Source: Nothopassalora personata
Taxonomy: Eukaryota; Ascomycota; Dothideomycetes; Mycosphaerellales; Mycosphaerellaceae
Assembly: GCA_033816765.1 (NCBI GenBank)
Contig: CM066291.1
Span: 2,356,001 to 2,420,000, forward strand
DNA length: 64,000 nt
Reading direction: 5' to 3'
Shown piece by piece: positions 1 through 64,000 of the stretch. Position 1 is the first letter of the stretch, and each line of letters starts with the position of its first letter. Under the pieces are notes generated by a model that was not told the origin of the DNA, made no database searches, and saw only the letters and a list, made by a program, of their open reading frames with translations. The position numbers and the translations under genes were made by a program.

Positions 1-415
1 TATAAGGGCAGTCTAATCAACTTAATATTACCTATATTACTATATTAGTCTTAAACACCTTTACTAGCTTTAGATACTAGATTAGCTATAAGTAGGCATA
101 TACTAAGGATAGCAATCTTATTAGATCTATATATATAAGAGATCTTTATAGACCTACTTTTAGATATATTTAGGCCTTATCTTTCCGCTTTTAGAAGTAA
201 ATAGAAGATTCTCTCGGCTTAAGAAGGCTCTTATAGCTAGGTAGCAACGTATAGACCTTATAGGTATATATAAAAGATGCTAGTTCTTTACTAAGTAACT
301 CTCTCTACTTTATACTACTTTATACCTCTCTTACCCCCTTCTAGACTACTATATATACTTATATATACTAATAACTACTATACGTATATTCTTAAAGCTT
401 TTTAAGAAGCTTTAG
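1..415. other. AT-rich RIPped intergenic DNA
   Basis: This stretch is AT-rich with almost no CA or TG dinucleotides, so it was RIPped. I see no open frame, repeat or RNA gene. Bases 411-415 (TTTAG) are the left target-site duplication of the intact element that follows. The same sequence resumes at 7716, so this is the older DNA into which that element jumped. Confidence 0.6.
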
Positions 416-599
416 TGTAAGGGCGCGCGTACCATAGGGTCCGAATGAGATAGTTGTTGTTCTACGAAGCTACGAAAGAGGAGCGCGAGGCGCGGCGGAT
501 AGATAAAGCATCGCCAAGCCGCGCTAACCCGATGCGGAAGGTCCGAGGTTCCGCCGGGACGACGCATCGTCAGTGAAGGGTCGCGGGCTGCCCGTGACA
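416..599 (-). repeat. 3' LTR of the intact chromovirus
   Basis: 184 bp, TGTAAGG to CGTGACA on the plus strand, identical to 7532-7715. In element orientation it begins TGTCACGGG. The final codons and stop of pol (524-526) lie inside it, so U3 is partly coding. Confidence 0.96.
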
Positions 600-3500
600 G
601 TACCCCCCCTCTCAAAACTCGTCTCAGTCCTCTGAGCGTTCAGTCCATTAACTCGCCTATCCATCGTCTTGTGCGGCCACTTATCACCCTTGCCTGTCGA
701 ACTCCATAATCGTGCAAACGTCCAATCGTCTTCAAGGTCGTCCTCCATCTCTGTCACTACTGCTGCGGCTTGCGCATCAGACTCTGTTTGCTCATACTGC
801 TGGCACGCCCAGGGCCTAAGCCCCTCTTCGGCGAACGCTCGCGTCTGATCCTTTTGACCAAGGTTGGGTATCAATGCAGGCTCTGCAGGGTTCGCTAGAA
901 CATCGGTACAACTGTCTGTTCTGTCGTAGAGCTGAGGGCGGCGGCTTGCACCGTGATCCTCAGTTGGGACGACGGACTTTCCTGTAACCTGATCATCGTA
1001 GCGGTGCGTAGTGAACATGCGCTGACCAGATTCTATCAGAGGCAAGGCTCGGCTAGGCTTATTTGTGGCGGTGTCTCTGTCGACCCTGATCGTGTTAAGT
1101 CCGAGCACCTCATTGACTGGAGACCAGTCAGATGGCGTTGCGAAGCCCTGAGGCGTGGGCAAATCCGGCCGGCTGTGGTGAAAGTCCGCAAGAGCGGCGG
1201 CTGCCCTCACAAACAGGTCCTCTGCAGGTTGCCAAGTCTCTCCGGCCTCCATATCCTGATAGCCAGTCCATCGCACCTTGTACCAAGTGTCCACCTTGCG
1301 CTTCTTTCCCTTCTTCACTTTGCCTGCGCGCTTCCGCGTGTACATGTCCAAGATCTTGTCCACCTCATATTCTGGTGCCGGGGCTGTGACTGTGACATCG
1401 GCGACTGCGTCAGCTGCAGTTGTGTCGGGTTCGATGGCCACTGGCGGCGGCGGTGCCAGGTGCTGTCCCTCGAGCGGTGGGAGATCGGGGTTGTCGGCTC
1501 GCTGTAACAGGGAGGTGTGGAAGCAATTATCGAGTCCGCTCAATGCATCCGACAGGTTCAGCTTGTATGACAGCCTAGCGGGCATCACCTCCGTGATCTG
1601 GTACGGTCCTGCATATCTGCGGTCCAGCTTCTTGGATGGTCGAGTGGTGCGAATGTTCTTCGTGCTTAGATACACCCAGTCGCCAACCTTGTAGTCTGGT
1701 GGGATGCTTCGGTGCCTGTTTGCTGCTTCGGCTTGCAGCGCCTGTGACATCCTCATGTTCTCTTGAAGATTGCGATGTAGCTCACAGATGCGTTTGGCGA
1801 AGGCTTCGGCTGACTTGCTGTCGAGTCGCTGAAGGGTTGTCATGTGTCGGTCCTTGCCTGCTTGCAAATCGATACGCTCGGTGAACTCTGGGTTATATCC
1901 AACATTGGCGTAGAACGGTGACACTCCAGTGGTCTCCGACACTCGGTTGTTAATAGCGAACTGCGCTAAGCACAGCCAGTCGGCCCAGTCGCTCTGTGCC
2001 TCATTCGTGAAGGTGCGTAAGTACTGTTCCATCTCTTGGTTAGTGCGTTCTGATTGCCCATCCGTTTCAGGGTGGTAGGAGGAACTCAGCTTCCTGCTGA
2101 TGCGCAGCATCTTGCATAGGCGCTTCCAGAAAGTGGCGATGAACTGCTTTCCGCGATCAGACGTGATGGTTTCTGGGAGGCCATGCCGGGTGAACACGTG
2201 CTTTAAGAAAAGTCGCGCCGCGTTCTGCGCTGTCATCGCGCCGATGGGTATCAGTTCCACTTCCTTAGTGAGTCTGTCGGTGACTGTCATAACATTGGTG
2301 TAAGTCATGCCGTCGAGTTCGCTTGGTGGCAGGTCAACCACAAAGTCAACTGCGATGTGTTGCCAAGGTCGTTCTGGCACCGAAAGTGGGTGCAGTAATC
2401 CAGGTGGCTGGGTATGCACAGATTTCGTCGTGCGGCACCTGCGGCAATTCGCGTTGTATCTGCGCACAGATCTAGCCAAACCAGGCCAGTAGAATTCACG
2501 TGCAACGAGCTCGTAGGTGCGGGCTCTGCCTGGGTGACCGGCCGCTGGGGTGTCATGGTTCATCTTGACTATCCGAGTGCGGAGCTTCTGGTCCTCTGGC
2601 ACCCATAGACTCCAGTCATTATACTGGTTACGGACGTACAGCAGGTCCCCTTCGACCTTGCAGTGTACTGGATGCACCTTCGCTTTCTGAAGGAGTGCTG
2701 GGGTCTCGCCCTTCTGCAGGGCTCTGATAGCTGACTTCAGGTCTGCATCCGCGGCATAAGCCATTGTCATTCTGTACTCGAGTTCGGCTTCCTGTTCCGT
2801 CTCGGATGCTGTCTGCGTCTGCGTGGACGGTATGAATTCGGTGGCCTCCGGGTTCAGGGCTTCCTCAATTGGTGCGGTAGGTGTGTTCTCAACAGGTGCA
2901 ACATCCTCAGCCGCATCTTCGACAGTTGCGCGCATCGAGTCGATCTTAAGAAATCGCTCAGGCGGCAGCAACGTCTGATGCTGATGCTGATTTCGCGGAT
3001 CGTCCACCCCCTGCGGAAGGTCCTGGCTGCGTCTCGTGAGGCTGTCAGGCTTTGTGCCTTGGACACCTGGTCGATAGACAATACGGAAGTTGAACTGGGA
3101 CAGGAATTCGGCCCAACGTGCCTGGCGCCGATTCAGCTGCTTAGTGGTCATAAAGTACTCCAAGTTCTTGTGATCCGTGAACACCTTCACGGGTTCGATG
3201 GTGTCATCATCCGCCTCGCAGGCCAACTCCGGGCGCCATTCCTCGAAGGCCTTAATAATCGCTAGAAGCTCCTTGTCATAAATCTCATAGTTGCATTCCT
3301 GCGGGCTCAGCTTCTTTGAATAGAATGCTACAGGGTGAAGCACGCCTTCCTCGTCGTACTGAGAAAGCACTCCGGCGTTCACGAAATCTGATGAGTCCGT
3401 TTCGACTACTGTTTGCCTACCGGGCACATAGTGTGCGAGCATACCGGCTTTGCTGAATGCTGCCTTCAGAGCGTCAAATGCTGCTTGGCATGCTGGTGTC

Positions 3501-5326
3501 CAGTCAACCCTGCGATTCTTGTGATTACTAGGTCCATTTGACTTGGTCAATTCGGTCAGCGGCGCTGCGAGGCGTGAGAAGGCCTCGATGAACCGTCTGT
3601 AAAAGTTGGCGAATCCGAGGAACGCCTGCACATCCTTGAGGTTGGAAGGTGCTTCCCATGACTGGATACATTCAAGCTTCTCTGGGTCCATTTCGATGCC
3701 ATCTGGGGTGATAATAAGTCCCAGGTACTTAACTCGCTGCTGGTGGAACTCGCACTTGTCGATGTCGACCGTCAGTCCGGCATCCCTCAATTTTGCTAGT
3801 ACCTTGCGCACATGTTCGATGTGCTCCTCCAGTGTGTCGCTAAAAATTAAAACGTCGTCCAGGTACGCGGAGACGAAGTCATCCAGGTGTTCTTGTAACA
3901 CGCTGTTAATGTATGACTGAAACGACGCAGGGCCATTGCATAGGCCGAATGGTAACACAAGACATTCGTACACCCCATATCGTGTAGCGAATGCTGTAAG
4001 CCATTCGTGCCCTTCTGCAATGCGAAGCTTGTTGAAGGCTGCGACGATGTCCAGCTTCGTGAAGTACCTCTTGCCGTGCATGCGGTTCAGTGTCTCTTGG
4101 ATTAGCGGTATAGGGTACCTGTTCTTGATAGTGATCGCATTGAGTCCTCGGTAGTCGATGCACACGCGCAGTCCACCGCCTGGCTTTCTGACTACCAGTA
4201 CTGGTGCCGGCGATTGGCTCGTCTTCTGTCCTGCTGGCCGGACTTTGCCTTGTTGCTCCTGTTCGGTGACCCACTTCTTGACTGCTTCATTCTCCTGAGG
4301 CGCCAGTCCGTAGGGCTTACGGTATGGCGGTTCTTGGGGCCCATCAGGCTTGATGTGAATTTCGTGGTCGATTCCAGGTCTGTGAGGAGGAAGTCCTTCA
4401 TGGTCTTTCGCTGAGAATGCATCTACGAGATCATGGTATTCTGGTGGGAGCTTCTCCTTCGGGTTATGGTTGAACTCCTTGTTCAGGAACTGATCCAAGT
4501 CATCAGCTGCCATTGCGCTCAGCTTGATCTCACCATCGCCTTCTTCGTCCTCTTTGCCGGTAGATAGTATGTAGAAACATTCAGCGCCAGGTCGGTGCGC
4601 GTACATCTCGAAGGCGCGCTGCGTGACGCCTATACACTCGACTTCCTCATCATCGTCGTACAGGCCCATCGAGGATAGGTTCAGTTCTGCTTCTGCCCCT
4701 CCTGCCGTGAAGCTGCGATCATCGGTGAAGGGCTCTGGTCCATATTTCATTGCTTCCTTACGTTGTCGGTGTCGATGGTTCAGGGACTGGACTGTTGTCG
4801 ATGTCTTGTTCTTAAGACAGTGACCAAAGCAGTAGTCTGATCTGAGTGCCACTTCACCGGTCTCCCAGAAGATGTTTGGGTTGTGCGTGCTCAGCCACGG
4901 CAGGCCCAGGACGATGTCGTATTCGAGGTCGGTTATGTAGCATAGCATTTGCTCGTGATGACCGTCGATATCAACATCGACGAGGGCTACGTGCGTGATG
5001 CGACGTGCAGCAGCCTTACCATCCCCAAGGGTCAGGTTCTTGTTGCGCACAAGGGGTATCAAGGGTATTCTGTGTTTGCGTGTGAACTTCCAGTCGAGAA
5101 AGAGAGAGGTGGAAGCAGAGTCTACAAGGCCTCGTGCCTTCCCATGCTGTATCATTACTGGGAGTACTATGTGAGGGTGTACATCTGGTTGCTGCGGCTC
5201 CAATGCGCAGGCCGATATCTTCAGCTCCTCACCATAGTCTGTATCCGTGTCTTGCTCTTGCACTCTGTGTCTCTCAATCTCATGCTCTTTCTGTCCTTGG
5301 TTGTTCGGTTGACCACTGTCTGCCAC
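524..5326 (-). CDS. Pol polyprotein: PR-RT-RNaseH-IN-chromodomain
   Basis: 1600 codons from the GTG at 5326; the frame is open upstream to a stop at 5399-5401, so it overlaps gag by about 70 nt and is most likely made only as Gag-Pol after a -1 frameshift. Landmarks, numbered from that GTG: retropepsin motif D-S-A at 69-71 and VLGLPWL near 139-145; RT with a catalytic Asp near 425 and YLDD at 488-491; RNase H Asp 644, Glu 686, Asp 718; integrase zinc site His 924, His 931, Cys 961, Cys 964; integrase DDE Asp 994, Asp 1057, Glu 1093; GPY-type motif near 1240; chromodomain about 1319-1385 with YKVRWTGY. About 210 low-complexity residues follow, and the last 25 or so are encoded in the 3' LTR. 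The chromodomain is expected to steer integration to methylated histone H3. DSA instead of the usual DSG/DTG is odd. No frame breaks are seen. Confidence 0.95.
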   Translation of the reverse strand: MADSGQPNNQGQKEHEIERHRVQEQDTDTDYGEELKISACALEPQQPDVHPHIVLPVMIQHGKARGLVDSASTSLFLDWKFTRKHRIPLIPLVRNKNLTLGDGKAAARRITHVALVDVDIDGHHEQMLCYITDLEYDIVLGLPWLSTHNPNIFWETGEVALRSDYCFGHCLKNKTSTTVQSLNHRHRQRKEAMKYGPEPFTDDRSFTAGGAEAELNLSSMGLYDDDEEVECIGVTQRAFEMYAHRPGAECFYILSTGKEDEEGDGEIKLSAMAADDLDQFLNKEFNHNPKEKLPPEYHDLVDAFSAKDHEGLPPHRPGIDHEIHIKPDGPQEPPYRKPYGLAPQENEAVKKWVTEQEQQGKVRPAGQKTSQSPAPVLVVRKPGGGLRVCIDYRGLNAITIKNRYPIPLIQETLNRMHGKRYFTKLDIVAAFNKLRIAEGHEWLTAFATRYGVYECLVLPFGLCNGPASFQSYINSVLQEHLDDFVSAYLDDVLIFSDTLEEHIEHVRKVLAKLRDAGLTVDIDKCEFHQQRVKYLGLIITPDGIEMDPEKLECIQSWEAPSNLKDVQAFLGFANFYRRFIEAFSRLAAPLTELTKSNGPSNHKNRRVDWTPACQAAFDALKAAFSKAGMLAHYVPGRQTVVETDSSDFVNAGVLSQYDEEGVLHPVAFYSKKLSPQECNYEIYDKELLAIIKAFEEWRPELACEADDDTIEPVKVFTDHKNLEYFMTTKQLNRRQARWAEFLSQFNFRIVYRPGVQGTKPDSLTRRSQDLPQGVDDPRNQHQHQTLLPPERFLKIDSMRATVEDAAEDVAPVENTPTAPIEEALNPEATEFIPSTQTQTASETEQEAELEYRMTMAYAADADLKSAIRALQKGETPALLQKAKVHPVHCKVEGDLLYVRNQYNDWSLWVPEDQKLRTRIVKMNHDTPAAGHPGRARTYELVAREFYWPGLARSVRRYNANCRRCRTTKSVHTQPPGLLHPLSVPERPWQHIAVDFVVDLPPSELDGMTYTNVMTVTDRLTKEVELIPIGAMTAQNAARLFLKHVFTRHGLPETITSDRGKQFIATFWKRLCKMLRISRKLSSSYHPETDGQSERTNQEMEQYLRTFTNEAQSDWADWLCLAQFAINNRVSETTGVSPFYANVGYNPEFTERIDLQAGKDRHMTTLQRLDSKSAEAFAKRICELHRNLQENMRMSQALQAEAANRHRSIPPDYKVGDWVYLSTKNIRTTRPSKKLDRRYAGPYQITEVMPARLSYKLNLSDALSGLDNCFHTSLLQRADNPDLPPLEGQHLAPPPPVAIEPDTTAADAVADVTVTAPAPEYEVDKILDMYTRKRAGKVKKGKKRKVDTWYKVRWTGYQDMEAGETWQPAEDLFVRAAAALADFHHSRPDLPTPQGFATPSDWSPVNEVLGLNTIRVDRDTATNKPSRALPLIESGQRMFTTHRYDDQVTGKSVVPTEDHGASRRPQLYDRTDSCTDVLANPAEPALIPNLGQKDQTRAFAEEGLRPWACQQYEQTESDAQAAAVVTEMEDDLEDDWTFARLWSSTGKGDKWPHKTMDRRVNGLNAQRTETSFERGGTVTGSPRPFTDDASSRRNLGPSASG
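603..613 (-). other. Polypurine tract (plus-strand DNA primer)
   Basis: On the minus strand this reads GAGAGGGGGGG, three bases before the 3' LTR. It is in the usual place for the RNase H-resistant primer of second-strand synthesis. It also lies inside the pol frame, encoding Glu-Arg-Gly-Gly. Confidence 0.85.
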
Positions 5327-5328
5327 GC

Positions 5329-7362
5329 TTAGGCAGTGGCCTCGCCATTTCCCTGCCCGGCGGCCAGGGAACTGAGGTTGGTGTTGCCTCCGTTGTTGTT
5401 ACGCGGGCGCGGTGGGCGATAGTCGCCGTCGTAGCCATACATCGGGCACTCGGTATTGCTGGATAAGTGGGGTCCGGTGCGGCATCGGTAGCACTTGCCC
5501 TGCTTCTTCAATTCCTCGCGACCCTCATAGTTGAGCGGTGGGAGGTCCCGAAGGTGAGCTGGCAAGTCTTCCTTCTTCTTGGTGCCTACGTACTGTGGTG
5601 GGCGCTGAACGACGGCGCCGGCAGCACCAGCGGCTGCAGCTGCAGCTGTGTTGCCCTGGTTCTGGTTGCCGTTGCCGTTGCCGTTCTGGTTGCCTCCTCC
5701 ATTGCCGCGTGGGCGGTTGTTGTTCTCTTGAGGGTACAGCTGCTCGGTCTCGTAGAACTGCTCGTCCAGTGCAGTGCACTCTTCGATCACGTCCTGCATG
5801 CTGTTCAGACGTCGGTCCACCTCGCGGTCTCCGAAGGTCTTGATGTAGTAGCGCTTGTTGAGGCGTGTGCGGAACAGCATCAACTCGGTCTCGTCACTCC
5901 AGTCAACCCATGCCCTCAGCTTGGAATAGCGTGCGAAGAATGGGACGAAGTTCTCCTTCTGAGCCTGTTTGCAGGTAGTGATGTCCACTGCAGCCTTGGT
6001 GGCCTCGTTGCGGACGCCGTACTGTCGAGTCATCCAGTCCAACAGTTCTTCGCCAGTCATGAACTCGTTGAAAGCCTGGTGCCCGGGGATGGGGATGCGA
6101 GGCTTCACAGTCTTCTGCACCTCACCGTCCGTCCATCCATACAGGAAGCGTAGGGCGTCCTGTTCAGTGCGGAACGTCGCGACTGTCAACTTCAGCAGGA
6201 TGCTTGTGTACCAGCTGTCATAAGTCGGGTCGTCATCGTTCTTGAACTTCTTTGGGTCAGGCACACCCTTGCCGATCTTCATGCTGCGGTCGAGGGTGGG
6301 GTCGATGTTGATGAGACGCTCCGGCAGGTCCACGAGAGGTGTCTGCTGCGTGCGGTTGCTGCGACCACCGCCTGACCGCTGCGTGCCTTGTGTGCCTTGG
6401 CGCTCATCACGACGTGGTCGGTCATGGTCACGACCACGGCGATCCCTGTCCTTGTCTCCATTGCCATCGTCATCATCGTCTCCTCCGCCACCTCCTCCTG
6501 CTGCCGCCTCACGGTACCGACGCTGGAGCACCTCGAGTGAGGTCTCGCGGGGTGGTGGTGATCGTGGGCGTGAGCGTGGGCGCGAGCGCGAACGACGTCC
6601 TCGTGCCTGGTCCTCTGCTGCTTGCAGACGGACCTTCAGGTCATCAACCTCAGCTTGTAATGCCTGGCTCTTCTTCTTCTCCGAGTCGGTGATATCGGCG
6701 AACTGCTGACATAGCTCGTTCGCATCCTTGTACTTCTTCTCGACAGCCTTGAGTTTGAGGGTGTCGGCGTTCTTATTCTTAAGGTCCTGGGCCATCTTCG
6801 CGAGGGCGGTCTGTTCGGTCTTGAGCATCCCGTGGATGCGATCGTACTCGGCATACAGCGTACGGTACTGCTTGTTCTGAAGTGCATTGGCGCGTTGCAT
6901 CACATCGAGTTGTTGGCTAGATATGATGGCAGTGTTGAATCCTCGTAGCACGAAATCGTGGACGGTCTTCGGGTGTTCCTTGGTCAGTGTGGCCAGGTCT
7001 TCGGCGGTGATGTTCTGGAAGTCGGCGGCAGCGATGTGTTCGGCTTCGTCGTGTGAAATGAAGACTGGTGTGTCCTCCTCTTCTCCCACCCTGGGCTCGA
7101 AGAGTTCTGTGAAATCAAGCTCACCGTTCTGCTCCCTGTCTTGTGCTTTGTTCCATGCCTTGTCCAGCTCTTGCTGAAGCGCGACACCGGTGTCAACTGT
7201 GACTCGCCGAGTGTCGTCTCCTTGTGTCTGACTGTCGAAACTGGAGAGGTCGGGGAAAAGAGAGGTGCGCTTGCCTTGTGTCTGTGACTGCTGGGAAGTC
7301 ATGTTGTTTCCTTCAACGCGGCCTGTTGCTGAGGCCTTTGGTGCGTTGGTTTCCTTGGGCAT
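5329..7362 (-). CDS. Gag (capsid/nucleocapsid) of the intact chromovirus
   Basis: 677 codons from the ATG at 7362, about 220 nt downstream of the proposed transcript start. An acidic N-terminal part is followed by a long coiled coil (about residues 145-250), an Arg-Ser/Pro-rich stretch, a Gly/Asp run and an Arg/Asp-rich linker. Next comes a capsid-like region (about 350-540), an Asn/Gly and Ala-rich linker, and one zinc knuckle. The knuckle reads C-X2-C-X4-H-X6-C (624-639), two residues longer before the last Cys than the common CX2CX4HX4C. Gag should form the particle and bind the RNA. At 677 aa it is large for a fungal gypsy Gag because of the coiled-coil and RS-like N-terminal half. The downstream pol frame is reached at the GGGAAAT slip site. 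Confidence 0.92.
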   Translation of the reverse strand: MPKETNAPKASATGRVEGNNMTSQQSQTQGKRTSLFPDLSSFDSQTQGDDTRRVTVDTGVALQQELDKAWNKAQDREQNGELDFTELFEPRVGEEEDTPVFISHDEAEHIAAADFQNITAEDLATLTKEHPKTVHDFVLRGFNTAIISSQQLDVMQRANALQNKQYRTLYAEYDRIHGMLKTEQTALAKMAQDLKNKNADTLKLKAVEKKYKDANELCQQFADITDSEKKKSQALQAEVDDLKVRLQAAEDQARGRRSRSRPRSRPRSPPPRETSLEVLQRRYREAAAGGGGGGDDDDDGNGDKDRDRRGRDHDRPRRDERQGTQGTQRSGGGRSNRTQQTPLVDLPERLINIDPTLDRSMKIGKGVPDPKKFKNDDDPTYDSWYTSILLKLTVATFRTEQDALRFLYGWTDGEVQKTVKPRIPIPGHQAFNEFMTGEELLDWMTRQYGVRNEATKAAVDITTCKQAQKENFVPFFARYSKLRAWVDWSDETELMLFRTRLNKRYYIKTFGDREVDRRLNSMQDVIEECTALDEQFYETEQLYPQENNNRPRGNGGGNQNGNGNGNQNQGNTAAAAAAGAAGAVVQRPPQYVGTKKKEDLPAHLRDLPPLNYEGREELKKQGKCYRCRTGPHLSSNTECPMYGYDGDYRPPRPRNNNGGNTNLSSLAAGQGNGEATA
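5347..5353 (-). promoter_or_regulatory. -1 ribosomal frameshift site GGGAAAT
   Basis: On the minus strand, in gag phase, the sequence is G GGA AAT, which fits the X XXY YYZ slippery rule. It lies 16 nt before the gag stop (5329-5331) and inside the 70-nt gag/pol overlap. A 6-nt spacer (GGCGAG) is followed by sequence able to fold as GCCACTG with CAGTGGT, or as CTGCC with GGCAG. Slipping by -1 here gives GGG AAA TGG and enters the pol frame. Position, phase, spacer and downstream pairing all agree. Function is inferred. Confidence 0.82.
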
Positions 7363-7520
7363 CTGTTGCTTAGTGCCTTACCGTGTTCCGTGTTCTGAAT
7401 CCGTTTGCCTCTGTTGCGATGTTGCGAGTCGCGAGTTCTGTATCTACGCCGTGCGCGGTTCTGTGAGTCTGTTCCTGTTGTTACGCGTCCCTTACCTGGA
7501 TCCGCGATCTGGGTAGGGAG

Positions 7521-7529
7521 GTAGAACAA
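7521..7529 (-). other. Primer-binding site, probably self-primed
   Basis: In the transcript the bases just after the 5' LTR are GT then TTGTTCTAC. No TGG-type tRNA 3'-end complement is present. TTGTTCTAC is perfectly complementary to GTAGAACAA inside the LTR (7573-7581), which lies about 35 nt downstream of a TATA-like box and so could be the 5' end of the RNA. This is the arrangement known for Tf1/sushi-type self-priming chromoviruses. Confidence 0.65.
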
Positions 7530-7531
7530 AC

Positions 7532-7715
7532 TGTAAGGGCGCGCGTACCATAGGGTCCGAATGAGATAGTTGTTGTTCTACGAAGCTACGAAAGAGGAGC
7601 GCGAGGCGCGGCGGATAGATAAAGCATCGCCAAGCCGCGCTAACCCGATGCGGAAGGTCCGAGGTTCCGCCGGGACGACGCATCGTCAGTGAAGGGTCGC
7701 GGGCTGCCCGTGACA
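7532..7715 (-). repeat. 5' LTR of the intact chromovirus
   Basis: 184 bp, identical to 416-599. In element orientation it starts TGTCACGGG and ends CCCTTACA. It contains the predicted promoter (TATA-like box at 7616-7623) and the proposed R start at 7581. Confidence 0.96.
7616..7623 (-). promoter_or_regulatory. TATA-like box in the 5' LTR
   Basis: TTTATCTA on the minus strand lies 35 nt upstream of GTAGAACAA (7581-7573), the segment that also pairs with the primer site. The spacing suits transcription starting at that point. The same box is in the 3' LTR at 500-507. Confidence 0.55.
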
Positions 7716-7759
7716 TTTAGTAAGGTATACTATATATATAATAGTATTTTAAGGGTATT

Positions 7760-8006
7760 TGTTAAGATGTAGCATCTTAGGGGGAGCTAACAGTTAGGTT
7801 GTGATCTGATAGCCTAAGGCATCCACGATGACTCAGCTTGTCGGAAGACACCTTCTCTCCCCTTTAGCTTAGATAGACATCCAACACAATCAACACATTG
7901 GTTCCTGATATATTGCTGCATGCCCTGTGGCTATTAGCCAGTTGAAGATTGATCTCTTACTCTACTCCGCTGCTACCTACGTATCCTGTTAGGTCTCAAC
8001 TTAACA
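7760..8006 (+). repeat. Solo copia LTR (247 bp)
   Basis: Starts TGTTAAGATG, ends CTTAACA, and is flanked by the 5-bp duplication GTATT (7755-7759 and 8007-8011). It is the same family and length as the LTRs of the full copia element at 28804-34417 but has fewer C-to-T and G-to-A changes. It is therefore a younger or RIP-spared copy left by LTR-LTR recombination. Confidence 0.93.
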
Positions 8007-8011
8007 GTATT

Positions 8012-9799
8012 TACTAATATATAAGTAGTATTATAGTAGATATTATTAAGTAGACTCCTATAAACTAGTTTAGTAGTACTAGCAATGTCTTTAGTAGTAG
8101 AACTAGTTCTAGTAACGGTAACGATCCTAATAAGCGTCCTCCTAGTAATAGTAGAAAGGGCCTACCTATATCTAGTAGGCTCTCTAAGCGTAAGACTATT
8201 ATTAAGGCACTTAGACTAGTTAAGTAGATTATCGATAGTAAGCGTAAGATTACTAAGAGGAATATAACCTTATAGCTTACTATAGTATCCCTTAAGGTTA
8301 CCTTCTATAAGAAGAAGCTTCTAACTACTAAGGGTAGTATTACTAACCTACTAAACTAGGGTTAGATTAACGCGGCTACCTAGGACTTCGATTATATAAT
8401 AGACGATCCTTAAGGTCGTATCTCTAATACTATAACTATAAACCTTAATAGTAGTTAGAACTACCTTCCTACCTTATAGGCTTCCGCTATAGACTATCTT
8501 ATTTAGCACTTCGGTAGCGTATATAACTACTATAAGGAGAGATCTAACCTTTCCTTTACCGGCTACTATACTATTCTAGGATAGTTTAAGGGCTACTATA
8601 CTAACTACGCTCTTAATAATTACTACGATAAGTATAGCTTCTTCTCTCTAAGGACCCTATAGTAGAGTACTACTAGTCTATCTAGAACCTACTAGTAGCT
8701 AGGTATAGGTTATACTCGATCTACTAGTACTACCTTCTAGTAGTATATAAGCTAGTCGCTCTCCTCCTATTATACGTAGTAGTCCTCTACGTAAGGGCTT
8801 CCTATCTCTAGTTCTATATTCTCCTAGTATAAGTACCTCTAGATATAGTCTTTAGATACTACCTACCTAGCTTATCCCTAGCGATATATAATAGCGCCTA
8901 AGTATCCCTAGGGCTCCTAGTAATAGTTCTAGAACTGTCCTAATTAAGATCCGTCTCCTATTCTTTAACTCCCTCTCTTAGGATAAGGTTACTACCCTAA
9001 TTCGTTAGTTCCTATAGCGTCTTAGTACTAATAACGACTTTTAGAAGGGTACTATAATTAACTCGACTTCCTATAAGAGGGGTTCTAGAGGCTCTAGTAG
9101 TTCTAGTAGTAAGTAGTAGTCTAGAGGATATACTTACTTCGGGTCTTAGTAAGGTTTTTAGGATCTAGTTAGGACTAAAGGATAAAATAGCTATTATAAG
9201 TAAGGGCGGTCTTCTTCTCTATTCCCTTTTGCTTTTAATACTATAGCTCCCTAGGATTAGAGTCTATAATAATAAACTAGATCTTGCCTTAAAAGGTAGT
9301 TCTAAGGTAAGCCTCTCTATAGTCTAGTTATATAAGTATAGTAAGATATACGATACTATAAATAAATCTAGCTCTTAAGGCTAATAAATAAAAGCTTTCC
9401 TCTACTATCTCCTAACAAATAAAATATTGCTTTATAAATACTTATAAATAAATAAAGATCTTACTATATATAAATAAAAGTGTAGTTAACTTCTAGAAAC
9501 CTCCCTTAGAGGATATAGTTTAGTAACTTTAGTTTTATAAGCTAATCTATAAGCTACTATATAGTAGGGATATACTTAACTATAATTAAGCCTTCTTTAT
9601 AAACCTGTCTATAAAAGTAGTTCCTAAGTCTAATATATTTAGTTCTTTTATAGTTAGTATAATCTCTAACTAGCTTAATAGTAGACTAGTTATATATAAA
9701 GATCTTAAAGGCTTAAGCCTTATAGTTAGTTATTTTCTAGGTTTTATAGAGTAGATTTCTTAACTATATTACTTCCCTATAGCATTCAGTTAAGGCTAT
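8012..9799 (+). pseudogene. RIPped Gln/Ser-rich ORF, probably retroelement
   Basis: From about 8085 the plus strand can be read for roughly 1 kb in one frame where nearly every stop is TAG or TAA, as expected from RIP of CAG, CAA and TGG. The N-terminal part is Ser/Asn/Lys/Arg-rich, and a very Gln- or Trp-rich stretch follows (about 8640-8960). After about 9240 the frame is no longer clear and short AT-rich tracts dominate. I do not recognise a domain. Its place among LTR elements and its composition suggest a gag-like ORF, but a host gene caught in RIP is possible. No LTR partner of this sequence is visible in the window. Confidence 0.4.
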
Positions 9800-10174
9800 T
9801 ATTAACGACTGATGGGTTGTGTTAACCTTAGGTTTGGAGGGGGGGGTCCCTTAGGTCCAACTTGCCCCAATTTCATTTAGGTTTGATTAGACATTTAGGT
9901 AAGCTAGTAGGACCTAGTATAGCTGTTAAGATATATAATGCGTAGCTAAGCATTGTAAGCGTAGCATTAAGGCAACAATTCAATTCATACCTCTCGAGTA
10001 GAGGGCATAGGGGTTTAGGGTCCGCCAATCCTCTTGTTTTATCTAGCTACTACGCTACTCGTCACGTAACCTGATTTCCCGGTCCCGGGACCGGCAAATA
10101 CCCCTGATTACGTAAGCACCGCTCTATACTACCACAACTCGGACAGGCCTATATAGGGTAGTTAGTAGACATTA
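9800..10174 (+). repeat. 5' LTR of the 12.7-kb element
   Basis: Matches 22166-22540 over its full length. Carries the palindrome CCGGTCCCGGGACCGG at 10079-10094 and a G run near 9838. It keeps several CA/TG bases that are mutated in the right LTR. Confidence 0.85.
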
Positions 10175-10441
10175 TTTTTGGTAGTTAATAAGGGGGGTTG
10201 TTAAGTGTACACCCGGTAGCGTATTAGCATCTAGTTTATAAGGTTAAAATCACGGTTTAAGGTCTAAGGTTCACGGTTAAGGTTATTACTTAAGGTTAAG
10301 GTTTAAGGTTAAGGTTTACAGTTAAGGTCGACTAAGGTCGAAAACACTTAAGGTCTAAGGTATTTAGTAACAATCACGGTTATAAGGTCCTATTAAGCAA
10401 TAACTAGTATTAGCACATTCTAAAGCAAGTACTACGTAACA
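10175..10441 (+). other. 5' untranslated region with TTAAGGT repeats
   Basis: Between the left LTR and the gag ATG lies a run of near-tandem AAGGT/TTAAGGT units (about 10225-10360). A tRNA-type primer site may begin at the TGG near 10179, a few bases after the LTR, but I could not assign a tRNA. Confidence 0.5.
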
Positions 10442-13440
10442 ATGGATACGGCTGCATTACTAGAAAAACTTAGCACCTTTACCGACATAGGCAGAGGCTA
10501 CGAACAGCCTATAAACCCTACGAAAATAGAAGGGGTCTATAGGGATTCTGTCCCTTATAAGGGAATAGAGGAATCGGAGGAAGGGGAAACACCTAAATCT
10601 AGTAAAGAAGGGAGAAGCGGAACTAGCGCTACTAAATTGGGTATAGGTGTAGGAACGAACAGCACAATTAGAATAGATACTATAACTGCCCTCTTTAGAC
10701 GATTAGCAGTAGTAATAGAAAACGCTAGCCCTCGCTTTCTACCTCTAGGAGGTGCTAAGAATCTGTTCTTTAATAGCACTAATGCTACTAAGTTCTAGGA
10801 GCGGTTTAGCGACCTAATAGACTAGTATCCGCCTCGGGCATCTATTAAGAAGGATAATTTCTAGGGTAGGTTTAAGCGCAATTACGAAACTACTATCCGG
10901 CGCGTAGTTATAAGGCTGCCTAGGTAGCTTACTAACAAGGCACGTTTTAGGAGGGCGTTCTTATTAGAGTTCTTAAGGTTTAACGCCTGCTCGATGTTAG
11001 GGAGTCGGGAATATCTTAAGGAGATTATTAGGGCGTAGTAAGGCAAGAGGCCTAAAGAAGAAGATATAAAGGAATTTATCTGCCTATTTGTATCCTTAAG
11101 TAACCTAATTGAACCTAAGGATTTAGATAATAGCTCCCGGAGTCGCCTCCTCCTTTAGGGATTGCTAGAGGTAGTCGCGAAAGCGGTCTATAAGGCTTAC
11201 GGGCTTCACCTAAAGTAACCTAAGAAGTTTAGGGACTTTTAGAGGATTCTCGATAAAGCTACTAGTATCGTAGATAGTAAGGAGGGATAGAAAGCTATGT
11301 ATATAGATTTCCCTCTTACTTTACCTTAGCTGCACCGCTTAATCGTAAAGCAAATACCGCGCCTTAAGCCTAAGATTAATACGCTTAAGAAGGCTACCTC
11401 TAGGACTGTTATTAATAATAACCTAATCTAGAAGGTAGCTAAAATAAGTATACGTATATACTAGCGCGGTCGCGTCGCGGACGCGGGTGCCTTCTACCCG
11501 AGCGAGAATTAACGCTCTATATAACCGGAGAGGCCTAACCTAGACACTAAACTGTAGGTTTACGTAATGTAGCGTCCCCTATCGTAGAATCGCGAACAGT
11601 CTAAAGCGATAGATAGTTGTTACTACAACTATAGTAGCTCGAAGCATTAGGCTAGCAATTGTAGGGCGATAAGGTCCTTAATATCCCGGGGCTACGTATA
11701 ACTCGCCCCGAACAACTAGTAGTATCTAGGGAAAGAAGGCGATCTACGTCCTACTAAGTTTAACTTTCGGAGGGACTATAGTAAACCGAAACTACTCTAT
11801 ATACTCCCTCTACTCGAAGAACATTATAGACCGATCGAGTTTAACAACTAGTATAAGATTCCCGCACTACGTAAGTAATAGATAGGTAGGGACTATACTA
11901 GGGTAACTAAGGTCACGCCTCCTAATTATTCTAAGCCCCCTCCTAACTTTAGGCATTTAATAGAGTATAGCCCTTAGGACGTACGGTCTAGCTAAACAGA
12001 GAAGGCTACTAGGATATATTAGGTCTTATTCGGAGAAAGTGAAGCGGAGTAGGCGATCGACTTAGGCGAGCTTAACGAGGTATCTACCTATCCTATATAG
12101 TCTAACAAAGTGAAAGGGAAGGCACCCGTAGGCATTCTAAAGAATCCGTACCCGAGGACCCGGTCCTTAGCCTAGGATCTGCGAGCCCGAGCTAAGGCTA
12201 CTAAGAAAGTTCGCCTACAATTAGAATAGGAGATCCGGTAAGCTAAGATTAACTAGTAGGAGGTTGAAATAATTAACGAAGTTAGTGCTTAAATAAGCGA
12301 AACTCAATTATTAGCTAAATCCGGGGTAACCCTAGGAAGGGGAAATAATACCTGAGTAAATAGACTAGGGAACGATGCTAATAAAGGACTGCCTAAGGAT
12401 ATGCCTATTAGTCCCGTAAACGCCCCCTTCGCATAAAGGAAGCGTGTATAGAATGCTAAGACTATAAGGATTAACAACTACGTCCGATAATATAGTTTAG
12501 CTAGTAATAGTCCGGTTATAAAGGAAGAGGGTATTATCTACTAGATTAATTAGATCCTCTAGACAACGTTTCCTAATGTAAACGCCTAAGATTAGTTTCG
12601 ATATAGTCGCTAGTTCGAGGCTACCCTCTTTAGTCGCGTTACTAACACCCCCGCTCTTTAGGAGAAGCTCGCTATAGTGCGACGTCTTATAGGAAAGGAC
12701 CCTAAGGTTCGCACTAGACAAGTGGTCACCTATAAAGATAAACCTAAGTATAATAAGGAGGTCTTCCGTAAAGATAGTTAGGCCTAGTATGTCGGAGTGT
12801 ATTTAACTATGCTTTACTCTAAGGGTACGGTCCCTACTACTAAGCTATATAAGGACGTTAAGAAAATCGGGCTCTCTAGTGTCCTTAACAACTTTACTAT
12901 AGTCCCTAGTCCTTAGGTAGTAGCGGAGTTTAGGATAAATAAGAACTAGATTAGGTGCCTAATTAATAAGGGTTCCGAGGTAAATATTATCGGCTAGAGG
13001 AACGCTTATAGGTTTAGGTTACTAGTAATGTCGAGTGCTTAGCTTACCTTTCGAGGTGCTAGAGGGCGGGCCTAGTTTAAAGGCGTTATAGGCAATTTAG
13101 ATGTTTAGGTATTTAGGGTTTACTACTAAGTAGACATGTTCATCTCCTCGGATCTAAACTTACTAATAATCCTAGGACGTCCGTAGGCCCGTAAGGTGCG
13201 GCTTACTACCCGTAACTACGATAATAGTTTATAGGAGGGGACTATTACTAGCCGTAAAGGTAAAAGTGTTATATTTACTGCCCTAGTTAGCTCGGATAGG
13301 TACAAGACCCTTTAAGAACTATTAAAAGCGTCGGGAAATAGAAGGGTAGGTTAAGTTACGGCGCTTAACCTACCGACTTACTAAAGCCGGATTTAATAAA
13401 ATCGGTAAGGCTCTCGCACTATCTCGGAGAAACCTCGGAC
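10442..13440 (+). pseudogene. RIPped gag-protease of the 12.7-kb element
   Basis: The frame starts at the ATG at 10442 and stays open for 118 codons. It then continues in the same phase to at least 13380, interrupted only by TAG/TAA codons of RIP type. The first part is unrecognised Gag. Near 12950-13200 it shows a retropepsin-like signature (Cys-Leu-Ile-x-Lys-Gly-Ser-Glu-Val-Asn, then ILGRPW), where the catalytic Asp position is altered. The frame continues across the palindrome at 13445. Gag and protease share one ORF here, and the polymerase follows in the -1 frame. Dead by many stop codons. Confidence 0.75.
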
Positions 13441-13444
13441 TTTA

Positions 13445-13470
13445 ATTTACCGGTCCCGGGACCGGTAAAT
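13445..13470. repeat. Perfect 26-bp palindrome, copy 1
   Basis: ATTTA + CCGGTCCCGGGACCGG + TAAAT, self-complementary over 26 bp. The identical 26-mer recurs at 17296-17321, and the 16-bp core is also in both LTRs (10079-10094 and 22445-22460). The core contains no CA or TG, so RIP could not have damaged it. Confidence 0.95.
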
Positions 13471-13791
13471 AGCTATAGTGAGGAAAACGGATACGACTAC
13501 GACACGACGTATCTATAGGAAGACACGACGCATCTATAGGAACCCGGTAAGGCTCTAACGCCTAGTAACCATTCAGCTTACTTATTAGGATTGCTTAGGA
13601 CTGCTAGAACAAAGGAACGAGTTGCAGAAATTGGAATAGGCGCGTTCGAGGGAGATTCTATTACTAACGTTTATTTAGTTTAAGGGGATTAGCCCTCCGA
13701 GATCCTAAGGCAATCTACATTAAATGCTTAGGTACGGAAGTAATAAGTAGGCTAACATATAGCTAACATTAGGATGCCGTAGGTCTTTACG

Positions 13792-16700
13792 ATGTATAAG
13801 CGTAAGGCGGATAAGAAGAAGCTAGTAGACGCGAGCGTTTACGAACGCCTAGAATTACGAGTTAAGGGAGATATAGAATAGAAGCGTAGGGCACTATACC
13901 TAGAATCTAAGATGCCTAAAGGACAAGGTCCGTTCGATAGGAAGTACTTAACTAAGAAATTCTTAAGTATTAAGCGAGGTAGCCGGATTACTCTAGAACG
14001 ACTTACCTTAATTAAGGTTAGTATTAAGCTATTGCTAATAGAAAGGGCCTTATTCGATAAGATACTCTACAACCGGGAGGTAGTCCTTACTTAGGATTTT
14101 AGTTACATAAGGCAAATTAGGTACGACGTTATGCTACCTTAGAAGATTAATACGGTCCCTTATAGGCTATAGTAGTCACGCCCTATCCGGTTACACCTAA
14201 GTCTTAGGGTAATTGTTAAACGTATAATTAGAGCCCGGATTAAGAACAACATCCTAGAATACTTATAAGGGGCATATTCTAATAGCTAGTTCCTAGTCGT
14301 AAAGAAGGTTAATGTCTCTAGAAGCGATATACTATATCGGTTAATTAACTTAGCTATGCTCCTAAATAAGGTTACTATGCGCGATGCTAACATTCCACCG
14401 GACACGGATAGCTTCTTAGAGGATTTTGCCGGGTGCCGAGTCGCTTTACTTATAGACCTGTTTTTAGGTTATAATTAGATCACTTTAGATGAGTTCTACC
14501 GGGACTTAATAGCCTTCATAACCCCTCTTAGCCTAGTACGTAACACGACTCTACCTTAAGGAGCTACTAATTTAGTTACTTAGTTCGTGCGTACGGTAAC
14601 AAAGATTCTACTTAATTATATCTCGCATCGAGCGAAGCCGTTTCTCGATAACATCGGTATTAAGGGACTAACTAAGGACTATAGGAATGCCGAAGTAGAG
14701 CCTAGGTCAAGGAAATAGGTCGTTAACTACATCGTTTCCCTAGATCTAGTTCTTACTAACCTAGAAAGAGCTAGTGCGGTAGTTGCTAGAGGCAAATCCT
14801 AATAGTTATACGAAAAGCTTAAGATTATTAGGTACGTTACTAGCCCGGATAGTCGCTATCCTAACCTAAAGGTTATAGCTAAGATCCTAGATTAGCCTAC
14901 GCCTACCTATATTAAGGAGGTCCGCACCTATATAGGGCTATATATGTACTTCCGGATATAGATTCCCTAGTTCGTTATTATCGCTCGACTAATGTATAAG
15001 CTGCTAAAGAAGGACGCCGAGTTCACCTAGATAGAAAATGAGCAGTTCTTAAAAGAAGAGGTTACTAGATATCTTATATAGGCTCTAGCCTTAGTTACCC
15101 TCTACTACTTACCTAGTGCTAGATCCATCTTTATCTTAGTTAATGCTAGCGGCACTAGATAGGGATGTATCGTTTCTTAAGAATTAATAGACAGTACCCG
15201 ACGGCGTTACCCGGTGCGGTATAAGAGCGGAATCTAGAACGCGTTAGAATCTAGATATAATGCTAGTAAGCGGGAATGCCTTAGGGTCCTTAAGGGGCTT
15301 AAGAAGATCTAGAGATATATTACTAGCGTTAATTTTGTCCTTAAGGTTAATGCTAAGACACTTATATAGCAGCTTAACCGGCCGGCTTCGGACCTACCGA
15401 ACTCGGTAATAGCCCGGTAGGTCGCATAGATTAGGTTATTTACGTTCGAGGTAAAGCACGTTACGGGGACTAGATACACTAGCCTAGATACCCTGTCTCG
15501 TAGGCCCTCTACACCTTAGGAACCTAGGGAAGCTAACGAAGACGAAGTCGACCGGATAATTGATAATAAGCTATTCAGGTACCCGGAGCCGGTCGACATC
15601 TATCTAGTTAAAATCTAGAAAACATAACATCTCGGGGACCGATACTCTAAGGGCTCTTAGTAGCTTACTTAGGTTATAGAAACTAGGACCCGGCCCGATA
15701 GTGTTACCCGTACTAAGTACCGGCGGCTAGTAAAGAAAAGCGTTAATTTCTTTATACGGGACTAATTGCTATTCTTCTAGAAGCGCCGAGGAGCACCGTT
15801 ACAACTTATAATTAACGATAATAAGGCTTAGAAGGAGATCGTTATAGAGTACTATAAGAGACACGGTTACCGTAGCGCTAAGGTCGTGTACAACCTTATT
15901 TCCGATCGGTATTACTAGGACGGGTGCTTCGCCGATGTCTCTACGTAGGTTCGAACTTATGCTCCCTATAGGTTTCGCGAAGGCAACTAGCGCGCTAGTA
16001 AGCTTCACTTATCGAGCCCTTAGGTTATTAGTAAGAAGTAGTACTCGGACCCCGTCTAGGTGCATAAAAATAGATACCTCCTAGTTACGCGCGAAGCACT
16101 TAGTAACTAGATCGAGGCTAGAGTAACGAGGGTACCTCCTAGCTCTAAGTCGGTTACTAAGTTTCTCTACGAAGATGTCTTCTATAGGCACGGCTACTAT
16201 ACTAAAATTGTGCTTAATAACGCTACGGTTTATGTAGCTAAGGTTAAGCGGTTACTCGTAGGGCTTAGTGTTCGAAGGATCCGAATATTACCGTACTATC
16301 TGTAGTCTAATGCTCCGGTCGAGGCTAGACACCGTCCGATTCTTATAGCGTTAGTAAAGCTTATAAGGAACACATACCGCGGATAGGAACAATAGGTACC
16401 CGCTGTATTATAGGCTAATAGGACTACGACCTATCGTACTACTAGAATAACGCTAGCTTAGGTCCTATATAGCTATCGCACGATTCTACTAATTAAGGTT
16501 AAGCACCCGACGTAGGCGAATTACTAATAGGGATCGGTAAGAACGACTAAGGACCTGCTTACTATACGTACGCGTTAACTCTAGGCTCGAGACCTTAGTT
16601 TAGAAGAGCTACATGCTCGAAGGAAGCGACTAAGAGAACTTAGTAAGGACTACTTTAATTCTTACCGGAATGTTAACTCTATTAGTTCCTAGAAGGGCGA

Positions 16701-17240
16701 CCTTGTTATAAGATTCGACAAGCTATATAAGGATAACTTCTTACGCAAGATCGGTTACCGATAGTAAGGTCTATATCGGGTGTCTAGTGTCTCTAGGGAG
16801 TTTAGTACCTATATTCTTAAGGAACTTAATAGCACGCTAATAAAGGGTGTTTAGGCACGAGAAAACCTTAAGCTAGTTCTAGAGCTTCGCCCGGATAACA
16901 TAGGAGTACTAGGCCTAGATAATAGGATCGATCTCGTAATAGGGGAGGGAGAAGTTGCTAATAGCGTCGCTAATAGCGAAGATAGTAGTAATTCGAACGA
17001 GATCGAGCCTATCACCGACGAAGACGTACTACCTATAGGAGTTAACGAAAGGGGATCGTATCCTAAACCGCAAACTAAGAAGCTATAGGTTAGGCCTTAT
17101 AACCTTTCTATAGCCGAAATTTTATAGTTTAGTAGGATCGAGGCTAAGAACTAATTAGTTAGTAATAGCGTACGGAGTTTACTTCCCTTAGGCATATGTT
17201 ACACATGCCCTTTAGGTTATTAAGTCGATTCGGTTATCTA
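13792..17240 (+). pseudogene. RIPped RT-RNaseH-integrase of the 12.7-kb element
   Basis: Frame 1 from the ATG at 13792 (the gag frame is 2). An uninterrupted piece spans 13912-14094; the rest carries TAG/TAA only. RT motifs include a VALLIDLFLGYN-like block near 14440, TPLSLVRNTTLP near 14520 and a decayed F-x-D-(D)-I-G block near 14640. An RNase H-like stretch lies about 15080-15500 and ends in LDTLSRRP. A zinc-binding and DDE integrase stretch lies about 15780-16480, and basic/acidic C-terminal sequence runs to about 17130. This RT type (PFLDDIGVKG in place of YxDD) is known from long fungal gypsy elements. Inactive. Confidence 0.8.
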
Positions 17241-17295
17241 GACTTCACTTTATAGGGTGTTCTTACCTTAGTTAGACCTTAGTTAGTAGAGTTAC

Positions 17296-17321
17296 ATTTA
17301 CCGGTCCCGGGACCGGTAAAT
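17296..17321. repeat. Perfect 26-bp palindrome, copy 2
   Basis: Same 26-mer as at 13445-13470, about 60-160 bp after the end of the integrase frame. Read in the pol phase it gives Ile-Tyr-Arg-Ser-Arg-Asp-Arg, the same peptide copy 1 gives in the gag phase. Confidence 0.95.
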
Positions 17322-17471
17322 TGGATTACGTAATAGCGTAGTATGCCCCTACCGAATGCTTACCTAGGTAGTTACTAGTACTGGTTTTCGGTTACATATA
17401 GGGTCATCGGACCTTTAGTGTAACCTTAATAGCACTACTCTTACTACTTATAAGACCGGTCTCGGCGCTAC

Positions 17472-17801
17472 TGTTACGGATCGATCCGGAGAAGCTCCAG
17501 CCAACCAATCGATGCCTACACACTAGTGGAAGGATCCGATATGCAGAGTGCTCTCTCCGATCTGCGTGCTCTGTAACAGAGCAGAGAGAGCAGGACAGAT
17601 GAACTGATCCGACTGATCAGTCACGCCAAGACATGGCACTATATAAACGACGCTTCTTTACGAGTATAGATAGGAGCCTCGTGCTCAACTCATTTTAAGT
17701 ATACACTATATACTGTTTGGAACCACTACCTTCATAACTGATTGAGACATCCCTGCAAAGATCCAAGTCCGAGTTGTGATAACGTGCAGCGGTTCCTAAC
17801 A
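17472..17801 (+). repeat. Solo LTR (330 bp), little RIP
   Basis: TGTTACGG to CCTAACA, with GCTAC duplicated at 17467-17471 and 17802-17806. Contains a TATA box (CTATATAAAC, about 17639-17648) and a CTCTCTC/GAGAGAG inverted pair near 17550-17590. CA and TG bases are normal, in sharp contrast to the surrounding element. No full-length partner is in the window. Confidence 0.93.
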
Positions 17802-17916
17802 GCTACTACCTTATAACGGTTATAGGGACATACGCTAAGAGGCATACTTAAGCGCAGCTCTCTACCTACTACTTCCTCTCCTTTTCTTTAAACACTAACA
17901 CTATTACTAGAGCTAC
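17802..17916. other. Short segment of the host element between solo LTRs
   Basis: RIPped sequence of the 12.7-kb element separating two solo LTRs. No gene seen. Confidence 0.5.
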
Positions 17917-18108
17917 TGTCACAAGCAGGTGCAAGCACGTGGTCGAATAAGGTACAAGTCGAATAGACGGTCTATCTAAGAGAGGCGCGGAGGGCGCGAG
18001 GTAGATATACACGCGCCAAGCCCTCGGGCCGGCTTAGTCAGCGGCGCGCGCGGGATCCACGCACGTGCGCGCGGGTCCAAGTGAATGATGGGCGCCGGTA
18101 CGGTGACA
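17917..18108 (-). repeat. Solo chromovirus-type LTR (192 bp)
   Basis: TGTCACAAG to GGTGACA, with GCTAC duplicated at 17912-17916 and 18109-18113. On the minus strand it resembles the LTR of the intact element in layout: GGCTTGGCG, then a TATA-like TATATCTA, then a CGCGCC-rich stretch. A related but distinct chromovirus family, not RIPped. Confidence 0.9.
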
Positions 18109-18227
18109 GCTACTAACACATCTATCTACTACTACTATACACATTAGACGGTTCTTTAGCCTCTCTCTCTTTACGACCTTAACCTTCTTTAAAGCCCCTA
18201 CCCCGACACTAAGCTTTTAAAGCTTAG

Positions 18228-18609
18228 TGTTATGTCTCGTTCTAGGGCTAGTCTTAAAGGAGAGATAAGTTAAGTCACGTAGCGGTATTCTTTAGAGAGG
18301 CTAAAGTAAGCTAAGCGAAGATAAATAATAGGAATAAGAGTTGTATTCCAATTAGTAAGATAGTAACATAAGTTAAACGTATCGAAACTATAAGGGTTCT
18401 TAACGTTCCTAAATATAAAGGAGACATTACTAGTCTTAGTCTCGATTACTTAATCGCTAGTAAGCGAGTAATCTCGAATTACTAAGTCGCTAGTAAGCGA
18501 GTAATCTCGAATTACTAAGTCGCCAGTAAGCGAGTAATCTCGTACGGCGCACGTGATTTCTATAGCTAATAGTTAGGCGTGCCGTTGTGGCTCAATCCGG
18601 ACCGTAACA
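18228..18609 (-). repeat. Solo LTR of the A/B/C chromovirus family
   Basis: 382 bp, TGTTATGTC to CCGTAACA. It is the reverse complement of the B 5' LTR (44871-45285) and carries three copies of a 33-bp unit (about 18443-18541) where B has four; one unit explains the 33-bp length difference. Flanks are CTTAG and CTTAC, an imperfect target duplication. Confidence 0.85.
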
Positions 18610-18639
18610 CTTACTAACACTCTAGAGTAGCACTACGAG

Positions 18640-21600
18640 ATAGCTAGCTCTTTCGATCTTACTACTAGCAAATCCTAGTTATTATAGCTTTAGCTAGTCT
18701 ATCGTTACGCCCGGCTAGCTCGAGTACAGCGCTTACTAGTACTATTACTAGGTTTACCCGCCTACCTTAGACCTTATTCGAGTCCCTTCGCCTACCGGAC
18801 AACGTTAAGCATGTCCTTACTAATACAAACACGCCGAAGTCCGCCGCTAATATTATGTTCCGAGAGCTTAGTCCTTAGAAGCGGGTTAAGGTGTTAAAGG
18901 ACTTCTATAAGGGCTTCGAGAAGGTATTCGAAGACTACTCCGTCTAGGTTAACCTGTTTTTCGAGGAAGTTAAGAGCGGCATAGGTAAGAGCTACTAGGA
19001 TATTTCCTTAGTAATAAGAAGCTTAATGTCTTATTTCCTATCGTCGGCAAGATTCGCAAGACCGGTTTAGAGATTCGTAACCGAGAGAAGACTCTTCGAG
19101 CTACGCTTACCCGCTACTAGCTACAGTAGATAGATAATAAGATTCTTAATCGACGCGTTATCTCCGAGCTTTATAGTACTAATAGCGGGCGCCGCTAGTT
19201 TACGGCCTTTATTAACAAGTACCTAGACTATAGTAGGGCTATTAGTAGAATTTAGAGGGCATTAATCTAGCGTATAAGGATCGGGCGTAAGGGTATAGAT
19301 CGCAAGCGAATTCTAGAGCCTAGTAATCTTACCCGGTGCGATAGGGAGGCTAAAGCACGTAGCATTAATCCGTAGTCGGCTAAGAGTAGGGAGATTATTA
19401 GAAGACACCGCCTAGCCATCTATAAGGATAGCCTTCTATACTTTATAGAGGGTACTATTACTAAGAAGTCCGCGTCCCCGGAGGATAGTATAGATTAACC
19501 TAGACTATCTAGCTAGTAACAGCCTTAGCTACGTTAGCTACTACCGGGTAGTAAAGGTAAAGGACGTATAAAGAGTACTACGCTAACTCTGCTAGCCTCT
19601 ACCTAGCCTACAGTCCTATCGAGAGGCGGTCGTAAGTCGAGTCGACTTAAGCAGCTCCGTATAGGCGAGAGCATAGGTAAGGGCATAACTACGCCTAATT
19701 AATCCTCGCCTAACCGAACGCTAGACGGCGTACCTATACGCGAAGGCAGTCCGCTAGGTACACTAGTTAGCACCCTACGATCTACTCCGGCCCTAACTAA
19801 GAATAGTAATCCGATACTTACTATGTTACCTTCGGCTATAATTAGGGATGTATTAGTCTTTAAGGATTAGATCCTATAAGAAGACGAGGCCCTCCGGATT
19901 AAGCGCGCTAACTACACCTATAATAAGCGGTACTGTAGCATTAAGTTTAGAAACTCGATTAATGTAGATAGCATTAACTAGCTACCTAAGCACCGGATAG
20001 CGGGCCTTAAGATGCTCGAATATACTGTCTCGGAGGTTCTTAAGAGGGATAGTAAGGTTAGCGCTATAATGTGCGATTAGCATATTCAAGATTTCTACTA
20101 TAAGGCCCTCTACTTCGTTACGAATCCCGGTATTACCGCTAATACCCTATGTAAGCGCGCGCTTAAGGTCTAAGACTAGCTCTTTAAAGGCAAGAGTTTT
20201 TTAGCTATTAAGGTAAAGAATAGGTCATAGTTTCGCCCTAATAAGCGTAGTTAGAAGACTATTAACCCGCTTAGCTACCTCCGCGTTCGAGGCAAAGTTG
20301 GCACTACGAGTAGCATCGTTACGTATGCTAACTATAACTAGATCCTCGACAAATTTAGCATCGATGAAGCTAACTAAGCCGATCTTAATAGTACCGGTAC
20401 CTATATTAATAGTAACATGCTATACTAGTATAATAACGCTAAACTAGCGCCGCAGGTTAAAACAGTTAGGGAGATAATAAGTCGAGAATTCGACGTATAC
20501 CGATAGCACCTACGAGAATTGAATAAGGTTAGTAACGGCGGCGTCTACTAGAACATATAGTATTCTCTAAGCTAATAGATTATGCGACAAGACCCCGGGC
20601 TATAGCTCTTATAAGTAGCTCTATACCCTTAATACTACACTCGGTTCATGTCCTTCCCTAGGCCTACGATTTTTAGCTTTAATAGGGCTCATTAGGGGAG
20701 TAACGCGAACACTATAGTATAGTATACTAGGGTCGACTTAAACCTCGAAATTGAAAACTACTAGACTAGTAACCGGCTTAATATGCTATACTCTCTTAAC
20801 TTAGAGGGCACTAGTGGGCCGGAGTTTTTATAAGTAAGGGAATGCTAGAGAGTTCATCTAGTAGTGCCGGATTAACGACTATATAGAAGACGGCCGATTT
20901 AAGCGTTTCTTCTCGGTTAGGGTCTAGAATTACCTAAGTAAGAACAGTATTAGCTAGTTTAGAGAGGACCTAAGCGCTAGGCAAATGTAGGTAACTACTA
21001 TAGGCGTTCCAATAAGGTAGGCCGCACATAAGAAGACGCTACGCTAGATTAACCCTTACTTTATCGAGATCCGTGACGATAACTATCTTAAACTCTAGAG
21101 AAGCTAGAGCATGCACTAGGTAATAGACCTCTATCGTAACTTTAAGACGCTAAGTAAGAGCGCTGCGGGGTTTAAGTATCGACGCCTAGTACCCGGCTAT
21201 CCTTTTCCTACGGCCGTATACCTTAGTAGCATTAGCCCTCTATCCGATGCCCTAGCGGGTTTAAAGTCTTAGAACGACAACGAAGTTATCCTTAATGCTA
21301 GAAGGTAGCTTAATACTACGGTCCGCCTAGACTCGGAGCTCTTCTATAAGAAGATGCATAATTAGCGCGTCCGAGCTATAAAATTAATAGACAAGTAGCT
21401 TAGCTTAGTTACTACTCTCGAGTAGATGTGCTTTATAAGCAAAGGGCGTAACGAGAGCTTCTTCCGTAACTACTATAGGAACTTTACTAGCTAGCTACTT
21501 AGGGACGCGTCTAGTAAGACTAGTATTAGCTACGATAACGAGTAGGTCTAGACAAAGGAGTTATGTAAGAATGAGTAGAACTAAGTGGTTAGTGCGGGTT
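18640..21600 (+). pseudogene. RIPped third ORF of the 12.7-kb element, unknown
   Basis: From about 18640 a plus-strand frame can be followed for nearly 3 kb, up to about 1000 codons, where interruptions are TAG/TAA of RIP type. There is one phase change near 19000, from a small indel, programmed shift or lost intron. The protein is basic and hydrophilic with Arg/Lys and Gln/Ser-rich stretches. I see no protease, RT, integrase or membrane-anchor pattern and do not recognise it. It occupies the place of an env-like or accessory ORF between integrase and the 3' LTR, in sense orientation. A captured host gene is another possibility. Confidence 0.55.
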
Positions 21601-22165
21601 TATAGGCTCCTAGTTTCTAGTTAATTTCCGGCTATAGCTATAGCCTATAGGATTCTAGTTCTAATTCTAGTTCTAATGCTTCGGGTATAGGTGCTTCTAG
21701 TCCTTAGATCTTACTTGTTTCTTATAGTTACTTATCTTCCCTTAACTTACTTTCTAGTTACGCGGTAGACTCGTCTTTAGATTTATTAGGTAACTAGTAC
21801 TAACGCTCACTTGTCTTATAAATAGCGTTTACGTTATTCGACTATCTAGCCCGCTCGATTAATGCTAACATAGCTGTCTATTCCCTCGCTAGTTTTATAG
21901 CATGCGTTAGTATAGTGCGACGGATGCGAGTCGCGGTTATTAACGTTATTATTACAATCTCTATTAGAAGGATCCTTTCGATCTTTATAAACTGTCGCTA
22001 GTAGGCCCTAGGATTGCCTAACATCTTATATGTTAAGCTAAATAGTAGGGTAAGCTACTGTACTACTATAAGACTACCTTAGCTTATAGCGACTAACTAC
22101 GCTACCTATGTTGCCCGGGCTCACTGCTTTAGAACCTAAGGATAGGTTCGTAATAGGGGAGGATA
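21601..22165. other. 3' untranslated part of the 12.7-kb element
   Basis: RIPped sequence after the third ORF. No clear frame. It ends in AGGGGAGGA (about 22155-22163), a plausible polypurine tract just before the right LTR. Confidence 0.5.
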
Positions 22166-22540
22166 TATTAACGACTAATAGGTTGTGTTAACCTTAGGTT
22201 TAGAGGGGGGGGTCCCTTAGGTCTAACTTACCCTAATTTCATTTAGGTTTAATTAGACATTTAGGTAAGCTAGTAGGACCTAGTATAGCTATTAAGATAT
22301 ATAATGCGTAGCTAAGCATTGTAAGCGTAGTATTAAGGTAACAATTCAATTCATACCTCTCGAGTAGAGGGCATAGGGGTTTAGGGTCCGCCAATCCTCT
22401 TGTTTTATCTAGCTACTACGCTACTCGTCACGTAACCTGATTTCCCGGTCCCGGGACCGGCAAATACCCCTGCTTACGTAAGCACCGCTCCATACCACCA
22501 CAACTCGGACAGGCCTACATAGGGTAGTTAGTAGACATTA
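22166..22540 (+). repeat. 3' LTR of the 12.7-kb element
   Basis: Pairs with 9800-10174. Has extra C-to-T and G-to-A changes relative to the left LTR. The palindrome core lies at 22445-22460. Followed directly by chromovirus A gag. Confidence 0.85.
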
Positions 22541-22559
22541 CTAGTAAATCTAGGAGTAG

Positions 22560-25500
22560 CGTTAGATCTCGAGGAGATACCGACTATACTCGGAGAGTAG
22601 AGGAGAGAGTTAGTAATAGAAGCACGACGCCTCTCCTAGACCCCTTAGAAGGACGAGGAGGGTACTATAGGTAGTAAATAGTAGTTATTCTATTTAATAC
22701 GAAGAACTAACTATAATAGTTTAATATAATAATACGAAGAGTTGACTACAAGATCGAATCCGAATCTTAAAATAGTTATAGAAGCCTTTATTAGCGATTC
22801 TATTACTAAGACTCGTATTAAGTTTACTACGCCGTAAAATTAGGCGTAGGGTATTAGCCTTAGTAACTAAGAGGAACCCTAGGAGCAATATATAGGTAAA
22901 GCGCTACGCTCCGAGAAGTAGACATCGACGAATCCTACTTTAACGATAATAGAAGCGATAAAGAAAACTAAGACCTAGGATAGAACGGATCGTAGTTACC
23001 GGAACTATAGGAAGAAAGTTAAGAAACTACCGGGCTAGATACTATCGAGGAAGATTAGGATCTAGAAGAATTAAGCGAAGAAGATTCCTCCGAAGGAGAA
23101 GAGAGCGACACTAACGATAATAATAAACAACTAACCTTTACGATTAATGTACCTAAGAAATTATATAACATAATCGTATACCTATAAAGAAGGTACGAAG
23201 AATTCTTACCTAAGATAGGCGGACGAAGAATGCTACACTCTATTAAGTTTAATAAGACACTTGACACCCTACGAGGCATAGCCTAGGGATACCTACTTAT
23301 AGAAACAACCGAGAATTTAGCAACTACTATTACTAAACGACCGCTAATAGGGAGCCGAATAATAGGAACCGGATACCTTATACCGTTAGGAACATTTATA
23401 TCAAATAAATTACGTAATGTAGTATAACACGTACGCGTACTCTACTTAGAAACGTAAAAGATCTAGGAACGTTACTAAATATAGGTACGGATATAGAAAG
23501 GCTCGCGCTAGGTTTAAGCGGAGGCCTCGAGATATAAAGAACGACGTTCTACGTACGAATAGGGAAAAGGATTAACTCCCTAGGAATAAGCGACCGAAGG
23601 GAGTTATACGACATAGAAAAGGCTTAAGCATTACTAAAGATAATAGTGTTTCGAACTAAGATTATCGTTAACGGGCATAAGATAGATACTATAATAGATT
23701 CTAGAGTAAGCGGGAACTTTACCTCCGAATTATTTATTATAAGATATAGGATCGCTACCTATAAGAAGAAAGAGGGTTATAAATTAATCGCGGTAGACGG
23801 ATTATCCTTACCTAGTATAGAGCGCGAGACGATACCGCTACTACTTACAATCTAACGGTACTATAAGGAGATTATCTTAGATATTACTAATATAGCTAGT
23901 TATAACATCGTACTAGGTATACCTTAGTTAAGAAAGCACAATCTAGTAATCGACTAGAGAAGAGGAGTACTTACATTTAGGGAATGCGATTACGTTATCG
24001 ACATTTAGCCTACGTAGTAGTAGCGTTTACTAGTAGATAAGGTAAGGAAACAGCTAAACAAGATATAGCTTACGCCGAACAGAAGGAATTAAGAACCACC
24101 TTCGACCGGGATAGACACTAGCGTAGGGCCGCCGGGTTACGAAGTTACTAGAAGTAATAGAAGTAACGCACTATCGAAGAATACTAACATCTTAGAGTTA
24201 AGTATTCCTAAGGAGTATCGCAAGTAGTCGCGGCTCTTTAAAGAGGAGAGAGGCAAAACCGCCTTACCTAAGTACCGCCTATAGGATTATAAGATTAACA
24301 TTTAGCTAGGGAAAGAGCCTCTATAGGGACCCCTATATTAAATGTCTAAGAAAGAGCTATAGACCCTACGAGAATAGCTAAAGGAGAAGCTAGCTAAAGG
24401 ATAGATAAGAAGATCTACCTTAAGCGTAGGAACTCTATATATGTTCGTTCTAAAAGTAAACGGGAAGTTACGACTTGTATAAGACTATAGGAAGTTAAAC
24501 GAGATTACGATTAAGAACCGATACCCGCTACCTAACATCGAAGAAGTATAAGATAGATTAGCCGGATTAGACTAGTATACGAAGATTAACCTACGAGATG
24601 CCTTCTACGCTATACGGATAGCGGAAGGAGAAGAATGGAAAACCGCTTTTAGAATAAGATACAGACTTTACGAATTCTTAGTTATACTAATAGGATTAAC
24701 TAACGTACCCGTATCCTATTGGGACCTTATTAGCGAGACACTTAGAGACCTACTCGATATATACGTTATCGCTTATATAGACGATGTAAGGGGCAGCCCA
24801 GTGGCTAACCCCTACATGTGGCCTTGCATGTGACATGCGGTCGCGACCGGCTGCCAAGCCGCACGTGACACGCATGAGTACACCTTGCGACGCGCGATGC
24901 GTCTTGAACAAAAGGCAAGAATTAGTTCATCTACGACTGGCAGGTCGTGGGCGTGCTATACATTGCGACATCCCCTTAACAGACGATATATTAGTCTATA
25001 CGAAAGGATCCCTTTAGAATTATATAAAACAAGTCTAGGACGTATTCGAACGACTTACGCGTTTAGGATTTAAGATAGTACCCGAGAAATGCGAATTCTA
25101 TAAGAAAGAAGTTAAATTCCTAGGTTTTATTATTAGTACTATAGGGATAATAATCGACCCTATAAAGATATAGTTAATTAGAGAATAGCTAGAACTAAAA
25201 ACAGTTAAGGACGTATAATTATTCCTTAGACTAGCAAACTACAACTAGAAATTCATTAAGGACTACGTAAAGACAGTAGTACTAATAACAATACTTACGA
25301 GAAAAGACGTTACCTAGAAATAGGGAAAGGAACAGATTAAAGCGTTTAAGAAACTTAAGGAACAATACGTTTTAGCCCCTACGCTTTAACTATTCGATAG
25401 TAGTAAGGAAGTCTATATCGAGACCGATACGTCTAATATAGTAATAGGCGCGTGTCTAATATAGATATACGATAGATAGAGACACCTAGTAGCCTATTAC

Positions 25501-27180
25501 TTCCGGAAAATAACTATAGCGGAATAGAACTACGACATCTATAATAAAGAGCTTCTAGCTATTATTGCTACTACGTAATATTAGAGAGTATATATCGAGG
25601 GCCTACCGAAGTTAACGATTCTTTCTAACTATAAGAATCTTACGTACTTTACGACGACGAAAGAACTTACCCGAAGGTAAGCCCGCTAGTTAGAGCTACT
25701 AGGATAGTATAAGTTCGAAATTAAATATACTCTAGGACGAGAGAACGGCCGCGTAGACGCGCTAAGCCGAAGAAGCAACTATATAGAAGGAAAAGAACTA
25801 GTATAATATAAAGTACTAAAGACGAACCCCGACGGAAGTCTTAGTACTAATATAAGAGAATTTAACAATATCGTACGGATATTAGGCGATAAGGACAAAC
25901 AATTCTCTATATCGTAAGGAAAGTACTAAGTACCGAAGGATAAAGAAGAAGAATATATACAATAATATTACGACGGACTAACCTACGGACACCCTAGAAC
26001 TTTAAAGATAATAGACCTAATCTAACGTAGCTTCTTATTTCTATATATAAGACAAAAGGTGCTACGTTATATTAAGCAATACGTACACTACTAACGAAAT
26101 AAGGCTATAAAACACGCAAAGTATAGTTACCTATAGTTTAGGACACTACTAATAAAACCATAGGACGAAGTTATAATAGACTTTATTACGAAACTCCTAC
26201 CGTTAAGGGACTAAGTTACAAAACAACTATACGACATAATACTAGTTATAGTTAATAGACTTACAAAATACGTACACTTTATTCCTATATTAGAGACATA
26301 TAATGTAGAGTAGCTCGGATACCTCGTACTAGATAGACTTATCCGATACCACGGATTCCCTTAAGCGTTTATAACGGATAGAGACAAGCTATTTACATTA
26401 AATTATTAGAAAACGCTTATAGGAACTATCGGAATTAAACATAAGCTATTAATAGTATATTATCTAGAAATAGACGGATAGACCGAGAGAATAAATTAGA
26501 CACTAGAACAATATATAAGACACTACGTTAACTACGTATAAGACAACTAGGTTTTATTACTACTAATAGCGTAGATTATACTAAATAACTATAAATTAGA
26601 GACAACTTTAACGATACTATTCTACGCGAACTTTAGTAAAGACCCTAACCTATTCGGAACACCTAGATCCTACCTATAAGCCGAAAGAGCAATTGTAACG
26701 ACGGATACTCTTAAGGAAGTATATAAAGAAATACGTAAGGCGATCGAAGATATATAATATAAACTATCTTAATAATAGTAAGACACGAGAAAAATAGCAC
26801 CTCTACTAAAAGAGGGGGATAAGGTCTATCTCCTTATAAAAAACTTAAGAATAAGAAGATAGACTAAGAAACTAGATTATATTAAGGTCGAACTATTTTC
26901 TATCGATAAAGCTATAGGACTAGTTAACTACCGCCTACGACTACTACCTAACGCTAAAATCTACCTAGTCTTCTATATCTCTAAGTTAGAACCCGCGGAC
27001 GCTAATACACCTTACTAAGAAAGCTTCTATTTCGAGCTAGAAGTAGAAAACGAATTCGAAGTTAAAAAAATCCTAGATAAAAAAGGTTAGCGATACCTTA
27101 TTAAGTAGAAAGAATACGACGAATTAGAAAATACCTAGGAACTAAAATAACATCTACGAAACTATTAGTAAAAGATTCGA
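22560..27180 (+). pseudogene. RIPped gag-pol of chromovirus A
   Basis: The Gag remainder runs to about 23600. Retropepsin at about 23640-24010 has D-S-(R/G)-V-S-G-N-F and NIVLGIPWL; its first part (23646-23855) is still open. RT at about 24360-25140 has DYRKLNEITIKNRYPLP and the Y-I-D-D codons, the latter split by a solo LTR at 24785-24981. RNase H is about 25380-25770. Integrase is about 25950-26700, with Asp in IDFITK and in FITDRDKLF. The chromodomain (VKKILDKKG...YLIKWKEYDELENTW) is at about 27055-27170. All stops are TAG/TAA replacing Trp or Gln. Confidence 0.85.
24785..24981 (-). repeat. Solo LTR of the E family inside the RT YIDD codons
   Basis: 197 bp, TGTAAGGGG to CCTTAACA, with GACGA duplicated at 24780-24784 and 24982-24986. 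It is nearly the reverse complement of the E2 3' LTR (51026-51222). CA/TG content is normal, so it arrived after A had been RIPped or was too short to be RIPped. Short open frames inside it are not genes. Confidence 0.93.
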
Positions 27181-27240
27181 TAATACTAAAAATAGGTCCG
27201 CCGATACGACCTACGATAATAGATCTCTCGGCCGACGAGC

Positions 27241-27313
27241 GACTAGGGTAGGAATCGAACCTACGACCTTAAGAGTTTAGATAGCTTACGCTATACTACT
27301 AAGCTACCTAGCC
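27241..27313 (-). tRNA. tRNA-like sequence in chromovirus A (probably non-functional)
   Basis: 73 nt on the minus strand, antisense to pol. The 7-bp acceptor stem GGCTAGG/CCTAGTC closes with one wobble pair. The T-arm GTAGG-TTCGATT-CCTAC is perfect, and the D-arm GCTT...AGC is weakened. Pol III A-box-like TAGCTTAGTAGTA and B box GGTTCGATTCC are present. The anticodon arm does not form a proper 5-bp stem, so no anticodon is assigned. Same sequence in C (35540-35612) and a diverged one in B (50732-50804). Confidence 0.5.
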
Positions 27314-27337
27314 GATCGATATAAATAGGGATATAAC

Positions 27338-27826
27338 TTATAAATAAATACCCTAATAAGTTTCTACCTCTAAGGACTCGCCCTAGGGCTCCGCCCTAGA
27401 AAGCGCCGCCTAGTCGTTTACGGGCATCTCTAGGATATCCGAGAAAGAAACTAGCGGAGGCGATACCTCTACTCCCGACGCCTACTTAAGAGACGCTAGT
27501 TCCTCGTACGTCTCTTCCTCCTCGAGCTCCTCTAACTCCTTAGCGACGACGTCGTTAGTACGACGCTTAGCTAAGCGTAGCTATTTCCGAAGACGGACCT
27601 TACGTATCTTTAGCCGTACCTCCTCCTCTTTAATCCTCTTAAGCTCTAGCTTAAGCTTATCGCGCGAATCGCGAAGACATTCCTACTCCGGACGAGAAAG
27701 ATATACGTCGTAATCCTTATAGCCTTTTCGAATATAGGCCGAATACTTCCTAGACCGAGAACCTACGATATATTTTACTACCGCGCCCGAGGATCGAGAC
27801 TTCTAATAATTTGTATATAGAGCTAT
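27338..27826 (-). pseudogene. Antisense coiled-coil ORF of chromovirus A
   Basis: Minus-strand frame of about 162 codons between the 3' LTR and the tRNA-like sequence, opposite to pol. Interruptions are all TAG. The putative start is ATA (RIPped ATG). The encoded protein has a basic N-terminus, a central Leu/Lys/Glu/Arg-rich helix likely to coil, an acidic Glu run and a Ser/Pro-rich C-terminus. It matches C 35027-35515 at a constant offset with no indels. Not recognised. The opposite (sense) frame is also free of non-RIP stops but is mere Ser-rich sequence. Confidence 0.5.
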
Positions 27827-27964
27827 TTTAATACTAGAGATTTTAGTATCTAGAGTAAGTCGTTAACGGCGTTTATAGAAGGAAGAAGATATAGTTAACT
27901 ATTACTATAAGAAATAATAACGGCTTATAAAGCTTCGGGACGAAGCTAGGCTAAAAAGGGATAG

Positions 27965-28324
27965 TATTACGGAATAATTCCTATAGACCCTAGAATTATA
28001 ATAACGAAACGAGCACGTAACTTATCCTACCTAAGCGCTTAGACTTAGGGCAATTAGACTGCTTATACTTAGACTAATTAGACTACTTATACTTAGAATA
28101 ATTAGACTAATTACCGAGATCTACGAATCTTCTTTATATTTAGGAACGCTAAGAATCCCTTATAGTTTCGATACTTTTAACTTATGTTACTATCTTACTA
28201 ATTAGAATACACTCTTATCCTAATTATTTATCTTCGCTTAGCTCGCTTTAGCCTCTCTAAAGAATACCGCTACGTAACTTAGCTTATCTCTCTTTTAAGA
28301 CTAGCCCTAGAACGAGACATAACA
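27965..28324 (+). repeat. 3' LTR of chromovirus A
   Basis: 360 bp, TATTACGG (from TGTTACGG) to GACATAACA. Its last 250 bp match the B-type LTRs. The central part holds a different tandem motif (ATTAGACTNCTTATACTTAG-like units, about 28050-28110). Tail-to-tail with the C LTR at 34485-34888. Confidence 0.85.
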
Positions 28325-28803
28325 CCTATAGGCTTAGTTAAGATAATAAAGAATATTATTATCTTTAGGAACCTTAGGGTAAAGAGGGGCTCTAGGAAGA
28401 ATAAAGATAGATTAGTATTAAAAGGACTTACTACTCTTATATTTACTAAGCTAAGAACTAATATAGTTAAATAGTATTAAAGGCTTAGGCATATTAGAAG
28501 TATACTACTTAATACTATAAAAGAAGTAGTTAAGGGCCTAGAAGATATTAATACTATAGATTTAGGACATTATAAGACTTATAAGCTTATAAGGTTATAA
28601 AGGGTTGTTTAAAGAATCCTTAGGAGACCTATACTAGAGGTATTAAATAAAATCTATACTAACCTTATTAGTCTAAGTACTCTAATCTCTTATAATAGTT
28701 ACGTATATTACCTTATACTTATATACGCTAAAACTAGGATAAGATAGTACTTACTACTTCTAAAGAAGAGTAATACTCTAGTAGCAATTAAAACTTAGCT
28801 TAC
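28325..28803 (+). pseudogene. RIPped copia integrase fragment
   Basis: Plus-strand frame with RIP-type stops resembling a copia GAG-pre-integrase and integrase N-terminus: LRHIRS-like, then YKTYKL, a RRPILEVL block, and KSNTLVAIKTWLT near the end. It resumes at 34418-34484 after the inserted copia element. A leftover of an older copia element between the two inverted chromoviruses. Confidence 0.5.
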
Positions 28804-29050
28804 TGTTAAGATGTAGCATCTTAGGGGGAGCTAACAGTTAGGTTGTAATCTGATAGCCTAAGGCATCCACGATGACTCAGCTTGTCGGAAGACACCTTCT
28901 CTCCCCTTTAGCTTAGATAGACATCTAACACAATCAACACATTGGTTCCTAATATATTGCTGCATACCCTGTAGCTATTAGCTAGTTGAAGATTGATCTC
29001 TTACTCTACTCCGCTACTAACTACGTATCCTATAAGGTCTTAACTTAACA
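28804..29050 (+). repeat. 5' LTR of the copia element
   Basis: 247 bp, TGTTAAGATG to CTTAACA. Same family as the solo LTR at 7760-8006. Confidence 0.95.
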
Positions 29051-29062
29051 GGTTATAAGCCC
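29051..29062 (+). other. Half-tRNA primer site
   Basis: GGTTATAAGCCC directly abuts the LTR. It matches the complement of the anticodon arm of eukaryotic initiator tRNA-Met (GGGCTCATAACC) except for one G-to-A change typical of RIP. Half-tRNA priming of this kind is known for copia elements. Confidence 0.65.
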
Positions 29063-29069
29063 GGGTTTG

Positions 29070-32000
29070 TGCAGGAGTAAGAGCAACCTATATTAGTACA
29101 GGTTACTTGTATCCCTTGCTATTATAGCAGAAAACATCTAGGAAGCAGAAGTCTACCCTATCTGTCCTATTAAGGAGCTTGGTTTAATACTAAGTAATAG
29201 GTAATCTAGAAAAGGACTCTATACGGCTTACTATAAGCTAATACCTTAAAGACACTCTATAGGCAGAACTGCATCGAGATACTATCAAGAAGGACTTTAA
29301 GCAAGTTATTTAGAACTCTGCTAGGAGAGACAGACCTGTATCCTAGCTCCGAGACTACACCGCTCTTTCTTTACCCTACTAAGTAGGCCTTAGTATCTAC
29401 ACCTACGAACCTTACTATTCTATACTAAAAGCCTTAGTAGGACCTAAGCCACGACTTTAAAGCATATACACCTTGTTTTATTATATTCAATTTATTATAG
29501 ATTTACACTAAGAGAAAGGAGAAGAGAAGGGAACCAAAATCCCAATTCTTAGGAGAGACAACTAGAAGAGATAGTTCAACCTTTAGAGATATAAGATAGA
29601 GAGCTAGTTAGCATTCTTTACAATTGATAACCTGTTAGAAGTGTTATTTAACAACATTAAGGGCAAGAACCTAAAACTCTAGGAAGAGACTAAGATTAAA
29701 GAGATTCTTAATGCACTAATATAGACAAAACAAAATGCAGCTTACTGCTTTAGTATCCTAAGTAGAATTATAGAAGAAGATGAATTTAAGCTTAAGGGCT
29801 CTTGCGAATCTAGAAAAGCTGCTAAGATATAGGTGCATCTCTAGAACAAGTACAGCTAGGTGTTGCTAACCTATACACATAAGCTTATAAAACAGTTTGT
29901 GAACTTTGAGATAAGTAAAGAGTTCACTATTAGATCTATGTAGGCATACCTAGTATCTCTTAGAAGGAGGATTGCTAATGTTAACCTAGAGGGCCAGCAC
30001 TATAGGAAAGCTAATGTAAGAATAACCTAGCTTTTAAGCTCACTGCTACCTAACTACTATATAGCTAGGGATACTATTATAGCTTAGCTAAAGATAGATC
30101 ATAAAAGGACCTTAAAGATCCTTAAGGCTCAAGAGGCTAGATTAAATCCCTCTAAGGCTAAGTATAGTATAGTAGCTACCTAGGTTAGGCCCTTAGGTTA
30201 GGTAAGATTACTTTCCTGCCTTCTCTATAAGAAGGACCATCTTATTAAGGACTGCCCTAGTCTCTCTAAGGCAAAGAAGGTCCTTAGATCTTATTCCTAA
30301 GTACTATCCTCCTAGAATACAACACATATTAAGAAGAGAAGATCTCTACTACTATCTTTAAGAAGAACACTAAGAGAGAAGTCCTCTATGGAGGAACTTA
30401 AGAAAATGGTGAAGAAACTCAGCTTTAATATACTATTACTCTAGAAGAACTAGGCCTAGTCTCCTTCCTCTAAAACAAGGAAAACTAGGAAAGGTTTCTC
30501 TACCTAAGAGCTACCTAACTTATGCAACTCATCCTAGAAGACAATGTCTAATAATAATAAGTATAATGAAGTGGCTTACTCAACTACAGAAGTCCAAGGC
30601 AAGTTCCCCTTATTAGAGTAGTTACTTAATTCTTATGCTTTATCCTATATAACTAACTAGAACTGCATCTTTAGATCTATAACTCCCTTAATAAAGAAGA
30701 AATAGATTAAAGTAGGAGGTAGGCATTTGTTAGCTACTTATATTAGGACTATAGAGATAAGTAGGAGATCTAGTAGGAAAGTTGTTTTAGAAGATGTTCT
30801 ACTTATACCTAAGCTAGGGGTAAACCAAGTTTCTTAGAACTAGTTTAGTAAGCAGTTTAGTGTCTAACCTCCTTTATTTTCTCTTATATCCCCCTCTAGC
30901 TAAACTGTTGTCTAGACAAGGCTTCTTAGGGGGGTTCTATTTATTAATAAGATTTCTCCTCTACTATAAGAAAGGGCACATTACTTATTATGTGCACTAC
31001 TAATAGAGAATGCCTTTATAACTGCTAAATTAGAGACTAACCTAAAACAGTAGGAGCTTTAGCATAGAAGATTTGCATACTTTAGGAAGAACTTGCTCTA
31101 GAATCTTTATAAGGTAACAGACTTAAAAGAACCTATTCCTATTCCTAGGGATGGCTTCCACTAGTGTAGAGTGTGTTTAATGGTAAAGATAAAGAAGTAT
31201 AAAGGCAAAGTTACTAAGAGAAGACCTAAAAGACTTACCCTTGTATCCATTAATATATATAGTCTACTACTAACATTAAGGCTAGGGTTCAAATACTAGC
31301 TTGAGATTGTTAACAACTTCTCTAGAAAAAAGTGGACCTATCCTCTTAAGAAAAGAGAAGATGCTCTAGTTGCTCTCTAGAACTAGAAGATTAAGGTAGA
31401 GAGGAAATCATTAGCACAGTTAAAAGCAGTTAGGCTTAACAATACAAGGGAACTTATTATATTAGTTAAGCAGTAGGAGAAGGATTTAGGAATTGGGCTA
31501 GAGCATACTAAGGCATACAACTCGCTCCAAAATAGACTAGTTAAAAGGTTAATATAAACCTTAGAAGACTCTATAAGGGCAATGCTTAAAGAGGCTAAGA
31601 TGCTAATTGAATTCTAGCCTAAAGCACTAGAAGCCCAAACCTATATAAGGAACAAACTACTAAATAGTCTAGACTATAATAGGTTCAAGGTTTTACTAGA
31701 TAAAGCCTTTAATGGTATTAAGCTAACTATTAACCATTTGAAGGTTTAGGGATATAAAGCTATTGTCTATATAGACATAAGATCCTAGCCTTAATAGGCA
31801 AGAAGTAATAAACTAATAAACAGAGGTAAAGAAGTAGTGTTTGTTAGATACGTTAAAAACACAGCTAAGGCCTAGCTCTTTTAGGAACTAGACATAAAAG
31901 CTGTAAAACAACACATATATACAGACTTCTTTAAGGACTAACCTAGAGGTAATATAGATCTCAATGTTACAAAATTGAATCTATTAAGCAATGCACTAGC

Positions 32001-34130
32001 TAGGAGACCCTTAGGGAGGCTAAGGAAGGACATATCCTTAGAGCAACCTATTTACCATTCAATTATTTAGCAGAGCAGCCCAGTAACAGCCTAGCTAAGA
32101 AAGCTGTTTATGCAACTTCCCTAGCCTCTAAAGAATATAGGGGAATTTTAGAAAATCGATAAGCTAATTAAGATAAGTTTACTAGATCTCTAGGAAAAGA
32201 ATGTCACTAGGACATAAGTAACTACTCTTAGATTATCCCTTAGTAAGAGGAGGGCTAACTATGATGTTAAGGGCTATAAATAGAAACAGAAAGCCCTAAG
32301 ATCTATAGTCCCTATACCTAAACTAGCTACTGAAGTAGGAGAAGCAATAGACCTCTTAGAGAACCTTACTGCTTACTACTAAGCTTTCTTTACAGCTATG
32401 CAATTAGTAGATAATTCAGTACTATAGGATAGTAAATTCCTAGAAGAAGTTGAGGAGATAGCCTTTATAGCAACTATAGAAGTCATTGTATATAAGTAAG
32501 AGATCCCAATTCTAAAGTCCTATAAGGATGCTGTAAATAACAAGAAATAGGGACACCTTTAGAAGGAAGCAATCTAGAAGGAGCTAGATGCTCTATAGAG
32601 TAACAACACCTAGGAGAATGCTATTCTACTAAAAGGAGCAAACTTGGTTACGTTAAGATAGGTCTTTAATATTAAAAGAAGCATTAGTAGAGCCATTAAA
32701 AAGTTCAAGGCTAGGCTAGTTGTAAGGGACTTTTTACAGAAGTTTAGTATTAACTTCATAGAGACATTTGCGCCTACAGTTAGACAGGACACCCTTAGGG
32801 TATTCATAGCTATTGTGTGCAAGAAGGATCTCCATCTTCACTAAGTAGATATAAACAATACGTTTATAGAAAGCACCCTCTATAAAGACATCTTTATGTT
32901 ACTACTACTAGGAGTTAAGCTTCTACTAAATATAGTGTTTAAGATCCTTAAAAGCTTATGTAGACTTAAGCAAGCAGCTAGAGATTAGAATTAACTCTAT
33001 ATATCAAAGCTTAGAGAGATTAGATTTACATAGTTAGAGGTGGATCTATGCCTACTTATTTATAAGGAAAAAGAGATCATAATTCTTACACATATAGATA
33101 ATATTCCAATTACTGCACTAAAGTTGATAGATGTTCTCTAGTTTAAAAGAGAACTTAGCAAAGTCTTTAAGATTAAAGATCTTAGTAAACCTAAAAAGAT
33201 CCTTAGCATAAGAGTTACAAGGGACAGGAGGAGAGGAATCCTAAAACTTAACTAGGGACACTTTATTAGGGACAACCTTGCTAAGATAGGGATAAACTAT
33301 AAGAAGGCAGCACCTATACACTCACCTATAGACAGCTATAAGGCTCTTAAACCTTCAAGCTACATAGATAAGAGGTGTAATAAGGCAGAGTACTAGAGTA
33401 TTAATAGTACATAGATATAGCTAGTAACAATTATAAGGCTAGACATTGCTTTTACCCTAGGAAGGATAAGCTCATTTGTAAGTGACCTATCCGCCCACTA
33501 CATAAAGGCTTTGAAGAAGATTATAAGATATCTAAGGTTATATCCTAATCTTAGCCTTGTCTTCTCTAGGCATAGAGAAGGATGCCTAGTTAGATACTAT
33601 AACTCTAATTATGCAATAGATAAAGTAGACAGAGTCTCTATCCTTAGGTATGTCTTCTTCCTCTATAGGGCACTAGTCTCCTAGATAAGCAAGAAGCAAA
33701 AGTCTATAGCAACATCTACAATAGAAGCTAAATACATAGCCATAAATGCATATACAAAGCAATCCCAATTCCTAGCTTTACTACTAAGGGAGATAGACTG
33801 TCTAGAGTTAGTAGGAGACTGTTCCTATTAACTAAGGATTACTAGAAACTAGGAGACTATGTTAAGCTTAAGACTAGTCTAATTAAGAGGTAACAACTAA
33901 GCTACCCTTACCCTAGTAAGGGATGTATATGTTCATAACAAGTTAAAGCACATTAACATTGCCTATAATGCTGTTAGGAAACTTTAGTAGAGAAGGCTTA
34001 TTGCTGTTAAGTACACCCTAACATCTAAGATGGTTACAGATAGGTTCACAAAGCTAAAGACTAGTCTACACTTCTAGAGGTTTATAAGCTAGCTCAACCT
34101 GTTATAGAGGTCTAAATACTACTAATAGGA
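29070..34130 (+). pseudogene. RIPped copia gag-pol
   Basis: Gag runs to about 30340 and ends in a CCHC knuckle at about 30218-30255; its second Cys codon became TAT and the Gly codon GAC, both RIP-type. The protease and GAG-pre-integrase regions follow. The integrase spans about 31240-31900. RT starts near 32600, with a VDINNTFIEST block near 32850 and LKSLCRLKQAARDW near 32950; the catalytic YVDD-type block near 33090 reads HIDN. RNase H with STIEAKYIAI lies near 33720. Many TAG/TAA codons; inactive. Confidence 0.85.
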
Positions 34131-34170
34131 GAAGAGTAGACTGTGACCTCCTATATAAGATAAGTAGGAG

Positions 34171-34417
34171 TGTTAAGATGTAGTATCTTAGGGGGAGCTA
34201 ACAGTTAGGTTGTGATCTAATAGCCTAAGGCATCCACGATAACTCAGCTTGTCGGAAGACACCTTCTCTCCCCTTTAGCTTAGATAGACATCTAACACAA
34301 TCAACACATTGGTTCCTAATATATTGCTACATGCCCTATAGCTATTAGCTAGTTGAAGATTGATCTCTTACTCCACTCCGCTACTAACTACGTATCCTAT
34401 AAGGTCTTAACTTAACA
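34171..34417 (+). repeat. 3' LTR of the copia element
   Basis: 247 bp, same ends and length as 28804-29050, with a few additional G-to-A or C-to-T differences. Confidence 0.95.
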
Positions 34418-34484
34418 CTTACTATAATATAGAACTACTATAAGAAGACGCCTAAGATCTAGTTCTTAGATAGTAGAGGAGAGC

Positions 34485-34888
34485 TGTTAGGTTTAGTATA
34501 ACCTAATAATATTACAAGTTAAGAAGATAAGCTTAATTGGGGTTGTTCTCGGGCCGATAGGAAGTCGAGGGAAAGTAATAAAGTAGTAGCTATCTTGTCT
34601 TATAAAGACTAAGTAGCAGTAAGGTAGAGGTTAGGTTATAGTATAGTCTAAATAGTAATATTAAATAGTAAGCTAAACATATTAAAACTATAAGGGGTTC
34701 TTAGCGTTCCTAAATATAAAGGAGATTCGTAGATCTCGGTAATTAGTCTAATTATTCTAAGTATAAGCAGTCTAATTAGTCTAAGCGTAAGCAGTCTAAT
34801 CGCCCTAAGTCTAAGCGCTTAGGTAGGATAAGTTACGTGCTCGTTTCGTTATTATAATTCTAGGGTCTATAGGAATTATTCCGTAATA
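34485..34888 (-). repeat. 3' LTR of chromovirus C
   Basis: 404 bp, TGTTAGG to CCGTAATA (from CCGTAACA). The half nearest the element body matches the A LTR including its tandem motif; the outer roughly 180 bp are unlike A or B, so this is a recombinant or different LTR subtype. Confidence 0.7.
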
Positions 34889-35026
34889 CTATCCCTTTTT
34901 AGCCTAGCTTCGTCCCGAAGCTTTATAAGCCGTTATTATTTCTTATAGTAATAGTTAACTATATCTTCTTCCTTCTATAAACGCCGTTAACGACTTACTC
35001 TAGATACTAAAATCTCTAGTATTAAA

Positions 35027-35515
35027 ATAGCTCTATATACAAATTATTAGAAGTCTCGATCCTCGGGCGCGGTAGTAAAATATATCGTAGGTTCTCGGTC
35101 TAGGAAGTATTCGGCCTATATTCGAAAAGGCTATAAGGATTACGACGTATATCTTTCTCGTCCGGAGTAGGAATGTCTTCGCGATTCGCGCGATAAGCTT
35201 AAGCTAGAGCTTAAGAGGATTAAAGAGGAGGAGGTACGGCTAAAGATACGTAAGGTCCGTCTTCGGAAATAGCTACGCTTAGCTAAGCGTCGTACTAACG
35301 ACGTCGTCGCTAAGGAGTTAGAGGAGCTCGAGGAGGAAGAGACGTACGAGGAACTAGCGTCTCTTAAGTAGGCGTCGGGAGTAGAGGTATCGCCTCCGCT
35401 AGTTTCTTTCTCGGATATCCTAGAGATGCCCGTAAACGACTAGGCGGCGCTTTCTAGGGCGGAGCCCTAGGGCGAGTCCTTAGAGGTAGAAACTTATTAG
35501 GGTATTTATTTATAA
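35027..35515 (+). pseudogene. Antisense coiled-coil ORF of chromovirus C
   Basis: Counterpart of A 27338-27826 on the strand opposite to C pol. About 162 codons with seven in-frame TAG and no TGA; start ATA from ATG. The central part is rich in Leu, Lys, Arg and Glu in a coiled-coil-like pattern, followed by ELEELEEEE-type acidic sequence. No intron is evident. Lies between LTR and tRNA-like sequence in the same orientation as the latter. Function unknown. Confidence 0.5.
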
Positions 35516-35539
35516 GTTATATCCCTATTTATATCGATC

Positions 35540-35612
35540 GGCTAGGTAGCTTAGTAGTATAGCGTAAGCTATCTAAACTCTTAAGGTCGTAGGTTCGATT
35601 CCTACCCTAGTC
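35540..35612 (+). tRNA. tRNA-like sequence in chromovirus C
   Basis: Identical to A 27241-27313. Acceptor stem, T-arm and B box are sound. The D-loop lacks the usual GG (possibly TGG changed to TAG), and the anticodon arm does not fold normally. Starts 25 bp after the antisense ORF ends. Confidence 0.5.
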
Positions 35613-35689
35613 GCTCGTCGGCCGAGAGATCTATTATCGTAGGTCGTATCGGCGGACCTATTTTTAGTATTATCGAATCTTTTACTAAT

Positions 35690-38600
35690 AGTTTCGTAGA
35701 TGTTATTTTAGTTCCTAGGTATTTTCTAATTCGTCGTATTCTTTCTACTTAATAAGGTATCGCTAACCTTTTTTATCTAGGATTTTTTTAACTTCGAATT
35801 CGTTTTCTACTTCTAGCTCGAAATAGAAGCTTTCTTAGTAAGGTGTATTAGCGTCCGCGGGTTCTAACTTAGAGATATAGAAGACTAGGTAGATTTTAGC
35901 GTTAGGTAGTAGTCGTAGGCGGTAGTTAACTAGTCCTATAGCTTTATCGATAGAAAATAGTTCGACCTTAATATAATCTAGTTTCTTAGTCTATCTTCTT
36001 ATTCTTAAGTTTTTTATAAGGAGATAGACCTTATCCCCCTCTTTTAGTAGAGGTGCTATTTTTCTCGTGTCTTACTATTATTAAGATAGTTTATATTATA
36101 TATCTTCGATCGCCTTACGTATTTCTTTATATACTTCCTTAAGAGTATCCGTCGTTACAATTGCTCTTTCGGCTTATAGGTAGGATCTAGGTGTTCCGAA
36201 TAGGTTAGGGTCTTTACTAAAGTTCGCGTAGAATAGTATCGTTAAAGTTGTCTCTAATTTATAGTTATTTAGTATAATCTACGCTATTAGTAGTAATAAA
36301 ACCTAGTTGTCTTATACGTAGTTAACGTAGTGTCTTATATATTGTTCTAGTGTCTAATTTATTCTCTCGGTCTATCCGTCTATTTCTAGATAATATACTA
36401 TTAATAGCTTATGTTTAATTCCGATAGTTCCTATAAGCGTTTTCTAATAATTTAATGTAAATAGCTTGTCTCTATCCGTTATAAACGCTTAAGGGAATCC
36501 GTGGTATCGGATAAGTCTATCTAGTACGAGGTATCCGAGCTACTCTACATTATATGTCTCTAATATAGGAATAAAGTGTACGTATTTTGTAAGTCTATTA
36601 ACTATAACTAGTATTATGTCGTATAGTTGTTTTGTAACTTAGTCCCTTAACGGTAGGAGTTTCGTAATAAAGTCTATTATAACTTCGTCCTATGGTTTTA
36701 TTAGTAGTGTCCTAAACTATAGGTAACTATACTTTGCGTGTTTTATAGCCTTATTTCGTTAGTAGTGTACGTATTGCTTAATATAACGTAGCACCTTTTG
36801 TCTTATATATAGAAATAAGAAGCTACGTTAGATTAGGTCTATTATCTTTAAAGTTCTAGGGTGTCCGTAGGTTAGTCCGTCGTAATATTATTGTATATAT
36901 TCTTCTTCTTTATCCTTCGGTACTTAGTACTTTCCTTACGATATAGAGAATTGTTTGTCCTTATCGCCTAATATCCGTACGATATTGTTAAATTCTCTTA
37001 TATTAGTACTAAGACTTCCGTCGGGGTTCGTCTTTAGTACTTTATATTATACTAGTTCTTTTCCTTCTATATAGTTGCTTCTTCGGCTTAGCGCGTCTAC
37101 GCGGCCGTTCTCTCGTCCTAGAGTATATTTAATTTCGAACTTATACTATCCTAGTAGCTCTAACTAGCGGGCTTACCTTCGGGTAAGTTCTTTCGTCGTC
37201 GTAAAGTACGTAAGATTCTTATAGTTAGAAAGAATCGTTAACTTCGGTAGGCCCTCGATATATACTCTCTAATATTACGTAGTAGCAATAATAGCTAGAA
37301 GCTCTTTATTATAGATGTCGTAGTTCTATTCCGCTATAGTTATTTTCCGGAAGTAATAGGCTACTAGGTGTCTCTATCTATCGTATATCTATATTAGACA
37401 CGCGCCTATTACTATATTAGACGTATCGGTCTCGATATAGACTTCCTTACTACTATCGAATAGTTAAAGCGTAGGGGCTAAAACGTATTGTTCCTTAAGT
37501 TTCTTAAACGCTTTAATCGATTCCTTTCCCTATTTCTAGGTAACGTCTTTTCTCGTAAGTATTGTTATTAGTACTACTATCTTTACGTAGTCCTTAATAA
37601 ATTTCCGGTTATAGTTCGCTAGTGTAAGGAATAATTATACGTCCTTAACTATTTTTAGTTCTAGCTATTCTCTAATTAACTATGTTTTCGTAGGGTCGAT
37701 CGTTATCCCTATAGTGCTAATAATAAAGCCTAAGAATTTAACTTCTTTCTTATAGAATTTGCATTTCTCGGGTACTGTCTTAAATTCTAAACGCGTAAGT
37801 CGCTCGAATACGTCTTAGACTTGTTTTATATAATTCTAAAGGGATTCTTTCGTATAGACTAATATGTCGTCTATATAAGCGATAACGTATATATCGAGTA
37901 GGTCTCTAAGTGTCTCGTTAACAAGGTCCTAATAGGATGCGGGTGCGTTAGTTAATCCTATTAGCATAACTAAGAATTCGTAGAGTCCGTATCTTGTTCT
38001 AAAAGCGGTTTTCTATTCTTCTCCTTCTACTATTCGTATAGTATAGAAGGCATCTCGTAGGTTAATCTTCGTATACTAGTCTAATCCGGCTAATCTATCT
38101 TATGCTTCTTCGATGTTAGGTAGCGGGTATTAGTTCTTAATCGTAATCTTGTTTAACTTCCTATAGTCTTATACGAGTCGTAACTTCCCGTTTACTTTTA
38201 GAACGAACATATATAGAGTTCCTACGCTTAAGGTAGATCTTCTTATCTATCCTTTAGCTAGCTTCTCCTTTAGCTATTCTCGTAGGGTCTATAGCTCTTT
38301 CTTAGACATTTAATATAGGAGTCCCTATGGAGGCTCTTTCCCTAGCTAAATGTTTATCTTATAATCCTATAGTTAGTACTTAGGTAAGGTATCCTTACCT
38401 CTTTCCTCTTTAAAGAGTCGCGACTACTTACGATACTCCTTAGGAATACTTGATTGATTATTCCATTAACGTGCTATTTGAGTCAAAGACTATGCAACAC
38501 GGGTCTCGAGAACGAGACCAAAATTTGAGAGAAGGAGAAAAGCCCCGTCGTACCCCGGACGTAAAAACTCCTTAAAAGATGCGAGCAACGCTCGCTATTC

Positions 38601-40148
38601 GAACCGTAAATCGAATATATTGCGGCGTAGTACGCGCGTACCCGGTAGTCGTGTCTTGTTGAGAATTGCGGTTTGTCGCCTTGCCCCGGGCGAGACAAGT
38701 TTTGCGCCCGTGTCTCGTTCTTGTTTTAAAAAGCCAAGCCGGCCGTACCCGTACGCACCGAGCAAAATCCCAAGAAACACCCGTTGCCTCTGTTTCAAAT
38801 CCAGTCGCGTTCTCCGGTCTCGAGTGTAGCTCCTCGGTCGCAGTGGCCTCGCTGTCGTCCCCCCCTCGGCCTCTCTTGGTTCCAGCCGTGCAGTATACGT
38901 GGTTTGCGCCCCTAAACGCCTCTCTTGGTTCCAGCCGGCAGTTTACGTGGTTTGCCGGGACGACAGGTAGACAGCGCCTTCGTTGTTCGAGCGACGTGTA
39001 CGCTATGTACGTCGCTTTCCCTTCTCGCAGTTCCGGAGTTCTTGTTTGTAGATTTTGAGCGTATCTCGTTCGTTCGGTTCGTCCGACCTGTCTTTTCTTG
39101 TTTCGAGTCGAGTAGGCTTGTATTTTTCGAGAGAGAGAGTCTTAGTTTCTCTTCGTCGTAACGAAGATACTTACGTCGTCCGCCGCGTGAAGGCGCTCTC
39201 TATAGGACGACCCTTAGGAATACTTAACTCTAAGACGTTAGTATCCTTCGATAGTGCGTTACTTCTATTACTACTAGTAACTTCGTAACCCGGCGGCCCT
39301 ACGCTAGTATCTATCCCGGTTAAAGGTAGTTCTTCTATCCTTCTAGTCGGCGTAAGCTATATCTTGTTTAGCTGTTTCCTTACCTTATCTACTAGTAAAC
39401 GCTACTACTACGTAGGCTAAATGTCGATAATGCAATCGCATTCCCTAAATGTAAGTACTCCTCTTCTCTAGTTAATTACTAGATTATGCTTTCTTAACTA
39501 AGGTATACCTAGTACGATATTATAACTAGCTATATTAGTAATATCTAAGATAATCTCCTCGTAGTACCGTTAGATAGTAAGTAGTAGCGGTATCGTCTCG
39601 CGCTCTATACTAGGTAAGGATAATCCGTCTACCGCGATTAATTTATAACCCTCTTTCTTCTTATAGGTAGCGATCCTAGATCTTATAATAAATCATTCGG
39701 AGGTAAAGTTCCCGCTTACTCCGGAATCTATTATAGTATCTGTCTTATACCCGTTAACGATAATCTTAGTTTAAAACACTATTGTCGTTAGTAATGCTTA
39801 AGCCTTTTCTATATCGTATAACTCTCTTCGGTTGCTTATTCCTAGGGAGTTAATCCTTTTCCCTATTCGTATGTAGAACGTCGTGCTTCGTGTCTCGAGG
39901 CCTCCGCTTAAACCTAGCGCGAGCCTTTCTATGTCTATACCTATATTGGTTAGCGTTCCTAGATCTTCTACGTTCCTAAGTAGAGTACGCGTACGTACTA
40001 TACTATGTTTCGTAATTTGTTTAGTACGAATATTCCTAACGGTATAAGGTATCCGGTATCTATTATTCGGCTTCCTATCGGTAGTCGTTCTATAATAGCG
40101 GTTACTAGATTCTCGGTCGTTTCTATAAGTAGGTATCCCTAGGCTATA
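35690..40148 (-). pseudogene. RIPped gag-pol of chromovirus C
   Basis: Read on the minus strand: gag C-terminal part (40148 to about 39800), protease (about 39750-39330), RT (about 38360-37700) with the YIDD region near 37870, RNase H (about 37500-37100), integrase (about 36900-36170), chromodomain (about 35810-35690). The sequence follows A and B throughout. Stops are of RIP type. The protease-RT linker is interrupted by the 760-bp insert. Confidence 0.82.
38452..39211. mobile_element. Unrecognised 760-bp insert with 14-bp target duplication
   Basis: CCTTAGGAATACTT is duplicated at 38438-38451 and 39212-39225. In A and B the sequence is uninterrupted here, so this is a clean insertion. The insert is GC-richer, with normal CA/TG, so it is young. 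A long duplication, no LTR ends and no terminal inverted repeat point to target-primed (LINE/SINE-like) integration; read on the minus strand it ends in AATAATCAATC, a possible simple tail. It contains two copies of a roughly 36-bp segment (CTCTCTTGGTTCCAGCC..., about 38870-38910 and 38923-38960). No convincing protein; the 130-codon plus-strand frame at 38666-39058 looks fortuitous. Confidence 0.7.
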
Positions 40149-40346
40149 TATAAGGGCTATAAGGCTATAAGGGGATGTCGTAATATATAGTACGCCTACG
40201 ATCTTCTAATCGTAGATAAACTAAAGCTTACCTTCTTCTATTAACGCTATACGCGTCTCCTAGTATACGTATACGCGTTACGTACGGTATACTAAGCCGG
40301 GCATAGCCGTATTACATATAAGGATTAGCTATAGGCTACCCTTATA
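40149..40346 (-). repeat. 3' LTR of E1
   Basis: About 198 bp, TATAAGGG (from TGTAAGGG) to CCCTTATA (from CCCTTACA). Related to the LTRs at 51026-51222 and 24785-24981 but with its own middle part. Contains CTAAAGCTT (40221-40229), as does 57498-57506. Confidence 0.75.
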
Positions 40347-40760
40347 ACTGCCTCCCCTTCTAGGACGAGCTACCCTTAGCTCGCGGCTTTAGGAGGTTTC
40401 TATATAAGTAATCTATCTACTTCTCGTAGATTCCGTTACTATACGACCTACCTACGGGTCTCGTACGTGTTGTTATTGTAGTATAGGTAGGTATAAAGTT
40501 ATAGTTACCGGGTTAACTAACTCGAGGGTTTAAGAAGCGTACCCTCTCCCTCCTTTTCCTTCTTTTCCCTTATACTACGTTCTCGTAGCGTACTATACCC
40601 GCACTACTAGCGATCTACTAGCTCCTCGCTAGCGACTATCTAGCGACCCGCTAGCACTACTATAGCTTTAGAGGAAGCTATCTAAGACTAGCTCCGCTAG
40701 GAGGCCCTTATAGGGGGCCTATTAGTACTACTAACACTATTACTAGTACTACTAGTATAG

Positions 40761-41633
40761 ATGTCTAGCGCGCTCGGCGTACTAGATACGCTAGCGAAGC
40801 GTAAGTTTAGCGTACTAGGGCCGTAGACCCCTAAGTCCTTACTAGCTAGGCGCCTAGGTATAGACATTAAGATATATATACATTATCTACCGTACTTCGT
40901 AGCTAGTAAGTATTCGCTACGCTCTTCGCTTACGATACGCTTACTAATAGTATAGTAGACGAGTAGGATACGTATAATAGGAATTACTACCGGCGAGTTA
41001 CTTAAGAAGTGTAGGCGCTATAGAGACATTAGGCACCCCTACGTTAGTAATAATAGCGTCGCTATCGCGTAGCTAGTAGCTCGCCTACGCGCCGCTCGCG
41101 CCTAGCGCGATAAGCTTATCTAGGGGCTTAGTAACCCTATTACTAAATAAGAGTAGGATACTCTAGACTAGTAGTACGAGGTCTACGCCTAGCTAGGCGA
41201 GTAGATCTTAGAGGTAAGTACTACGCCTCGCTAGCGCTCCCTACGCTCGCCGTATGCGGCGTACTATCGCTCCCTATATAAATCGGCTAACCTCCTCCTA
41301 GGCTAAGAGGTAGTTTAGTACCTATAAGAATAAGCATATAGGCGACACCCGCGTACGCTTCGCCGGTACCTCTACTACTACTACCCCCTCCTCCGCCGCC
41401 GCTACTACGTCTATAGTTCTATAGTAAGAGTAGAATAGGGCCCTTAATAGGCTCTTCGAGCTCGGCTGTGCGGTAAGTAACATACGTGTCGTATACGTGT
41501 CCTATACTAACCGTAGTTATAGTTCCTATAGGCTAGAAACATTAATACTACTACGGCTAATAGGGCCTTCTTACTACTAGCCCTACGGGGCGAGTATAAT
41601 AAGGAGGATAATAAGGATAATAATAACGAGTAA
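40761..41633 (+). pseudogene. Antisense spliced gene of E1 (CX2CX6C protein)
   Basis: Lies between the 3' LTR and pol, on the strand opposite to pol. Exons 40761-41213, 41314-41472 and 41532-41633 (453, 159 and 102 nt, all multiples of three) join to 237 codons plus TAA, broken only by TAG/TAA of RIP type. Intron 1 (100 bp): GTAAGT, branch GCTAAC, acceptor TAG. Intron 2 (59 bp): GTAAGT, TACTAAC, TAG. The protein has GELLKKC followed by a Cys pattern CX2CX6C in which two Cys codons read TAT/TAC (Cys to Tyr by RIP); E2 retains one of them. A Thr/Ser/Ala/Pro run and an NRALNRLFELG helix follow. The pattern resembles half of a fungal Zn(II)2Cys6 cluster. Function unknown. Confidence 0.75.
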
Positions 41634-42040
41634 TCGCGCGCTCTACGTATATTAGCCGCCTACTACGCGCCTGTCCTTTATCTACGTAGCGCCGTAGCGC
41701 GCCTATAAGAGTTTATTTTTAAAATAAATACTCTTCTCTCTACTATTCTCTCTCCTTACCTCCCTCTCTAATGTTATTACTATCGGGGGTGTTTACTTAA
41801 CTAAGTAAGCGAGCCTTTTAGTCCAATAGAATATACTATAGGTTAGTGTCTTATATATAGGTTATAGCTAATTTTGCTATCGGGGGTAGAGGCTACCGTT
41901 AATGTATATACTATCGGATAGACCTCCCCCCCGTATTGTTAGTAAAAAGAGGAGGTTATGTCTAAAGGGTAAGGTCCTTATATCTAGCTACCGAAGGGTT
42001 AAGGCCTAAATGTATAACCTATGCCCTTATTTTAGCGCCT
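41634..42040. other. E1 spacer between the two convergent genes
   Basis: RIPped DNA between the end of the antisense gene and the C-terminal end of pol, which converge on it. No further frame seen. Confidence 0.45.
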
Positions 42041-42049
42041 TACACGGCC

Positions 42050-44870
42050 TTCGTAGGTACCTCCTATTCGACTACTATACGCGTAGCCTTCGCGGATCCT
42101 TCCGCCGGCTTATACCGTCTTCGCTAACGTCTTATATTCGGCTACTATACGCGTAGCATTCGCGAGTCCTTATACTAGCTCCTAGCTATTATACTCTTCT
42201 AGCTAGCCCTTCTATCGCACTAGGTACTACAATTTACCCTTATACTTACGCTTTCCTAGTACTACCTCTACTTTATATTCCCCGTCCTTATTAGCGAGGG
42301 CTATAGTGCCTCTATCCTTCTCGCTACCCGCGTACGGCTCGAGGAGGGATATATAGAATACATTATAAATTCTTAAGTCGGCTAGTAGTACTAGGCGGTA
42401 CGCCTACGAACCGATAGCGTCGATAATACGGTACGGTCTAATAAACTTCGGACCTATCTTCTTCTTCGGTAATACTAACCTTAGGTTCTTCGTAGATAAT
42501 AAGACTATGTCGCCTACGCGATAGCTCTTATCCTTATAAGTCTTATTATAGTAGCGAGTCTAATCGGCTACTACGATTTCCTAACGCTTCGTAAGCGTAG
42601 CGCGCATCTCTCGTATACGGTTAACTAAGTCTACCGCTACTAGTACCTCCCCTTCCCGGATCTCGCCTCGAGATCCTACAGGTGTTAGGGCAATCTTAGG
42701 TCTCTAACTATACGCTATCTCGAATAGGCTTATACGTAGCGTAGGGTAGACGCTATTATTACATACGAATTTAGCAATAGCTAGCTACTTAGCCTACTCT
42801 ATCTAGTTCTCGCTATAGTAATAACGAAGGTACTATTCTAAGGTTTAGTTTACCCTCTTAGTCTAACCGTTAGTCTAAGGGTAGAAAGCTATAGATAGCT
42901 TACGCTTTACCTACGCCTCGAAGTAGAAGTTACTTTAGAACTTACTCGTGAACACTAACCCGCGGTTACTTACTATGCCCGCTAGTATACTATAATGCCG
43001 TACGACTTTATCTTGTAAGATCCTCGTAAGCTCCGCCGCTATATATGTCTTAGTCGTAGGAATATATAAGTTTATTTTAGAGTAGCGGTCGACGATTACT
43101 AGGATCGCATTATATACGCATTCTCCTCGCTTACTTAGCGGTAGGTCCGTAATGAAATCTATAGTAATTTCTTACTATAGACCGTCTAGCCTAGGTAGTA
43201 GCTATAGCTCGCCGTAGGGTCGATAGCGCCTCACCTTCGAGGTCTAATAAGCCCTATAGTTTCTAATATACTCCCTTACATCCTTACTAAGTAATTCCTA
43301 CTAGTAATAACGTCGTAGTAGCTCTTTAGTCTTTACCTTACTAAAGTGCCCTACTAGTAGGTCGTTATAATGCATGTAGAGTAGCTATGCTCTTACTATA
43401 TAGTCTTCGGGTACTATAATCGCGTTCCCGCGATAGACTAACCCGTCTTTTATATACTAGTCCTTAGCGTCCCCTTCGCTAGGCGCCTACGATAAGTATA
43501 CGACGTACCTATCGTCTCTCCCCTACACGATTTTTATTAGTAGTGTAAGTAGTTTACCTAGGCCGCCCTACATTATTATAGCGTATACTCTTACTAGTAG
43601 CGATCGGGTCCCCTACGGCTCGTAGGCTCCTACTACTATTATCGTTACCTTATCCTATATCTTCTCGTAGGTAGCGGTTACGCGCCTTACTATAGGCTCG
43701 TCCTCTCTTAATAGGGATTCCTTCTAGAAAGATAGCTTACTTTATAGCGTAGGAAGTAAGTTCGACGTCTACTACGCTACGCGTACGTAGTTACTACGTC
43801 GCGATAGCGCATCGGCTAGGTTACTCTTCCCCGACCTATACTCTACTACGAAGTCGAAAGATTATAGAAACGTCGCCTATCGAGCTTACCTCCCGTTTAG
43901 CTACTTTACTATTATAAAACCCTATAGGTTCGTATAGTCGACTAGTACCTAAACCGTATACGATACGCCTTCGAGGTACGGTCGCTAATACTTAAATACC
44001 TCTACTACTACTAGTAGCTCTTAGTTATAGGTCTTATAATTATACTCGGTAGGTATTATCTTACGAGAATAGAAAGCAATTAGATGCTACTTAGTCCTAA
44101 ATAGCTAAGAGATAATGCCTATAATCGTAAAACCTAAGGCATCCGTTTTAACCCTCGTACGTAACGAAGGATCGAAGTGCCTTAGGATAGGTGCTCCGAG
44201 GAACCCGGCTTTTAGCCGTTAGAACGCTTACTCCTCGTAAGCGGACTATATAAGAGGCCCCTACTTCTTACCGTTCTTACATCCCTTTAGTAGGTCTATT
44301 AATAGCTTCGTAATCCTCGAGTACCCTTCGATAAAGCGCCTATAGAAGTTATAGAATCCTAGGAAGGATTAAACCTTATAAAAACTCGTAGGCGTAGGCT
44401 ATTCCTCGATTACGGCTACCCTACTCCTATCTATCGATACGCCTACGACACTTACGATAAATCCTAGGAACTTTGCATTCTCCTAGAAGAAGCTATACTT
44501 CTTTAGGTTTATAAATAGGGCGAACTTTCGTAGCCTCTCTAGCACCGCGCGTACGGCTCGTACGTACTCCTTACGCGTTACGCTATAGATAAGGATGTTA
44601 TCTAGGTAGACTACGTAGATGTTATCTACTAACCTAGTAAGAGCCTTATTAATATACCCCTAAAAGGTAGCTAGTACGTTAGTTAACCTAAAAGGCATAA
44701 CTAAGTACTCGTAGTAACTATATCGCGTGCGAAACGTAGTCTTCTACTCGTCTCCTCGCTTAATAGGAATACGGTAGTAGGCATCCTATAGGTCGATTAT
44801 AGTAAAGAGCCTAGCGCCCTATAGCCTATCTAAGGTCTTACTAATTAGGGGTAGTAGGTACCGGTTCTTT
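42050..44870 (-). pseudogene. RIPped pol of E1 (chromodomain to RT), truncated
   Basis: Minus strand: chromodomain-like VEVVLGKRK...YLVRWKG-LEEYNSWE at about 42300-42170, then integrase (about 43500-42600), RNase H (about 44100-43800) and RT to 44870. The RT C-terminal region, with the VDD-type motif, lies near 44640. It ends abruptly at the B LTR, at the point equal to E2 55378 (between the KNRYPLP motif and its upstream block). RIP-type stops throughout. Confidence 0.75.
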
Positions 44871-45285
44871 TATTACGGTTCGGATTGAGCTACGACGGCA
44901 CGCCTAGCTATTAGCTATAGAGATTACGTGCGCCGCACGAGATTACTCGCTCACTAGCGACTCGGTAATTCGAAATTACTCGCTCACTAGCGACTCGGTA
45001 ATTCGAGATTACTCGCTCACTAGCGACTTAGTAATTTAAGATCACTCGCTCACTAGCGATTAAGTAATTAAGACTAAGACTAGTAATGTCTCCTTTGTAT
45101 TTAGGAACGCTAAGAACCCTTATGGTTTCGATGCGTTCAACTTATGTTACTATCTTACTAATTGGAATATAACTCTTATTCCTATCATTTATCTTCGCTT
45201 AGCTTACTTTAGCCTCTCTAAAAAATACCGCTACGTGACTTAACTTATCTCTCCTTTAAGACTAGCCCTAGAACGAGACATAACA
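44871..45285 (+). repeat. 5' LTR of chromovirus B
   Basis: 415 bp, TATTACGG (from TGTTACGG) to GACATAACA. Carries four 33-bp tandem units (44941-45072). Flanked by CTTT on both sides. Same family as the solo LTR 18228-18609, in the opposite orientation. Confidence 0.88.
44941..45072 (+). repeat. 33-bp minisatellite in the B LTR (four units)
   Basis: Unit begins GATTACTCGCTCACTAGCGA; four head-to-tail copies, the last two degraded by RIP-type changes. The solo LTR at 18228-18609 has three units. Confidence 0.92.
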
Positions 45286-45299
45286 CTTTAAACGCCCTT

Positions 45300-48200
45300 A
45301 GGATAAGCGCTACTTAAGCAGCTAGTAGGGGAACACCCGCCCCTAGCGAAGTAGGAAGTATCCGCCGTGCGCTACTATAATAGACTACTACGAAGGACGA
45401 TAAGTCTAATAACGATAACGAGCCTACTCTAAGGAGGAACGACGTTAAGGCTACTAAGCTAGACCTCTTCTATAGAGACAGGGCTAAGTTCGACGACTAG
45501 ATTAATTAGATAGATATGTATCTTATGTTTAACCTAGTCGATGCTAATAAAAGAACTATCTTCGCTATTACGTACCTTCGCGGAAGTGCGTAGAACTAGA
45601 TCAAACCTTACCTTAAGGAATATCTTAAAGGTATAGGGCAATAAGACCCTACCGGAATGTTTAGGAGCTTTACCCTTTTTAAAGAAAAGATAAAGTTAAT
45701 CTTTAGAACCTCGAACGAAGTCTAATAGGCTATACGAATTATTTAATACCTAAAGTAGAAGACGTCTACTTCGGAGTATGCCGCTAAATTTGAAGAATAT
45801 AGAAAAATTACTAGATAGGATTAGACGGCGTTAATAACTATGTTCCGACGTAGACTTAAGGACTCCGTTAAGGACGAGTTAATAAGACACGGGGGACGGA
45901 TTACTAACCTCGAAGAGCTAATAAAGGCGTCGATTAACATCGATAACTAGCTCTAGGAACGATACTAGGAAAAGAAATACGACTCTAAGGTAGGAGGTAT
46001 AGTAGGATACGCTCCGGATCGTAGACCCTTAGGAGGGTACGTTGCGAAGGGAGAATTCTTACGACAAAGCTAGCCCTACTATAGACTATAGCTAATAGAA
46101 CTAGACGTTACCTAACGAGGACGGAGGATCGATAAGAGTAGGGGCTACGGAAAGCCCTTTAAAGAAAAGGAAAACTCATATACTATGCCTATAGTAAGGA
46201 AGGTTATATAGTACGGGATTGCCGCGGTAAAAATATAGTGCGCCGCGAGCAGTTCAATATAATGCAACTAAAGGTAGGTAAATCTAGGAGCAGTGTTAGA
46301 CCCCGACAATTTAACTATACCTAGAGAGTAGAGGAGAAGGATAGCAACCGGGTTGCGACGCCTCTCCTAGACCCCTTATAAGGACGAGGAGGATACTATG
46401 TTTAATAACATACACTACTACCGAATAACTAACAATTAAAGACTATTAGATCATTTAGTATAATAGTACGAGGAGTTAACTATAAAGTTAAGAAGGAATC
46501 TCGACACGGTTACGGAAGCCTTTACTAGCGATTCTATTACTAGGACTCGTGTTAAACCTACTATAACGCTAAGTTAGGCGTAGGGTACTAGCTACGACAA
46601 CTAGTAGGAACCTAGACAAAATAAGCTCTAAGAAGTAGACATAGACGAATCTTGCTTCGATAACGATAATAAAGAAAACTAGGATCTAGAATAGAACGGA
46701 CGCTAGTCACTAGCACTAGAATAATAAATAAACGAACTAGATACTATCGAAGAAGATTACGTACCGGAGTTAAGCGAGGACTTATCCGAAGAAGAAGAGA
46801 GCGACACCGACGACGAAAACGAAGTATATACATTTACGGTAGATACGCTAAAGAAACTCTATAAGTTAATTATCTACCTCTAACGAAGGCACGAAGAATT
46901 CCTACTAAAGTTCTTAGGGAAACGATACCTAAACCCTAACGAATTCAACAAGACACTCGACATAATAAGGAGCATAGTATAGGGCTACCTAACTATAAAC
47001 AATACTAAGAACTTAGCTAAAGCGGTTATCGAACGACTACCTATAGGAAGCCGAATAACGGATACCGGATACCTAACACCGGTAGGAACTTTCGTCTTAA
47101 ACGAACTACGAATAGCAGTATAGCATGTACGGGCTCTCTACTTAGAATCGTAGAAGATCTAGGAACGTAATAGACTACAAGTATAGACATAGGGCAACGG
47201 GCTATAGGTTCTAGCCGAAGCCTCTAGGTACAAAGCATAGCGAACTATATACTATTCGGGAAAAGGATTAGCTCCCTAGGAATAAGCGACTAAAGGGAGT
47301 TATATAACACTTAGGCTTACATATCGACATTAAACACAGTTTTCTAGACATAAGCAATCGTTAACGGACACAAGACTAGTGTTATAATCGACTTAGGAGT
47401 AGCGGGGAATTTTATCTCCGAGTCTTTCGTAAGAAGAAACGGGTTCGCTACCCTAAAGAAGAAATAGGGTTACGAGTTAATCGCGGTAAACGGATTATCG
47501 TTACCTAGCGTAGAATAGGAGACGATACTATTGCCACTAGCTATCTAATAGCACTACGAGAATATTACCTTAGATATTACTAATATAGCTAGTTATAACA
47601 TAGTACTAGGTATGCCTTAGTAAAGAAAGCATAATCTAGTAATCGACTAGAGAAGAGGAGTACTTACATTTAGGGAATGCGACTACGTTATCGACATTTA
47701 GCCTACGCATCGACAGCGGACGATAGTAGATAAGGTAAGGAAACAGCTTAATGTATTCGAGCTTACGCCGACTAGAAGGATAGAAGAACTACCTTCGACC
47801 GGGATAGACACTAGCGTAGGGCCGCCGGGTTACGAAGTTACTAGAAGTAATAGAAGTAACGCACTATCGAAGAATACTAACATCTTAGAGTTAAGTATTC
47901 CTAAGGAGTATCGCAAGTAGTCGCGACTCTTTAAAGAGGAGAGAGGCAAAACCGCCTTACCTAAGCACCGCCTATAGGATTATAAGATTAACATTTAGCT
48001 AGGGAAAGAGCCTCTATAGGGACCCCTATATTAAATGTCTAAGAAAGAGCTATAGACCCTATGAGAATAGCTAAAGGAGAAGCTAGCTAAAGGATAGATA
48101 AGAAAATCTACCTTAAGTATAGGAACTCTATATATGTTCGTTCTAAAAGCAAACGGGAAGTTACGACTCGTATAAGACTATAGGAAGTTAAACGAGATTA

Positions 48201-50660
48201 CGATTAAGAACCGATACCCGCTACCTAACATCGAAGAAGCATAAGATAGATTAACCGGATTAGACTAGTATACGAAGATTAACCTACGAGATGCCTTCTA
48301 TGCTATACGAATAGTAGAAGGAGAAGAATAGAAAACCGCTTTTAGAATAAGATACGGACTCTACGAATTCTTAGTTATACTAATAGGATTAAGTAACGCA
48401 CCCGCATCCTACTAGGACCTTATTAACGAAACACTTAGAGACCTACTCGACGTATACGTTATCGCCTATATAGACGATATACTAGTCTACACAAAAGGAT
48501 CCCTATAGGAGCATATAAGACAAGTCTAGGACGTCTTCGAACGACTTACGTAATTAGGATTTAAGACGGCACCCGAGAAATGCGAATTCTATAAGAAAGA
48601 AGTTAAATTCTTAGGCTTTATTATTAGTACTATAGGGATAACGATCGACCCTACGAAGACATAGTTAATTAGAGAATAGCTAGAACTAAAAACAGTTAAG
48701 GACGTATAATTATTCCTTAGACTAGCGAACTACAACCGGAAATATATTAAGGACTACGTAAAAACAGCAGTACTAATAACGATGCTTACGAGAAAAGACG
48801 TTACTTAGAAATAGGGAAAGGAACAGATTAAAGCGTTTAAGAAACTTAAGGAACAATACGCTTTAGCCCCTACGCTTCGATTATTCGATAGTAGTAAGGA
48901 AGTCTATATCGAGACCGATGCGTCTAATATAGCAATAGACGTATGTCTAACATAGACATACGATAGATAGAGACACCTAGTAGCCTATTACTTCCGGAAA
49001 ATAACTATAGCGGAATAGAACTACGACATCTATAATAAAGAGCTTCTAGCCATTATTGCTACTATACAATATTAGAGAGTATATATCGAGGGCCTACTAA
49101 AGTTAACGATTCTTTCTAACTATAAGAATCTTACGTACTTTACGACGACGAAAGAACTTACCTAAAGGCAAGCCCGCTAGTCGGAGCTGCTAGGATAATA
49201 TAAGTTCGAAATTAAATATACTCTAGGACGAGAGAATAGCCGCGCCGACGCGCTAAGCCAAAGAAGCGACTATATAGAAGGAAAAGATCTAGTGTAACAT
49301 AAAGTACTAAAGACAAACCCCGACGGAAGTCTTAGTACTAATATAAGAGAATTTAACAACATTATACGGATATTAGGCGATAGGGACGAACAATTCCCTA
49401 TATCGTAAGGAAAATACTAGGTACTAAAGGATCGAGAAGAAGAATGTATACGATAATATTACGACGGACTAACTTATAGACACCCTAGAACTTTAAAGAC
49501 AATAGACCTAATATAACGCAGTTTCTCATTTCTATAGATGAGACTTAAGGTGTTATGCTATATTAAATAATGCGTACACTACTAACGAAACAAGGCTACG
49601 AGACATATAAAATACGGTTACCTACAGTTTAGGACACTACCGATGAAACCATAGGACGAAGTTATAATAGACTTTATTACGAAACTCCCACCGTTAAGAG
49701 ACTAAGTTACACAACAACTATACGACATAATACTAGTTATAGTTAATAGACTTATAAAATACGTACACTTTATTCCTACATTTGAGACATATAATGTAGA
49801 GTAGCTCGGATACCTCGTACTAGATAGACTTATCCGATACTACGGATTCCCTTAAGCGTTTATAACGGATAGAGACAAGCTATTCACATTAAATTATTAG
49901 AAAACGCTTATAGGAACGATCGGAATTAAACATAAGCTGTTAATAGTATATTATCCGGAAATAGACGGACAAACCGAAAGGATAAATTAAACGCTAGAAC
50001 AATACCTACGATACTACATCAATTATACATAAGACAACTAGGTCTCATTACTGCTAATAGCGTAGATTGCACTAAACAACCATAAATTAGAGACAACTTT
50101 AACGATACTATTCTATGCGAACTTTAGTAAAGATCCTAACCTATTTAGAATACCTAGATCTTACCTACAAGCCGAAAGAGCAATCGTAACGACGGATACT
50201 CTTAAGGAAGTACATAAAGAAACACGTAAGGCGATCGAAGATGCATAATAAAAACTGTCTCGACAACGGCAGGACACGAGAAAAATAGCACCTCTACTAA
50301 AAGAGGGGGATAAGGTCTATCTCCTTATAAAAAACTTAAGAATAAGAAGATAGACTAAGAAACTAGATTACGTTAAGATCGGACTATTTTTCATCGACAA
50401 AGTTATAGGACTAGTTAACTACCGCCTACGACTACTACTAGACGCAAAAATCCACCTAGTCTTCTATATCTCTAAGTTAGAACCCGTAGACACTAAAACA
50501 CCCTACTAGGAAAGCTTCCATTTCGAGCCGGAAGTAGAAAACGAATTTAAAGTCGAAAAGATCCTAGATAAGAAAGGTTAGCGATACCTTATTAAGTAGA
50601 AAGGATACGACGAATCAGAAAATACCTAGGAACTAAAACAAAACCTACGAAACTGTTAGC
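45300..50660 (+). pseudogene. RIPped gag-pol of chromovirus B
   Basis: Gag from about 45400: a capsid-like stretch (LFYRDRAKFDDWINW, FNLVDANKRTIFAITYLRG, KFEEYRKIT) to about 46250, then an acidic C-terminal part. Protease is about 47330-47720 (NIVLGMPW near 47600). RT is about 48000-48700 with Y-I-D-D at about 48466-48480, uninterrupted here. RNase H is about 48880-49260, integrase about 49420-50160, chromodomain about 50540-50640 (VEKILDKKG...YLIKWKGYDESENTW). Stops are TAG/TAA only. It serves as the cleaner reference for A and C. Confidence 0.85.
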
Positions 50661-50731
50661 AAAGGCTCTAGGAGTATAAAAAACGGTCTAGTAGACTAAC
50701 CCCCGCGCTAGAGACTAATCTACTAGAAAGT

Positions 50732-50804
50732 AGCTAGAGTAGGAATTGAACCTACGACCTTAAGAGTATAGACAGCTCGCGCTCTACTACTAAGCTACCT
50801 AGCT
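50732..50804 (-). tRNA. tRNA-like sequence in chromovirus B
   Basis: 73 nt on the minus strand. Acceptor AGCTAGG/TCTAGCT pairs, D-arm GCTT-AGTAGTA-GAGC is better preserved than in A and C, and T-arm GTAGG-TTCAATT-CCTAC is perfect. The anticodon region still does not form a normal stem. Differs from A/C at several positions but keeps all paired arms. Confidence 0.5.
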
Positions 50805-50926
50805 AATTAATAAGAATAGGGACACAACTTATAAATAAGTACCCTAATAAGTCTCTACCCCTAGGGACTCGCCCTAGGGCTCCGCTCCGGAAAGCGCCGC
50901 CTAGTCATTTACGGGCTATCTAGTAG

Positions 50927-51025
50927 AACTAGAAGGGATAGAGAAATCGATCGCGTTATTAACAAAGTCGATCGAGGACTATATAGTAGGAGAGAGGCTA
51001 ACAGTCGTATCGGTAGTAGGATAAT
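50927..51025. other. Unassigned junction between B and E2
   Basis: About 100 bp matching neither the expected continuation of B nor E. ATAAT (51021-51025) precedes the E2 LTR. I see no gene. Confidence 0.4.
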
Positions 51026-51222
51026 TGTTAAGGGGATGTCGCAATGTATAGCACGCCCACGACCTACTAGTCGTAGATAAACTAATTCTTGCCTTTTATT
51101 CAAGACGCATCGCGCGTCGCAAGGTGTACTCATGCGTGTCACGTGCGGCTTAGTAGCCGGTCGCGACCGCATGTTACATACAAGGCTACATGTAGGGGTT
51201 AGCTACTAGGCTGCCCCTTATA
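51026..51222 (-). repeat. 3' LTR of E2
   Basis: 197 bp, TGTTAAGGGG to CCCCTTATA (from CCCCTTACA). Near-identical family member to the solo LTR 24785-24981 in reverse orientation, with additional C-to-T/G-to-A changes. Confidence 0.88.
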
Positions 51223-51523
51223 ATTGCCTCCCCTCCCGTACGAGCTGTCCTTAGCTCGCTAGTTACTACGTAGAGGCTCCTATATACTTCTAGAACTATA
51301 GTTACTATACGGCCCACATGCGGGTTACGTACGTGTCGTTATGTAGGTATAGGTAAGTGAGGCTTGGTTACTATGCCGACGTAGCTAGTTAGGGGCATAA
51401 AACTCTAGCCTAACCTAGTCCTTTCTTAGCACGCTCCCTAGCTCATTACCTTCGCTACACTACCACTACGCACCCGCACCGCACTATTATCGTAAGCGCC
51501 TCGCTAGTATTATTATTATTATT

Positions 51524-52461
51524 ATGTCTACCGTGCCCTCCTCGCCGCTATTCTCTAGCCGCTCCGCCTCCTCTAGTAGTACTAGTAGCGACAGTACTAC
51601 TAGCGCCGTAGAAGACGAGCGCCGCTAGGCGGCTCTAGTGCGCGACGCCCCTAGAACGCCTAGTAGTCGCAAGCGACTAGCATTACCCTCGTAGCTACTA
51701 ACGCCCTCGCTAGCTACTAAGCTCTCGTAGAGAATTAACATGTACATACGGTGCCTCCCGTACTTCGTTAGGGGTAAGTCTCTACGCGTGTCGCCTACGA
51801 TTCGTATGCTAACCACTTACTAGACGAGGCCGATAACTGTAATAGTATTACTACCGGCGAGCTCCTAAAGAAGTGTAGCCGCTGTAGGCGTAGTAAACAT
51901 AGCTACGTGCCTAATACTAGCTACGCTATCGCCTCGCTAGTAAGCCGCCTACGCGCCGCGCGGTCCTAGCGCGACTTCCTTACGGCTATAATAGGCTAGG
52001 CGCCTACAGACCTCTAGTAGTAGGAGCTAGTAGAGCAGATCCGCCTATGTACCTAGCTAGGTAACGACATTAAGGAGGTAAGTCGCTACTTCGCTCGTAC
52101 GAGTCGACTACTACTCGCGGGGGAGGGCTCTAGTACGTCCCCTATGCTTCGGCTAACCCTTCCTATAGGCTATTAGGCAGTTTAATGCCTATAAGTATAA
52201 GCGTGCCGGGGAGACCCGTATACGTGCCTCCGCCGCCGCTACTACTACTACCGCCGCCCCCGCCGCCGAAGCCCTCGCGCTCTAGTAGGAGTAAAACCGC
52301 GCCCTTAATAGGCTGTTCGAACTCGGCCGCGCCGTAAGTCGTATATTCCTCGCCTACGTATACCCTACTAACCGTAGTCCCAGTTCCTATAGGCGTAGAA
52401 CATCGATACTACCGCTACCGACTAGGCATTCTTACCTAAGTTACTACGTGACGACAACTAA
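51524..52461 (+). pseudogene. Antisense spliced gene of E2 (CX2CX6C protein)
   Basis: Homologue of 40761-41633. Exons 51524-52077, 52181-52333 and 52393-52461; introns 52078-52180 (GTAAGT, GCTAAC, CAG) and 52334-52392 (GTAAGT, TACTAAC, TAG; 59 bp as in E1). Exon 1 is one base short of a multiple of three; alignment with E1 places the loss near 51830, just before the TTGELLKKC block. Restoring phase would give about 258 residues. First Cys at 51874, second at 51883, third codon (51904) TAC. The N-terminus is Ser/Thr-rich, longer than in E1. Conserved blocks are LPYFV, PTIR, GELLKKC and NRALNRLFELG. Antisense to pol and converging with it. Confidence 0.75.
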
Positions 52462-52639
52462 GGCGCTCGCCTTACACGCTACTCGCGGGCTCCTCGCCTA
52501 CTACTACTCTACGTAGCCCCTAGTAGGCGCGCTACTCCTTAGCTTTTGTTTTATTTATAGTTAAGAAAAGTTTTGTTTATACTCTAGTGCTAGTCTTATT
52601 TGCTTCTCCTTAACGCCTTATAGTCGGCTACTATGCGAT

Positions 52640-55600
52640 CCGCATTCGCGAGGCCCTCCGCCGGTTCCTAGCTATTATACTCCTCTAGCTAGTCCTTCCA
52701 CTAGACTAGATACTGTAGCTTACCCTTACGCTTACGCCTATCTAGCACTACCTCTACCTTATACTCTCCGTCCTTATTAGCTAGAGGGGGTACGGGTCCA
52801 TCCTTATCGCTACCGATATACGGCTCGAGGAGAGAGACATAGAAGACGTTATAGAGCCTTAAGTCGGCTAGTAGCGCTAGGCGGTACGCCTACGAACCAA
52901 CAGCGTCCGTAATGCGGTATAGGCCGATAAACTTCGGACCTATCTTCTTCTTTAGCACTACTAACTTAAGGTTCTTCGTTAATAACAGGACTAAGTTACC
53001 TACGCGGTAGGTTTTAGCTTAGTAGGTCTTGTTATAGTAGCGAGCCTAGCTTTCTACTATAGCCTTCTATTGCTCCTCGAGTGTAGCGCGTAGTTTTCGC
53101 ATACGACTCGTAGCTATTACCGCTACTAGTACTTCCCCCCCCTAGGTCTCGTCTCGAGATCTAGTTAGTGTAGGGGTAATCTTAGGTCGCTAACCGTACG
53201 CTATTTCGAACGGACTTATCCGTAGTGTTAGGTAGATACTGTTATTAGCTACGAATTTAGTAACTGTAAGCTACTTAGCCTACTTAGTTTAATTGTCACT
53301 ATAGTAATAACGAAGGTATTGTTCGAGGGTTTAGTTTACCCTCTTAGTTTAGCCGTTAGTCTAAGGGTGAAAGGCCGTGGATAGCTTACGCTTTACACGC
53401 GCCTCGAAGTAGAAGTTACTCTAAAACTAACTAGTGAAGACCGGACCTCGGTCGCTTACTATACCTAACGGGACACTATAGTGTCGCACGACTTCGTCTC
53501 GTAGGAGCCTCGTAAGCTCTACGGCTATGCAAGTCTTCGTTATCGGGATGTATAAGCTCATTTTTAAGTAGCGATCGACTATTACTAGGATCGCATTATA
53601 CACGCAACCGGCTCGCGTACTTAGAGGTAGGTCCGTAATAAAATCTATAGTAATTTCCTACTACGGTCGCTCCGGTCTAGGAAGCGGTTATAGCTCGCCG
53701 TAGGGTCGATGGCGCCTCGCCTTCGAACCCTAGTAGGTTCTATAGGCTTAGACGTATTGTTTTACGTCCGTACTAAGTGAGTCCTACTAATAATTACGTC
53801 GTAACAGCTCTTTAGTCTTAGTCCTTCTAAAGTGACCCGCGAGGACGTCGTCGTAGTATATGCGAATTAGATACGACCTGATTGCGTAATCCCTAGGTAC
53901 TACGATCGCGTCTCCGTAGTACATAAGGTTATCCTTTATATGCTATCCCTTAGCGTCCCTCGCGCTTAGCGCCTACGCTAAGTATGCGACATACTAGTCG
54001 TCTTACTACTACGCGATCTTTATTAAGAGTGGGATTAACTTACCCGTCGAGCTATAAGCTTAACCCTATATTACTATAGCGTACACTACTACTAGTAAAG
54101 ACGGCTTGTCTTAATAGGGAAGGTCACCTCTCCGCACTACTATCGCCGCGCCTATGTCGCCCTATATTGCCTCGTAGGTAGTAAGTACGCGCTTTACCGT
54201 CGGCTCGCTTGTCCCTTCTAGAGACTCCTTCTAGAAAGATAGCTTACTTTATAAGGTAGGCAGCAAGTTCGAAGTTTGTTACGTTATAGCTACGTAGTTA
54301 CTACGTCTCGAAGGCGCGTCGGCTAGGTTAGTCTTACCCGGCCGATGCTCTACTATAAAATTAAAAGACTATAGGAACGTAGCCTATCGAGCTTACCGCC
54401 TATTTAGCTACTTTACTATTATAAAGCCCTATAGGTTAGCGTAGTCGACTAGCACTCGCACCGTATGCGTAGCGCCCTCTAAGTATAGCCTCTAATACTT
54501 AAAAGCCTTAACTACTGTAAGTAGCTCCTAATCGTGCGTCTCGTAGTTACACTTAGCTAGTATTATCTTACGTAAATAGAACGCGATAGGATGCTACTTA
54601 GTACTAAACAATTAGGATATATCACCTACGATCGCGAAACCTAAGGCATCCGTCTCGACTCGCGTGCGTAGCGTAGGATCGAAGTGCCTAAGTATTAGTG
54701 CACCTAAGAATCCGGCCTTAAGCTATCGAAACGCCTACTCTTCGCTTAAGGTCTACGTAAGAGGGCCGTGCTTCTTACCGTCCTTAGATCCCTTTAGTAG
54801 GTCCGTTAGGGGCTTATAGACCCTTAAGTATCCTTCTATAAAACGCCGGTAGAAGTTATAAAACCTAAGGAAGGACTAGACCTTATAAAAGGTCGTAGGT
54901 GTAGGCCATTCCTCGATAGCGGCTACCCTGCTCCTATCTATCGACACGCCTACGGCGCTTACGATAAACCTAAGGAACTCTATACTCTCCTAGAAGAAGT
55001 AACACTTCTTAGGGTTTACGAATAGGGCAAACTTTCGTAGCCTCTCTAGCACCGCGCGTACGGCTCGTACGTGTGCCTTACGCGTCTCGCTATAGATGAG
55101 GATATCATCTAGGTAGACTACGTAAATGTCATTAACTAAGCCGGTTAGCGCCTTGTTAATATACCCTTAAAAGGTTGCCGGTACGTTAGTTAACCCGAAC
55201 GGCATTACTAGGTACTCGTAGTGTCCGTATCGCGTACGAAACGTAGTCTTCCACTTATCGCCTCGCTTAATAGGGATACGATAGTAGGCGTCCTTCAAAT
55301 CGATTGTAGTAAAGAACCTAGAACCTAATAGCCTATCTAGCGTCTCGCTAATTAGGGGCAGGGGGTATCGGTTCTTTACTATAATCTCATTTAGGCCTCT
55401 ATAATTAACATAGAGCCTAAGAGTGCCATTCTTCTTTAGCACGAATAGGATAGGCGCACCCGCCTCGCTTACGGACTGCCTAATCTACCCCTTCTCTATT
55501 GCTTACGTAAGGTACTCCTTTAAGGCCTCTAACTTAGTTAAGGACTAGTGGTATAGCGGCTTAAATGGGGGTTTCTTTCCTTTAACGAGATCAATCGCAT

Positions 55601-57400
55601 ACTCAACCCCGTCGGGCATCTTACGCTTCGCCTACTCATTAGGTACGTATACATCTCGGAAGTCTACAAATTCTTTAGGCTACGAGGGGCCCTCTCCTTT
55701 AGGTACTACTATAGTAATAGCCCGAACACTTATCGTTTAAACCTACTTTAAGCTCTCGAGATCCTTAAGGAACTCGCGTACGTTACGCTACTAAACCGTA
55801 GGCGTCTCTATACCGTAGTACTACTAGTTATCCTTATCGGCCTTTACTATCCGATTATAATGCCGCTAGGGTCTACCTAAAATTACTAATAGCCTACCTA
55901 TAGGTACCGCGTAGTAGATGGCGTTACTTACGCGCTCTACTCCCGCGTTATTAGCGAGTCGTAGCCGAACCGTAAAGGCGCCGTAGTAATACCCTAGGTT
56001 ATGCGCATACGACTCTAACTTCGGTAGCCTTACCCTATTAATGGGTTGCATTTAATGTCGGAGTACATACTTATACGACACTAGGCTAAGATCCGTATAG
56101 TTATCTAGGAGAAACGTAGCCTCGCGAAAGCCCTTACGAGTCTCGACTACGCCTCGTAAGTAACGCGCTAGACACGCATCTACTCGCCTTAAGGGGTCGA
56201 CTTTAGGAAAACTCGGACTTAGGAGCGACCCACTTATAGTCCTCTACCTTTTCCCTATTCGCCCTTCTTAGTTAAAGGCTCGATAGTTTCTAACCTACGA
56301 ACCGCTTACGCGTCGCGGTCTTTCTATAGGTGCCTATTCCGGCACTTCGTCTTATAGTAACCCTTCCTACCGTAGCCGTAGTACTCTACTTTCGACTTCT
56401 AGCTAGTTAAAGACGAGCTACCGGCGTCTCGCTACTAACTCACACCCGAGGCGCCCGGTACTTAACTCTACTTCTATTACTTTAGGCGATCGGCCCGCTT
56501 ATGTACGCCCTTAGCTTTACACTTACGACGTACATACTACCCGCGGTCGTGCCCTCCGCTACTACCTCGGCGCTCGGTACTTTCGATACGCGAGGCTAGG
56601 ACTACTAGGTCTTCTCTAGTCGTAGGGATATTATAGTAGCTAACGATAGCGGGCCGTAAGCGAGGCGTAAGCTTCGCTAGTAGGTGCCGTATACGTTACG
56701 CTTCTAAGTAGTTACCTAACTAGTCCTCTATAATATCTAGCTTAGTCGCGAACTATCGCGCTATCTAGTTATCCTTCTATCTCGTAACCTCGTACTCTAA
56801 CATAACGTTAAGTACGCGATTTATAGGATCGCCGTATACGTCTCGGTAGAACTCCTTAAAGTCCTAGTATATATACCCTATAAGGTTAACGGCGCTATAG
56901 TTAGTATACTATCGCTCGCTTACCTCTCCGCTAAGGTACATAACCCTATATAGGACCTTTAATTCGTCTATTACGTATATAGTACCTAAGAGGGCGAAGA
57001 TAAGTAAGAGCTCCTAAAGGAATACCCTTACCTTCCTTATCGAATCCCCTCTAAAAGGCGTCGGCTCTTTTAGACGCGGTCGCGTCGTATGCGCTATAGC
57101 CGCGCCTCGTACTATAATATTATCGTTAGTAGTTATAGAGATAGAGGTAGGGGTTATAGTAGGGAGGTAATCTTCTCTCCTCCCTCCTATACGCTCTAGA
57201 GGCGGTACGCTTATAGCGCGTAAGATCTCTAGCCGCTCGATCTCCTGCTATATCTCTTACTCTTTAATCTTAGCCCGTAAGGCCTCTCTTCTCGTAACTA
57301 AGGCTATACGACGCGCCTACTACTATACTCTAGGGCTTAGGGGCGGCGTAGGCGACTCGCCGTTATATACGTCGCGATCGGGCTCTATAGCGTATATAGA
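52640..57400 (-). pseudogene. RIPped gag-pol of E2
   Basis: Minus strand. Chromodomain at about 52790-52660 (LQYLVWWKDWLEEYNSWEP), integrase about 54000-53000, RNase H about 54650-54250. RT lies about 55450-54900; 55167-55442 is still open and shows [33 protein letters not shown] and LVMPFGL. Protease is about 56200-55830, with ILGRPW and a 61-codon open piece at 55866-56051. A Cys-rich knuckle region follows near 56340, then Gag to about 57400. Stops of RIP type. Confidence 0.8.
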
Positions 57401-57413
57401 TTATAACGAAGGG

Positions 57414-57422
57414 AAGCTTTAG
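57414..57422 (-). other. Self-priming-type primer site of E
   Basis: CTAAAGCTT on the minus strand, 3 nt after the LTR end, complementary over 9 nt to AAGCTTTAG within the adjoining LTR (57498-57506) and the E1 LTR (40221-40229), but not to the E2 3' LTR. Same geometry as in the intact element. Confidence 0.55.
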
Positions 57423-57425
57423 AAC

Positions 57426-57509
57426 TATAAGGGCCGTAAGGCTATAAGGAGATATCGTAATGTATAGCACGCCTACGATCTTCTAATCGTAGATAAACTA
57501 AAGCTTACC
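57426..57509 (-). repeat. Truncated 5' LTR of the E composite
   Basis: 84 bp matching the first 80 or so bases of 40149-40346, then cut where C gag resumes (57510). Confidence 0.8.
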
Positions 57510-58812
57510 AGGATTCGTCGATGTCTACTTCTCGGAGCGTAGCGTTTTGCCTATACGTTACTCCTAGGGTTCCTCTTAGTTAATAAGGCTAATACACTAC
57601 GCCTAATTTTACGGCGTAGTAAACCTAACACGAGTCTTAGTAATAGAATCGCTAATAAAGGCTTCTATAACTATTTCGAGATTCGGATTCGATCTCGTAG
57701 TTAACTCTTCGTACTATTATGTTAAACTGTCGTAGTTAGTTCTTCGCATTAAATAGAATAACTACTATTTACTACCTATAGTATCCTCCTCGTCCTTCTA
57801 AGGGGTCTAGGAGAGGCGTCGTACTTCTATTACTAGCTCTCTCCCCTACTCTCCGAGTATAGTCGGTATCTCCTCGAGATCTAACGCTACTCTTAGATTT
57901 ACTAGTTCGAGGTTGCATTATATTAAACTGTTCGCGGCGTACTATATTCTTACCGCGGCAGTCCCTTATTAGGTAGCTAGATTTACTATATCCGTAGTAA
58001 GTTCGGGTTTCTTTCGAACTCCGGGATACTCTATTCCCGTTACTATTCCTAATCTTACGACCTTTCTCGGTAACGTCAAGTTCTATTAGCTATAGTCCGT
58101 AGTACGGTTTGTCCCTAGGCTTACTATTATAGTTGTCGTAGAAGCCTTTACTACGGTTGTCGTAGCCTAGTGTATATCTAGCCTTTCTAGATATCTTAGA
58201 GTCGTATCGTCGTTCTATAGCTCTCTCGTAGAGCTTATCGTTAAGATTAATCGTAACTCTAACGAGGTCGCCTAAGCTATCGATCTTCCAACCGTCCCTT
58301 ATTAACTCGTCCTTAATATACTCCTTTAGTCCTCTTCGGTATATAACTTAAAGTGCTTCGTCGTCCTGATCGGTAAGTTACGCGTATTCCTAGAATTTAG
58401 TAGTATATTCGGTAGTAGATGTCTTCTAGATTAAATACTAAATAACACGAACGGTAGTAGCAATCTTATTAGAGATACTAAAGACGCTCTTTATAGTATG
58501 CTTAAGATAGTTCTATAACCTAAAGATTCCGTCGGTATTATCTTCTCCGTTACTGTCTAGGTATTTCCCAAGGAATAGTTTAACCCAATACTATGCTCGT
58601 CCTCTTAAGAAGGTAGTAGTAAAGACGGGCTTAAGGTTCTTAGCTATAGAGTTAAACAAGAAGTATATATCTATCTAAGAGACCTAAGTATCGAACTTGT
58701 CTCGGTCGCTATAGTAGTATTCTAGCTTACTAACCTTAAGGGTGTCGTTACCTATATAAGTAGCTAAGGCATTAATAGCATCGTTTACGGTCTAAGGTCG
58801 TCGGGCTCTACT
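57510..58812 (-). pseudogene. RIPped gag 5' part of chromovirus C
   Basis: Minus strand, matching B 45400-46640 and A 22541-22936. It contains the capsid-like stretch and the region around GGACTGCCGCGG (B 46215) that joins the two halves of gag. The 5' LTR of C is not present; the sequence stops at the LTR of copia D (58813). Confidence 0.75.
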
Positions 58813-59018
58813 TATTACGTTATAAGTGGTTAGAAGTCATAAAATAGGCTTATAAAGGTGTTTTAAAAGCAGATAGTAGATTGTATGTGTCTAAGCTAGA
58901 ATTGAAGGGGCTGCTTATAAAAAGGCTATGGGTGACTAATTAATGTCACCTGATTCTTAGCGGCTGCTACCTTAGGTTTAATTAGGCTGTAGCGCCGGTG
59001 CACGCTTAGATCGTAACA
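58813..59018 (-). repeat. 3' LTR of copia D
   Basis: 206 bp, TATTACG to ATCGTAACA on the plus strand. Ends fit TG...CA after RIP, and it directly abuts a G-rich tract on the element side. Confidence 0.7.
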
Positions 59019-60400
59019 CACCCCCTTAGCTCGTGCGGCTTATAGGTGAATGAGCTAATCGCATGTAATCGCGTGCACCCTATCTATCACCTATCACCCC
59101 ACCTACCCACCTTATAACGTTAGGCTTCGTTACTACGTGCTTATTAGAGCTCCATTATAAGCTACATAGTAGGGCGCTAAGTTAGCGTTTTAGGTAAGGC
59201 TATTGTCCTAGCCTTACATCCCTATTCACAATCTCACTAAGTCCCTTATACTATAGTTAACCTATATAATAGGTTCTAAACGATGTGAATCTTGTCCGGT
59301 GGGGTGGCTAAGCTGTTCTTATAGTACTGAACGGTAAGGCGTGCTATCTCCCTACATTTTAACGGACATGTAAGGTTGTAGGTTCGAGTCCTAGGGGTTA
59401 TTATATCTGCTGAATTTATTGCTTAGCCTATCGTCCGCTTTAATGTCCGCTCCATTATTCTTAATTAAAATCCTAGGTGTTATAGTACGCTATTACTTCG
59501 GCAATTGGGGTGCCTTGCTACTATCTAATAACCGCGCACATATAACTTCGGTTACGGTCTTAGAGAACTCCGCTTCCTACCTTAGGTAGAGATTACTATT
59601 TAGCTACGTCCTAGTAGGAACTCTTTTACCTAATGAAAGGTCTTCATAGCTTATAAAGGCCTTATCTTTTTACTTAGGGCAAGGGTAATCCTAGCGACGG
59701 TAGTGCTACAGGTACTACACGCCTAGCGGGTGGAGATGCTATCTCTAAGTAAGGTAAGGACGATAATAGAGGCATCGATGATGTTATAACGATCGTTGTA
59801 ATATAGTAACGGAGGTGGTAATAGTAATGCTACTAGTAGCGAGGTTAATAGTGTTTCGGCGCCTATAATTAGCTACGCCGTTACAGGTGCTTATACGCTA
59901 TATCGCTACTAGTAATAGGGGCGTTTCCGGTCCTTTTACTATAGGCTAATAGGAGTCCGAGAAACACCTAGTAATAATAGTACTAGGGTAGCGCCGGTAA
60001 ATAGTAGACGCTTACTCTAGCGGTAGCGGCGCTAGCGGCGCTAGGCGGTAGTACGGAGCCGGTAGAGGAGACAGTAGTACCGAACATACTATATAGCCTC
60101 TACCGGTCTATGTTAGTTAAAGAAAGAGGAAGGGTTTAGAACTAAAGAGGTGTTTTTATACAGTCCTACTACTAGTTCCTTCCTGTTTTAGCATAAAAAG
60201 GATAAAAGGGAAGTCGCATCTATCCGAATACGGAAGGAGAGGCATAATAGAAGCAGCGCTTAGTAGTAGCTAATCACTATGTCGTGCATGCTATAATACG
60301 CCGAGAAGAGGAGTCTTATAGTTAAAGCCTAGTACTAGTAACTGTCAAGAAGAGCTACTAGTGTAGTAGGCCTACGCATCTTAAGCGTTATTATCACCTC
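59019..60400. other. Copia D region between pol and 3' LTR
   Basis: About 1.4 kb with no pol-like frame. Less strictly RIPped near 59020-59440. Holds a tRNA-like sequence (59295-59400, plus strand). Plus-strand frames without non-RIP stops exist but run on into the antisense of pol, so I do not call a gene. Confidence 0.5.
59295..59400 (+). tRNA. Possible tRNA-derived sequence in copia D
   Basis: Has an A-box-like TGGCTAAGC (59305-59313) and a B box GGTTCGAGTCC (59381-59391). A hairpin TACAT/ATGTA lies between them, and the extra length recalls a class II (Ser/Leu) tRNA. The T-stem lacks one pair and the acceptor ends do not pair well. Degenerate at best. Confidence 0.3.
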
Positions 60401-63400
60401 CTAAGGTAATACGGCCAGTATTGGCATCTATAGTAGGCGCTAAGGAGCGTGGATCTACGCCTTCCTTAGCTATGTTAAGCAGCTTCACGAAGTGCTTATG
60501 CTTTTGTAGTAGCAGTAGCTTAGTAAGCCCATCTGTAGGCATGTCGTTAGTATTAAGATACCGAATCTCGATATCTCCTCGTTAGTCTCTCTAGCGGAGC
60601 TAATAGTAATAGATGTTAACATAGCGTAGCTTAGTATTAAGCTTTTACCCTTACTAGTTAACAAGTCGAATAGTCTAGGTGTTGTTACAGTATAGGTATG
60701 TGCACTAGTTAAACTCGAGATAGATCTCGGCGAAGATACGTTCCTACTAGATTAGCTCTAATGCCGCTTATAATAGGCTAAGGAGTTCGGCTTTGGTTAA
60801 GGACTTAGTAATAGTAATCTACTTAGAGGCTTTATAATCGACTAGTCCGCCGAACAGCATAAAGATCCATCCGCTAGAGCTAGTCCTATCGACGTTTATG
60901 CCGTAGGAGGCATCTAATGCGCTAAAGAATTTATAGTTCTTACCGAGATGTTTAGGCTAACTATGTAGGCTAGTAATGTGCTTACTAGCGCTATATACAA
61001 GGTAGAGGTTCTTAGTCTCTAGGAGGTAGCGTAAGCACTAATCCGTAAGCTTTAGATATGTGTCCGTTAGCTTAGTTAGGTACTGCGAGAGCATAGATAG
61101 GGAAAAGGCGATGTCTAGGCGTGTGTGCGTTACTACGAAGTTTAGAGACCTAATGCGTTGTTAGTACGTAAGGATCTTTATAGCGTCTACGACGTAACCC
61201 TCGGGTACCGTCTAGTCGAGGTGTTAATCCACTAGCACATTAGTCTTACGTGCGCTAGTAGATATGCTAAACTTAGCGGCGAGCTTCTCTATGTAGTCCT
61301 CTTATAAGAGCTACAGTAGTCTCTTTTGCCGGTCTCGTATTACCTTAATTCCTAAGAACTAGGTTAGATCTCCGAGCTTATACATCTCGTATACGTTAAG
61401 AAGCTATTGCTTAATGTATGCCGCATAGGCCTTGTTCTTGCGATAGTAGAGCATAACTAGGTCGTCTACGTAGAAGAAGAACATAACCTTATCGTTATAA
61501 TAGATGCACTTAGAGTCTAATAGGGGAACTAGGCCTAAAGAGGAGAGCGTTGCAGTAAGGGAGTTATACTAAAGGAGAGGGGATTCCTTAAGTCCGTAGA
61601 GAGCCTTAACTAGTTTAAGAGTATAGCTAGATCCATCCAATAGTCGGTCGATTCTAGGAGGTAGTTACAGGTACATAGTGTACGGTAGGTCCGAATTTAG
61701 AAAGGCATTCATAACATTAAACTGTTTAGCTTCTAGGTCGAAGCTCTCGGCTATAGCACAGTAGAGGCGGAACATGCTTACTAGTAGTGTAGCGGCGTAT
61801 GTATCTAAGTATGTGCCCTATAGATCGCCTCTTACGTATAGCCGGGCCTTAAAGCTCTTTAGTATGCTATGCTCATCTAGCTTATACTTGTACACCCACT
61901 TCAGCGGTAGTAGTAGCTAAAGTCCCTCCTCTTCTTACTAAGCATTATGATCCTTCTCTTACTAAGTTGCCTATTTGAATGTGCTAGTAGAGATTGCCTT
62001 AGTAAACTCCTTAGCTATAGCTTTACGCTATTGTTAGGCGAAGCGGTGCTTTATAGCGGTACGGTAGTTTAGAGGTTCGGGTGGAAGGTTATCGCGGTGC
62101 ATCGACGTGATAGTGTTAATACGGCGTGGAGGAGAGAAGTCGCGTGTGCGTTCGGATCGAAGGACATCGTAGTACTTACGGCCTAGATAACGAGGTCTCT
62201 AGCGGATGCCCGCTATCTAGCTAATAATAACGTTAGTAACTATAATATTATATAGAGTATAGTAGAAGTAGGCCGTTCTAAGTCTCTTACCGGATCCGGT
62301 AAGGGCGTAATTAGTATTAGCGGAAAAGTTATCCATTTAGCTAAGTTCTTCGAAGGGGATTATAGGCGGAGCGGCAGCGACATTTAAAGTCGTCGAAGCA
62401 TCTACTATAAGCTCCTTACGATCTTCCTCTATAAGGGCATCTATTAACTGCTATTACAGTGTGTTGATGTACTGTTATTTAGACGCGTTACTATTGTTTA
62501 CCGCGTTATTGTTATAGTTAGAGTTCTCTATGCTCTTATTAGTCGCTAGTTCGACCCCGGATTTGACCTAGTCTCGTGAAAGTATAGGGGTTATAGCGTC
62601 ATTTGTTAATGGCTAATTAAGTAGCTAGAAACTGCTGTTACCTTCAGGTTAGTTAAATGTTGCTAGCGCTCGGTGTTGTAGCTAGTATAGTTTATGCCTA
62701 AGTAGTAATTGTTAATAGGCGTGTTAACGAGGGTTTTAATAGAGCGGCTACTATTAAGCCTATTCTTCCACCCCCTCGGCCTATACTATGTCCTGCTTAT
62801 AGTAAGCTACATACAGGTCGTAGTACTGTTTAGGCTCTTTAGCCGGTTCTACTATTACGATGTTCTTAATAGGGGTTAAGTAACTAGTAGTAAGAATTAA
62901 TAGGTCGTAGAACGTAGTCTTATTAAAGAGGACGTCCTTTACCCGCATAACCCTATCTTTCGATAGGTCCTACACCCTATAGATGTTAGTAGAGTCGTAG
63001 CCTACAAGGTATCCGATAAGTGCTCGTTCTTTAAGCTTCTTAGTCTTACCTAGTTAAGTAGTGCTATAAATGTACACGTAGGCTAGGTAGCCGTACACCA
63101 CTATGTAGCCTACATTTAGTACCCTACCTGTTGCCAATTCGAAGGGAGTCTTCTAGCCTTTTAATTAGATTAGTGACCGCTAGAGAATGTAGACGGCAGC
63201 TACTATACATTTATTCTAGAGCTTTTTAGGTAGGCGAGCATAAATGCGGATTGTGCGAGACATCGTAATAATAACGCCGCCCGCTCGTTCTACTAGGTCC
63301 TAGTTAGACGCGTAGTTAGTAGTGTTGTGCTACTCAATTTAATTGTTATTAATAGTTAAGCGGAAGGCTATGCTAATGGCTGCTTCATTATCGCTGTAGA

Positions 63401-64000
63401 AGTAAACAAACCTACGCCTAATAAAATTGATAAAGCTAAGTAGGCTATTGAAGCAAGCTAATACTAATGGTTGGTCCCTATTCTTAATAGTGAATTAAAA
63501 GTGCCTATAGGTATCTAAATCGTAGAAATGAACTAGGTAACGATTACTATTGTATACTAGTGTGAACTTAGCCAAATCTATGGCTACGTGCCTATAGGGA
63601 GTCATTACCCTAATTAGCTTAGTCCTGTTAAACACTTTATGTGCCTTAGCTAGGCTATATGCTCTACAATGTGTAGTAAGGGGTGCCTTAGGTGCATTAG
63701 GGTTAATAACCACCCCCTTAACTCTAAACGGAAGCTAGTTAATGCGTTTAGCGCCAATATGGCCGAAGATTTAGTGCTACTGGCGGCCTAAGAGCTTACG
63801 GTGTTTAATAGGGGTCCTACTAGACGTTGCTATACCTTTAGTGCCCCCTATGCTATTTATTACTACTATAACGGTACGGTTGCCGTTAGAGTCCTAAACA
63901 GGCGGTGTTTAGATAGTATTACCCTTACCAATTGTGCTAATAAAGTGCGCTGTGCGCTGCTTCTTAGTAATCTTTAGTAGGATGCTCCCATTATTGCTCG
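60400..64000 (-). pseudogene. RIPped copia pol of element D
   Basis: Minus strand, partial. The frame ends near 60400 with RNase H (DASYGINVDRTSSSGWIF near 60870, SLTKAELLSL near 60790). RT spans about 62000-61100, with FFFYVDDLVM near 61470, the intact-looking catalytic YVDD. The integrase core lies about 63710-62900; an open piece at 63495-63713 reads FNRTKLIRVMTPYRHVAIDL and contains the first catalytic Asp. Stops elsewhere are of RIP type. The Gag end lies beyond the window. Confidence 0.8.

What the first reader, a model, noticed from the sequence alone, without database searches (positions are those of the whole stretch)
40761..41633. Spliced antisense gene inside a chromovirus, with introns conserved in two copies
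E1 and E2 both carry, between pol and the 3' LTR on the opposite strand, a gene whose exons fall in phase only when two introns are removed. Intron 2 is 59 bp in both copies, with GTAAGT, TACTAAC and TAG. Intron 1 is 100 and 103 bp, with GTAAGT, GCTAAC and AG. E1 exons are 453/159/102 nt, all multiples of three, and interruptions are only RIP-type TAG/TAA. Conserved signals in divergent copies argue for a real mRNA made from the antisense strand. The product has CX2CX6C, like half a Zn(II)2Cys6 cluster. It could be a regulator, a silencing suppressor or a captured host gene.
Basis: partly seen in the sequence, partly recalled or inferred. Interest (0 to 1): 0.88.

Follow-up and report, generated by a model that had tools for sequence, protein, structure and literature searches.

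The report
Spliced antisense gene in fungal retrotransposon
A family of dead, heavily mutated fungal retrotransposons carries, on the strand opposite its own genes, a small protein gene with three introns that was kept under selection and may have made a cysteine-rich regulatory protein.

Summary
The core observation holds, but the gene model needs correction. Two chromovirus families in this fungal genome (E1, E2) carry a protein-coding gene between pol and the 3' LTR on the antisense strand. It has FOUR exons and THREE introns, not three and two. The three introns recur at the same sites in 30 fetched copies of each family. Transversion-only pN/pS between families, which RIP cannot create, is 0.54 in the model frame and lowest of six frames in each exon. 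Correct splicing joins two parts of a Cys module whose positions hold Cys or Tyr, the RIP partner. CX2CX6C itself occurs in 1 of 28 E2 and 0 of 27 E1 copies and in neither window copy. All 60 fetched copies have stops. Closest known: antisense gene brtn of Botrytis Boty elements. No homologue was found. Most likely an accessory regulator of the element; function inferred, not shown.

The parts
40149..40349 (-). E1 3' LTR (element sense is the - strand)
   Evidence: Matches both LTRs of a full E1 copy, L070 218-429 / 6480-6692
40761..40905 (+). E1 antisense gene, exon 1 (145 nt; ATG at 40761; true N-terminus uncertain)
   Evidence: tv pN/pS 0.53 in this frame, lowest of six, with one sense frame close at 0.59 (first 36 nt left out)
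40906..40958 (+).
   Evidence: GTAAGT 28/30, GTGAGT 2/30; TACTAAT/C 17 nt from the end 30/30; TAG 30/30
40959..41213 (+). E1 exon 2 (255 nt here, 254 in the other copies; private 1-nt insertion near 40980)
   Evidence: tv pN/pS 0.69 in the frame of the other copies
41214..41313 (+). E1 intron B (100 nt)
   Evidence: GTAAGT 30/30; RGCTAAC 30/30; YAG 30/30
41314..41472 (+). E1 exon 3 (159 nt)
   Evidence: tv pN/pS 0.39
41473..41531 (+). E1 intron C (59 nt)
   Evidence: GTAAGT 24/30 (ATAAGT 6); TRCTAAC 30/30; TAG 29/30
41532..41633 (+). E1 exon 4 and stop
   Evidence: tv pN/pS 0.24 over its first 60 nt
42125..44870 (-). E1 pol, 3' part
   Evidence: 76% identical to E2 pol; pol sense frame tv pN/pS 0.21
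51028..51223 (-). E2 3' LTR (196 nt)
   Evidence: Matches L069 195-390 / 6693-6888
51524..51773 (+). E2 exon 1 (250 nt), Ser-rich N-terminus and first part of the Cys module
51774..51823 (+). E2 intron A (50 nt)
   Evidence: GTAAGT 30/30; TRCTAAC 17 nt from the end 30/30; TAG 30/30
51824..52077 (+). E2 exon 2 (254 nt), second part of the Cys module
52078..52180 (+). E2 intron B (103 nt)
   Evidence: GTAAGT 30/30; GGCTAAC/T 30/30; YAG 29/30
52181..52333 (+). E2 exon 3 (153 nt)
   Evidence: One in-frame 6-nt difference from E1
52334..52392 (+). E2 intron C (59 nt)
   Evidence: GTAAGT 24/30 (GTGAGT 6); TACTAAC 29/30; TAG 30/30
52393..52461 (+). E2 exon 4 (end approximate)
52611..55377 (-). E2 pol: RT, integrase, Tf2-type SH3 and chromodomain
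   Evidence: Pfam RVT_1 4e-34, Integrase_H2C2 1.7e-8, SH3_Tf2-1 3.8e-10, Chromo 1.8e-10; rve below its cut-off

Best explanation
This is an accessory gene of a fungal chromovirus. It was transcribed antisense from a start in or near the 3' LTR, spliced of three introns and translated into a basic protein of about 220-240 residues with a Cys module that probably bound zinc. The likeliest role is a nuclear regulator of the element's own expression, as proposed for other antisense accessory genes. The introns survive transposition because the genomic (sense) RNA carries them in reverse complement, where the spliceosome cannot see them. RIP later broke every copy fetched here. Shown: position, exon-intron structure, conservation of signals, selection on the antisense frame, copy number. 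Inferred: transcription, actual splicing, zinc binding, nuclear role. I put the spliced coding gene at about 0.85 and the regulator role at about 0.45; the figure below is for the statement as a whole.
For: Three introns at homologous sites with branch sites at matching distances from the acceptor (17/17, 29/30, 27/27 nt) in 30 copies of each family, with few broken signals. Exon 2 is 254 nt in both families; exon 3 differs by 6 nt. tv-only pN/pS 0.54 pooled, lowest of six frames in all four exons; 0.52-0.56 in four copy pairs with 95% intervals within 0.38-0.78, point values of the other frames 0.78-1.94. An LTR lies on the expected side in 27 of 30 E1 and 29 of 30 E2 copies (26 of the E2 at the usual distance), and pol within the fetched flank on the other side in 25 of 30 E1 and 30 of 30 E2. 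300 genomic matches to an exon-3 motif, 0 for its reversed control. C/Y columns fall at one module in both families, plus one elsewhere. No processed copy: 0 matches to spliced junctions 1|2 and 3|4.
Against: No RNA data. No homologue in the 5.8-billion-protein set, Pfam, NCBIfam (68) or IMG/VR (67); PDB gave only two hits at E 0.64 and 3 (22). Weaker constraint than pol (0.54 against 0.21). The intervals of some sense frames (from 0.58 up) overlap that of the model frame, and in pol a frame that is not the gene gives 0.48, a shadow of the true frame at 0.21; so a ratio near 0.5 alone does not prove coding, though here no frame lies below the model frame. Stop density does not favour the frame. 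Introns of 50-59 nt also give 0.22 in one of six frames, so single short segments are weak evidence. The Cys spacing is not standard Zn2Cys6.
Confidence: 0.6

Rival explanations
1. Passenger: a host gene piece captured antisense by an ancestor of E1 and E2 and carried along without a use for the element.
For: Three spliceosomal introns look like a nuclear gene; no homology to any described accessory protein was found.
Against: Selection on the antisense frame between E1 and E2 and the same place next to LTR and pol in both families are not expected of a passenger.
Confidence: 0.15
2. The antisense RNA, not the protein, is what matters (dsRNA or silencing control of the element).
For: Antisense transcripts are proposed to regulate retrotransposons through dsRNA (PMC7264820, passages).
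Against: Does not explain codon-level constraint, the in-frame exon-3 indel between families or frame-keeping introns.
Confidence: 0.1
3. The conservation comes from a sense-strand frame or from DNA-level constraint.
For: The least interrupted frame in the exons is on the sense strand (9 of 216 and 10 of 236 codons are stops), and in exon 1 a sense frame is nearly as low as the model frame (0.59 against 0.53).
Against: Pooled over exons, sense-strand frames give tv pN/pS 0.86-1.26 and 0.78-1.27 by copy pair; no intron-like pattern on that strand.
Confidence: 0.05
4. Chance open text in RIP-shaped, TAG-rich DNA.
Against: Three homologous introns in two families and frame-specific transversion constraint.
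Confidence: 0.04

Closest known systems
brtn, antisense gene of Boty-like Ty3/gypsy elements of Botrytis cinerea (Zhao et al. 2011; that paper is not held; known here from sections or passages of PMC7264820, PMC8365987, PMC4227169, PMC5987419)
   Same: Antisense gene between pol and 3' LTR (PMC7264820) of a fungal element with a chromodomain (PMC4227169).
   Different: No BRTN sequence was available to compare; whether brtn has introns or a Cys module was not seen by me.
Plant antisense accessory ORFs between pol and 3' LTR (Grande gene23, RIRE2, Retand, PvRetro13; PMC7264820, sections 3 and 5 and passages)
   Same: Position and orientation; gene23 has its own promoter and a nuclear product according to that review.
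   Different: The word 'intron' does not occur in the review's main text; no Cys module is mentioned in the parts read.
HTLV-1 HBZ (start of abstract of PMC3112605 in a listing; antisense 3' LTR promoter in PMC7264820; bZIP nature and spliced main form partly recalled)
   Same: Antisense message from an LTR element, with a regulatory protein.
   Different: A retroviral bZIP protein; no homology claimed.
Fungal Zn(II)2Cys6 (Zn_clus) proteins
   Same: Six Cys/Tyr positions in two groups; the last three match C-x2-C-[basic]-x2-[basic]-x2-C in one E2 copy (L023). The signature is recalled.
   Different: First loop is longer; no Pfam hit.

Membership tests
[quoted passage not shown]
Antisense accessory ORF between pol and 3' LTR (aORF-3R) | Coding strand opposite to gag-pol | tested here: met
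   Pol domains on the - strand, constraint on the + strand
Antisense accessory ORF between pol and 3' LTR (aORF-3R) | Present in most copies of a family | tested here: inconclusive
   All 60 fetched copies were found with the gene itself as query, so copies without it were not sampled
Antisense accessory ORF between pol and 3' LTR (aORF-3R) | Transcribed | not testable with these tools
   No RNA data
brtn of Boty | Sequence homology to BRTN | not testable with these tools
   No BRTN sequence at hand; no hit of any kind
Chromovirus (host element) | Ty3/gypsy RT and integrase with C-terminal chromodomain | tested here: met
   E2 pieces; E1 only by its 76% identity to E2 pol
Zn(II)2Cys6 cluster | C-x2-C-x6-C-x(5,12)-C-x2-C-x(6,8)-C (recalled) | tested here: not met
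   Columns with Cys are spaced C-x2-C-x11-C-x11-C-x2-C-x6-C, or [CY]-x2-Y-x8-C for the first group; no Pfam hit

The most novel reading that the evidence does not exclude
A fungal chromovirus lineage encodes a multi-intron antisense Cys-cluster protein that regulates the element or its silencing: a fungal counterpart of HBZ, and a natural version of the antisense-intron reporters used to detect retrotransposition, kept because only antisense introns survive the RNA stage.
Probability: 0.35. Interest if true: 0.75.

Novelty: new variant of a known kind. Interest (0 to 1): 0.52.

Why it matters
Genes with introns are not expected inside elements that copy themselves through RNA, unless they lie antisense. 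A gene with three introns kept in two families suggests that antisense accessory genes can be full nuclear-style genes, gives a way to look for them (antisense intron pattern plus transversion-only constraint, which RIP cannot fake), and makes the open question of what these genes do testable in fungi with live copies.

Tried and rejected
Stop density as coding evidence: does not discriminate. Homologues: none in the protein set with a seven-row alignment (8000 candidates scored, none at E <= 0.01), a region query (23 candidates, none at E <= 10) or an alignment with Ser- and Ala-rich parts masked (3980 candidates, none at E <= 10); none in Pfam, NCBIfam or IMG/VR, nothing significant in the PDB. 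Processed copies: 0 matches for junctions 1|2 and 3|4; for 2|3, 158 matches at up to 2 mismatches, of which the 100 listed are all intron-bearing E2-type acceptors, so that test is inconclusive. The first orientation-blind alignment was wrong for copies on the other strand and was redone. Structure prediction not tried: it takes unspliced proteins of the window and no deep alignment exists. Shared stops: 7 columns of 14 and 14 (hypergeometric 1.7e-6), but DNA similarity alone would give part of this. Rows dropped: L039, L052, L058, L059 and L012, L014, L030 before the pN/pS count, which then used the first 6 of the 26 and 6 of the 27 left, with the start of E1 exon 1 and the end of exon 4 left out; one search used 4 pairs, and one pair (window copies) for pol; the Cys counts dropped L039, L052, L059 and L012, L014. 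The loop limits of the shuffle test were widened after seeing the data.

Full report
What is there. The window lies in a 54.5-Mb genome with strong RIP signs (TA/AT 3.3-4.0 in the 30 fetched E2 copies; the E1 values were cut from view), taken here to be an ascomycete. Two related LTR elements, E1 and E2, run on the minus strand. A full E2 copy elsewhere (L069) spans 195-6888 with 196-nt LTRs that differ by 12 transitions and no transversion; a full E1 copy (L070) spans 218-6692 with LTRs of about 213 nt differing by 13 transitions and 2 transversions. Pieces of E2 pol match RT, integrase zinc-binding, SH3_Tf2-1 and chromodomain models, so E2 is a chromovirus; E1 pol is 76% identical to it. In the window, E1 covers 40149-44870 and its 5' part appears to be about 56263-57509, with about 11 kb of other repeats and a 5'-truncated E2 (51028-56262) between them.

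The gene. Between pol and 3' LTR, on the plus strand, both families have a gene of four exons. E1: 40761-40905, 40959-41213, 41314-41472, 41532-41633. E2: 51524-51773, 51824-52077, 52181-52333, 52393 to about 52461. The first intron was missed because the window's E1 copy has one extra base near 40980, which happens to put the unspliced text back in frame; 29 of 29 other fetched E1 copies lack it. In those copies, and in E2, the frame moves by one base across a 53- or 50-nt stretch that starts GTAAGT (GTGAGT in 2 of 30 E1 copies), has TACTAAY or TGCTAAC 17 nt from its end, and ends TAG. Protein-level matches between E1 and E2 break at this place. Exon 1-3 lengths are 145/254/159 in 26 of 30 E1 copies and 250/254/153 in 27 of 30 E2 copies.

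Is it more than chance? The donor-branch-acceptor pattern is found three times in each gene region on the coding strand and not on the other; simulated gene regions reach three in 14 and 8 of 2000 runs. Over the whole E1 and E2 parts it occurs 3 and 4 times on the + strand and never on the - strand, and 68 and 59 of 2000 simulations reach three. RIP makes only transitions, so transversions between E1 and E2 record older divergence. Counted by codon, they are synonymous-biased in the model frame of every exon (ratios 0.53, 0.69, 0.39, 0.24). Pooled, four copy pairs give 0.52-0.56 with 95% intervals within 0.38-0.78; the five other frames have point values of 0.78-1.94, some with intervals reaching down to 0.58. 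On pol the same measure gives 0.21 in its own frame and 0.48 in one frame of the other strand, a shadow of the first (one pair). So a value near 0.5 alone is not proof; what counts is that no frame of the gene region lies below the model frame, in all four exons. The protein was under selection, but looser than pol. Against: stop density does not pick this frame, and short introns give noisy ratios. The E1 N-terminus is uncertain: E2 has about 35 more residues before the shared part, largely Ser-rich, and the first 36 nt of E1 exon 1 were left out of the ratio.

Copies. 40 or more matches of each family were reported, the tool scoring only the best 40, and an exon-3 motif has 300 matches in the genome, 0 for the reversed control. 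All 60 fetched copies have stops in the gene. The fetched copies are the best matches to RIPped queries, so whether better-preserved copies exist was not tested.

Product. About 220-240 residues, more K+R than D+E (35 against 22-23). With intron A removed, columns that show Cys in at least one copy and otherwise Tyr fall at E2 residues 74, 77, 89, 101, 104, 111 and also 159, and at the matching E1 residues 39, 42, 54 and 66 (66 is Arg in one copy); E1 residues 69 and 76, matching 104 and 111, are Tyr in all 27 copies counted. Cys and Tyr codons are one RIP-type transition apart. A six-position pattern of Cys or Tyr at Zn2Cys6-like spacing (77, 80, 89, 101, 104, 111) is reached by 0-3 of 20000 shuffles in the four copies tried, but I widened the loop limits after seeing the data, and residue 80 is Tyr in all 28 E2 copies counted. 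The literal CX2CX6C is in 1 of 28 E2 copies and 0 of 27 E1 copies. I call it a Cys module, probably zinc-binding, not a Zn2Cys6 member.

How it likely worked. The coding strand starts beside the 3' LTR, so a promoter in or next to it is likely (inferred). The element copies its sense RNA, in which these introns are reverse-complemented and invisible to splicing, so they are kept; no processed copy was found for two of three junctions, as expected. A basic, Cys-rich accessory protein suggests nucleic-acid binding and control of the element, as proposed for other antisense accessory genes (PMC7264820, sections 3 and 5 and passages).

Known or new. Antisense genes at this place are known in plants and in Boty of Botrytis (brtn). 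The review of such genes does not use the word intron in its main text and calls for a look at spliced antisense transcripts. The rows listed by literature searches (several of them capped lists) show no fungal antisense accessory gene with introns by title or abstract start, but the 2011 brtn paper is not held and may describe splicing. Hence: a new variant of a known kind, with membership in the brtn family untested.

Noticed in passing
416-7715: A young chromovirus on the minus strand with open genes: LTRs 416-599 and 7532-7715 identical (184 of 184), 1600-aa pol with chromodomain, 677-aa ORF before it. Its pol stop lies inside the 3' LTR, so there is no room for an antisense gene between them.
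   Followed up: partly
27239-27313, 35540-35614, 50730-50804: Three copies of one RIPped repeat each carry a tRNA-like gene, above Rfam's tRNA cut-off; ARAGORN reads the anticodons as cta, cta and gtc, perhaps altered by RIP.
   Followed up: partly
51353-51429: A further GTAAGT-branch-AG pattern upstream of the E2 start codon, not found in E1: possible 5' UTR intron.
   Followed up: no
24970-28213 and 34640-37883: A 3.2-kb inverted repeat pair, 98% complementary, closer than the other long inverted pairs here.
   Followed up: no
44938-45069: Tandem 33-nt repeats just beyond the E1 pol fragment, in a block shared with 18226-18607.
   Followed up: no
57426-57509: An E1-type LTR cut to 84 nt at its junction with another repeat family.
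   Followed up: partly
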